Shown here: positions 1 to 41,958 of the stretch, in pieces
Position numbering within the stretch: position 1 is the first letter of the stretch
How the letters are laid out: every line of letters starts with the position of its first letter
NCBI GenBank assembly: GCA_902561355.1
Contig: CACEPG010000009.1
Span: forward strand, 1 to 41,958
DNA length: 41,958 bases
Source of the DNA: an uncultured Alphaproteobacteria bacterium
Lineage (GTDB): Bacteria; Pseudomonadota; Alphaproteobacteria; HIMB59; GCA-002718135
Reading direction: 5' to 3'
Translations under genes and position numbers: made by a program
The notes under the pieces: generated by a model
Database searches by the model: none
The model's input: only the letters and a program-made list of their open reading frames with translations
Told to the model about the DNA's origin: nothing

Positions 1-88
1 ATATGCTCGATGTCATAACATGACTATACTTTAAAAAAAAGGCTAAAATACTAAGCAAAACTGGGAAAAAATAAAAATTATGAATTAT
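1..88. other. Left edge, no supported gene
   Basis: This is AT-rich sequence downstream of the minus-strand ABC ATPase. A minus-strand ATG near base 16 is open to the window edge, but only five codons are visible. A further transporter gene may begin there, but it cannot be supported. I see no convincing hairpin terminator. Confidence 0.4.
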
Positions 89-1180
89 TTATGAGTAATC
101 TAAGGCTCTTATATCTTTTGGATTCCAACTTACATTAATTTTAGAATTTTCTTTAATAGATACATTGCCTTCATTAGGGATTTTTACAATAAAATTTTCA
201 TCACCGCAAACATGCAATCTTGCACGAACATGATCACCTAAATAAATTAATTCTTTAACCAATCCTTCAAAAATATTATCTGAACTATCTTTTGAATCAA
301 TTACAACTCTTTCTGGTCTTATCGATAACTTAGTTTTATCGCCAATTGAACCTACATTAATTTTTAATGCTTTTACAGCACCTCCTCCATCAAGGTCTAC
401 TTCACAATATTCACCGTCTTCTTTTTTTAATGTACCGATTAAGGTATTATTTTCTCCAATGAATTCTGCAACAAAAGAATTTTCTGGCTGTTCATATAAA
501 ATATCTGGAGTTGAAAGCTGTTGAACAACACCATCATCAAATACTGCAATCCTGTTAGACATAGTTAAAGCTTCGCTTTGATCATGAGTTACATATACAA
601 CTGTAATCCCAATTCTTTCATGAATATGTTTTATTTCATATTGCATTTGTTCTCTTAAATTTTTGTCAAGAGCTCCAAGAGGCTCATCCATTAACACTAA
701 TCTTGGTTGAAAAACCAAAGCTCTAGCAAGTGCAACTCTTTGCTGTTGTCCTCCAGATAATTGAGCTGGGAAACGGCTTCCAAATTCTCCTAACTCAACC
801 ATATCAAGAGCTTTTTTTACTCTTTCTTCAGTTTCTGATTTAGAGTTTTTTCTTACCTCTAATGGAAAAGCTAAATTTTCATTAACTGTCATGTGAGGGA
901 ACAAAGCATAATTTTGAAAAACCATACCTATTTCTCTTTCATATGGAGGTATTTTACTGATAGGTTTACCGTCTAAAAATATTTCTCCATTAGTTGGTGT
1001 CTCAAAACCTGCTAGCATCATCAAAGTTGTAGTTTTACCAGAACCAGATGGGCCAAGCATAGTAACAAATTCGCCCTTGTCTATATCTAAGTTCAAATTC
1101 TTAACTACAAGAACTTCCCCGTCATAGCTTTTATCAATTTTATCAAATTTTACGAATGCGTTATTTTCAGATGAATTCAT
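89..1180 (-). CDS. ABC transporter ATP-binding protein, PotA-like
   Basis: Cytoplasmic ATPase of an ABC importer in the spermidine/putrescine, iron and 2-aminoethylphosphonate class. From the chosen start (about 363 residues) the protein shows Walker A GPSGSGKTT near residue 44, a Q-loop in VFQNYALFPHMT, the signature LSGGQQQR, Walker B LVLMDEP and the H-loop THDQ. A C-terminal TOBE-like region follows, with SIRPERV. I place the start at the ATG at 1180 (MNSSENNAF). The frame stays open upstream to 1324, but that part overlaps the divergent permease gene and carries no domain sequence. No permease or binding-protein partner lies in the window, so the substrate is unknown. Partners may lie beyond the left edge. 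Family assignment is firm, substrate is not. Confidence 0.9.
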   Translation of the reverse strand: MNSSENNAFVKFDKIDKSYDGEVLVVKNLNLDIDKGEFVTMLGPSGSGKTTTLMMLAGFETPTNGEIFLDGKPISKIPPYEREIGMVFQNYALFPHMTVNENLAFPLEVRKNSKSETEERVKKALDMVELGEFGSRFPAQLSGGQQQRVALARALVFQPRLVLMDEPLGALDKNLREQMQYEIKHIHERIGITVVYVTHDQSEALTMSNRIAVFDDGVVQQLSTPDILYEQPENSFVAEFIGENNTLIGTLKKEDGEYCEVDLDGGGAVKALKINVGSIGDKTKLSIRPERVVIDSKDSSDNIFEGLVKELIYLGDHVRARLHVCGDENFIVKIPNEGNVSIKENSKINVSWNPKDIRALDYS

Positions 1181-1253
1181 TTTATAATTTTTTTTGTTGT
1201 TGTGGATGAAATACCTGTCATAATCAAAATAGTCAAAAAAATAATTAAATAAA

Positions 1254-2132
1254 ATGAAAATTAATGGAATATTAATTGCTTTAGGCGCAGGTCTTTTTTT
1301 TGGTGTTATAGGTCCATTAACCAAAAATGCATATAATTTTGGTGCTGGAGTAGGCTTAGCAATATTTCTCAGATATTTAGTAGCTTTAATTATTGTTTCA
1401 CCAATAATACTAAAACAAAAAAACTTGCTTCATACATATATATCTAATTTCAAATATTTCTTACTAATTACGGTTGGATCTATTTTATTAACAATAGGCC
1501 TATTACTTTCTGTAAACTATATTAACGTGAGTTTGGCAATTGTGGTATTTTGCACTTATCCTATAATAGTTTTAATTATATCTATTTTTATAAATAAAGA
1601 AAAAATTTTAAATTCTATTAAAATATTATTTATAACAACATTTTTTGGATTATTCTTAGCTTTAAGTCCTAATTTTGAAAATTTAAATTTATTAGGAGTT
1701 TTTTTTGCATTTATAGCTTCAATAGGTGCATCAATAATGATTGTCGTTAACCAAACAATGTCTAAAAAAAACCTTAAACCAATACAGATCAATATTTTTA
1801 TCAATTTTGTAAATACTATCTTTTTTTTTATAATTCTTAATCTATTTTTTAAAATTGATTTTAGTATTGATTTGGGAGTAATCGGATTATTGCTTATTCC
1901 TTCTTTATCTTATGCAATTGCAATATTCTTACAACTTGTTGCTGTAGAAAAAATTGGACAAACAAAAACTGCTCTATTTTTATATCTTGAGCCAATTACA
2001 GGTATTTTTGGTGCAGTAATATTGTTAAATGAAACATTAAATCTTACTCAAATACTTGGAACAACCATTGTGATATTGAGTTTAGTTGCTTCAACTTATT
2101 TTAATAACAAAACTAAAAATGATTTTGCATAA
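1254..2132 (+). CDS. DMT-superfamily permease (EamA-like)
   Basis: A 292-residue, very hydrophobic inner-membrane protein with about ten predicted transmembrane helices in two similar halves. This is the usual size and shape of EamA/RhaT-type drug/metabolite transporters. The N-terminal motif is LGAGLFFGVIGPLTKNAY. The second half contains the typical ending YLEPITGIFGAVILLNE followed by a last helix. It diverges from the ABC ATPase with 73 bases between the starts. Its stop overlaps the end of the convergent M19 gene by 20 bases. The family exports or imports small metabolites such as amino acids or nucleotide precursors. The sequence gives no substrate. Confidence 0.88.
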   Translation: MKINGILIALGAGLFFGVIGPLTKNAYNFGAGVGLAIFLRYLVALIIVSPIILKQKNLLHTYISNFKYFLLITVGSILLTIGLLLSVNYINVSLAIVVFCTYPIIVLIISIFINKEKILNSIKILFITTFFGLFLALSPNFENLNLLGVFFAFIASIGASIMIVVNQTMSKKNLKPIQINIFINFVNTIFFFIILNLFFKIDFSIDLGVIGLLLIPSLSYAIAIFLQLVAVEKIGQTKTALFLYLEPITGIFGAVILLNETLNLTQILGTTIVILSLVASTYFNNKTKNDFA

Positions 2133-3099
2133 AATGAAACCAATTTGATCCTGCTATTTTAATTGCTTGTTCTTCTTTAATGCCATTATTAATCATACTA
2201 TGAAATAATTTTTTTAGATCACTAGGCTGAGAATACCAATCAGGCTGCTTAGGCCAAGAAACATTTTTATCTTTAGATTCACCATAATCAGTCTTTTTTG
2301 TCCAATTACCATTACGCATCCACATGACGACCTCATCAGGCCAATTTAAACATAAATCAGAACCTATACCTATATTATTTTCCCCAATTAAATTAATTAG
2401 TTGTTTTATCATTTCACAAAAATCTTCAACCTTACAATCTCCAAAATTTTTTAGATGATAAGGATAAAGACTTAAGCCTATAAAGCCATTTTTATTTGAT
2501 AGATTTTTTAATACTTCATCATCAATGTTTCTCATGGAACTATGAAAAAAAGATGGATTAGCATGGGATATAGCAACGGGTTTTTTAGAAAACTTAATTG
2601 CGTCTAAACATGTTTGCTTTCCAGCATGACTTAAATCTACAACCATACCTAAACGGTTCATTTCTTCAATAACCGCTCTTCCAAATCTTGAAATACCTGC
2701 ATCTGTGGATTCAAAACACCCTCCTCCAAGAGGGGTTTGGTTATTATAAGTTAATTGCATAAATCTCAGACCTTCTTTAAAAAATTTTTCTACTAAAAAA
2801 ATATCATTAGCAATAGGTGCTGAATTTTGAAAACCATAAATAATTGCTATTTTATTTTTTTTCTTTGCATCTAAGATTTGAGATGAATTTTTTGCATGCA
2901 TAATAATATCATGATTATCATGAATTAATTTGTTCCATTCTTGTATCTTTATAAAAGATTCTTCAGTATTTTCCCAATAAACCAAAGTAACGTGAATAGC
3001 GGTTAAACCTCCTTTGTGGGCATTCTCTAAAAGTTCTCTATTCCAATTACAGTATTCCAATCCATCTATAAAAATCTGATCTTCATAAGTTTCTTGCAT
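2113..3099 (-). CDS. M19 (renal dipeptidase) family protein, altered metal site
   Basis: A 328-residue TIM-barrel protein of the membrane dipeptidase/M19 family. The two barrel histidines are present in VVDLSHAG (His158) and VAISHANPS (His179), as is GSDLC near residue 248. The N-terminal His-x-Asp metal motif is replaced by IDGLEYCNW (residues 11-19). The bridging glutamate position reads GFQN (Gln91). I recognise this as a distinct subfamily annotated as membrane dipeptidase in other alphaproteobacteria, from memory and unchecked. Ordinary dipeptide hydrolysis is therefore doubtful, and a one-metal or different hydrolase is possible. There is no signal peptide, so it is probably cytoplasmic. 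It diverges from the unknown/DUF3726 pair with 53 bases between, which suggests shared control. Confidence 0.82.
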   Translation of the reverse strand: MQETYEDQIFIDGLEYCNWNRELLENAHKGGLTAIHVTLVYWENTEESFIKIQEWNKLIHDNHDIIMHAKNSSQILDAKKKNKIAIIYGFQNSAPIANDIFLVEKFFKEGLRFMQLTYNNQTPLGGGCFESTDAGISRFGRAVIEEMNRLGMVVDLSHAGKQTCLDAIKFSKKPVAISHANPSFFHSSMRNIDDEVLKNLSNKNGFIGLSLYPYHLKNFGDCKVEDFCEMIKQLINLIGENNIGIGSDLCLNWPDEVVMWMRNGNWTKKTDYGESKDKNVSWPKQPDWYSQPSDLKKLFHSMINNGIKEEQAIKIAGSNWFHFMQNHF

Positions 3100-3115
3100 A
3101 TACTATTAGTTCTTT

Positions 3116-3139
3116 TAGTGAAAAATTTTAAATTCACTA
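3116..3139. promoter_or_regulatory. Inverted repeat in divergent promoter region
   Basis: Perfect 7-base arms TAGTGAA (3116-3122) and TTCACTA (3133-3139) are separated by ten A/T bases. They lie in the 53-base gap between the M19 gene and the divergent unknown gene. A dimeric repressor operator is possible. In DNA this AT-rich, chance is also possible. Confidence 0.3.
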
Positions 3140-3152
3140 TATATATTTATTT

Positions 3153-4826
3153 ATGTCAGGAGAAATAAAGAATAGTTCAAATGAAATGAATTTAGAGCAA
3201 ATGGGTTCTAGATATCCTTCGCGCTTAAGTTTTTCTAGAAGTATGCTGAGAAAATTAATTTTTGATAATTGGAAAATAACTAAATCGATATTTAATCTTA
3301 ATAATCATGGATTTGGAACTGCAATATATGAAATTATAGCAGGTAAAGAAATTTATTCACTAGTTTGTTTCTCTCAATTTTTAGATGATAAAGATAGAAG
3401 TGACAGAGTAATAGCAAGTAAATGGGATACTGCTTATACTCTGCATCGAGGAAAAATAAATAGTAGAGAAATCAGTCGTTTAAAAAAAAATATTCCACTT
3501 CAAGAGTCTGGAAGAAATTCTCCAAATGAAATAGTTTTAAGCAGAGCTAATAAAAGTGTTAGACTGTTTCAATATGTTGTTGATTGCTTAGCAAATGGAA
3601 AACAACCTAATATCAAAGAAATAAATAAAGTAGGTTACTTACTTAGAACAACAGCTGTTTACGGTAGTGGTAAATTTGGATTATCAGATTTTATTAATAT
3701 AAAAAATAATACAATCTTTAATCAACCATTTAGAGCTGAAATGCTTGCTGTATATTTAATTCGTGAATTTAGTATTGATTTAGTTGAGCATTTAGCTTTG
3801 AAAAAAAATCCACGTACTGCTGTAAAATTAAAAAAAGAAATTAAACAACATTTAGGTATTGGCAATGCTACAGGATTAGGTATGGCACCTTTTATTGTAA
3901 AACATCCAAAACTCATAAGTAAGTGGATGAAACAATTTAATCAAACATTAGAATCAATTAATAATTTTAAAATTGAAATTGATTTTATGAATATGTATTT
4001 AAAGTTATTAAAAAAAGCTCATCAATATTTAATAGAAGTACAACCAACTGACAAATTACAAATTAAAAAAAATTTATTATCTATTAGTGATTTAAATAAA
4101 TTTATAAATTATTGTGCTTCACTAAAAGAAAAAAATTTAAGAGATATTAAATGGGAAAAGATACTAGAATTTGCTTATAATAATTATAATTTAGATACTT
4201 ATGAAATAGCAAAAGTTCAATTAATTGAAATTTATCCCGAAGTATCCGAAAAGTTGGCAAATGATATGTCTGAAGATGAAGATATGGAGATAGAAGTATC
4301 TCAAAAACTAAGGGATTTAAAAAAAATTATACTTAAAAATTATGATTGGGCTATAAATATTAATTTTAATGATAAAATAAATAATTATCTATTCTGGTAT
4401 ATTTCGCAAGCAAAATTAGAACCAAGATTAGGTGAACGCTACAATGAATATGGGGGGGAAAGAGAACAAAATCTTGGTATCGCAAAAATGGTTAAAGAAT
4501 TATATAATGATCTCAAGGATCAAAATCTCGACCTTTCAGTTTCTGAATATCTTCTATCTAATGCACGTTTTCGAGGTATAATTAAAAGGATACAATCTTT
4601 ATCAAATTATCCGCATGCTGAAATTAGAGACAATATATTGCATAAAAATACTCATCCGATTGATATGTTACGTTTTAAATTATCTTTTTTTGGGGCAAGC
4701 CGATATGACCCAAAATCTGACAGATGGTTGCGGGTAACATTTTTTTCTGGTGCCCCATATTTGTCTGATCTTTCTCAAAACAATGTTGATAGTTGGGGAT
4801 TCGCAACAAAAAATTCTTACATCTAA
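3153..4826 (+). CDS. Conserved-looking protein of unknown function, first of a pair
   Basis: A 557-residue protein I cannot assign to a named family. It has no signal peptide, transmembrane segment or nucleotide-binding loop. Regions that look constrained include GSRYPSRLSFSRSMLRKL near residue 18, a glycine-rich GNATGLGMAPFIVKHP near residue 235, YISQAKLEPRLGERYNEYGG near residue 420, and a C-terminal block with ASRYDPKSDRWLRV and FFSGAPYLSDL ending at WGFA. The arginine-, tyrosine- and tryptophan-rich blocks suggest an enzyme or ligand-binding protein rather than a structural one. The next gene starts five bases after its stop, so the two are probably translationally coupled. The start at 3153 gives the longest frame, and ATGs at residues 12 and 17 are alternatives. 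Function unknown. Confidence 0.75.
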   Translation: MSGEIKNSSNEMNLEQMGSRYPSRLSFSRSMLRKLIFDNWKITKSIFNLNNHGFGTAIYEIIAGKEIYSLVCFSQFLDDKDRSDRVIASKWDTAYTLHRGKINSREISRLKKNIPLQESGRNSPNEIVLSRANKSVRLFQYVVDCLANGKQPNIKEINKVGYLLRTTAVYGSGKFGLSDFINIKNNTIFNQPFRAEMLAVYLIREFSIDLVEHLALKKNPRTAVKLKKEIKQHLGIGNATGLGMAPFIVKHPKLISKWMKQFNQTLESINNFKIEIDFMNMYLKLLKKAHQYLIEVQPTDKLQIKKNLLSISDLNKFINYCASLKEKNLRDIKWEKILEFAYNNYNLDTYEIAKVQLIEIYPEVSEKLANDMSEDEDMEIEVSQKLRDLKKIILKNYDWAININFNDKINNYLFWYISQAKLEPRLGERYNEYGGEREQNLGIAKMVKELYNDLKDQNLDLSVSEYLLSNARFRGIIKRIQSLSNYPHAEIRDNILHKNTHPIDMLRFKLSFFGASRYDPKSDRWLRVTFFSGAPYLSDLSQNNVDSWGFATKNSYI

Positions 4827-4831
4827 AGAAA

Positions 4832-5512
4832 GTGAGCTATTCATATTATGAAGTATATACAAACACTCAAAGAGCTTTTGCTGGAATAGGCTTCCCATAT
4901 GGAGCTGATGAAGATGCGGCTTATATAATAACTTGGCTTGAATTATATAACCTAAAGGGGATAGATTTATTTTGTGAATTTGTTGAAAAATTTTATCATA
5001 AGTATGATTATAAAATTGATGTATCTAATAATGAAAAAAAAATAGATTTAAAAAATAAATCTAACTTGATGGCTGGTCCAGGAGTAATTGATTATCTTGT
5101 ATCTAAATTCAATATAAATAATGAAAATACATATATTTTAACTAACTGTTATGATCCAATATTTCTCATTCCTATACTTAGCAAATATATAAAAAAAGAT
5201 ATTTATTCAAAAATACTGCAAGATAATGCAATTCTTTGTTTGATAGATAAAGAAAAAATTTCATTTAATAAAAAATTATTTGATAATAATATAAATAATT
5301 CAATAAAAATTATTTTATCAAATAAGCCTAATGGTACAAAAAAATTAGATATAGATATTACCTTAAAAGATTCTATAAAATTATTATCAGTTGGATTAAA
5401 TCCAAATCAAAATAATTGGAATAAAGTTTCAGAACTTGCTTTTCAATCTTTTGTACCTGAATCTGAACAATCAAGATCTAAAGGGGCTGGCGGTGGAGAT
5501 GCTAATGATTAG
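4832..5512 (+). CDS. DUF3726-like protein, second of a pair
   Basis: About 226 residues from a GTG start at 4832, five bases after the upstream stop. The frame is open back to a TTG at 4793, but that would overlap the previous gene. The N-terminal region, with RAFAGIGFPYGADEDAA and then a WLELYNLKG block, matches my memory of the DUF3726 pattern. So does the C-terminal tail FVPESEQSRSKGAGGG. No function is established for that family as far as I know. No signal peptide or membrane segment is visible. The middle is lysine/asparagine-rich and poorly constrained. The gene ends one base before the convergent doeA-like gene. Its job is presumably tied to the preceding gene and perhaps to the M19 protein. 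Confidence 0.75.
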   Translation: MSYSYYEVYTNTQRAFAGIGFPYGADEDAAYIITWLELYNLKGIDLFCEFVEKFYHKYDYKIDVSNNEKKIDLKNKSNLMAGPGVIDYLVSKFNINNENTYILTNCYDPIFLIPILSKYIKKDIYSKILQDNAILCLIDKEKISFNKKLFDNNINNSIKIILSNKPNGTKKLDIDITLKDSIKLLSVGLNPNQNNWNKVSELAFQSFVPESEQSRSKGAGGGDAND

Positions 5513-5513
5513 T

Positions 5514-6689
5514 TTACCTTACTATGTGCAAATCTCTAGAGAAATTACAAAATAGTTCACACCCACCCTCAGTCACTCTAATACTCTCACTAAGCTCTAA
5601 TCCCCATGTATCCATCCACATTCCACACATTAGATGATAGGTCACATTAGGTTCTAAAACTGTCATTTCATTTTTTCGAATACTTAATGTATGCTCTCCC
5701 CAGTCTGGAGGATAACCTAGACCTATTGAATAACCAGCTCTTGATTCTTTTTCAACACCATGCTTTTCTAAAACTTTCCAAAATGCAATGGCAACATCAT
5801 GACATGTATTACCTGGTTTAGTTGCTTCTATAGCTCTTTCAATTCCCTCATTTGTAATTTTCAAAGTATCTGCAAGTTTTTTATCAGGCTCACCAATGTA
5901 TACTGTTCTTGATAAAGCACAGTGATATCTATGTTTTACTCCTCCCAACTCTATAATAGTGCCTTCATTATTATTGAATTTTTTATCTGTTGGTGTCAAA
6001 TGAGATGCAGAAGCAGACTTGCCACTTGCTAAAATTATATTTAAGCCTCCATACTCACCTCCTATACCAATATCTTGGGTACCACCTAATAGTGTATTTT
6101 GAATTTTACCTGCAACAGTGCTTTGTCTAACACCTGGCTTTATTTCATCAAAGGCTGTTTGCATACCAGCTTCAACTAATTTTGCGCCTTCTTTCATGTA
6201 TGCAATTTCTGTATCTGATTTTACATATCTTATCCAATTTACTAATAAATGAGCATTTTTAAATTTTGCATTAGAACATTGTGTTATCAAACGATTATGA
6301 ATTTCAGCTGTGTAATAATAACTATCCATTTCGACACCAATATTTTTATTACTCCAATTATTTTCTTTAATAAAATCAGCAACAAAATCATAGGGATGTT
6401 TTGGAGCAGCCTGAATTAAATGTTCAGGATAACCAAGTATATTATTATGATTAAGATAAGTTGTTATCATTGCACCTTTTGAGTCTTGTTTTCTTCCAAA
6501 CCAAATGGGTTCATCTTTATCAAGTGAAACGATCACTCCTTGAGGAACATAAAAAGACCAACCATCATAACCTGTTAAATAATTCATATTTGAAGGGTCA
6601 GTGCTAATTAAGATATCAATGCCTTTTGAAGACATAGAATCTTTTACTTTTTTAACTCTTAAATTATATTCTTCTTGCGAAAATATCAT
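5514..6689 (-). CDS. doeA: Ectoine hydrolase-like M24 protein (DoeA/EutD type)
   Basis: 391 residues with the creatinase/aminopeptidase P 'pita-bread' fold. DoeA/EutD opens the ectoine ring to N-acetyl-2,4-diaminobutyrate, and this is the window's closest match to that family. Blocks such as DPSNMNYLTGYDGWSFYV (residues 31-48), a middle GYPEH, and SIGLGYPPDWGEHTLS near residue 321 fit it. The M24 metal ligands are largely gone: IIELGG and HCALSRT replace the two Asp positions, and GYSIG replaces GHGIG. His230 aligns with the catalytic histidine of creatinase. This is expected for a metal-independent DoeA-like enzyme. It starts 16 bases after soxG, so it is probably the last gene of the sarcosine oxidase operon, which is an unusual place. 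Confidence 0.82.
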   Translation of the reverse strand: MIFSQEEYNLRVKKVKDSMSSKGIDILISTDPSNMNYLTGYDGWSFYVPQGVIVSLDKDEPIWFGRKQDSKGAMITTYLNHNNILGYPEHLIQAAPKHPYDFVADFIKENNWSNKNIGVEMDSYYYTAEIHNRLITQCSNAKFKNAHLLVNWIRYVKSDTEIAYMKEGAKLVEAGMQTAFDEIKPGVRQSTVAGKIQNTLLGGTQDIGIGGEYGGLNIILASGKSASASHLTPTDKKFNNNEGTIIELGGVKHRYHCALSRTVYIGEPDKKLADTLKITNEGIERAIEATKPGNTCHDVAIAFWKVLEKHGVEKESRAGYSIGLGYPPDWGEHTLSIRKNEMTVLEPNVTYHLMCGMWMDTWGLELSESIRVTEGGCELFCNFSRDLHIVR

Positions 6690-6705
6690 ATTAACTAAAT
6701 CTTGT

Positions 6706-7272
6706 TTACCTTTCTAATACTTCATAACCAAACTGCTTAGATGACTCTAATAGAATCTCCCATGTAGATATAGCAAAGCCTCTTGGAATAAAAATCTGGT
6801 AATTGTTTTTAGAAAATTTTAATAATTTAATACTAACATGATGAATTGCCGAACTAGCTGAAGAGTTGTCTTCAAAAACAGTTTCTCTTAAATCTAAAGG
6901 TAAAAATCTATTTAGTAATAATGAAGCATTTTCACCCTTTATATTAATGGATGTAAAGGCATGAGATAAATCAAGATTAGTACCTAATTCACTTGGTAAC
7001 TTTAAAACATTTTTTAATATCCACCATTTTAAAGGTTCTATTCTCCAAATTGAGTTTTTGTCATTAACAAATCCTTTATTGAAATTTGGAGCTTCGCTTA
7101 TATTTAAATTTTTTTTAATAAATTCTTTTGTTTCAGTTAATGTATCTGGCCAACAAACTATTTGTTTAAGATTTAAATTTGTCTCTTCCTTAAATTTAAT
7201 AGTAACTTTATCATTAGTTGAAAAAATTCCTGGCTTATAAAAAGTATCTAAAGATGAGTCTCTACTAACCAT
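6706..7272 (-). CDS. soxG: Sarcosine oxidase gamma subunit
   Basis: 188 residues, the small gamma subunit of heterotetrameric sarcosine oxidase, which packs against the folate-binding half of alpha. Recognisable features are DLSHAFTSINIKGENASLLL in the middle, LDLRETVF near residue 130, and a C-terminal FIPRGFAISTWEILLESS, the typical end of SoxG. Sequence conservation in this family is low, so position supports the call. It is the fourth gene of a soxB-soxD-soxA-soxG run, and its ATG overlaps the soxA stop by eight bases, implying coupled translation. Its central part diverges more than in well-studied relatives. Confidence 0.9.
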   Translation of the reverse strand: MVSRDSSLDTFYKPGIFSTNDKVTIKFKEETNLNLKQIVCWPDTLTETKEFIKKNLNISEAPNFNKGFVNDKNSIWRIEPLKWWILKNVLKLPSELGTNLDLSHAFTSINIKGENASLLLNRFLPLDLRETVFEDNSSASSAIHHVSIKLLKFSKNNYQIFIPRGFAISTWEILLESSKQFGYEVLER

Positions 7273-10231
7273 GCAACCTTTTTCCTCCTGGATCTATCAT
7301 GTGAGGAGATACTACTTGAATTTCCATCTCTTTATTTCTTATTGGATCACTGCCAACTACTATAGTATCCTTCCATTTTTCCACCCCACCTTTAATAAAA
7401 CCTAAACCTATCCAATGCCCTAATTCTGGTGAGTGAGTAACAGATGTAACTCTGCCAATACCAAAACCTTTAATATTATTTTTTTCACAAATAATTGTTC
7501 CAGAATCAAATGTATCTTTTTTATTAACAGGAAAAAAACCTACAAGTTTTTCTCTATCTTCTGCGCTTAATACTCCTCTTTTCCTCATAGCGCTACCTAT
7601 GTATGATTTTTTATTTGATGCCATATTTCCTAATCCAACATCATCAATCGTTGTACGTCCATCAAGTTCAGCTCCTGTTACATGACCTTTTTCTACACGA
7701 AGTGCACCTAATGCTTCCAAACCATATAAACATCCATCAAATTTTTTTGCAGAATTCCATAGTATATCCATCATTTTATTTGCGTAATCTGCTAAAATAT
7801 AAATTTCAAATCCTAATTCACCTGAAAAACTTATTCGAGCAATCTTACAAGGAATTCTTCCCTTAAGATTAGCTGAGATGAAACCCATAAAAGGCAAATT
7901 GTCATTAGAAATTATTGAAGAGTCTTCAAGACATTGATCTAATACTTCACGAGTTTTAGGTCCTGAAATTGCTGCAACTCCCCATTGCTCTGAAACACTT
8001 GTTACATTAACTTTTAAATCTGGCCATCTAACCTGAAGAAGCTCTTCAAGAAATGCCATTACTCTTCCAGCTTGGGCAGTAGAAGTTGTCATAAAATATT
8101 CCGTTTCTGATATACGCCAACACGTTCCATCATCTAATACCAAACCATCATCTCTTAGCATAATTCCATATCTTGTTTTATTAATTGGCAATTTTGCAAA
8201 AGCATTACTATAAACTCTATTTATAAATTCAGTTGAGTCAGGTCCTTGAATTGCAATTTTACCTAATGAAGTAACATCACAGATGCCGACTGTTTTTCGG
8301 ACTGTAGCTGCTTCTCTTATATAAGCATCATTAATTGTCTCATTTTTTTTTGGAAAATACCATGGTCTTTGATAGAGTCCTGCATCAATCATAGTTGCTC
8401 CATTGTTTAAGTTCCATTGATGCATTGGAGTTGTTCTTAGAGGCATAAAATGTTTTCCAACACTTCTTCCTGCTAAAGCTCCAATCGAAACAGGAGTAAA
8501 AGGTGGGCGAAAAGTTGTTGTGCCAACATTGGGAATTTCTTTTCCAAGTAAATCTGCCATCAAAGATAAACCAATAATATTACCCATTTTACCTTGATCA
8601 TTAGCCATACCTAAAGTTGTATACCTTTTTAAATGTTCAACAGAAATAAATCCTTCTCGATGAGCTAATCGGACATCATCACAAGTAACATCGTGCTGAA
8701 AATCTACAAAACTTTTTGAACGAGATTTTTTATATTTAACCTCATATAAGGGTTCGATTGAATTTTCCCATCCTCCTTGTTTTGGGAAAAAATATTTCGT
8801 TTTAGATATTCCTAATCTGTTTAAAGCATCTAATGCACCAGAAATACCAGAAGCAATGCAATCATCTTTGCCCCATATTCCTCTTGCAGAGCCAATCATT
8901 GTAATATTTTCTTTTGCCTCACCAGGAATAAAACATTGATTTTCTGAGTCCCATTTAGGTTTTACACCTCTATGCGATAATAAATGAACTGCTGGTGACC
9001 ATCCACCTGACATTAAAACTTGATCACATGTAATAGTATCTATTTTTTTATATGTTGAATTTACAGTATCAGCAATATCAAGGCTCTTTATTTCTCTTGC
9101 ACCATTAATATTGTAGGGAACAACACCATTTCTAACTTCAAAATTATTGTTACTTAAATCAGAATTTAAATTCTCCCTTTTATCTAAAACTATTACTTTT
9201 GCACCTGCTTTTACCAACGCTTCAGCTGTGCCATACGCTGAGTCATTATTTGTAGAAATTACAATATTTTTTCCTGTCAAAACTCCATATCTATTTAAAT
9301 AATGTTTAGAAGCGTTTACAGTCATTGAGCCAGGAACATCATTATTATTAAATGCTATATGTCTTTCAAAAGCGCCTGAACCAATTATTACATGTTTTGC
9401 TCTTACAATCCAAAATCTTTGTTTAGGTAATTCTTTATTAATAGGATTTGATTGATCTTTAACTCTTTCTATAAGACCTAAAACACAATTATCATATAGT
9501 CCAAATGCTGTAGTTCTTTTCATAACTCTAACTCCAAGACTACGAAGTTCAGCAAGAGCATTATTACTATCAAAACTAGTTTCAGACAGCTGATCTCCTC
9601 CAATAAAATTATCTTGTTCAACTAAGATGACATCAAGTTTTTTATCTGCTGCTTCTTTTGCTGAAGCTATACCTGCTGAACCAGAGCCAACAACTAGAAT
9701 ATCACAAAAATCATTTGCATGTTCGTATATATCAGGATCAGGTAAACGAGAAACTCTACCCATTCCAGCTGCTTTTCTAATAAATTTTTCAAAAAACATC
9801 CATACTGCAGTTCCTTTTCCCCATTCAAAAGGTGGTATTCCCATAAATGTTTTATAATAAAATCCAGCTGCAAAAAAGCGACTCAAGTAGTTATTGACTG
9901 AACCAAGATCAAAATTAACACTTGGAAAAGCATTTTGACCAGAAGCAATTAAACCTTCATATAATTCTTGTGAAGTGGCTCGAACATTTGGGTCTTTTTT
10001 ATTACCAGTACCTATTGTTACTAATCCCCCTGACTCCTCAACACCACATGACATTATTCCCCTAGGACGATGGTATTTAAAACTTCTACCGACTATTCTT
10101 ATATCGTTAGCTAATAATGCAGAGGCAAGAGAATCGCCTTCGTAACCAAAATAATTTTTATTTTCCCAGTTAAATCGAAATTGTTTTTCACGATTTATTT
10201 TTCCAAAATTATCTATTCTTTGTGAACTCAT
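7265..10231 (-). CDS. soxA: Sarcosine oxidase alpha subunit
   Basis: 988 residues, the normal size for SoxA. The N-terminal part (residues 10-75, including FKYHRPRGIMSCGVEESGG) resembles the ferredoxin-like domain of this subunit. A dinucleotide-binding loop, ILVVGSGSAGIASAKEA, follows near residue 178. The C-terminal 380 residues form a GcvT-like aminomethyltransferase domain, with VGICDVTSLGKIAIQGPDS and SFSGELGFEIYI, that binds tetrahydrofolate. The enzyme oxidises sarcosine to glycine and passes the methyl carbon to folate as 5,10-methylene-THF. It acts in the cytoplasm with SoxB, SoxD and SoxG. It starts two bases after the soxD stop. No frameshift or missing block was seen. Confidence 0.97.
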   Translation of the reverse strand: MSSQRIDNFGKINREKQFRFNWENKNYFGYEGDSLASALLANDIRIVGRSFKYHRPRGIMSCGVEESGGLVTIGTGNKKDPNVRATSQELYEGLIASGQNAFPSVNFDLGSVNNYLSRFFAAGFYYKTFMGIPPFEWGKGTAVWMFFEKFIRKAAGMGRVSRLPDPDIYEHANDFCDILVVGSGSAGIASAKEAADKKLDVILVEQDNFIGGDQLSETSFDSNNALAELRSLGVRVMKRTTAFGLYDNCVLGLIERVKDQSNPINKELPKQRFWIVRAKHVIIGSGAFERHIAFNNNDVPGSMTVNASKHYLNRYGVLTGKNIVISTNNDSAYGTAEALVKAGAKVIVLDKRENLNSDLSNNNFEVRNGVVPYNINGAREIKSLDIADTVNSTYKKIDTITCDQVLMSGGWSPAVHLLSHRGVKPKWDSENQCFIPGEAKENITMIGSARGIWGKDDCIASGISGALDALNRLGISKTKYFFPKQGGWENSIEPLYEVKYKKSRSKSFVDFQHDVTCDDVRLAHREGFISVEHLKRYTTLGMANDQGKMGNIIGLSLMADLLGKEIPNVGTTTFRPPFTPVSIGALAGRSVGKHFMPLRTTPMHQWNLNNGATMIDAGLYQRPWYFPKKNETINDAYIREAATVRKTVGICDVTSLGKIAIQGPDSTEFINRVYSNAFAKLPINKTRYGIMLRDDGLVLDDGTCWRISETEYFMTTSTAQAGRVMAFLEELLQVRWPDLKVNVTSVSEQWGVAAISGPKTREVLDQCLEDSSIISNDNLPFMGFISANLKGRIPCKIARISFSGELGFEIYILADYANKMMDILWNSAKKFDGCLYGLEALGALRVEKGHVTGAELDGRTTIDDVGLGNMASNKKSYIGSAMRKRGVLSAEDREKLVGFFPVNKKDTFDSGTIICEKNNIKGFGIGRVTSVTHSPELGHWIGLGFIKGGVEKWKDTIVVGSDPIRNKEMEIQVVSPHMIDPGGKRLHG

Positions 10232-10233
10232 AA

Positions 10234-10512
10234 TTAATTATCAATTACTTTTTGTAAGTTTTTATGACAAGGTTTAACGCTTGTAATTTCATGAGTTATT
10301 GTTGAACGTTCAACTTCTAACCACATTCGACAACCATTTATATGTTGCCAAGTTTCTTTTTGAATACCTTTGATGTTCTCTCTGAAAAAAATTGCTTTAA
10401 CCCATTCTTCTTGAGGTGCATCTAAACTTGGATAAACAATTGATGCATCACCTCCATAGCTAAATTCACTATGATCTCTTTCTCCACAATATGGGCACTT
10501 TATTAATATCAT
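10234..10512 (-). CDS. soxD: Sarcosine oxidase delta subunit
   Basis: 92 residues, a small zinc-binding subunit of heterotetrameric sarcosine oxidase. The metal-binding pattern is visible: CPYCGERDHSEFSYGG at residues 6-21, then INGCRMWLEVERST and a last cysteine in KPCH. The length and the EFSYGG block are typical of SoxD. It sits between soxB and soxA with gaps of three and two bases, the usual order for this operon. Confidence 0.96.
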   Translation of the reverse strand: MILIKCPYCGERDHSEFSYGGDASIVYPSLDAPQEEWVKAIFFRENIKGIQKETWQHINGCRMWLEVERSTITHEITSVKPCHKNLQKVIDN

Positions 10513-10515
10513 AAA

Positions 10516-11784
10516 TTAACCATGCATTTTTGGGTCAGGTCCTATACCCCGTTCATCAAGATTAATACCTTTTTCAAATCTTTCTAAATTATGATTTTCT
10601 ATAACTTTATGAGGTCTTTCATTAGCTATTAAATCAGCAAAATACCAACCTGAAGCTGGACTAGCTTTAAAACCTCCATAATTCCAACCAGCATTTAAGT
10701 ATAAATTATCTATAGGAGTTTTACACATAAAAAAAGATCCATCCATACTCATATCCATTACTCCAGCCCAATGTCTTAACAAACGTAATTTTCCTAAACA
10801 TGGCATAATAGCCATAGCGCATTCACCATTTTCTTTAACAGTTGGAAGATTTCCTCTTTGTGCATAAGATTTGTACCAATCTAGTTCTCCTCCAAAAACC
10901 ATGCTTCCTTTATCTGATTGAGAAATATAAAAATGAGCAGCTCCTCCAGGACCAAAGATTAAAACACAATCTAATAGAGGTTTAACCGCTTCAGTAACAA
11001 AAGCTTGTAACTTGTGAGACTCAATAGGTAGGTTACCTAACTCAGCCATCTGCCATAAGACTGATGTGTGTCCAGCAACGGCAAATCCAATTTTCTTACC
11101 TTTAATATTTCCTCTAGTAGTCTGCAAACTTTCAATAGAACCATTTTTACGAGTTATTCCCGTAACTTCACAATTTTGTAGAATATCAACACCAAGTGAG
11201 TCAGCCGCTCTAGCATATCCCCAAACTGCAGAGTCATGTCTAGCGTTACCTGCACGTGGTTGAACAATTGCGCCTAATATAGGAAAGCGACCATTATCAT
11301 AATTAAGATGCGGTATTTTATTTTTTAGTTTCTCCAAACTCCATAATTCTCCATCAGATCCAGTTAATTTCATTGTATTGTATCGTCTTGCATATGCATC
11401 AAGTGCGCCTGGACTATGTATTAAAACTACATGAGCTCTTTGACTAAACATTACATTATAATTCAAATCATGACTTAAATTTTCCCATAATTGTAAAGTA
11501 TGTTCATAAAATTCTCTATTACCAGGCATCATATAATTTGATCGAACTATTGTAGTGTTACGACCAGCATTACCTCCACCTATCCAGCCTTTTTCTAATA
11601 CTGCAACATTTTTAATGTTATGATTTTTTGCTAAGTAGTAAGCTGTAGCCAATCCATGCAATCCACCACCTACTATAACTGCATCATAATTTTGCTTTGG
11701 TTCAGGGTCGCGCCACTGTCGATCCCATCCGGTTTGACCATTTAACCCATTTTTAAAAACATTCCATGCATTAAATCTTGTCAT
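10516..11784 (-). CDS. soxB: Sarcosine oxidase beta subunit
   Basis: 422 residues, the flavin-bearing catalytic subunit. The FAD-binding loop is AVIVGGGLHGLATAYYLA near residue 35, followed by AVLEKGWIGGGNAGRNTT. His183 in AGNARHDSAVWGYARAAD corresponds to the histidine that carries covalent FMN in characterised SoxB proteins. The C-terminal GWNYGGFKASPASGWYFADL is also typical. It is the first gene of soxBDAG-doeA. A clear ribosome binding site (GAAGGAAATT) precedes the ATG at 11784. A 70-base gap separates it from the divergent SDR gene, so the promoter for both units must lie there. Confidence 0.97.
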   Translation of the reverse strand: MTRFNAWNVFKNGLNGQTGWDRQWRDPEPKQNYDAVIVGGGLHGLATAYYLAKNHNIKNVAVLEKGWIGGGNAGRNTTIVRSNYMMPGNREFYEHTLQLWENLSHDLNYNVMFSQRAHVVLIHSPGALDAYARRYNTMKLTGSDGELWSLEKLKNKIPHLNYDNGRFPILGAIVQPRAGNARHDSAVWGYARAADSLGVDILQNCEVTGITRKNGSIESLQTTRGNIKGKKIGFAVAGHTSVLWQMAELGNLPIESHKLQAFVTEAVKPLLDCVLIFGPGGAAHFYISQSDKGSMVFGGELDWYKSYAQRGNLPTVKENGECAMAIMPCLGKLRLLRHWAGVMDMSMDGSFFMCKTPIDNLYLNAGWNYGGFKASPASGWYFADLIANERPHKVIENHNLERFEKGINLDERGIGPDPKMHG

Positions 11785-11854
11785 AATTTCCTTCTATATT
11801 AGTCTATATCCCAATTGACAAGTAGATTACAAACCTTAAGAATATAAGATTACT

Positions 11855-12592
11855 ATGAATAAAATAGATTTATTAAACAGGAATGCTGTAGTAACAGGAG
11901 GGGCACAAGGATTTGGCTTAGCTATAGTTGAGAGATTCACTGCTTCAGGAGCTAAAGTAGCAATTTGGGATAAAGATCAAGAAATTCTTAATAAAATAAA
12001 CATAAAAAATACTATAAAAAAGGTTGTTGATGTTTCATCATATAAAAGTGTTTCATATGGGTTAGAAACAACCCTACAAGAATTAGGACAAATAGATATT
12101 TTAGTAAATAATGCTGGTATTGCAGGACCAAGTTATAAAACTTGGGATTATCCAATTGAAGAATGGCAAAAAGTTATTGATATCGATTTGACTGGAGTTT
12201 TTTTTTGTTGCAAAGCAATTGTTCCTCATATGAAAGAAAAAAATTATGGTAGAATAGTTAATATTTCATCTATTGCTGGTAAAGAAGGTAATCCTAATGC
12301 AATGCCTTATAGTGCTGCCAAAGCAGGTGTTATTGCGTTAACAAAATCTCTTGGAAAAGAATTAGCTGAAAATAATATAGCTGTAAATTGTGTTACACCA
12401 GCAGCAGCAAAGACACGAATTTTTGATCAAATAAGTCAAGAACATATTGATTACATGCTTTCAAAAATACCACGTAATAGATTTGTATTAGTTGAAGAAT
12501 TAGCCTCTCTAGTAACTTGGATGGTTTCTGAAGAAAATTCTTTTACTACAGGCGCTGTTTTTGATCTAAGTGGTGGAAGAGCAACATATTAA
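11855..12592 (+). CDS. Short-chain dehydrogenase/reductase
   Basis: 245 residues with a classical SDR fold. The NAD(P) loop TGGAQGFG is at residues 14-21, NNAG follows ILV near residue 87, and the catalytic Ser and YxxxK appear in NISSIAGKEG and MPYSAAKAG. The C-terminal region holds the usual SGGRATY ending. An acidic-type second strand (AIWDKD) hints at NAD rather than NADP. Substrate is unknown: FabG-like and sugar or hydroxyacid dehydrogenases share this layout. The DpkA-like gene begins 16 bases after its stop, and the two may act on related hydroxy- or imino-acids. It diverges from soxB. Confidence 0.9.
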   Translation: MNKIDLLNRNAVVTGGAQGFGLAIVERFTASGAKVAIWDKDQEILNKINIKNTIKKVVDVSSYKSVSYGLETTLQELGQIDILVNNAGIAGPSYKTWDYPIEEWQKVIDIDLTGVFFCCKAIVPHMKEKNYGRIVNISSIAGKEGNPNAMPYSAAKAGVIALTKSLGKELAENNIAVNCVTPAAAKTRIFDQISQEHIDYMLSKIPRNRFVLVEELASLVTWMVSEENSFTTGAVFDLSGGRATY

Positions 12593-12608
12593 ATCAAAAG
12601 GAAAAAAA

Positions 12609-13610
12609 ATGACAACAACAAATTTAACATTAAAAGAAATTTATAATTTAGCTATAAAAACTTTAAAATTTAATGGTTGTGATGAATTAAACTCAGAAGC
12701 AGTAGCAGAAACAGTAACTAATGCTGAAAGAGATGGTAGTGTATCACATGGTTTATTTAGAATTCCTGGTTATATTGCTTCACTTAAGAGTAAAAAAGTA
12801 AAAGGTAATGCTAGACCAACAAATAAATTTCTTACTCAAAATGCTATAAGAGTTAATGGTGATTATGGATTTGCACCAACAGCAATTAAAATAGGTTTAC
12901 CAGCTTTAATAGAAACTACTGAAAAATATGGTGTTGGGATTTTGACTATAACTAATACTCATCATTTTGCTGCTTTATGGCATGAAACAGAATCTTTAGC
13001 TGAAAAAAATTTGATAGGCATTGCTTGTACAGCTTACAAACCAAGTGTAGCTCCTGCTGGAGCAAAAAAGCCTTTATTTGGAACTAATCCGATATCATTT
13101 GCTTGGCCAAGAAAAAACAACACACCTGTAGTTTATGACATGGCAACTTCAACAATGGCTATGGGAGAAGTGCAAGTAGCTGCTAGAGATGGTCACAAAG
13201 TCCCTTATGGAACTGGATTAAATAAAGATGGAGAAAAAACAGATAATCCAGGAGATATTGCTAATGGTGGCGTTTTACTAACATTTGGCGACTATAAAGG
13301 ATCAGCAATAGCAATGATGATTGAATTACTTGCTGCTGGCTTAGTTGGCGATTTGTTTAGCTTTGAAGCAGCAAAAGAGGATAATAACGATGGAGGACCT
13401 GCAAGAGGGGGTGAATTTATTATGGCATTATCCCCACATTTAATTGCTGGCGAAAACTGGAATGAACACTCTGAAAAATTTTTTCAAGAAATGAAATCTT
13501 TAGAAGGTGTTAGATTACCTGGCGAAAGAAGACATAAAAATAGATTAAATACAGGATCAAGAAGTATAAATAAAGAACTAGTCGATAAAATTATTTCCTT
13601 GTCTGAATAA
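12609..13610 (+). CDS. dpkA: Ldh2-family reductase, DpkA-like (delta1-pyrroline-2-carboxylate reductase)
   Basis: 333 residues of the malate/lactate dehydrogenase type 2 family, which has its own NAD(P) fold. TNTHHFAALWHETESLAE, KKPLFGTNPISFAWPR, YDMATSTMAMGEVQVAARDG and TFGDYKGSAIAMMIELLAAG follow the pattern of Pseudomonas DpkA, a delta1-piperideine/pyrroline-2-carboxylate reductase. Other members act on ureidoglycolate, malate or sulfolactate, so the symbol is a best match. The start is the ATG at 12609, preceded by AAAAGG, rather than an in-frame GTG at 12570 inside the SDR gene. The Ser/Cys proline-racemase-family gene convergent just beyond mutT could supply pyrroline-2-carboxylate. Confidence 0.82.
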   Translation: MTTTNLTLKEIYNLAIKTLKFNGCDELNSEAVAETVTNAERDGSVSHGLFRIPGYIASLKSKKVKGNARPTNKFLTQNAIRVNGDYGFAPTAIKIGLPALIETTEKYGVGILTITNTHHFAALWHETESLAEKNLIGIACTAYKPSVAPAGAKKPLFGTNPISFAWPRKNNTPVVYDMATSTMAMGEVQVAARDGHKVPYGTGLNKDGEKTDNPGDIANGGVLLTFGDYKGSAIAMMIELLAAGLVGDLFSFEAAKEDNNDGGPARGGEFIMALSPHLIAGENWNEHSEKFFQEMKSLEGVRLPGERRHKNRLNTGSRSINKELVDKIISLSE

Positions 13611-13631
13611 AATATATTGTTTTGATTAAAA

Positions 13632-14003
13632 ATGACTAACGTAGTTGCCGCTATTATAAAAAAAGATAATCATTTTTTAATTGTAAAAAGAAATAGAAAA
13701 AAACATTTAGGCTTAAAGTGGGAATTTCCGGGGGGGAAAGTTCAGGAAAACGAAACATTCGAAGAAGCATTAATTAGAGAAATAAAAGAAGAATTGAATA
13801 TTAAAATTAGTCTACAAGATAAAATAGCTGAAGAAAAATATAAAGATGAAAAAATAGATATAGTTTTACATTATTTTTTGTGTACTCAAGAAGATGGCAC
13901 TATTGAACTCAATGAACACGAAGATCTAGCTTGGGTAGAAAAAAAAGATTTTGATAAATATAATTTCGCTGAAGGTGATGGAAAGATTTTAGCATTACTA
14001 TGA
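13632..14003 (+). CDS. mutT: Nudix hydrolase, MutT-like
   Basis: 123 residues. The complete Nudix box runs from Gly35 to Ile57, with the metal-binding REIKEEL at residues 49-55 preceded by WEFPGGKVQENE. This is the size and layout of MutT/CTP-pyrophosphohydrolase-type enzymes that remove 8-oxo-dGTP or other damaged nucleotides. The C-terminal ALAWVEKKDF-like block (here EDLAWVEKKDF) is typical of the MutT group. It is the last gene of the SDR-dpkA run, 21 bases downstream. Its end overlaps the convergent racemase-family gene by six bases. Its presence here is probably a packing accident rather than part of a catabolic pathway. Confidence 0.88.
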   Translation: MTNVVAAIIKKDNHFLIVKRNRKKHLGLKWEFPGGKVQENETFEEALIREIKEELNIKISLQDKIAEEKYKDEKIDIVLHYFLCTQEDGTIELNEHEDLAWVEKKDFDKYNFAEGDGKILALL

Positions 14004-15023
14004 TATTTTTGGCCATGTATCATTTAATTTATATCCTTCTGGAAATGGGTCATCATCAGAAATATACATTTCTTGTTCACCGGTTATAAATGCTGAACCT
14101 TTTATTGATGGAACAATCATTAATTGGTTTCCTTCAGTATATTCACGAGTAATATATGATTCAAAAGTAGAACCGATAATTGATCTTGAAATAAATTTTT
14201 CATTAATATTGATTTCATTTTTTGCATACATTAATGCCAGTCTAGCCGAAGTTCCAGTACCACATGGTGATCGATCAAGTTTTCCTGGCCTAATACATAC
14301 AGTATTCCAACCTTCTTTTTGATTAAGGTTATTAATCTTTACCGGTTCTATAAATTGACAAAAAGAAATATAATCTAATTGAGATAATAATGGGTGTGTA
14401 AAACCAAGAGTTGCATTTGCTTCTCTGACAACTTCTTTTGAAATTTCAACAAATTTTTTTGCATTATCTGGCTTTATAGTCAAATCAAAATCCTGTGCAT
14501 TACAAATTACAAAGCTATCTCCTCCAAATACCGTGCTTACAATTATTTCTCCAAATGTAGGTGTGTGAAGCTTTGCTTCAAGTTTATCTACAAATGATGG
14601 TAAGTTGTGTATTTCAACAAAACTAACTTTTTTATTTTCTATAAATGCTTTTATAGGAATAATTCCTCCTGGAGCTTCAAGGAAGAATTCTGTTATAGGT
14701 TCAGTCATTTCTATAATACCTTTCTCTAATAATACAGTAGCTACACATATACTGTTAGATCCACTCATTGGTGGATTATCCTCTGGTTCCATTATAATAA
14801 ATGCGGCTTTAGCTTTTTTATCAGTTGTTGGTACTAATAAGTTAAAATGTTTAAAAACTCCTCCTCTTGGTTCATGAAGAAGAAAATTTCTTAATTTTTT
14901 ATCTTCAAATAAAAATTTAGATTTTTCTAATGTATTTTTTCCCCGTAGATTAACATTTCCAGCTACAATTACATCACCAATTTCACCACAACAATGTGCA
15001 TTGTAGAGTTTAAGTTTATGCAT
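13998..15023 (-). CDS. Proline racemase family protein, Ser/Cys type (possible trans-3-hydroxyproline dehydratase)
   Basis: 341 residues of the proline racemase/hydroxyproline epimerase/dehydratase family. The N-terminal NAHCCGEIGDVI is typical. The first catalytic position is serine (Ser87 in PPMSGSNSIC) where racemases have cysteine in MCGH. The second catalytic cysteine is kept (Cys254 in DRSPCGTGTSARL). Ser/Cys members have been linked to trans-3-hydroxy-L-proline dehydration or hydroxyproline epimerisation, so a plain proline racemase is less likely. A dehydratase would yield delta1-pyrroline-2-carboxylate for the nearby DpkA-like reductase. It is the last gene of the eight-gene M24/eutBC run, its ATG sharing one base with the previous stop (TAATG). 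Confidence 0.8.
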   Translation of the reverse strand: MHKLKLYNAHCCGEIGDVIVAGNVNLRGKNTLEKSKFLFEDKKLRNFLLHEPRGGVFKHFNLLVPTTDKKAKAAFIIMEPEDNPPMSGSNSICVATVLLEKGIIEMTEPITEFFLEAPGGIIPIKAFIENKKVSFVEIHNLPSFVDKLEAKLHTPTFGEIIVSTVFGGDSFVICNAQDFDLTIKPDNAKKFVEISKEVVREANATLGFTHPLLSQLDYISFCQFIEPVKINNLNQKEGWNTVCIRPGKLDRSPCGTGTSARLALMYAKNEININEKFISRSIIGSTFESYITREYTEGNQLMIVPSIKGSAFITGEQEMYISDDDPFPEGYKLNDTWPKIS

Positions 15024-16177
15024 TAATTAATTATTAAATCTTCTATTTCTTTTGAATGATGTGTAATTTGTTCATATCCATCTTCAGTAATTATAAAACT
15101 GTCACCTACTTGACCTCTAAAATCTTTTGAACTACTTCCTCCATCTACTGCAAAAACCATTCCCGGTTTTAAAATTGTTTTATTACCAACAACAAGCTGT
15201 GGTTCTTCTAAGAAGCTAAAACCAGTGCCTCTGCCACATCTAAAAGTAGGATAAGGATAACCTTCAGATTGTATAGTGTCAGCATAAGCGGCATGAACTT
15301 CTTCAGCGGTTACTCCTGGACCTAATACACTTAACGCTGCTTGTTGAGATTTTACAGCAACTTCAAAAGCTTTTATTTGACTTTTATCTTTTATTTCATT
15401 TACCCAAAAAACGCGGTCAAAACCTAATTTAAATCTATGAAAATTTGTTGATCCACAATAACAACAAAATACAGGCTCTCCCCTTTTAACTAATTTTGTC
15501 GATGCACGACGATGTGTGTATGGCAATTCTTTTCCTGAAGTTATGACTGGCAAAAAATGAATATTAGGTGACATATTGGGACTATTTGGGTAGTGAGATT
15601 TAAGCAATTCTGCTGCTTTTCTAGTACCAGCCTGTGCTTGTGCTAAAGCAATTTCATATTGAGGAACATCATGTGCTATTAAAGATTTTGCTCCTTCCAT
15701 CATTGCCATAGCAACTTGACCAGCATGCCTTGCTATCTGTAATTCTTCAGCTGATTTAATCATTCTTATATCATTTGTTATGGGTGTAATATTACCCATA
15801 GATTTATCATTTAATAATTCAGCTAAATAATTACTAACTGTTGCATTAATCTTATATTTCTCACAAAATATATTCTGATGTTTATTTATTATCTTTGGCA
15901 AAAGTTCTTTCCATTCTTTTCCAATTCCATCATTCCAAGTTTCTATTTTATCAACTGGAGTATCCTCAGGGACTAAAAGAACATCTAATAATGGTGTGAT
16001 TAAAGTGCTCTCACCATCTTTTGGAACAAGTAGAATAGTTGGTCTATTAAAATCCATGTGAAGAAAATCATGATAACCAGTAAAATAGTACAAATTATCA
16101 TCATCAGTTATTATAGAAAGATCTATATTATGCTCTGCCATTTTTGATCTTAATTCATTCAAGTTTTTTGCGAACAT
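15023..16177 (-). CDS. M24 pita-bread hydrolase, metal site lost (creatinase/prolidase-like)
   Basis: 384 residues. The creatinase-type N-terminal domain (LSIITDDDNLYYFTGYHDF near residue 20) is followed by a pita-bread domain beginning at RMIKSAEELQIARHAG near residue 138. Metal positions of aminopeptidase P/prolidase are not conserved: GFDRVFW near 253, CGRGTGFSF instead of GHGIG near 314, and VFAVDGG instead of the glutamate near 341. His222 in LPYTHRR aligns with the catalytic histidine of creatinase. It therefore looks like a metal-free amidohydrolase or cyclic-amide hydrolase. It is much less DoeA-like than the gene next to soxG. True substrate unknown; creatine, a cyclic imino acid derivative or an acylated diamine are possible. 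Confidence 0.82.
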   Translation of the reverse strand: MFAKNLNELRSKMAEHNIDLSIITDDDNLYYFTGYHDFLHMDFNRPTILLVPKDGESTLITPLLDVLLVPEDTPVDKIETWNDGIGKEWKELLPKIINKHQNIFCEKYKINATVSNYLAELLNDKSMGNITPITNDIRMIKSAEELQIARHAGQVAMAMMEGAKSLIAHDVPQYEIALAQAQAGTRKAAELLKSHYPNSPNMSPNIHFLPVITSGKELPYTHRRASTKLVKRGEPVFCCYCGSTNFHRFKLGFDRVFWVNEIKDKSQIKAFEVAVKSQQAALSVLGPGVTAEEVHAAYADTIQSEGYPYPTFRCGRGTGFSFLEEPQLVVGNKTILKPGMVFAVDGGSSSKDFRGQVGDSFIITEDGYEQITHHSKEIEDLIIN

Positions 16178-16200
16178 TTTTCTCTCCTATATTTTAAAAA

Positions 16201-17355
16201 TTATTTTAATTGTTGTTCAACTAACTCACTCCAATAAGATGATCCTATCACTAATAGCTTATCATTAAAATCATAATCTGGAGAATGAAGTGGTTTACCA
16301 TTACAGCCAGTGGTACCATTACCAATTAAAACAAAACAACCTGGTTTTGCCTGAGACATAATAGAAAAATCCTCTGAAAATGGTCTAGGATCAACGTCCC
16401 CATCAGTATTTTGTTCACCTAATAAATTTGCAGCAGCTTTTGTTGCAGAGTCAGTCTGTTTTGATTGATTGAAAGTCATTGGACAAGAAGTCTCATATTT
16501 CACTTCATAAGAAAAACCATAAGCATCACAAATCCCACCTACAAGTTGACGCATATTTTCTTCAATCATTTTATTAGTTTCTTGTGAAAATGCTCTTGCA
16601 TCTCCTTTAATCAATCCATTACCAGGAAGTATATTTTTTTTTCCATCTGTAATGAATTCAGTTACAGACACTACACCTGTCTTTACTGGATCTAGTTTCC
16701 TTGAAACAATAGTTTGTAGTGCTACAATTATTTGACTACCAATTGTAATTGTATCTTTACTCATGTGAGGTAAAGCTGCGTGACCACCCTTGCCTTCAAT
16801 CTTTATTTCAAATAAATTTTCACTTGTTGTAATTGCTCCTTTTCTAGTTCCAAAAGTACCTGTTTCCATTCCGGGAATATTATGCAGTCCATAAACTTCA
16901 TCTATTGAAAATTTTGTAAATAAACCTTCTTCAATCATTGTTTTTGCACCTAAACAATTTTCTTCATCTGGTTGGAATATAAAATAAACAGTTCCATCAA
17001 AATTTCCGTGCTCTGCTAGATATTTAGCTGCACCAAGCAAAATAGAAGTATGACCATCATGACCACACGCATGCATTCTATTCTCAATTTTTGATTTATA
17101 TGAAAATGTATTCATTTCATTTATAGGAAGTGCATCCATATCCGCTCTAATACCAATACTTTTTGAACTATTTCCTTTTTTTAAAACTCCTACAACACCT
17201 GTTTTAGCAATACCTTGATGTACCTCAAGTCCAAAATCTTTTAGAAGATTTGCAACTTTATTTGAAGCATACTCCTCTTCAAAACTAATTTGGGGATTCA
17301 TATGTAAGTCATGCCTCCATTCAACTAGCTGATTATGAAGACTTTGTGTTTTCAT
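16201..17355 (-). CDS. M20 amidohydrolase (hippurate hydrolase/DoeB2-like)
   Basis: 384 residues of the M20D amidohydrolase family, cytoplasmic. The metal-binding blocks are IRADMDALPI, HACGHDGHTSILLG and QPDEENCLGA, with GLHNIPG and a C-terminal HSPDYDFND. The usual dimerisation domain is present, including GKGGHAALPH. These enzymes cleave N-acyl or amide bonds. An M20 protein called DoeB2 has been proposed for N-acetyl-diaminobutyrate in marine ectoine degraders, and no M14-type DoeB is seen here. I choose the ATG at 17355; an in-frame TTG at 17364 overlaps the upstream PLP gene by four bases. It lies between the PLP gene and an M24 gene in the eutBC run. Confidence 0.88.
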   Translation of the reverse strand: MKTQSLHNQLVEWRHDLHMNPQISFEEEYASNKVANLLKDFGLEVHQGIAKTGVVGVLKKGNSSKSIGIRADMDALPINEMNTFSYKSKIENRMHACGHDGHTSILLGAAKYLAEHGNFDGTVYFIFQPDEENCLGAKTMIEEGLFTKFSIDEVYGLHNIPGMETGTFGTRKGAITTSENLFEIKIEGKGGHAALPHMSKDTITIGSQIIVALQTIVSRKLDPVKTGVVSVTEFITDGKKNILPGNGLIKGDARAFSQETNKMIEENMRQLVGGICDAYGFSYEVKYETSCPMTFNQSKQTDSATKAAANLLGEQNTDGDVDPRPFSEDFSIMSQAKPGCFVLIGNGTTGCNGKPLHSPDYDFNDKLLVIGSSYWSELVEQQLK

Positions 17356-17360
17356 ATTAA

Positions 17361-18806
17361 TCAAATTGAGTTGAAATCATTTATTCTATCATCAAGTGAA
17401 AGCATATACCGATAATGCTCATTCCAAAAATTTTGATTTCTTCTTTTTTCAAAATCATTTGTACTTATTCCTTGTTGCTCGACCCAAGTATAATAACCAA
17501 GATTAAAAATTCTTTCTTTATCTTTTTGATTTAATTCTAAAGTATTATCTGTGCTAATTCCCTTTAGATACTGACCAAAAATTTCTCCACACGCAGTTTC
17601 ATCATAAACTCCTCTAAATTCTGCTTTAGTCTTATTTAATTCTGAAAGATATAAATCTGCCCCATCAGTAGCAACAGTAACAATTGCATCATCTTTTCCT
17701 AATTTCATATATTTTGCGAGCTTAATAGATGCTAAAATATTTGCTATTGCAGAAAAACCAAATTCAGGAAGTCTTTTTATAAAATCAATTTCAAAACCTT
17801 TTTTTCTACTTAAGTATTGTTGACCAATTTCTGTATTGAACATCATATTAAGATTATTAGTTGCTTGATCTGTTATTCCTACAACAAAATCAGTATTCAT
17901 TACGTTATGAATTAAGGGGACATGTTTATCTCCAATGCCTTGAATATTATGCTCACCATATCCATTATTTAGTAATGTTGGACACTCTAATGCCTCAACA
18001 ACAGCAATTTGAGTATTTAATTTATCTTTTAAATAATCTCCCGCAGCAAGTGTTCCACTCGACCCTGAAGCACTAACGTAAAATCTTGCTTTTAAATTTG
18101 TATTTCCCTTAACTTCTAAGAAAGATTTTTCAAATGAAGGACCTGTTACTGCGCGATGAATTGCATAATTATAATATTCGTCAAATTGATTGATTATATC
18201 ATTATGAGGATTTTTTTTAAGTTCATTGCACGCATCATATATTTCTTTAACATTACTTTCTGTCCCTTTAGTTTTTATAATGTCATTTTTATCTTCCACC
18301 CATTCTTCTAACCAATTAAATCTTTCCTTACTCATTCCTTCAGGCAATATTGCTATACTTTTCAAACCAAGTATTCTTGATATAGCGACACCTCCTCTGC
18401 AATAATTTCCTGTTGATGGCCACACTGCTTTATGTTTTTCAAAATCAAAACTGCCATTAAGAATTCTTGGTAACAAACATCCATAAGCCGCCAAAACTTT
18501 ATGTGCAGTAATCAGGGGAAATAATCTACCAATATTAACAATTATTTTTGCTTCTACCCCTGTGAATTCATCTGGTAATACAATATGCTCAGGTACTTTA
18601 GAAAAACTTGAATGATCTCGATTATTAAACCAATTAACCCGAAATAAATTTTTTGGATCAACAGAATTTTTATCTATTGACTTAAGTTTTAACTTTACAT
18701 CATCATTAATTGAATGAGGGTTTTGTAGTTCAGAAATTTTTGGAAGAATTATTCCTCTCCCCTTAAAATATGCTGAAGTTTTGCTAATTATTTCATTATT
18801 AAACAT
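17361..18806 (-). CDS. Fold-type II PLP-dependent enzyme of unassigned reaction
   Basis: 481 residues. It resembles the cysteine synthase/threonine dehydratase fold but is longer. VWPSTGNYCRGGVAISRILG (residues 128-147) is the phosphate- or substrate-binding loop of this fold. By spacing, Lys103 in ITAHKVLAAYG is the likely Schiff-base lysine. FYVSASGSSGTLAAGDYL further on is a glycine-rich PLP-phosphate loop. Relatives are annotated vaguely as PLP-dependent or cysteine synthase-like, and I know of no defined reaction. It follows eutC with a one-base gap, inside an operon for hydroxyectoine use. A lyase or beta-elimination step on a diamino or hydroxy-diamino acid is plausible but unproven. 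Confidence 0.75.
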   Translation of the reverse strand: MFNNEIISKTSAYFKGRGIILPKISELQNPHSINDDVKLKLKSIDKNSVDPKNLFRVNWFNNRDHSSFSKVPEHIVLPDEFTGVEAKIIVNIGRLFPLITAHKVLAAYGCLLPRILNGSFDFEKHKAVWPSTGNYCRGGVAISRILGLKSIAILPEGMSKERFNWLEEWVEDKNDIIKTKGTESNVKEIYDACNELKKNPHNDIINQFDEYYNYAIHRAVTGPSFEKSFLEVKGNTNLKARFYVSASGSSGTLAAGDYLKDKLNTQIAVVEALECPTLLNNGYGEHNIQGIGDKHVPLIHNVMNTDFVVGITDQATNNLNMMFNTEIGQQYLSRKKGFEIDFIKRLPEFGFSAIANILASIKLAKYMKLGKDDAIVTVATDGADLYLSELNKTKAEFRGVYDETACGEIFGQYLKGISTDNTLELNQKDKERIFNLGYYTWVEQQGISTNDFEKRRNQNFWNEHYRYMLSLDDRINDFNSI

Positions 18807-18807
18807 A

Positions 18808-19785
18808 CTATATCTTTGTTCCTAATTTTTTTCTCATTGCGATATCGAAAGTAAATCTTGCTATTGCAGTATCCTGAACTCCTGTACCTGTTAAATCACA
18901 TATAGTAATATCATCTTTACTTTTTCTTCCTAAATCTGGATTCAAAATAATATCTCCTAATTCATTAAAATGTTCATTTGGTGATATTACTTTAGCTTGA
19001 ATAGCATGGTGTAATTCACCTAGTACTGCTGTTTGAGATTGACTATCAGGTATATAAATATCACAATTTTTTAAAATTTCAGGATCTATTTCATTTTTTT
19101 CTTCAGCATCTGAGCCCATTGCAGTGATATGTAATCCTTTTTTTAACCATTCATTTTTAATTAAAGGTGATTTACTAGGAGTTGTTGTCACAACTATTTC
19201 TGATTTAGTAATTAACTCTTCAATTGAAGAACATTTTTCAATCTTGAGATCTAAATATTTAGTCTCTTCCTCAAAATGATTAAGTTTATCTCTGTCTCTT
19301 GACCATATAAAGGCTTTATCAATAGGACGAACTAATTTTAATGCTTCAAGTTGCAACTTTGCCTGCAAACCTGCTCCTATTATTCCTGCTTTTGTTGAGT
19401 CTTGATTAGATAAATATTTTGCTGCAATTGATCCTGCAATTGCTGTACGCACATCAGTTAAATAACCTTTGTCTAATAAAAGTGATTTAATAACTCCAGT
19501 TTTAGAATCTAATAAGATCATCATGCCATTACTCGATGGAATGCCAAGTTTTGGATTATTAAAAAATCCTGAAGCTACTTTTATTGCATAACTATCTAAA
19601 CCCTCAATATATGCCGTCTTCACATCAGTTTCACCATTATATTTGTGAACATCAAGGCGTAAAATTGGTGGCATAATAGTCTTCCCTACTGCTAAATTTT
19701 TAAAAGCATCTTCAATAACAGGAATAAGTTGCTCATTTAATTGAACACATTTTTTTATTTCTTTTGATTCTAACAAAACTGTCAT
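18808..19785 (-). CDS. eutC: Ectoine utilization protein EutC (ornithine cyclodeaminase family)
   Basis: 325 residues of the ornithine cyclodeaminase/mu-crystallin family with a Rossmann loop GIIGAGLQAKLQLEAL near residue 134. The blocks MPPILRLDVHKYNGETDVKT, YLTDVRTA, HITAMGSDAEEKNEIDPE, LGELHHAIQA and CDLTGTGVQDTAIA match EutC more closely than ornithine cyclodeaminase or pyrroline-2-carboxylate reductase. EutA, EutB and EutC together convert 5-hydroxyectoine toward ectoine, and EutC is thought to act as the NAD(H)-dependent step. Its ATG overlaps the eutB stop by four bases (ATGA), so the pair is translationally coupled. A reductase role in hydroxyproline breakdown is an alternative because family members do that too. 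Confidence 0.88.
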   Translation of the reverse strand: MTVLLESKEIKKCVQLNEQLIPVIEDAFKNLAVGKTIMPPILRLDVHKYNGETDVKTAYIEGLDSYAIKVASGFFNNPKLGIPSSNGMMILLDSKTGVIKSLLLDKGYLTDVRTAIAGSIAAKYLSNQDSTKAGIIGAGLQAKLQLEALKLVRPIDKAFIWSRDRDKLNHFEEETKYLDLKIEKCSSIEELITKSEIVVTTTPSKSPLIKNEWLKKGLHITAMGSDAEEKNEIDPEILKNCDIYIPDSQSQTAVLGELHHAIQAKVISPNEHFNELGDIILNPDLGRKSKDDITICDLTGTGVQDTAIARFTFDIAMRKKLGTKI

Positions 19786-20732
19786 AATATTATCTTAGAA
19801 AATAGTTCGGTATCGATATTACCACCACAAATTAAACAGATTATATTTTTACCTAAGTGTTTTGACAAATTATCTTTAACAACCATTACACTAGTAGCTG
19901 CTGCGCCCTCAGTTACTAATCTATGTTCATGAAAATTTAATCTAATACCTTCCTCAATTTTTTCCTCACTAACTAAAACAAAATCATCAATTGTTTTTTT
20001 TGCAATATCAAATGTATATTTATTTTCTAAACCTATACTTCCACCCAAACAATCAGCTAAAGTTTCTAATTCTTCCACATCTACTGGTTTACCATGTTTT
20101 AAGCTTTCATACATTGATGGACCCCTTTCCATAGACACTGCAATAATTTTTATATCAGGTTTTTGTAATTTTAGTGCTAGTGCAATACCACCTATCAATC
20201 CACCACCTGATGTTGGAATAATTACAGTATCTACCTCAGGAAAATCATTTAGCATTTCAATCCCTACAGTCCCTTGACCAGCAATAACATCCTCATCATC
20301 AAATGGATGAATAAAAGGAATACTATTCTTTTTTGAAATTTCTCTAGCATAAAGATCTGCTTCATCACTATTTGATCCATATATTTCAACTTTTGCTCCT
20401 AGAGTTTCGATTGCTTCCTTTCTGTATTTTGGAACCATTTTTGACATATATATAGTCGAATTAATATTGAGTTTACTTGAAGCAAAGGCAACACCTTTTC
20501 CATGATTACCTGTAGAGACAGCAATAACACCTCTTTGTTTTTCATCTTCAGTTAAAGAAAGTAATTTATTTGTTGCACCTCTTAACTTAAACGAACCTGT
20601 TTTTTGAAGTGACTCTAATTTTAGTTTTACAGTTCTGTTTTTTGATAATAAATCAGATGAAATTAAAGGCGTGTGATTTACAAATGGTGAAATTTTTTTA
20701 TGAGACTCTAAAATTCTATCTAATGAAATCAT
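19782..20732 (-). CDS. eutB: Hydroxyectoine utilization dehydratase EutB (threonine dehydratase family)
   Basis: 316 residues, a PLP enzyme of the threonine/serine dehydratase group. Lys49 in TGSFKLRGATNKL is the Schiff-base lysine, STGNHGKG lies near residue 73, and a glycine-rich TSGGGLIGGIALAL near residue 175 binds the cofactor phosphate. The region MERGPSMYESLKHGKPVDVE, then LADCLGGSIGLENKYTF, is the EutB-specific stretch that separates it from catabolic threonine dehydratase. The proposed role is removal of the hydroxyl group during hydroxyectoine breakdown. There is no regulatory ACT domain. It is coupled to eutC downstream and starts eight bases after an M24 gene. Confidence 0.9.
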   Translation of the reverse strand: MISLDRILESHKKISPFVNHTPLISSDLLSKNRTVKLKLESLQKTGSFKLRGATNKLLSLTEDEKQRGVIAVSTGNHGKGVAFASSKLNINSTIYMSKMVPKYRKEAIETLGAKVEIYGSNSDEADLYAREISKKNSIPFIHPFDDEDVIAGQGTVGIEMLNDFPEVDTVIIPTSGGGLIGGIALALKLQKPDIKIIAVSMERGPSMYESLKHGKPVDVEELETLADCLGGSIGLENKYTFDIAKKTIDDFVLVSEEKIEEGIRLNFHEHRLVTEGAAATSVMVVKDNLSKHLGKNIICLICGGNIDTELFSKIIL

Positions 20733-20740
20733 TTTGATTT

Positions 20741-21895
20741 TTACAATATATATAACTCTCTAGATGTTTTGGATAAAAGCTCAACACCTTGATTAGTAAT
20801 TATAATATTATCAATTAATCTTACTCCTATTTTGTCTTCATAACTAAATGCAGGAGGTTCAATGGCTATAACCATACCTGGTTCAAAAAAACGCTCTGAA
20901 GATCCATCAACGATTAAAGGCTCTACCCAAGTTGGAGGAAATGCAATTCCTAATGCATAACCTGTCATGTGTAAACGATACTTTTCCATACCTGCTTTTT
21001 CTATTATTAATTTTGCTGCATTATGTGCTTTTCTTACTTCTTTACCAGGACCCATCTCAGCTATGCATGCGTCTCCAGCTTCTTTAACAACATCGAATAT
21101 TTCTTTCATTCTTTTAGTTGGTCTACCAACACACATATTTCTACCAATTGTGCAACAATACCTTCTATAGTGTGATCCAAACTGCAAATGCATAAAATCT
21201 CCGTCTTCTAATTTTTTATCACTTGGCTCACCATGTGCAAACATAGATCTGTCACCAGTTAAAAAATTCATTGGACTTGAAGGTATATCACCGCCATTAA
21301 TAAACATTTCATAGTGTATATTTGCAGATATTTCTCTTTCTGTTATTCCTGGTTTTATTTTTTTTAAACCAGCATTGAAACTTTTATCTGCAATTTCTGA
21401 AGCTTTACGAACATAATTTAGTTCTGTTTCTGACTTTAAAAGTTTAATTTCACCAATTAAATTTGTAGATATATGAACAATAGATTTTCCAAGCATTTCA
21501 CTAAGTTTTTTATATTCAAATGGGTGAAGATAATAATAAGGTACTTCTATTCCAATTTTTTTATTTAATAGGTTTTTTTCTGACATCAGTTTATACAATG
21601 CATCAATTGGATCTTCTGGCTCTTGACCACCCCAACCATAAACTTCGTCCGCTAATGAGTAATCATTCATCATTTCAACTTCTGATCTTCTTGTCATCAT
21701 AATCATTGGATCAGAGTCAATTGGAAACAATAAGGCTTCAAATTCTTGATAACCTTTAGCTGGAGTGCCTATTAAATAATTTATATTGGTTGGGGATATT
21801 ACCATAAGAAGTTCAATATTAGATGATTTCATAGAGCTTCGAACTTTTGCCCAACGATTTTTAAATTCTTCTATAGAAAAAAATTCTTTAGACAC
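20741..21895 (-). CDS. M24 pita-bread protein in the eutBC operon, altered metal site
   Basis: 384 residues. The creatinase-like N-terminal domain (LLMVISPTNINYLIGTPAKG) is followed by a pita-bread domain. His221 in MFAHGEPSDKK lies where creatinase has its catalytic histidine. The metal ligands are altered: MHLQFGS and CCTIGRN at the two Asp positions, and TGYALGIAFPPTW instead of GHGIG. The glutamate in AIEPPAF (Glu346) is kept. The GIAFPPTWVEP block recalls the DoeA GLGYPPDWGE block, so a DoeA-related cyclic amidine or amide hydrolase is plausible. Classical prolidase activity is unlikely. It lies six bases from the next M24 gene upstream and directly before eutB. Confidence 0.82.
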   Translation of the reverse strand: MSKEFFSIEEFKNRWAKVRSSMKSSNIELLMVISPTNINYLIGTPAKGYQEFEALLFPIDSDPMIMMTRRSEVEMMNDYSLADEVYGWGGQEPEDPIDALYKLMSEKNLLNKKIGIEVPYYYLHPFEYKKLSEMLGKSIVHISTNLIGEIKLLKSETELNYVRKASEIADKSFNAGLKKIKPGITEREISANIHYEMFINGGDIPSSPMNFLTGDRSMFAHGEPSDKKLEDGDFMHLQFGSHYRRYCCTIGRNMCVGRPTKRMKEIFDVVKEAGDACIAEMGPGKEVRKAHNAAKLIIEKAGMEKYRLHMTGYALGIAFPPTWVEPLIVDGSSERFFEPGMVIAIEPPAFSYEDKIGVRLIDNIIITNQGVELLSKTSRELYIL

Positions 21896-21900
21896 TATTA

Positions 21901-23058
21901 TTAAACTACTATCAGGGTAGTTGGTGTTTTGTTAGTTAATACTTCAGCGCCATTCTCAGTTAAAATAACTGTGTTAGAATAAAAGAAATCACCTTTACCT
22001 GACCACATTAACCAAGAATGAGTATGAAAAACCATTCCTACTTTTAAAACTTTTTTGCTATTTGGCGCTAATCCTGTAACCATACTTCCTCCAACCCAGC
22101 TAGGAGGAAAAGCAATACCAACGAGATAACCACAATGGTGACGTCTATATTCTGGAAGCCCTGCTTCATCAACCACATCCTGCCAAGCCTGATAGACATC
22201 CCCAGTTGTTGCGCCAGGCTTAATGGCTTTAAGTTGAGCCTCACCAGCTCTATTACTCAAATCAGCTGCAAAATCTGCATCATGTGGTTTTTCTCCTATA
22301 AAAACAAGGCGACCCATTGGTGCTTGGTATTTTTTAAAAGATCCTGCATGTTCAATATACAATGCATCTCCCTTTCTCATCACATCCCCTCTCCAGGTTG
22401 TATGTTCTTCATTAAGGCGATCAGTCATTCTTACAAATGGTCCAAAACCTGGGTATTCACTACCTGCTTTAATCATTGCAGAATGCATTTCAGCAGATAT
22501 GTCTCTATCACTTGCTCCATCCTTTGCAGCCTCTATTGCTGCTAAAGCACCTACATCAGCAGTTTCAGCAGCTTTTCGTGTGTATTCAATTTCAAGTGGA
22601 GATTTGACTTGTCTTAACTCATCAACTAATCCAGAACAATTAGAACAATTTGCCTTATTTAATTTAATAACTACTTCTTCATAAATTGCGGGTGTTAAAA
22701 AAAGCGAATTTTTTTCAATGCCAATATTTGAGTCTTCACATTTAGAGTCTTTTATTGCCTTTAAAATAAAATCTGCAGGATTTTCGAAATCCTTAAATCC
22801 ATAAAAATCTGCATTGAGTACATATCTTTCAACAGATACTTGCTCCATTTGTCTGCAAATAAGTATCATATTTCCTTCTTGTGGAACAAAAAGAACATGA
22901 CAAGCAAAATATCCCCAATGGTCTAAACCAGTTAAATAATATATATTTTCAGGAGCAGATATTAAAATAGCATTTAAATTATTTTTCTTCATTTCTTTAC
23001 GAACGAGACCTAGACGATTTTCTAATTCTTCTTTAGGGAAAGCATGACTAATTGGCAT
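21901..23058 (-). CDS. M24 pita-bread protein, first gene of the eutBC run
   Basis: 385 residues from the ATG at 23058, chosen because GGAG sits seven bases upstream. The frame is open to 23118, but the extra 20 residues are not family-like. A creatinase-like N-terminal domain (AILISAPENIYYLTGLDHWG) is followed by a pita-bread domain with His219 in NEEHTTWRGD. Metal positions are lost: LYIEHAGS, YQAPMGR, HCGYLVGIAFPPSWVGG instead of GHGIG, and VFHTHSW in place of the glutamate. It shares the GIAFPPxW block with the following gene, so the two are probable paralogues from an old duplication. The substrate is unknown; an ectoine-like cyclic compound is the contextual guess. Confidence 0.82.
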   Translation of the reverse strand: MPISHAFPKEELENRLGLVRKEMKKNNLNAILISAPENIYYLTGLDHWGYFACHVLFVPQEGNMILICRQMEQVSVERYVLNADFYGFKDFENPADFILKAIKDSKCEDSNIGIEKNSLFLTPAIYEEVVIKLNKANCSNCSGLVDELRQVKSPLEIEYTRKAAETADVGALAAIEAAKDGASDRDISAEMHSAMIKAGSEYPGFGPFVRMTDRLNEEHTTWRGDVMRKGDALYIEHAGSFKKYQAPMGRLVFIGEKPHDADFAADLSNRAGEAQLKAIKPGATTGDVYQAWQDVVDEAGLPEYRRHHCGYLVGIAFPPSWVGGSMVTGLAPNSKKVLKVGMVFHTHSWLMWSGKGDFFYSNTVILTENGAEVLTNKTPTTLIVV

Positions 23059-23169
23059 ATAATAACTCCATAAAATAATTTTTTTAATAAACATTAAATA
23101 TAGCTTAAAAAAATGCAATATTTAATCAATTTATTTATCAAAATATATTAATTTTGTTAAAAGGATTTT

Positions 23170-25446
23170 ATGTCAAAAAAATTTATTGGAACACATTGGG
23201 GCACTTACACGCATGGCAACAAAAAAAGTAAACCAAAACTTGGCTATTGGACAAAAGATTTAAATCCCACAAAATTTGGTTTAGATTTTATTAATGCAGC
23301 TCAGGATAACTTGAGAATAAGTCAACCCTACATCAGAAAAGGTTGGTTAGAAAAAAATAAAACACTTAGAGGCAGAGATACTTTTATTCCAGTTTCATGG
23401 GATAAAGCTATTAGATACGCTTCAACAGAGTTAACAAAAGTAAAAAAAAAATACGGAAATGAGTGTATTTATGCTGGCTCATATGGATGGGCAAGTGCAG
23501 GTCGATTTCATCATGCTAAAAGCCAGTTAAATCGTTTCTTAAATTTATTTGGAGGTTTCTCTCATTCGTTTCAAAGTTATTCTTATGCTGCAGCACAAAC
23601 GTTGCTTCCTCATATAATTGGTAAATCATTATATGAACTTCTTGATGATCATACATCTTGGAATGCGTTGTCGAAGAAAACTGAATTGGTTGTTATGTTT
23701 GGTGGAATGCCATTAAAAAACTCTCAGATTTCTTCTGGAGGAGTTGGTAAACATTCAACAAAAAAAGGATTAGAAGAATGTAAAAAAAACGGGGTAAAGT
23801 TTATTAATATTAGTCCCTTAAAAACAGATGCACCTTCTTTCATCAAAGCAAAACAAATTTTCATAAGACCAAATACTGATACTGCTTTAATGCTTTCATT
23901 AGCTTACTTATTAATAGTAAATGACACATACAACAAAAATTTTATAAATAAGTACACAGTTGGGTTTGATGAATTTAAAAAATATGTGCTTGGTAAAAAG
24001 AAAAATAAACCTTGTACACCTAAATGGGCTTCTCGTATAACGGGCATACCAGAAGAAAATATTATAAATCTATATAAAATTATTGTAAAAAAACGAACAT
24101 TGATTTCTATGTCATGGAGCTTACAAAGGGCCTCTCATGGTGAGCAACCTCTCTGGATGGGAATTACTCTAGCAAGTATGCTTGGTCATATAGGAAAATC
24201 TTCAGGAGGTTTTGGTTTTGGTTATTCTGCAGTCAATAGCACTGGTGATAGTTTTAATAAAATTAAATGGCCAAGTTTACCACAATTAAAAAATAAAATT
24301 AAATCCTTTATACCGGTAGCAAGAATTACAGATATGCTAAATAATCCAGGAAAAAGTTTTTTATATGATGGAAAAAAAATGAAATATCCAAAAATAAAAT
24401 TAATTTATTGGGCAGGAGGTAATCCCTTTCACCATCATCAAGATTTAAACAAACTAGTTAAAGCATGGCAGAAACCTGAAACAATTATAGTAAATGAAAT
24501 TTGGTGGAATTCACAAGCACGACATGCTGATATAATATTTCCAGCAAGCACAGCTCTAGAAAAAAATGATATTATGTTAAATCCAAGAGACCCTACCATT
24601 ATAGCAAATCATAAAATCATAAAAAATGTTGGGGAATCAAAAAGCGATTATGAAATATTTTCAGAATTATCAAAAAAACTTGGGTTTCATAAAAAATTTA
24701 CAAATAGTTTTAATGAAAAACAATGGTTAGGATCACTATGGGATCAAGCGAGAATTGAAGCAAAGAAAAATAATATAAAATTGCCATCCTTTAAAACATT
24801 TTGGAATAAAGGATATTTAGAATTACCTAAAATAAAAAGAGAAAATATAATGCTAAAAGATTTTATAATTAATCCAAAAAAAAATAGATTAAATACACCT
24901 TCTGGAAAAATAGAAATCGTATCAAAAACTATAAAAACATTTAAACTAAAGGATTGCAAAGAATATCCTTTTTGGTTTGAGCCTTATGAATGGTTAGGAA
25001 ACAAAAATAAATTTACTCTTCATCTTATATCAAATCAGCCAGAACATAAATTACATGGTCAATTGGACAATGCATATTTAAGTAAAAAAAATAAAATAAA
25101 AAAGAAAGAGCCAATTATAATAAATCCTTTAGATGCAAAAAAAAGAGGGCTTAAAAATAATGATTTAGTTGAAGTGTTTAATAAAAGAGGAAAAATGTTG
25201 GCGGGAGTTAAAATTTCAAATAAAGTGATGGAAGGTGTGGTAGTTGTATCTACTGGTTCTTGGTTTAGTCCTTATAAAAAAGAACAATTAGAAATACATG
25301 GAAACCCAAATGTTTTAACTGGAGATATACCGACCTCTTCTCTAAGTCAGGCTCCATCAGCGCATACAACTTTAGTTGAAGTAAAAAAAATGTCAAAAAA
25401 ATATAATAATTTAAAAACTCTTCTTTATGATTTTTCTCACCTATAA
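23170..25446 (+). CDS. bisC: BisC/TorZ-type molybdopterin oxidoreductase
   Basis: 758 residues of the DMSO reductase family. AGSYGWASAGRFHHAKSQ (residues 102-119) carries the serine (Ser104) that ligates molybdenum in DMSO, TMAO and biotin sulfoxide reductases. There is no N-terminal Cys motif for an iron-sulfur cluster and no Tat signal, so it should be cytoplasmic like BisC. Other typical blocks are YWAGGNPFHHHQDLN, FPASTALEKNDI, ISNQPEHKLHGQLDN and VVVSTGSWFSP. Likely substrates are biotin sulfoxide, methionine sulfoxide or another N- or S-oxide. It stands alone on the plus strand with AAAGGA before the ATG. No dedicated chaperone or cofactor-synthesis gene is nearby. Confidence 0.88.
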   Translation: MSKKFIGTHWGTYTHGNKKSKPKLGYWTKDLNPTKFGLDFINAAQDNLRISQPYIRKGWLEKNKTLRGRDTFIPVSWDKAIRYASTELTKVKKKYGNECIYAGSYGWASAGRFHHAKSQLNRFLNLFGGFSHSFQSYSYAAAQTLLPHIIGKSLYELLDDHTSWNALSKKTELVVMFGGMPLKNSQISSGGVGKHSTKKGLEECKKNGVKFINISPLKTDAPSFIKAKQIFIRPNTDTALMLSLAYLLIVNDTYNKNFINKYTVGFDEFKKYVLGKKKNKPCTPKWASRITGIPEENIINLYKIIVKKRTLISMSWSLQRASHGEQPLWMGITLASMLGHIGKSSGGFGFGYSAVNSTGDSFNKIKWPSLPQLKNKIKSFIPVARITDMLNNPGKSFLYDGKKMKYPKIKLIYWAGGNPFHHHQDLNKLVKAWQKPETIIVNEIWWNSQARHADIIFPASTALEKNDIMLNPRDPTIIANHKIIKNVGESKSDYEIFSELSKKLGFHKKFTNSFNEKQWLGSLWDQARIEAKKNNIKLPSFKTFWNKGYLELPKIKRENIMLKDFIINPKKNRLNTPSGKIEIVSKTIKTFKLKDCKEYPFWFEPYEWLGNKNKFTLHLISNQPEHKLHGQLDNAYLSKKNKIKKKEPIIINPLDAKKRGLKNNDLVEVFNKRGKMLAGVKISNKVMEGVVVVSTGSWFSPYKKEQLEIHGNPNVLTGDIPTSSLSQAPSAHTTLVEVKKMSKKYNNLKTLLYDFSHL

Positions 25447-25460
25447 TTTATTTGCTTATT

Positions 25461-27905
25461 CTATCCTTTTATTCTATCGCCATTTGGATCATAAAAAGGT
25501 TTTAGAGAAGCTTCAGCTTTGTATTTAACTCCCGCAGACTCAATTTCCCAGTTTCCATTATCAATATAATCCTTATTAATACCATTTTCATATTTAATGT
25601 ATCCTAAGGCTACAGAACTTTTAAAAGTAAATGAGTATGCTCCAGAACTAACATAGCCGACTATTTTATCATTACGGTAAATAATTTCTTCGTGCCATAA
25701 AACTCCTTCTGAGTCTTTGAGGCGAAAACAAATTAAACGTTTTTTAAGTGGTCCGTTTTCTTTTTGTTTAATTAAAGCATCACGACCAACAAAACCATTT
25801 GGTTTGTTCCAATCAATAGTAAAGCCCAATCCTGCTTCCAATGGTGTATCTTCTGGTGTTAAATCTAACTCGTATTCTCTGTAAGCTCGTTCTGATCGTA
25901 AATGTTCAAGTGCGTGATAACCTGCTGGTTTTAAATTAAATTCCTTTCCAGCTTTTATTAAGTTATCGAAAACATCAATTGAATGTTCAGTTGGTATGAA
26001 GATTTCCCAACCTAACTCACCTACATAAGTTAAACGATTTGCAATAACATTGGTATATCCAATTTCGATTTCTTTTGAAGTAGCAAATGGGAAACCATCG
26101 TTTGTTAAATCAGCATTTGTCAACTTTGATAGGATATCTCGAGATCGTGGTCCTTGCAATGATAGTACTGTGTAATTGTTTGTAACATCAGTAACAAAAA
26201 CTTTTTCATTTTCTTTGATTGATTTTTTAATCCAATTTAAATCTCTTGGTTGAGTGGTGGCAGAAGATATTATCAAAAATTCATTCTCTTTACGTCTGTT
26301 TATTGTAATATCTGTTTCTATTCCCCCTCTATCGTTTAGCATATGTGTATATATAATTTTCCCAATAGGAACATCAATGTTACTTGAACAAGTACGCTGT
26401 AAAAATGAAAGTGAATCATATCCTTTAATCAGATGCTTTCCAAATGACGTTTGATCTAAAATAATTGCACTTTCTCTTGCTGCCTTACATTCATTTTCTG
26501 TTGCTTCAAACCAATTAGGTTTTTTATGTGAATATATATTTTTAGTAGACTGACCATTTTCAGCAAACCACATAGGTCTTTCCCATCCCATTGCTTCACC
26601 AAAACTTGCACCTAATTTCTCCCATTGATCATGAATCTTGCTTTTACGTACTCCCCTTGAAGTAATTTTTTGATAATGAGGCCAATGAGGCTTGTAATGC
26701 AGACCAAGAATTTCAGGTATTCGGTCATGTAGATAATTGGTATTATTTTGAAATGGATGAAAACGCGCAATATCCACCGCACTCAAATCCATAGTTGGTG
26801 AGCCATTAACTATCCATTCAGCCAAAGCTCTACCTGCACCAGCTCCAAATTCAATCCCCTCTGAATTATATCCAGCTGATATAAAACAATTTTTTATTTC
26901 TGGAGCTTCACCAATTGCAAATAAAAGATCAGGAGTAAAACTCTCAGGTCCGTTAAAAAATTTTGAGATTCCTATATTTTTTAAAGGGTCTAGTAACTCC
27001 ATAGCTTTTGTATAAGGTAATTCAAAGTGATCCCAATCTTCAGGAAGTTCGATAAATGGTGTATCTTGTGGAAGCTTATCTAATGATATTGCTTTTCCCC
27101 AAGGCTCAAAAGCACCAACTAAAAATTTCCCTGCATCTTCTTTTATATAAACATGACCATCTGTATCGCGCAAAACAGGTAAGTTTTTTTGAGCGTCTTT
27201 AGTTCCCTCAGTGACAACGTAAAAGTGTTCAGCGGGATATAGAGGTACTTTAATTCCTAATTTTGAGGCCAAACTCCTTGTCCACAAACCACATGCAATA
27301 ACTAACTTTTCACAATTTATTTCCTCATTTTTTGTGAACACTGTAAATGATTGATCAAGATTTTGTTTTAAATCAACTACTTCAATATTTTCATGAACAG
27401 ATACTCCAAGTTTTTTTGCACCAGCAATTAGAGACATTGTTGTATCTACAGGATTTGTTTGACCATCTTTGGGTATATATATGGCACCTTCAATACATTC
27501 TTTATTCAGTGTGGGATAAAGATCCTTTGCCTCTGCAGGTGTCATTATTTCAGTTTCAATATCAAAACTTTTTGCAATAGTCGCAATACTCTTTGTTTCA
27601 TGCATGCGATCTTTAGTACGAGCAACACCCAATGTTCCATTTTGTTTGAAACCAGTAGCAACACCAGTTTCTGACTCAAGTGTAGAATAGAGTTCAACAT
27701 TATATTTTGCAATTTCAGTCAATGAATGTGTTGATCGTAACTGCATAATTAAACCTGCTGCATGCCAAGTTGTTCCAGAAGTTAATTGATGTCTCTCTAA
27801 TAAAGTAATATCAGTCTTATTTAACTTGGCTAAATGGTATGCAAGACTTGAACCAGCTATACCGCCTCCAATTATTACAATTTCAGTCGTTTTTTTTAAT
27901 TTCAT
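25461..27905 (-). CDS. Dimethylglycine dehydrogenase-like flavoprotein
   Basis: 814 residues with the two-part layout of dimethylglycine and sarcosine dehydrogenases. An N-terminal FAD oxidase domain (VIIGGGIAGSSLAYHLAKL near residue 10) is followed by a C-terminal GcvT-like folate domain from about residue 430. His48 in SGTTWHAAGL matches the histidine that binds FAD covalently in dimethylglycine dehydrogenase. The GcvT part contains SLQGPRSRDIL, LTYVGELGWEIFIPTE and EAGLGFTIDW. The enzyme removes one N-methyl group and passes it to folate. It lies six bases after an argE-like gene. With soxBDAG it would carry dimethylglycine to glycine. Sarcosine as the main substrate is possible but SoxBDAG makes it less needed. 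Confidence 0.9.
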   Translation of the reverse strand: MKLKKTTEIVIIGGGIAGSSLAYHLAKLNKTDITLLERHQLTSGTTWHAAGLIMQLRSTHSLTEIAKYNVELYSTLESETGVATGFKQNGTLGVARTKDRMHETKSIATIAKSFDIETEIMTPAEAKDLYPTLNKECIEGAIYIPKDGQTNPVDTTMSLIAGAKKLGVSVHENIEVVDLKQNLDQSFTVFTKNEEINCEKLVIACGLWTRSLASKLGIKVPLYPAEHFYVVTEGTKDAQKNLPVLRDTDGHVYIKEDAGKFLVGAFEPWGKAISLDKLPQDTPFIELPEDWDHFELPYTKAMELLDPLKNIGISKFFNGPESFTPDLLFAIGEAPEIKNCFISAGYNSEGIEFGAGAGRALAEWIVNGSPTMDLSAVDIARFHPFQNNTNYLHDRIPEILGLHYKPHWPHYQKITSRGVRKSKIHDQWEKLGASFGEAMGWERPMWFAENGQSTKNIYSHKKPNWFEATENECKAARESAIILDQTSFGKHLIKGYDSLSFLQRTCSSNIDVPIGKIIYTHMLNDRGGIETDITINRRKENEFLIISSATTQPRDLNWIKKSIKENEKVFVTDVTNNYTVLSLQGPRSRDILSKLTNADLTNDGFPFATSKEIEIGYTNVIANRLTYVGELGWEIFIPTEHSIDVFDNLIKAGKEFNLKPAGYHALEHLRSERAYREYELDLTPEDTPLEAGLGFTIDWNKPNGFVGRDALIKQKENGPLKKRLICFRLKDSEGVLWHEEIIYRNDKIVGYVSSGAYSFTFKSSVALGYIKYENGINKDYIDNGNWEIESAGVKYKAEASLKPFYDPNGDRIKG

Positions 27906-27911
27906 TATTTT

Positions 27912-29081
27912 TTATATAGATTTTTTAGTCCACTGATCTAGAAGTTTTAATAAATTTTGTAGACATTTATCAAGCTCAGATATACTTACAAACTCATTAG
28001 CTTTATGGGCTTGATCTATTGATCCGGGTCCACACACAACAACATCCATATTCATTTCTTGAAATATACCTGCTTCAGTTCCAAAAGAAATTACCCCTGT
28101 AGAATTTAATTGCAATAAATCTTGCATAATAACTCTAGCTTGATTATCTTTTTGCGGAATTAGACCTGGTATCTCGCCAATTATCTCTGTTGCTATTTTT
28201 GCTTCTGCGAATTTACTTTGCATTTCTGGCAAAAGTTTATTTTGACAATATTTAAAAAGATTAATTTTAACAAATTTTTTGTCTTCTTCATTAATTGGTC
28301 TCATCTCCCAATCTATAGAACATTGTCCGGCAATAACATTATGTGCAACTCCTCCCTCAATTTTACCTACTTGAACTGTTGTCCAAGGAGGATTGAAAGG
28401 ACTATCACTGGGAGCTCTTTTTTTTAGTTCATTGCCTAACTCGAAGAGTTTATTAGTAAATAAAGAACCATATTCAATAGCTGATAGTCCTTTTTCAGGA
28501 TTAGAGGCATGACCTTCTATTCCATGAAAACAAGTTGTATATTCACAATCTCCTTTATGAGCCTCAATTATTTCCATGTTAGTTGGTTCACCTATAATCA
28601 CTATTGAAGGTTTATATTTATATTTTTTTAACTCTTTAATTAAATGTCTTGCACCGAAACATCCTATCTCTTCATCATAAGTAAAACTAAAATGAACTGG
28701 GTAATTTAAATTTTTATTTTTTAAAATTTCTGCTGCAACAATTGTTGAAGCTATAAACCCTTTCATATCACAACTACCTCTTCCATAAAGCAAATCATCT
28801 TTTCTTGTAAGTTTAAAAGGATCAGAATTCCAATTTAATTCTTTAGCTGGAACAACATCTGTGTGACCTGATAATACAATACCTCCATCAATCTCTGGTC
28901 CAATTGTTGCAAAAATGTTAGCTTGTTTATTATCTGCTGTTTTAATTATATCAATTTTTCCTCCTAAGGATTTAATTTTATCTGATAAGTAATTTATTAT
29001 ATCTAAATTACTCTCCGAAGAGACTGAGGGATATCCAATAAGATCTGTCAATACAGATATAGTTTTGTCAAGAGTGGTCAT
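27912..29081 (-). CDS. argE: ArgE-type M20 deacetylase
   Basis: 389 residues of the ArgE/DapE M20 family. Metal and catalytic motifs are complete: LSGHTDVVP, YGRGSCDMKG, YDEEIGCFGA, IGEPTN, FGTEAGIFQ and SIDQAHKANEFV near the C-terminus. The dimerisation domain (GIEGHASNPEKG) is present. The family removes acetyl from N-acetylornithine. Its position, divergent from the ectoine transporter genes by 174 bases and upstream of the dimethylglycine dehydrogenase-like gene, suggests N-acetyl-diaminobutyrate as an alternative substrate, since no DoeB is seen. Calling it arginine biosynthesis ArgE rests on sequence resemblance only. No frameshift or start doubt. Confidence 0.85.
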   Translation of the reverse strand: MTTLDKTISVLTDLIGYPSVSSESNLDIINYLSDKIKSLGGKIDIIKTADNKQANIFATIGPEIDGGIVLSGHTDVVPAKELNWNSDPFKLTRKDDLLYGRGSCDMKGFIASTIVAAEILKNKNLNYPVHFSFTYDEEIGCFGARHLIKELKKYKYKPSIVIIGEPTNMEIIEAHKGDCEYTTCFHGIEGHASNPEKGLSAIEYGSLFTNKLFELGNELKKRAPSDSPFNPPWTTVQVGKIEGGVAHNVIAGQCSIDWEMRPINEEDKKFVKINLFKYCQNKLLPEMQSKFAEAKIATEIIGEIPGLIPQKDNQARVIMQDLLQLNSTGVISFGTEAGIFQEMNMDVVVCGPGSIDQAHKANEFVSISELDKCLQNLLKLLDQWTKKSI

Positions 29082-29154
29082 TTATAAAAATCTAATTTAT
29101 ACATCATACTATCTTGACTGAATATATGAAAAAAAAGCACTAAACTAACTTTTT

Positions 29155-29173
29155 ATAGTGAATTTTTTACTAT
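29155..29173. promoter_or_regulatory. Imperfect inverted repeat upstream of ehuB
   Basis: ATAGT (29155-29159) and ACTAT (29169-29173) flank a short A/T stretch. The longer arms TAGTGAA and TTTACTA match with one mismatch. It may be an operator half-pair or part of the promoter region of ehuB or the divergent argE-like gene. Chance is not excluded. Confidence 0.2.
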
Positions 29174-29186
29174 GGAAATGACATTT

Positions 29187-29196
29187 TTGTATACAA
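29187..29196. promoter_or_regulatory. Palindrome TTGTATACAA, possible GntR-type operator
   Basis: A perfect ten-base palindrome sits 59 bases before the ehuB start, in the 174-base divergent region with the argE-like gene. TTGT-N2-ACAA is the general shape of operators bound by FCD-type GntR regulators, which often control uptake and catabolism of organic acids and amino compounds. No regulator gene is in the window. The assignment is by pattern only. Confidence 0.35.
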
Positions 29197-29241
29197 TTAT
29201 AAATTTACAAGTAAAAATAAAGTATAAGTAAATAAATAATT

Positions 29242-29247
29242 AGGAGG
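29242..29247 (+). promoter_or_regulatory. Strong ribosome binding site of ehuB
   Basis: AGGAGG lies eight bases before the ehuB ATG. It is one of the best Shine-Dalgarno sequences in a window where most genes have weak ones. This fits high expression of the periplasmic binding protein and fixes the start. Confidence 0.7.
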
Positions 29248-29255
29248 AAAAAGAT

Positions 29256-30086
29256 ATGAGATCTTTATTAATTACATTAACTATTATTTTTTCATCTTTT
29301 TCTATTAGTGCTCAATCACTATCGGAAAAAGTAGCAGCTGGAGCGAGCCCTTCACTAGGTTTTGCCACAGCAGTTCCATGGGGTTATCCTGGTGAAAATG
29401 GAGAACCTTTAGGTTTCGTTAATGCTATAGCTTTAACAATACTTGAAGAAATGGGTATCAATGAAGTTGACACATCAGTAAATGAATGGGCTGGATTAAT
29501 TCCAGGTCTTAATGCAGGACGTTATGATATTATAACTGGTGGTATGTACATTCTTAAAAGTAGATGTGAGAATATTGATTTCTCTGATCCTATAGGCTAC
29601 TTTGGTGATGCCATGATGGTGCCAGCTGGTAACCCTAAAGGAATACACAACTATGAAGACGTTGTTAGAACTGGCGCTACTCTTGTAACAGGTATCGGTT
29701 TCAATACAGTTGAGGCAGCAAAAAAATATGGTGTCCCAGATAGTCAAATGCTACTTGTAGATGGTGAAGTTGGAATTCTTGCAGCTATGAATGCTGGTAG
29801 AGCTGATGTTGCAGTTCACACTGTATTTAGTGTTCAAGAACACGTTGAAATTTCAGAAGGAAAATTTGAACAAACTGATGCTACAAAAATGCCAAAAGAA
29901 GTTATGAACGTAGTGGGTATAGGTTTTAGAAAATCAGACTCAGATTTCAAAGAGAAGTTCAATGCTGCTATGGCAAAAGTTATTGGTGGTGATAAATGGA
30001 TGTCAAGTACTGCTGAGTATGGATATACTGCAGCACAACTACCTCCAGAAGGTTTCACAACTGAATATGCTTGTGCTAACAAATAA
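29256..30086 (+). CDS. ehuB: Ectoine/hydroxyectoine ABC transporter substrate-binding protein
   Basis: 276 residues. A signal peptide (MRSLLITLTIIFSSFSISAQ, residues 1-20) precedes an SBP_bac_3-type periplasmic domain. AGLIPGLNAGRYDIITGGMY near residue 89, RCENIDFSDPIGYFGDAM, and AGNPKGIHNYEDV follow the pattern of EhuB. Ligand-binding aromatic residues cannot be assigned without alignment. The protein would capture ectoine and hydroxyectoine, and perhaps related solutes, in the periplasm and deliver them to EhuC-EhuD. It heads ehuBCDA and is followed by a terminator-like hairpin, implying more binding protein than permease. Eut genes elsewhere in the window support the assignment. A different small zwitterion is not excluded. 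Confidence 0.88.
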   Translation: MRSLLITLTIIFSSFSISAQSLSEKVAAGASPSLGFATAVPWGYPGENGEPLGFVNAIALTILEEMGINEVDTSVNEWAGLIPGLNAGRYDIITGGMYILKSRCENIDFSDPIGYFGDAMMVPAGNPKGIHNYEDVVRTGATLVTGIGFNTVEAAKKYGVPDSQMLLVDGEVGILAAMNAGRADVAVHTVFSVQEHVEISEGKFEQTDATKMPKEVMNVVGIGFRKSDSDFKEKFNAAMAKVIGGDKWMSSTAEYGYTAAQLPPEGFTTEYACANK

Positions 30087-30097
30087 TTAAATCATTT

Positions 30098-30129
30098 AAT
30101 CAGGCAACTTAAGTTGCCTGATTTTTTTT
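30098..30129 (+). terminator. Terminator-like hairpin between ehuB and ehuC
   Basis: A perfect palindrome (AATCAGGCAACTT, 30098-30110, and its complement through 30123) is followed by eight T, 30122-30129. It lies just after the ehuB stop and 24 bases before ehuC. As an intrinsic terminator it would be partial, letting some transcription continue into the permease genes, or it could protect the 3' end of the ehuB message. Confidence 0.8.
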
Positions 30130-30153
30130 ATATTTTTTCAAGGATAAATAAGT

Positions 30154-30825
30154 TTGAATTTTTTTACTTTTATAATTGAATATGGTCCTAAATTTACTTC
30201 TGCTGCAATAGTTACAGCACAAGTATTTTGTTATTCTGTTATACTTGCAGTATTCATTTCAATGGTTTTTGGAATAATGCGACTTTCAAAAAATTTTTTT
30301 ATACAAGCTATAGCTACAATATACATAGAATTTTATCGTGGAACATCTCTAATTATTCAAATGTTTTGGATATATTATGTGCTTCCATTATTTGGTCTTC
30401 CATTACCAGCATTATTAGCTGGTGTTTTAGCTTTAGGAATGAATTTTGGTGCTTATGGCGCTGAAGTATTCAGAGCTGGAATTTTAGCAGTGCCTAAAGG
30501 TCAATGGGAAGGAGCTACAGCACTTAATTTTAGTAAAATAAAAAGAATGCAGAGAATAATTATTCCTCAAATTTATCCAATAATTTTACCACCGGCAGCT
30601 AATTTAGCCGTAGAATTATTAAAAGGAACTGCACTTGTTTCTTTAATTACACTTGTTGATTTAATGTTTGTTGCAAAACAAATTAATATGATGACTTGGT
30701 TTTCAGCACAATCGTTTGGATTAGCTCTTATAATATATTTTATTATGGCAAGATTTATTCTCGTTCCTTTTTTGCGTTGGCTTGAAGTGCTTGCAGCAAG
30801 AAAAGTTGGAAGAGGGAAAGTATAA
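30154..30825 (+). CDS. ehuC: Ectoine ABC transporter permease EhuC
   Basis: 223 residues, an inner-membrane permease of the polar amino acid (HisMQ) type with about five transmembrane helices. The conserved EAA-type loop that contacts the ATPase is GAYGAEVFRAGILAVPKGQW followed by EGATALNFSK. The start is a TTG at 30154 with AAGGA nine bases upstream; no good ATG is nearby. It pairs with EhuD as the membrane channel for ectoine and hydroxyectoine. It follows the ehuB hairpin and is spaced three bases from ehuD. Confidence 0.88.
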   Translation: MNFFTFIIEYGPKFTSAAIVTAQVFCYSVILAVFISMVFGIMRLSKNFFIQAIATIYIEFYRGTSLIIQMFWIYYVLPLFGLPLPALLAGVLALGMNFGAYGAEVFRAGILAVPKGQWEGATALNFSKIKRMQRIIIPQIYPIILPPAANLAVELLKGTALVSLITLVDLMFVAKQINMMTWFSAQSFGLALIIYFIMARFILVPFLRWLEVLAARKVGRGKV

Positions 30826-30828
30826 ATT

Positions 30829-31506
30829 ATGTACGTAGAATGGCGTTGGGAATGGTCATTTGAAATATTACCACAAATGCTGTGGGCAACTTTAAATACT
30901 TTTTTAGCAGCAGGAGTAGGTTATGCAATAGCAGCAATTGTAGGTATTTTATTTATGTTAGGTCAAAGAACCTCTTATAAAATTATAAATATTCCTACAA
31001 GAGAAATTGTAGAATTTATTCGCTCAACCCCTCTTCTTGTACAATTATTTTTTGTATATTTTGTAGCACCACAATTTGGATTAACTCTTTCAGCTTGGGT
31101 TTGTGCTATGATTACAATAGGACTTCACTATGGAACATATCTTTCAGAAGTTTACAGAGGAGCACTTGAGGGTGTTCCAAAAACTCAGTGGGAAGCATGT
31201 AGAGCATTAAACTTTTCAACTAGCTATAACTATCGCAAAATAATATTGCCTCAAGCTTTTCCCATAGCAATACCAGGAATGGGTAATTATTTAGTAGGTA
31301 TTTTTAAAGATACTCCTTTACTTGCTACAATTGGAGTTGCTGAACTATTTTTTACAGCAAATTCGATAGGTGCTTACACATATAGATATTTAGAACCATA
31401 TACTATGGTGGGAGTTATATTTTTAGTTATTTCATTACCGACTGCATTTGGTATAAGAAGACTTGAAGCAGCAGTGAATAAAGCACAGGGAAAAGTAAAT
31501 GTCTAA
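30829..31506 (+). CDS. ehuD: Ectoine ABC transporter permease EhuD
   Basis: 225 residues, the second HisMQ-type permease. FIRSTPLLVQLFFVYF near residue 64 and the ATPase-contact loop GTYLSEVYRGALEGVPKTQW, then EACRALNF, are typical. About five transmembrane helices are visible. It has the same architecture as EhuC and presumably arose by duplication, forming a heterodimer with it. It starts three bases after ehuC. The ehuA start follows its stop by 15 bases. Confidence 0.88.
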   Translation: MYVEWRWEWSFEILPQMLWATLNTFLAAGVGYAIAAIVGILFMLGQRTSYKIINIPTREIVEFIRSTPLLVQLFFVYFVAPQFGLTLSAWVCAMITIGLHYGTYLSEVYRGALEGVPKTQWEACRALNFSTSYNYRKIILPQAFPIAIPGMGNYLVGIFKDTPLLATIGVAELFFTANSIGAYTYRYLEPYTMVGVIFLVISLPTAFGIRRLEAAVNKAQGKVNV

Positions 31507-31521
31507 AATATCAGGTATAAT

Positions 31522-32316
31522 ATGAATCAAGAAAAAAACTCAAATGATATTTTGGTTAGATTTTCTGAAGTAACTAAACAATATGGTGATTTGGTTGTGC
31601 TTGATAAACTTAATCTAGAAATAAAAAAGAATGAAATGGTCTCTATTATAGGTCCATCAGGTTCAGGAAAAACAACTGTCTTAAGAGTTTTAATGACATT
31701 AGAAAAAATAAATGAAGGTGTTATTTACTTAGACAATGAACCTTTAACTCATATGCAGGAAAATGGGAAACTCATAGAAGCGAGTGAAAAATATATTAGA
31801 GAAAGACGTTCAAAAATTGGTATGGTTTTTCAACAGTTTAATTTATTTCCTCATATGACTGCATTACAAAATTGTATTGAAGCCCCTGTTCATGTTCTTG
31901 GTTTGAAAAAAGAAGAAGCTGAAGAAAGAGCTCTTGAATTATTAGAGCTTGTTGGACTTACTGATAAAAAAGATGAACATCCAACAAGATTATCAGGTGG
32001 TCAACAACAACGTGTCGCTATTGCAAGAGCATTAGCAATGAGACCAAAAGTGATGCTTTTAGATGAAATTACTTCTGCATTAGATCCAGAAGTTGTTGGA
32101 GAAGTATTAAATGTTATACGTTCTCTTAATAAAGAACATAACTTAACAATGATTATGGTTACTCATCAGATGGGTTTTGCTAGAGAAATTTCAGATCGTG
32201 TTTGTTTTTTTTATGAAGGAAAAATTTTTGAACAGGGTCCTCCAGAAAAATTATTTGGAAATCCACAGAATGAGAGAACTAAACAATTTCTTCATGCAGT
32301 TCTTGATGCAAATTAA
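31522..32316 (+). CDS. ehuA: Ectoine ABC transporter ATP-binding protein EhuA
   Basis: 264 residues of the HisP/GlnQ ATPase group. Walker A is GPSGSGKTTVLRVL near residue 44, the Q-loop is VFQQFNLFPHMT, the signature LSGGQQQRVAIARAL, Walker B VMLLDEITSALDPE, and the H-loop THQMGFA. It has no regulatory C-terminal domain. It energises EhuC-EhuD. As last gene of ehuBCDA it ends ten bases from the convergent eutA gene. The HisP-type group is firm; the substrate comes from its operon partners. Confidence 0.9.
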   Translation: MNQEKNSNDILVRFSEVTKQYGDLVVLDKLNLEIKKNEMVSIIGPSGSGKTTVLRVLMTLEKINEGVIYLDNEPLTHMQENGKLIEASEKYIRERRSKIGMVFQQFNLFPHMTALQNCIEAPVHVLGLKKEEAEERALELLELVGLTDKKDEHPTRLSGGQQQRVAIARALAMRPKVMLLDEITSALDPEVVGEVLNVIRSLNKEHNLTMIMVTHQMGFAREISDRVCFFYEGKIFEQGPPEKLFGNPQNERTKQFLHAVLDAN

Positions 32317-32326
32317 TTTTTTAAAC

Positions 32327-33082
32327 CTAATTTACTCTAAATAAATTTCCATAATCAAAAACATTATTTTTTATATTTAATAAATTTAAACAATCCCAAA
32401 TTAGTGCTTGATTACTAGAAACAACATTTATTTTAAATTCTTTTTCAACTTCATCTAAAATGTCAACAATTTTTAAAGCTGTACAAGAAACGAAAAGACC
32501 ATCTATATTTTTTAAATTAATTTTAGAAATTTGAGTCATTAAACTTTCTAAACTTACTTGAGCTATCTCTGAGTCATAATTAAGGTTAAAGGAGTTAAAG
32601 GAATCTATCTCAAAATCATTTTCTTTAAGATAATTAAAAACAGTCAGATTTACATCTTTTGGATAAGGTGTTAGCACTGCTATTTTTTTTAAACTTAGTT
32701 TTTTAAATGCTTTTATAGCTGCAGTTATAGGTGTAGTCACTAAACAGTCAGGTTTTGTTTTCTGTATTTGCTCTGTGATTTTTTCAGCACCAATTGCAAT
32801 TGTACCTGAAGTACAACCATAAGCAATTACATCAATTTTTTGATTAGGTAAAATTTGAGCAGATACTTCAGGTATGTGTTCAGACATTTTTAAATAATTT
32901 TCATGATTTAATGGATTTTCAAACGGTATACGGTTAACGAAGATATCTACAGGGATTTGGTGACAGATATTTCTATAATCTTGTTCAATAGTAAAATCTG
33001 TTGATAAAGCTATTAGTCCTATTCTTGGATTACTAGTTTTAACAATGTCTGCAGTTAAATCATGCTGTTTAAATTTATTCAT
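32327..33082 (-). CDS. eutA: Ectoine utilization protein EutA (Asp/Glu racemase family)
   Basis: 251 residues of the aspartate/glutamate racemase/arylmalonate decarboxylase family. Two catalytic-type cysteines are kept: Cys90 in AYGCTSGT and Cys200 in FVSCTALK. FVNRIPFENP near residue 48 and VVSSNQALIWDCLNLL near the C-terminus fit EutA specifically. EutA acts with EutB and EutC to turn 5-hydroxyectoine into ectoine, probably by epimerising an intermediate. Here it is separated from eutBC by about 12 kb and instead follows an amidinotransferase gene, with a four-base ATGA overlap. It is convergent with ehuA. Confidence 0.86.
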   Translation of the reverse strand: MNKFKQHDLTADIVKTSNPRIGLIALSTDFTIEQDYRNICHQIPVDIFVNRIPFENPLNHENYLKMSEHIPEVSAQILPNQKIDVIAYGCTSGTIAIGAEKITEQIQKTKPDCLVTTPITAAIKAFKKLSLKKIAVLTPYPKDVNLTVFNYLKENDFEIDSFNSFNLNYDSEIAQVSLESLMTQISKINLKNIDGLFVSCTALKIVDILDEVEKEFKINVVSSNQALIWDCLNLLNIKNNVFDYGNLFRVN

Positions 33083-34185
33083 GGTTGAGTAGGGAAATAA
33101 TCTTCACATTCACCTTCTCTATAAACATCAGTCGTTGCACAATGAAGACTACCTCCAAAAGCATAGACATCACGAAAAGGAACCGGGATAACATTCATGC
33201 CAAAGCTTTCCATTTGTTTAATCATTTTTTCTTCACTTGCTTCTACACAAATAGTTGTAGGATTTAAAATTAATACATTCATGGACAACCAAATTGTTGA
33301 ATAGCACATTGGTGGAGGGGTATTATGTACAGAAGGTGCCGCAGCATGAATTTCCCATTTATTGTCATCAAATATTTTTCTTTGCTCTTGAGATATTTTT
33401 CTATTTGGATTGATAATTATTACGCCAGGTTTAATGGGTGTAAAACATGCATCAATATGAGTAGGAATTAATTCTCCTGGTAAATTTATTTGATGAACTC
33501 GATGATTAGGAAAATGTCTTCTTAGCCAATTCAAACCCTTTAAATTTGAAGTAAAATTATTATGATAAAATAAATCTTTTCCAAAGCGTAGAATTTCAGC
33601 TGCATCAAAAAGAGGTTCTTGTTCAGTTAAAATCATATCTCTGTCTTCAATTTTTTTATATCTGTCTTCTTCAGTTATACCTTCAGGTAAATAATTTGAT
33701 TTATAAGTTTTAGATGTAAGACGTGGCTTGGGAGCTGACTCCCATCGCATATTTGGATCTTCTTCATAGTATTTTTCAAGTAATGGTCTGTAAGCAAGAT
33801 ATTCAAACCACCTACATCGATAAGACATTGGAGCTTCTAGCATTTCATTACCAACAGTTAAGATCACATCTCTAGGTGGCATTGATCCAAATTGGCCATC
33901 GTTTTTCCAATCAGGTGTAGAGATTGCTTTTGTAAAATCTATAGGAGTTGGGCGATCAACTTGCACTTCATGAGACTCTAAAATTTTTACAAAATTAGTA
34001 AGTTGAATGTTTGCTTTATCAATAGACTCTGGTTTTCTTGGACCGTGAGAACCGACCATCCCGCTATCTTTACTTATTTTTGGTTCCAATGCGGGTTCCA
34101 TTGGTGGGACATTAGAATTTTCAACTGTACCAACTATAACATGTTTCAGTCTATCCCACTCATTCCAAGAATTAACTATTGTCAT
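33079..34185 (-). CDS. Amidinotransferase of the GATM (arginine:glycine) family
   Basis: 368 residues with the fold and catalytic triad of L-arginine:glycine amidinotransferase. Asp194 in PLFDAAEIL, His243 in PTHIDACF and Cys349 in GSLHCATTD correspond to Asp254, His303 and Cys407 of the human enzyme. These enzymes move the amidino group of arginine to an amine acceptor, giving ornithine. The acceptor cannot be read from sequence: glycine, giving guanidinoacetate, is one option since SoxBDAG makes glycine, and others are lysine or diamino acids. It is translationally coupled to eutA and diverges from the aldehyde dehydrogenase gene with 59 bases between. Confidence 0.86.
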   Translation of the reverse strand: MTIVNSWNEWDRLKHVIVGTVENSNVPPMEPALEPKISKDSGMVGSHGPRKPESIDKANIQLTNFVKILESHEVQVDRPTPIDFTKAISTPDWKNDGQFGSMPPRDVILTVGNEMLEAPMSYRCRWFEYLAYRPLLEKYYEEDPNMRWESAPKPRLTSKTYKSNYLPEGITEEDRYKKIEDRDMILTEQEPLFDAAEILRFGKDLFYHNNFTSNLKGLNWLRRHFPNHRVHQINLPGELIPTHIDACFTPIKPGVIIINPNRKISQEQRKIFDDNKWEIHAAAPSVHNTPPPMCYSTIWLSMNVLILNPTTICVEASEEKMIKQMESFGMNVIPVPFRDVYAFGGSLHCATTDVYREGECEDYFPTQP

Positions 34186-34244
34186 TTTACTTCCATTAAA
34201 TTAATGTTTAACTAAAACTAATTTAAATTTATATAATAATAAAC

Positions 34245-35696
34245 ATGGAATTAAAAAATAAATCATTATTTAGGCAAGAGTGCTTTGTTGGAGGTGAATG
34301 GATTAAAAGCATCAGTGGCGAAACCATTGATGTTGATAACCCAGCTACTCAAAGTTCGATTGGAAATGTACCAAAATGTGGTTCTAGTGAGACAGAAACT
34401 GCTATTAATGCAGCAAATGACGCATTTCAGGATTGGAAAAATAAAACAGCAAAAGAAAGATCTATAATATTAAAAAAATGGCATGACCTTATTTTAGAAA
34501 ATATTGAAGATTTAGCTCATATAATGACAGTTGAACAAGGCAAACCTTTGGCAGAATCAAAAGGTGAAATTCTAATGGGAACAACTTACATAGAATTTTA
34601 TGCTGAAGAAGCAAAAAGAGTTTACGGTGATATTATTCCTGACCCTCTTCCTGATAGAAGAATTGTTGTAATAAAACAACCTGTGGGAGTTGTTGGAGCT
34701 ATAACTCCTTGGAATTTTCCTAGTACAATGATCACTAGAAAATGTGCTCCTGCATTAGGAGTGGGTTGTCCCGTTGTTATTAAACCAGCTAGTCAAACAC
34801 CTTTTTCAGCATTAGCATTAGCTGTTTTAGCTGAACAAGCAGGTTTCCCTAAAGGAGTTTTTAATGTCATTACAGGTTCTGCTAATGAAATAGGCAAAGA
34901 ACTTACTGAAAATCCTATAGTGAAAAAAATATCATTTACAGGTTCAACAGAGGTTGGAAAAATTTTGCTTAAACAAAGTTCTTCAACGGTAAAAAAAGTA
35001 TCTATGGAACTTGGAGGGCATGCTCCCTTTATTGTTTTTGATGATGCAAACATTGATGAGGCAGTTACTGGAGCAATTACAAGTAAGTTTCGAAATTCTG
35101 GACAAACATGTATTTGTGCAAACAGACTTTTTGTCCATGAAAAAGTTTATGATGAATTTTTAGAAAAATTTGTTGCCGAAGTTGCTAAAATTAAAGTAGG
35201 AAATGGATTAGAGTCCTCTACTAGTTCAGGTCCATTAATTGATCAATTTTCTCTTGAAAAAGTTCAAGATCATGTGAATGACGCTGTTAATACTGGAGCA
35301 AAAATAGCTATTGGTGGCGATATTCATAGCTTAGGTGGAAATTTTTATAAACCAACAGTACTTTCACATGTAACAACAAAAGCTAAAATTACTTACGAAG
35401 AAACTTTTGGTCCAGTTGCTCCTATTTATAAATTTTCATCAGATGAAGAAGTAATTAATTTAGCTAATGACACACCATTTGGATTAGCTTCTTATTTTTT
35501 TGCAAGAGATATAGGTAGAATTTGGAAAGTTGCAGAGGCACTTGAATATGGTATTGTAAGTGTTAATACTGGACTTCCTACAAAGGCTGAAATACCTTTT
35601 GGAGGAGTAAAAGAATCTGGACTTGGAAGAGAGGGTTCTCGATACGGTCTTGATGATTATTTAGAAATTAAATATATATCAATGGCTGGAATTTAA
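34245..35696 (+). CDS. gabD: Succinate-semialdehyde dehydrogenase-like aldehyde dehydrogenase
   Basis: 483 residues, a complete aldehyde dehydrogenase of the GabD type. ITPWNFPSTMITRKCAPAL is near residue 155, the cofactor loop FTGSTEVGK near 228, MELGGHAPFIVFDDA holds the catalytic glutamate near 253, and NSGQTCICANR the nucleophilic cysteine near 286. The C-terminal PFGGVKESGLGREGSRYGL is typical. GabD oxidises succinate semialdehyde with NAD(P). In this setting aspartate semialdehyde from diaminobutyrate, the DoeC step, is an alternative. The gene is alone on the plus strand, divergent from the amidinotransferase-eutA pair, and its end overlaps the convergent fructokinase by four bases. 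Confidence 0.88.
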   Translation: MELKNKSLFRQECFVGGEWIKSISGETIDVDNPATQSSIGNVPKCGSSETETAINAANDAFQDWKNKTAKERSIILKKWHDLILENIEDLAHIMTVEQGKPLAESKGEILMGTTYIEFYAEEAKRVYGDIIPDPLPDRRIVVIKQPVGVVGAITPWNFPSTMITRKCAPALGVGCPVVIKPASQTPFSALALAVLAEQAGFPKGVFNVITGSANEIGKELTENPIVKKISFTGSTEVGKILLKQSSSTVKKVSMELGGHAPFIVFDDANIDEAVTGAITSKFRNSGQTCICANRLFVHEKVYDEFLEKFVAEVAKIKVGNGLESSTSSGPLIDQFSLEKVQDHVNDAVNTGAKIAIGGDIHSLGGNFYKPTVLSHVTTKAKITYEETFGPVAPIYKFSSDEEVINLANDTPFGLASYFFARDIGRIWKVAEALEYGIVSVNTGLPTKAEIPFGGVKESGLGREGSRYGLDDYLEIKYISMAGI

Positions 35697-36584
35697 GATA
35701 ACCAAGCCGCTCCTCTTACCCCACTTGAATCTCCATGATAATTTTTTACAACTTTAGTATCAAATGTATCACTAAAAATGTATTTTTTAAAAGCTTCATC
35801 TATATTCTCATAAATATAAGAAATATTTGACATACCGCCACCTAATACAATTATATCTGGATCCAATATATTACAAACTAATGATAGACCTCTAGCCAAA
35901 TGATCAACATATTGATCAAAAGCTACTTTTGCTTGTTCTTTTTTCATTTTTCAACTCATCTAATATTTTATGAGAATCATAATCAGTATTATTTTTTAAA
36001 TTAAAAACACTAGCAAAACCTGGTCCTGAAATATAAGTTTCCATGCAACCATTTTTTCCACAGTAACATTCTTTAACATATTTTTTTTCGTTATCAGTTC
36101 TGTTAGGCAAACTAATATGTCCCCACTCGCCTGCTATATTATTTTTACCAGGTAAAACTTTATTATCAACAACAATACCACCGCCTGTACCCGTACCTAT
36201 AATGACTCCAAACACAACTGCGTGACCTTTTCCTGCACCATCAACCGCTTCTGATAAAGTAAAACAGTTAGCATCATTTTCAAGATTTATTTTTCTATCA
36301 AGTGCAGTTTGAAGATCCCTTTTTAAGGGTTGCCCATTTAGCCATATAGAATTAGCATTTTTTACTAATGCAGAGTCTGATGAAATTGCTCCAGGCATTC
36401 CAATACCTATAGAAGAAGAGTTACCGAATTCTTTTTCAAATTGTTTTACAATTGATACAATGCCTTTAATTGTACCTTCGTAATTTTTTTCTGTTTTGAT
36501 TCTATCTCTTTTTAATTCTATACCATCATTATCAATTAATATGCCTTCTGTCTTGGTGCCACCAAGATCTATTCCGATCTTCAT
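35693..36584 (-). pseudogene. mak: Mak-type fructokinase (ROK family), frameshifted
   Basis: The two frames together give one ROK sugar kinase of about 297 residues. The N-terminal 220 residues carry the ATP motif IGIDLGGTKTEGIL, VKNANSIWLNGQPL, NDANCFTLSEAVDGAG, IIGTGTGGG, AGEWGHISLP and the zinc motif CYCGKNGCMETYISGPGF. The rest, LSLVCNILDPDIIVLGGGMS through HGDSSGVRGAAWL, is in the next frame. Order and wording follow E. coli Mak. The break falls at a six-T tract on the plus strand (35939-35944); removing one base rejoins the frames. This could be a sequencing or assembly error, a real inactivating indel, or a rare +1 shift. It follows bioY by three bases. Confidence 0.85.
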
Positions 36585-36587
36585 AAA

Positions 36588-37157
36588 CTATTTAGTTTTT
36601 AAGAAATTATGTAAAGTTGGTAAAATAGCAACAGCAAGAGCAATTTTAAATAATTCACTTGGAATGAATGGCAATAGCCCAGCTTGTATAGCCTTTTCAT
36701 AACCGATAATTGATCCTAAGTAAAAAATTCCTATAGAAAATATAATTACTGAAGCTAATAAAAGTGTAATCGTAGTTTTTAAATAAGTTAAAGTATATCC
36801 TTTGTTTGCTAAATAACTGATTAATACAGCACTTACAGTCATTCCATAAAGATATCCAGCTGTTGGACCACTTAAATAAGCTATACCTCCTCCTGAAGCA
36901 AAAACAGGTAAACCTAAAGCTCCTTCAAATAAATAAACAGCAAGAGTAACAAAAGATAATCTAACACTGTAAGTAGCTCCGATTAGAAACACTACAAAAG
37001 TTTGCATTGTCATAGGAACTGGCCAAAATGGAACTTGCACTTTTGCTGATATTGCAAGTAATAAAGTACCTGCTAAAACTAATAATATACTTAAATAGGT
37101 AGAATTGATTCTATTTAAATTTTTGAGCTCATTTACTAGGATTCTGTTTTTATTCAT
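36588..37157 (-). CDS. bioY: Biotin transporter BioY
   Basis: 189 residues, a six-helix inner-membrane protein, the substrate-binding S component of an ECF-type biotin importer. QVPFWPVPMTMQTFVVFLIG near residue 46, then GATYSVRLSFVTLAVYLFEG, GLPVFASGGGIAYLSGPTAG and YLYGM, are diagnostic. BioM and BioN are absent from the window; many bacteria, including streamlined ones, use BioY alone. AAAGGAAAA precedes the ATG. It lies between gshB and the fructokinase in the same strand run. Its presence suggests the cell scavenges biotin. Confidence 0.94.
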   Translation of the reverse strand: MNKNRILVNELKNLNRINSTYLSILLVLAGTLLLAISAKVQVPFWPVPMTMQTFVVFLIGATYSVRLSFVTLAVYLFEGALGLPVFASGGGIAYLSGPTAGYLYGMTVSAVLISYLANKGYTLTYLKTTITLLLASVIIFSIGIFYLGSIIGYEKAIQAGLLPFIPSELFKIALAVAILPTLHNFLKTK

Positions 37158-37180
37158 TTTGTTTTCCTTTAAAGTACTAA

Positions 37181-38122
37181 TTAAACTATTTTGTATTTAG
37201 CTTCAAGTTTATCCCAAAAAACCTTTTCAATTTGAACATTATTTAATTGATTTATTTGCTTGATTCCTGTTGGTGAAGTAACGTTAATTTCAGTTAAATA
37301 TTTTCCAATTATATCTATACCTGCAAAAAATAAATTTCTTTTTTTTAATTCAGGTCCAACAACTTCAATAATTTCTTCATCTCTAAAAACTAAATCAATC
37401 TTTTTCGCCTTACCTCCAGCATGGAAATTAGCCTTTATCTTTCCTTTTTCCGGTATACGGGCAACAGAACCTGCATATTCTCCATCGATTAATATAATGC
37501 GCCTATCCCCTTGATTTATTTCAGGAATAAATTTTTGAATCATTATTGGTTGATCTAAAAAATCTTTATTTATATCAACCCCATTTATAATACCGTCTTT
37601 ACATCTATAAATTCCTTCGCCACCATTTCCATAAAGAGGTTTGATAATTATATCTTTGTGATCTAAAAAAAATTTTTTTATATCTTCTATATTTTGTGTA
37701 ACAATAGTAGGTGCCATATATTGTTTAAACTGAAAAGTATAAATTTTTTCTGTAGAATTTCGAACCGCTGATGGATTATTAATTACAATTGTTTTTTTAG
37801 GCAAGCAATCTAAGATATAAGTAGTAGTGATATAATTCATATCAAAAGGAGGATCTTGTCGAAGAAAAATAAATTTAAATTCTGATAAATCTAATTCAAT
37901 TTTTTCTGTTAAATAAGAATAATATGATTTTTTGTCCTCAACCAACTTTACATAATAACCTTTCGCCTTGATATGTGATCTATCCATAAACAATTCATGA
38001 GGATTATAGTAAAATATTTTATAGCCTCTTTTTTGACCTTCAATTGCAATCATAAAGGATGTATCATAATCGTAATCGATTTTGCTTAAATCATCCATTT
38101 GTATTGCTATCTGTTTGTTCAT
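37181..38122 (-). CDS. gshB: Glutathione synthetase
   Basis: 313 residues with an ATP-grasp fold, the usual size of bacterial GshB. IAIQMDDLSKIDYDYDTSF at the N-terminus, FIFLRQDPPFDMNY near residue 83, IIKPLYGNGGEGIYR near 155, IQKFIPEINQGDRRIILIDG, and EINVTSPTGIKQINQLN near the C-terminus are characteristic. The enzyme joins gamma-glutamylcysteine and glycine to make glutathione. It shares one base with the gshA stop (TAATG), so the two biosynthetic genes are translationally coupled. Confidence 0.95.
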   Translation of the reverse strand: MNKQIAIQMDDLSKIDYDYDTSFMIAIEGQKRGYKIFYYNPHELFMDRSHIKAKGYYVKLVEDKKSYYSYLTEKIELDLSEFKFIFLRQDPPFDMNYITTTYILDCLPKKTIVINNPSAVRNSTEKIYTFQFKQYMAPTIVTQNIEDIKKFFLDHKDIIIKPLYGNGGEGIYRCKDGIINGVDINKDFLDQPIMIQKFIPEINQGDRRIILIDGEYAGSVARIPEKGKIKANFHAGGKAKKIDLVFRDEEIIEVVGPELKKRNLFFAGIDIIGKYLTEINVTSPTGIKQINQLNNVQIEKVFWDKLEAKYKIV

Positions 38123-39462
38123 TAAAATATTAATTCTTTATAAATTGGTTTTACACTTTTGTTCCAAACAGTATTAAATTTATTAATTATATTATCAGCA
38201 GGTGCTAAACCATTAGTTAAGTTATTTTCAAGCTCTTTCATATGTACGGTTTCATCAAATTCATTATTTGATGACATAATTTTTCTTTTACTTAAACCAT
38301 TTTTTGATAATTGAAAAAAATCTTGCGCAAAATCAATCACTTTTTTATTTTTAAAATTAGTTTGAAGTCCATGAATTGGAATTGATTTATTCAAATATTC
38401 CCTATCTTCATTATCCCATTCCTCTACAATTTCATTAACCTCATTCATTGCATCATCATCATAAATAAGCCCTAACCAAAAAGCAGGTTGCGAACATATC
38501 AATTCCCAATTACATGCATCCATAGATCTAATTTCTAAATAATTTTTTAAACGTACCTGAGGGAAAAGAGTAGATAAATGATTAATCCAATCCTGAATAT
38601 TTGGCTGAATATTTGAAGATAAAATAATTTTTTTTTCAAAAAAATCTCTAAATGTATATTTAGTCATATTAATATACTTATGATCTCTAATTACAAAATA
38701 CATAGGAATATCTAGAGCATATTCTGCATATCTTTCAAAATTAAAATTTTTCTCAAAAACAAATGGAAGTAAACCTGTTCTTGCTGGATCTGTTTGTTGC
38801 CAAAAAAATGATCTTAAACTTTTATATTTTGATAATTTTCCATTATCAAATGGAGAATTAGAAAAAATAGCATTAGCTATTGATTCAAGGTTTAACATTA
38901 TACGAAATTTATTTTTCATATCTTCTTCAGAACAGAAATCTAAATTTACTTGATTAGTACATGTTCTTTTCATCATGTGATGACCAAAATTACCTACAGT
39001 AGGCATATAATCTTTCATTATTTTATATCTCTGTTTGGGCATCCAAGGAAAGTTTTCTAGCTTTGAAAAAGGCTCTACTCCTATTCCTAATAAAATAAAC
39101 CCTAACTCCTCCCCTATTTTTTTGAATTCTTTCAGATGTTTAGTCGTTTCATTGCATGTTTCATGAATATTTTTTAAAGGAGCTCCAGAAAGCTCAAGTT
39201 GACCGCCAGGTTCAAGAGTAATAAATTCATTTTCTTTTTTTAAAGCTGTGACTAAAGAATTTTTATCATCATAAATAGGATTCCATCCTAATTTAATACA
39301 TTTTAAAAAAATTTCATTAATTCCATTTTTTTGTTCATAAGATACTGGTTTAAAATCTTTTCTATCTAGTACAAATTTTTCATGTTCAACACCTATTCTT
39401 TGTTCGGTTTTATCTTTAATTCCTCTATAAAAGTAATCGATTAAATCATTTTTAGTGAGCAT
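38122..39462 (-). CDS. gshA: Glutamate-cysteine ligase, GCS2/plant type
   Basis: 446 residues of the GCS2 family found in alphaproteobacteria and plants rather than the E. coli GshA type. RIGVEHEKFVLDR at residue 22, ITLEPGGQLELSGAPL near 76, VGNFGHHMMKRTCTNQVNLD near 151, FWQQTDPARTGLLPFVFE near 212, and YLEIRSMDACNW near 308 support the call. It makes gamma-glutamylcysteine, the first and usually limiting step of glutathione synthesis. It starts only 22 bases after the 3' end of tRNA-Leu(GAG) on the same strand, so it is probably transcribed with that tRNA. Confidence 0.94.
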   Translation of the reverse strand: MLTKNDLIDYFYRGIKDKTEQRIGVEHEKFVLDRKDFKPVSYEQKNGINEIFLKCIKLGWNPIYDDKNSLVTALKKENEFITLEPGGQLELSGAPLKNIHETCNETTKHLKEFKKIGEELGFILLGIGVEPFSKLENFPWMPKQRYKIMKDYMPTVGNFGHHMMKRTCTNQVNLDFCSEEDMKNKFRIMLNLESIANAIFSNSPFDNGKLSKYKSLRSFFWQQTDPARTGLLPFVFEKNFNFERYAEYALDIPMYFVIRDHKYINMTKYTFRDFFEKKIILSSNIQPNIQDWINHLSTLFPQVRLKNYLEIRSMDACNWELICSQPAFWLGLIYDDDAMNEVNEIVEEWDNEDREYLNKSIPIHGLQTNFKNKKVIDFAQDFFQLSKNGLSKRKIMSSNNEFDETVHMKELENNLTNGLAPADNIINKFNTVWNKSVKPIYKELIF

Positions 39463-39484
39463 AATTTCAAACTTTCATATATCA

Positions 39485-39571
39485 TGGTGCGGCTGAGAAG
39501 ACTTGAACTTCCACAGGTTTTATCCCACAGCGACCTCAACGCTGCGCGTATACCAATTCCGCCACAGCCGC
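39485..39571 (-). tRNA. tRNA-Leu (anticodon GAG)
   Basis: An 87-base type II tRNA on the minus strand. It has acceptor arms GCGGCTG/CAGCCGC, an anticodon arm CAGCG-TTGAGGT-CGCTG giving GAG, a long variable arm and T arm GTTCAAGTC. An encoded CCA completes the 3' end at 39485. GAG reads CUC and CUU leucine codons. Confidence 0.96.
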
Positions 39572-39585
39572 ATATTTTATAGAAT

Positions 39586-39614
39586 TAAATATCAGATAGG
39601 ATATTAAGTAGCAA
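39586..39614 (-). promoter_or_regulatory. Probable promoter for tRNA-Leu and gshA-gshB-bioY
   Basis: Reading the minus strand, TTGCTA is followed by 17 bases and TATTTA, sigma-70-like elements just upstream of the tRNA. The predicted start is within about ten bases of the mature tRNA end. It would drive the tRNA and, by read-through, gshA, gshB and bioY. Confidence 0.4.
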
Positions 39615-39634
39615 CTAATCTTAGAAATCATGAA

Positions 39635-40282
39635 ATGGGCAGCTTAGAAGTAAAACAAACAGATAAATTTATTAATTACGAATTAGCTTTATCTGATATG
39701 CAAAATAGAGTTGATCAAATAATAACAAAATCTAAAAATGAAATGATATGGTTTTTAAATCACAATCATATTTATACTCAAGGTACTAGTAGTTCAGATC
39801 AAGAAATATTAAAAAAAAATAACATACCTATATTCAAAACTAATAGAGGTGGCAAAACAACATATCATGGACCAGGACAAAGAATTGTTTACTTTATGAT
39901 TGATTTAAACAAAAGAAATAAAGACTTAAGAAGATTTATCTCTTTGATAGAAAATTCTTTAATAAATATTCTATACAAATACCATATTGAATCAACAACT
40001 TTTAAAAATAGAGTTGGTATTTGGGTTATAAAAAATCAGGGCAAAACCCTAGATAAAGAAAAAAAAATAGGAGCTATCGGATTAAGAATTAAAAAATGGA
40101 TTACCTATCACGGATTAAGCTTTAATATTAAAACTAACTTAGAATATTATGATTACATAAATTCATGTGGCTTGTTAGAATATAAAAATACCTCTCTTGA
40201 AAATTTAGGCATAGATATTTCTGTAAGAGATTTTGATAAAGAATACTTAGCTGAATTCAAAAAAAATTTAAAAAATTTATAA
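39635..40282 (+). CDS. lipB: Octanoyl-(acyl carrier protein):protein transferase LipB
   Basis: 215 residues, the normal size. TNRGGKTTYHGPGQRIVYFM near residue 68 is the family signature. A conserved lysine lies in KIGAIGLRIKKWITYHG near 145, and the acyl-carrying cysteine is in INSCGLLE near 179. It moves octanoate from acyl carrier protein to lipoyl domains of pyruvate and 2-oxoglutarate dehydrogenases and the glycine cleavage H protein. It is divergent from the tRNA-gshA unit. The ATG at 39635 lacks a clear ribosome binding site; an ATG at 39630 in another frame opens only a six-codon frame. Its end overlaps the convergent rluA-family gene by six bases. Confidence 0.94.
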   Translation: MGSLEVKQTDKFINYELALSDMQNRVDQIITKSKNEMIWFLNHNHIYTQGTSSSDQEILKKNNIPIFKTNRGGKTTYHGPGQRIVYFMIDLNKRNKDLRRFISLIENSLINILYKYHIESTTFKNRVGIWVIKNQGKTLDKEKKIGAIGLRIKKWITYHGLSFNIKTNLEYYDYINSCGLLEYKNTSLENLGIDISVRDFDKEYLAEFKKNLKNL

Positions 40283-41191
40283 ATTTGGTTCTAAACTTTT
40301 ATATTTAGTTAGTTTTATATTTTTTGAAAAATTTACAAAATCATTCGGTAAAATAGATTTAAATATATATTTATTTGATTTTATATTAAATTTGAGAATA
40401 TGTGCATTAAGCTTCAATTTTTCATCTTTAAATTTATTATTATAGTTATATTTTTTATCTCCAACTATTGGACATCCTAAATTTTTTGAAACAATTCTTA
40501 ATTGATGGGTTTTACCAGTTTTTGGTTTAAAAAGAATTTGTGAAATATTATTTTTAAAACCCAATAGTTTATAGTAAGTTTTAGTTTGGATATTAATTTT
40601 TTTATTTTCTTTAGATGGAATAAAAAGATCTACTAAAGATTCTGTTTGTTTGGGCTTACCCTGACATAAAGCTATATAATATTTTTCTATTTCGTGATTT
40701 TTAAACATATGTCCAAACAACTTAGTATAAACTTGGTTTTTTGCTATAATCAAAAGACCTGAAGTTTCTTTATCTAATCTATGAACTAAATTATATGAAT
40801 CTGATTCATTTTTTATAATATCATCAATTGAAATGTTAATTTTGCTTCCACCTTGAGTTGAAATACCAAACCACTTATCCAAAACCATAAAATTATTATC
40901 TTCATAAATTTTAGAGGCTTTATAAAATTTATTTATAATTTTTGGTATAATAATATTTTTTTTTAATTTAGGATAATGTTTATATTTTTCTCCATTAAAA
41001 TTTAAAATTTTAATTTCATCATTTAAATTTAATTTGAATTTAGAAATTGCAGATTTATTATTGACCAAAATATTTTTTTTTCTTAAATTTTTTTCAATAA
41101 AACTTTGTGTCAAAGAAGAGAAATTAATTTTAAGCCACTTGTCTAGTCTAAGATCTTCATGAGATTTAATAACTTTTATTTTTTTTATCAA
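40277..41191 (-). CDS. rluC: RluA-family 23S rRNA pseudouridine synthase (RluC-like)
   Basis: 304 residues. An N-terminal S4 RNA-binding domain (LRLDKWLKINFSSLTQSFIE, residues 14-33) is followed by a pseudouridine synthase domain. The catalytic aspartate is in LVHRLDKETSGLLIIAKN near residue 135. KPKTGKTHQLRI and CPIVGDKKY near the C-terminus complete the RluA pattern. RluC modifies helices of 23S rRNA; RluD or another RluA-type target is possible, so the symbol is a best guess. The protein is lysine- and asparagine-rich, consistent with AT pressure. It is the last gene after rplQ and crcB, with an ATGA overlap with crcB. Confidence 0.85.
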   Translation of the reverse strand: MIKKIKVIKSHEDLRLDKWLKINFSSLTQSFIEKNLRKKNILVNNKSAISKFKLNLNDEIKILNFNGEKYKHYPKLKKNIIIPKIINKFYKASKIYEDNNFMVLDKWFGISTQGGSKINISIDDIIKNESDSYNLVHRLDKETSGLLIIAKNQVYTKLFGHMFKNHEIEKYYIALCQGKPKQTESLVDLFIPSKENKKINIQTKTYYKLLGFKNNISQILFKPKTGKTHQLRIVSKNLGCPIVGDKKYNYNNKFKDEKLKLNAHILKFNIKSNKYIFKSILPNDFVNFSKNIKLTKYKSLEPNL

Positions 41192-41568
41192 CTTATAATT
41201 TTATTAAAATTTAATCCAATAAAAGTAAATAATAAACACAAAAATAGTGATGAAAAAATATATATTAATGCTAATGATGTCTTATTTTCACTTATCATCT
41301 CTATAGCTTCTATAGAAAATGTAGAAAAAGTTGTAAAAGATCCCAAAATACCAATTATAAAAAAATATTTAATAAAATCTTGAGAAATATTTTTATTTTG
41401 AGTAACTGAAATTAAATATCCTATTAAAAAACAACCTATAATATTAACTATAAAAGTACTTATAAAAAAATAATTATGAAAAAAATAAATTTTAAAAATT
41501 TGTCCAATACCGAATCTTAAAGAAGCACCAAGAGCACCTCCTAATCCTACTAAAATTAAACTATTCAA
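41188..41568 (-). CDS. crcB: Fluoride channel CrcB (Fluc)
   Basis: 126 residues with four transmembrane helices. VGLGGALGASLRFGIGQ at the N-terminus, FIVNIIGCFLIGYL near residue 38 and ILGSFTTFSTFSIEAIEM near 75 are the conserved channel motifs, including the phenylalanines that line the pore. It forms a dual-topology dimer that lets fluoride leave the cell. It starts seven bases after rplQ and overlaps the rluA-family gene by four bases. No fluoride riboswitch is seen, and there is no room for one in the gap. Confidence 0.94.
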   Translation of the reverse strand: MNSLILVGLGGALGASLRFGIGQIFKIYFFHNYFFISTFIVNIIGCFLIGYLISVTQNKNISQDFIKYFFIIGILGSFTTFSTFSIEAIEMISENKTSLALIYIFSSLFLCLLFTFIGLNFNKIIS

Positions 41569-41575
41569 ATTTTAA

Positions 41576-41958
41576 TTATTCTTCTTGCTCTTCAGTAGGT
41601 TTTTTTTCAATCACTGGACCACTATCTAGTCCTTTTGCGTCTTCATCTCTATCAATAAGTTCTATAACAGCAATAGGAGCATTATCTCCATATCGATTTC
41701 TCAGTTTAATTATTCTAGTATAACCACCATTTCTATCTTTATATCTGTCAGCAAAAGTATCAAAAATTTTTTTAGTCATTTTTTCATCTTGCAAAATTGC
41801 AATAGTTTTTCTTCTAGATTGAAGATCTCCTTTTTTTCCTAAAGTAATTATTTTTTCAACAAAAGGTTTGAGCTCTTTTGCCTTTGGTAAAGTAGTGGTT
41901 ATTTGTTCATGCTTTATCAAAGCATTAGAAAGATTCATCAATAAAGCCTTTCTATGAG
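41576..41958 (-). CDS. rplQ: Ribosomal protein L17, N-terminus cut by the window
   Basis: The visible part covers about 126 residues plus the stop. The frame runs through the right edge as [20 protein letters not shown], so the start lies outside; the in-frame TTG and ATG near 41940 are internal. [20 protein letters not shown] and [20 protein letters not shown] are diagnostic for L17. A C-terminal acidic tail (PTEEQEE) is common in alphaproteobacteria. L17 is a large-subunit ribosomal protein normally encoded last in the alpha operon, after rpoA, so ribosomal genes probably continue beyond the edge. Confidence 0.96.

Follow-up and report, generated by a model that had tools for sequence, protein, structure and literature searches.

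A conserved operon of HIMB59/AEGEAN169-type marine bacteria that may degrade hydroxyectoine and related nitrogen-rich solutes

The eutABCDE/doe genes of (hydroxy)ectoine catabolism and the pathway of creatinase (1chm) and sarcosine oxidase are the closest described systems. An Ehu ABC transporter is reported for the Sinorhizobium ectoine system in the available text of PMC13188858, which also describes Bacillota clusters that lack eutE but have a further eutD homologue. We compared with these systems a contiguous stretch of 41,958 nucleotides from an uncultured alphaproteobacterium (contig CACEPG010000009.1), referred to as the window. Like eutABCDE/doe, it carries EutA-, EutB-, EutC- and EutD-like genes, a succinate-semialdehyde-dehydrogenase (SSADH)-type gene and an Ehu transporter, whereas EutD lies at the far end of the locus and is optional, and SoxBDAG, an amidinotransferase, the M24 hydrolase M24c, a racemase and a PLP enzyme are interleaved. 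No aminotransferase, EnuR, AsnC regulator or Atf was recognised in the window, and no protein of the 61 relatives surveyed, whose genomes are incomplete, exceeds the EutE cut-off (weak matches in 6).

The preliminary description had singled out an operon-like run of eight genes on one strand (13998-23058), and this is borne out by its successive gaps of 5, 8, -4, 1, -4, 23 and -1 bases and by its linkage in relatives. The Pfam families, in order of transcription, are M24, M24, PALP, OCD, PALP, M20, M24 and Pro_racemase. The run is the middle part of a larger locus of about a dozen adjacent genes that is conserved in a group of uncultured ocean bacteria. Outside the run lie SoxBDAG, the amidinotransferase, EutA, EutD (the gene closest to ectoine hydrolases), the transporter and the SSADH-type gene, which is divergent from the operon in a position kept in relatives (Table 1). 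In relatives, the usual operon reads amidinotransferase, EutA, EutB, EutC, PLP enzyme, M20, M24c, proline-racemase-like protein and SoxBDAG, the latter in conserved order, with EutD, a DoeA-like ectoine hydrolase, as an optional terminal gene. Relative to this order, the window operon is split at two places, by M24a, M24b and ehuBCDA, among others, between EutB and EutA, and by SDR, LDH2 and Nudix genes between the racemase and SoxB; a full-length LDH2 orthologue precedes SoxB in L002, L004, L068 and L074. A promoter and terminator scan gave no excess over shuffles (51 versus 52.4; 3 versus 3.1), and a tRNA was the sole match of an Rfam scan.

Table 1 Features of the locus.
Feature	Coordinates	Strand	Match
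SSADH-type aldehyde dehydrogenase, Ssd/DoeC candidate	34245..35696	+	TIGR01780 722 bits, cut-off 646
Amidinotransferase, glycine amidinotransferase (AGAT) family; first gene of ancestral operon	33079..34185	-	AGAT 1jdx, E 8e-72
EutA-like, Asp/Glu racemase / arylmalonate decarboxylase family	32327..33082	-	TIGR02990 216 bits, cut-off 318
ehuB-ehuC-ehuD-ehuA ABC transporter, in block inserted between EutA and EutB	29256..32316	+	
ehuB	29256-30086	+	EhuB 157.9, below cut-off 190.9
ehuC	30154-30825	+	EhuC 215.6, cut-off 196.95
ehuD	30829-31506	+	EhuD 259.8, cut-off 205.2
ehuA	31522-32316	+	EhuA 407.3, cut-off 345.4
M20 acetylornithine-deacetylase-type hydrolase, inserted block	27912..29081	-	TIGR01892 359.7 bits, cut-off 297.7
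Fusion of FAD oxidoreductase and GcvT with a layout like that of dimethylglycine dehydrogenase, inserted block	25461..27905	-	DAO, FAO_M, GCV_T, GCV_T_C; 41% to protein of Roseovarius Ehu cluster
BisC/TorA-type molybdopterin oxidoreductase, inserted block	23170..25446	+	TIGR00509 876 bits, below cut-off 1017.55
M24a, hydrolase related to DoeA, M24 metal ligands lost; lineage-specific	21901..23058	-	DoeA_2 231.8 bits, cut-off 575
M24b, hydrolase of M24 fold that retains one of five metal ligands; lineage-specific	20741..21895	-	
EutB-like PLP dehydratase	19782..20732	-	PRK07476 EutB 370 bits, cut-off 413
EutC/cyclodeaminase, OCD family, imine reductase candidate	18808..19785	-	PRK08291 461.5 bits, cut-off 408
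PLP enzyme of fold type II (481 aa), core resembling cysteine synthase, C-terminal extension	17361..18806	-	
M20 amidohydrolase, candidate deacylase replacing EutE	16201..17364	-	CpsA 322 bits, cut-off 500; TIGR01891 317, cut-off 153.75; DoeB2 307, cut-off 550
M24c, hydrolase at the core of the operon, all M24 metal ligands lost	15023..16177	-	
Proline-racemase-family protein, Ser/Cys catalytic pair, epimerase type	13998..15023	-	Pfam 340 bits
SDR (11855-12592), LDH2-family dehydrogenase (12570-13610), Nudix (13632-14003); separate racemase from soxB	11855..14003	+	
Sarcosine-oxidase-type soxB (10516-11784), soxD (10234-10512), soxA (7265-10231), soxG (6706-7272)	6706..11784	-	SoxB 587 bits, over cut-off 529; SoxD Pfam 103.8, over cut-off 27; SoxA 1148.5, narrowly below cut-off 1164, best match; SoxG 53.3, clearly below cut-off 144, best match
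M24d, putative EutD/DoeA-type ectoine hydrolase; last gene of ancestral operon	5514..6689	-	EutD 471.7 bits, cut-off 613; DoeA 6twk 372 bits; 48% to annotated doeA

Membership, order and conservation can be read directly from the relatives, 37 genomes of the genus and 24 of its sister family. The AGAT-family amidinotransferase (E<=1e-100) is found in 32, EutB in 30, M24c (E<=1e-100) in 29 and the racemase-like protein (E<=1e-80) in 27 of the 37 genus genomes, and none of the four occurs in the sister family. EutD reaches only 16 of the 37 (E<=1e-110). With the PLP protein as the query, 80 loci were retrieved, of which 56, more than chance would give, keep EutB, EutC and the PLP gene consecutive; 16 carry none of EutB, EutC and M20 at full length, six are on contigs cut inside EutC or the PLP gene, L004 has EutC in two pieces and L077 a different arrangement. 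The two extra M24 genes counted earlier are present upstream and are a lineage-specific addition, M24a being found in 2 of 61 relatives with its own genome included, but that count was too low, since the window holds four M24 subfamilies with a mutual identity of 21-29%.

M24 metallopeptidases of the prolidase and aminopeptidase P type bind their metals through an Asp-Asp-His-Glu-Glu site. Reading the alignment columns by eye, we find none of these five ligands in M24a, M24c and M24d and one in M24b, and because at least four of five are lost, all four proteins look like DoeA/creatinase-type hydrolases rather than peptidases. M24a is 53-57% identical to its best rhizobial plasmid proteins, two of which lie in Ehu-Sox clusters, and M24b is 39-41% identical to three Mesorhizobium/Aminobacter plasmid proteins.

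Outside the genus, seven loci carry M24c at 55% or more, two of them from one genus, and with it EutA-like proteins (5/7; 26-31% identity to the window EutA), M20 (4/7) and SoxB at 72% (3/7), but neither EutB nor EutC (0/7). Ehu-M24-Sox clusters are on plasmids of Roseovarius, Aminobacter, Mesorhizobium and Rhizobium. Those of Roseovarius pelagicus (L083) and Aminobacter (L082), for which we found no description in the literature searched, resemble the window in their ehuBCDA-type transporter, EutA-like protein, SoxB, SoxD and SoxA, M24c at 55-56% and M20 at 51%; they differ in having no EutB, EutC, EutD or amidinotransferase within the stretch seen, where regulators and a PLP enzyme of the diaminopropionate ammonia-lyase type are present. 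The position of this lyase near Sox in L083 suggested beta-N-methylamino-alanine as a substrate, which was dropped, as no window gene supports it.

Together, these features suggest that the locus appears to degrade small solutes rich in nitrogen, for instance hydroxyectoine and related compounds. Our main reading, to which we give a probability of roughly one half, is that a genus-wide operon catabolises nitrogen-rich compatible solutes through two interleaved pathways, a scheme whose reactions and substrates we infer throughout. In the hydroxyectoine module, EutD, where present, would open (hydroxy)ectoine to N-acetyl-diaminobutyrate, M20, standing in for EutE, would take off the acyl group, EutB would eliminate the beta-hydroxyl to give an imine, EutC would reduce this imine, and the semialdehyde dehydrogenase would carry out the final step. 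In the second module, whose solute is probably N-methylated or guanidino, the more constant, metal-free M24c may cleave a cyclic amidine or guanidino compound, M20 would deacylate the product and SoxBDAG would move the N-methyl group onto tetrahydrofolate, while the EutA-like protein, the racemase and the PLP enzyme could modify or cleave the amino acid that results and the amidinotransferase may salvage amidino groups. In the lineage of the window, the inserted block, which adds the Ehu transporter and two metal-ligand-depleted M24 proteins, might widen the substrate range. Alternatively, the single operon could encode a single linear pathway. Also weighing against the main reading are the scores of EutB, EutA, EutD, SoxA and SoxG below their cut-offs, the low identity of the EutA-like proteins beside M24c outside the genus, the lack of a recognised aminotransferase and of an EnuR or AsnC regulator in the window, the occurrence of the PLP enzyme elsewhere, and the closer sequence match of M24c to prolidases than to creatinase or DoeA. 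Tentatively, and with more doubt than conviction, we further propose that M24c, the EutA-like protein, M20 and SoxBDAG form a pathway, so far undescribed, in which an osmolyte (an N-methylated cyclic amidine or a guanidino compound) is hydrolysed, deacylated and demethylated. This pathway would be common to HIMB59-type ocean bacteria, roseobacters and Hyphomicrobiales, served by ectoine-type transporters and mistaken for peptidases, and metal-free M24 proteins would be its interchangeable entry enzymes, each suited to a different solute.

The hydroxyectoine assignment draws on several comparisons. EutB and EutC are the best NCBIfam models for two genes of the run; EutB, EutA and EutD all score under their curated cut-offs, and the EutC protein exceeds that of the cyclodeaminase model but falls below that of the EutC model TIGR02992 (434.6 against 471.65). 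The annotated proteins among the 20 best plasmid matches of EutB carry this name, and the EutB match adjoins EutC and an EutD-like gene in four of eight alphaproteobacterial genomes outside the genus. By its similarity to DoeA, M24d fits a putative ectoine hydrolase. Should every gene serve ectoine or hydroxyectoine, M24a-c would be EutD variants and M20 would replace EutE, much as in the eutE-less Bacillota clusters of PMC13188858, in its available text, and in that of a Priestia plasmid (L118). The latter shares EutB, EutC, a PLP enzyme, M20, aldehyde dehydrogenase and an EutD-like M24 (48% to M24d) with the window, whereas its PLP enzyme is annotated as cystathionine-gamma-synthase-family, homoserine dehydrogenase and PucR are present, and no Sox, amidinotransferase or racemase gene occurs within the 15 kb seen. 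This purely ectoine-directed operon is nevertheless unlikely. EutD is absent beside SoxG in 21 of the 36 loci that extend far enough, so the core operon probably does more than break down hydroxyectoine; the relatives of M24c outside the genus lack EutB and EutC; and we know of no ectoine breakdown step that requires sarcosine oxidase or an amidinotransferase.

These last two enzymes raise the question of creatine or guanidino catabolism, in which M24c would be a creatinase yielding sarcosine and urea, sarcosine would be oxidised by SoxBDAG, by sequence an apparently complete heterotetrameric sarcosine oxidase set with SoxB over its cut-off, and the AGAT-family enzyme would move amidino groups. 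The predicted model of M24c (pLDDT 91.8) is consistent with this, creatinase 1chm (Z 41.0, rmsd 2.1, 369 aligned residues, about 22% identity) being its best structural match, ahead of prolidase (38.1) and DoeA (37.8), and urease is found in 21 of 37 genus genomes and in none of the 24 from the sister family, although not in the window's own, incomplete genome. By sequence, however, creatinase is not singled out, as prolidases (77 bits) precede creatinase (59) and DoeA (45), an order that a profile search repeats. Creatinase is not known to require a deacylase, yet M20 accompanies M24c in the locus and in four of the seven outside loci, and EutA, EutB, EutC, the racemase and the PLP enzyme are extra to the creatinase pathway, with EutA/B/C and the racemase left without a role. 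Creatine use has been proposed for AEGEAN169 'Ca. Indicimonas' in the available text of PMC11366302, probably the same group as that of the window; for the locus itself, we consider this route improbable.

The racemase-like protein has the two-base pair (Cys/Cys or Ser/Cys) expected of the proline racemase / 4-hydroxyproline epimerase superfamily, with Cys at the second site in 49 of 49 homologues, Ser at the first in 48 of 49, and the motifs MSGSN (48/49) and RSPCGTG (49/49). The preliminary description had proposed an expanded hydroxyectoine pathway, or one merged with hydroxyproline breakdown. In favour of the merger, the racemase-like protein is closest to the t3HypD model (427 bits, cut-off 550) and, among PDB entries, to a group of chains that includes a named 3-hydroxyproline dehydratase (4k7g), and OCD enzymes can act as pyrroline-2-carboxylate reductases according to the available part of PMC4113996. 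This same part describes t3HypD with Thr at the second catalytic site, so the invariant Cys rules out the t3HypD assignment. Moreover, the OCD protein scores much higher with EutC (461 bits) than with the pyrroline-2-carboxylate reductase models (153 and 71), the racemase-like gene is skipped in five loci, and no other hydroxyproline genes were recognised among the window ORFs scanned. The hydroxyectoine part of the proposal is supported, the hydroxyproline part is not, and a merged pathway is very unlikely. Degradation of peptides by prolidases or aminopeptidases feeding the amino acid enzymes, suggested by homologues automatically named, e.g., Xaa-Pro peptidase and by the PDB, where M24b and M24c match prolidases best by sequence, has scarcely any chance: peptidase function was rejected because each of the four M24 proteins has lost at least four of the five metal ligands, whereas an M24 control in the same alignment (L116:2744-3790) is intact.

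The 'Xaa-Pro peptidase' annotations in Ehu-linked clusters may be wrong, and the family of metal-free M24 small-solute hydrolases seems larger than DoeA and creatinase. AEGEAN169 bacteria make up about 3-6% of cells in South Pacific Gyre surface waters (PMC11366302, available text), and a conserved operon for nitrogen-rich solutes would show which dissolved organic nitrogen feeds part of this group. For the PLP enzyme, sequence and structure give a cysteine-synthase fold only (predicted model pLDDT 88.2; S-methylcysteine and cysteine synthases at Z about 30), and its role is not specific, because 16 of the 80 loci have it without full-length EutB, EutC or M20. Elsewhere it is accompanied by Ehu genes (Pelagibacteraceae contigs), a TRAP transporter (Bosea) or an amino-acid ABC transporter (Rhizobium).

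The eight genes from M24a to the proline-racemase-like gene are tightly spaced on the minus strand, with intergenic gaps of 5, 8, -4, 1, -4, 23 and -1 bases, and NCBIfam and Pfam model matches bear out the family assignments of the preliminary description for all eight. This run is a fragment of a larger locus. The window, contig 9 of a genome of 1.285 Mb and 67.8% completeness, holds all members of the operon usual in relatives, distributed over three pieces. In relatives, the 80 loci that best match the PLP protein (of 143) usually carry, in this order, aldehyde dehydrogenase (divergent), amidinotransferase, EutA, EutB, EutC, PLP enzyme, M20, M24c, racemase, SoxB, SoxA and SoxG, with EutD in some; wherever small ORFs were listed, one of SoxD size sits between SoxB and SoxA. 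EutB, EutC and the PLP enzyme are consecutive in 56 of these 80 loci; full-length EutB, EutC or M20 is absent from 16, and the remaining eight comprise six contigs cut within EutC or the PLP gene, one locus with EutC broken in two and one with another arrangement.

Pieces of the locus and associated features in the window
Feature	Genes	Position	Strand
Piece 1	amidinotransferase, EutA	34185-32327	
Between EutA and EutB	ehuBCDA, ArgE-like M20, FAD-GcvT fusion, BisC/TorA-type oxidoreductase, M24a, M24b		
FAD oxidoreductase-GcvT fusion	814 aa	25461-27905	
BisC/TorA-type molybdopterin oxidoreductase	divergent from M24a	23170-25446	
Piece 2 (flagged run, in transcription order)	M24a, M24b, EutB, EutC, PLP enzyme, M20, M24c, proline-racemase-like	13998-23058	-
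Between racemase and SoxB	SDR, LDH2, Nudix		opposite
Piece 3	SoxBDAG, EutD	11784-5514	-
M24d	EutD/DoeA-like	5514-6689	-
Flank	557-aa ORF, DUF3726 protein	3153-5512	

Of the proposed eight-gene order, the segment from EutB through EutC, PLP enzyme, M20 and M24c to the racemase is usual in relatives, whereas M24a is present in only 2 of 61. Three relatives that lack the EutA-EutB insert share the window's outer neighbours (G413, G403 and G412, with the side beyond EutA visible in G413 only), so that by simple parsimony the insert is the derived state. The fetched locus L003 does not count as an independent case of M24a, since it and G388:C4 are probably one genome; a partial copy of M24b also occurs in locus L002. 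Within the inserted block, the FAD-GcvT fusion has a 41% relative in a Roseovarius Ehu-M24 cluster and is a second candidate N-demethylase of the island; its BisC/TorA-type neighbour is carried by a small-genome marine bacterium. Also in relatives, the operon is flanked by the DUF3726 protein and the 557-aa ORF, the latter with no Pfam match over the cut-off. Among the other window ORFs of at least 100 aa (an antisense ORF inside M24a, 22135-22545, excepted), EhuA exceeds its cut-off, the SoxD and SoxG models are the best matches for their genes (SoxG weakly), and no aminotransferase, EnuR or AsnC regulator was found.

The nearest relative of ectoine hydrolase lies outside the flagged run: M24d scores 372 bits against DoeA (6twk) and shares 48% identity with genes annotated as doeA. 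The best PDB match of M24a is also DoeA, at 146 bits. Pairwise identities among M24a, M24b, M24c and M24d are only 21-29%, too low for recent duplicates. When aligned with an intact M24 control (L116:2744-3790; columns judged by eye), M24a, M24c and M24d are altered at all five positions that we take to be metal ligands, and M24b retains one of them, a Glu. Relatives of M24a at 53-57% are found on rhizobial plasmids, and the two inspected adjoin ehuABCD, amidase and Sox genes. These ehuABCD-M24a-amidase-Sox clusters, on a Mesorhizobium amorphae plasmid (L114:7707-22176) and a bean-associated Rhizobium plasmid (L115), are annotated as peptidase plus ectoine transport, and the former also carries a threonine-dehydratase-type gene and purU. 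M24b has three relatives at 39-41%, in Mesorhizobium and Aminobacter, and M24c has relatives at 55-59% in Roseovarius, Aminobacter and other alphaproteobacteria.

The partners of M24c were compared at seven loci from outside the genus, each with M24c at no less than 55% (L077, L082, L083 and L107-L110, of which L108 and L109 belong to one genus; a broken copy in L084 was excluded). An EutA-like gene, 26-31% identical to that of the window, is present in five of the seven, M20 in four and SoxB at 72% in three; neither EutB nor EutC was found in any. The PLP enzyme occurs only in L077, itself fetched with that enzyme, and the L107 genome has an EutB-EutC-EutD group on a separate contig (L144). 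These counts argue that M24c, the EutA-like protein and a deacylase, sometimes with sarcosine oxidase, form a unit independent of adjacent hydroxyectoine enzymes.

The preliminary description had offered, besides an expanded hydroxyectoine pathway, an operon merging hydroxyectoine and hydroxyproline breakdown. Its hydroxyectoine part has some support: among NCBIfam models, those for EutB and EutC are nearest to the corresponding window genes. The 61 relatives comprise 37 genomes of the genus, own genome included, and 24 of the sister family; under per-gene E-value limits, amidinotransferase is found in 32, EutB in 30, M24c in 29, racemase in 27 and EutD in 16, in each case all within the genus. 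The genus genomes are 55-89% complete, which makes absences soft, and the collections overlap, so that these figures and those from the 80 loci are not independent. EutB is accompanied by M24c in 27 of its 30 genomes and by EutD in 12. Where more than 1.3 kb is available beyond SoxG, EutD follows in 15 of 36 loci and is absent from 21; in the eight EutD-less loci with ORFs listed, a different gene lies 71-75 bases after SoxG. EutE exceeds its cut-off in none of the 61, with weak matches in six. In a search of 289 alphaproteobacteria outside the genus (E<=1e-80), eight matched EutB: four with EutC and an EutD-like gene nearby, one with EutC alone, and three with neither in the stretch taken, of which one has an M24a-like gene (32%) and one is on a 6.3 kb contig. 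PMC13188858 reports that a role for EutABC on hydroxy intermediates has been proposed and describes Bacillota clusters without eutE, often with additional eutD; a Priestia plasmid cluster, with M20 and a PLP enzyme, resembles this kind.

The hydroxyproline part of the proposal is not supported. The second catalytic residue of the racemase is Cys (RSPCGTG) in 49 of 49 homologues, not the Thr of t3HypDs, and the gene is skipped between M24c and SoxB in five loci (L011, L025, L027, L028 and L030). At the first position, 48 of the 49 have Ser (MSGSN), and the pattern did not match the other one. PMC4113996 gives the pair Ser/Cys for a 4-hydroxyproline epimerase, but for t3HypDs either Ser/Thr or Cys/Thr; counting against an epimerase-type reading, the best NCBIfam model for the window protein is t3HypD, below its cut-off. 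The AlphaFold model of the PLP enzyme (pLDDT 88.2) has a cysteine-synthase-type core (Z about 30), in a comparison that barely covers residues beyond about 410.

We read the locus as a putative operon for scavenging osmolyte nitrogen, in which two modules are interleaved. The first would serve hydroxyectoine and be complete only where EutD is present; the second would be built on M24c, M20 and SoxBDAG. The AlphaFold model of M24c (pLDDT 91.8) best matches creatinase 1chm (Z 41.0, rmsd 2.1, 369 aligned), followed by prolidase 5cde (Z 38.1, rmsd 2.4, 357 aligned) and DoeA 6yo9 (Z 37.8, rmsd 2.5, 364 aligned), whereas sequence ranks prolidases first. Likeness of fold by itself shows no function. 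The recurring M20 partner favours hydrolysis plus deacylation, as in EutD-EutE, over a plain creatinase. For this second module, sarcosine oxidase in the locus favours an N-methyl product and the amidinotransferase a guanidino link. We found no published account of the operon in open-licence literature, judged mostly from titles and abstracts. For what is probably the same clade, PMC11366302 has already proposed that creatine and sarcosine are used; the creatinase of that proposal may or may not be M24c.

Urease is found in 21 of 37 genus genomes versus 0 of 24 sister genomes. This fits the urea pattern (80% of members) of AEGEAN169 'Ca. Indicimonas' in PMC11366302, which is probably the same group; in PMC8879329, MarineAlpha5 is placed near HIMB59. 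On a Pelagibacteraceae contig (L064:5100-20401), ehuABCD is divergent from a copy of the PLP enzyme (76%), after which come the amidinotransferase (61%), luciferase-like monooxygenase, acetolactate-synthase/Xsc-like TPP enzyme, alpha/beta-hydrolase-type protein and aldehyde dehydrogenase, with no eut genes found within the stretch covered. In L022, L034, L039, L059 and L067, M24c and Sox genes were not found after M20, and an EhuA-related ATPase gene (37%) is present instead, accompanied in L022:12744-18470 by genes for a putrescine-type permease and for a D-amino-acid-dehydrogenase-like protein.
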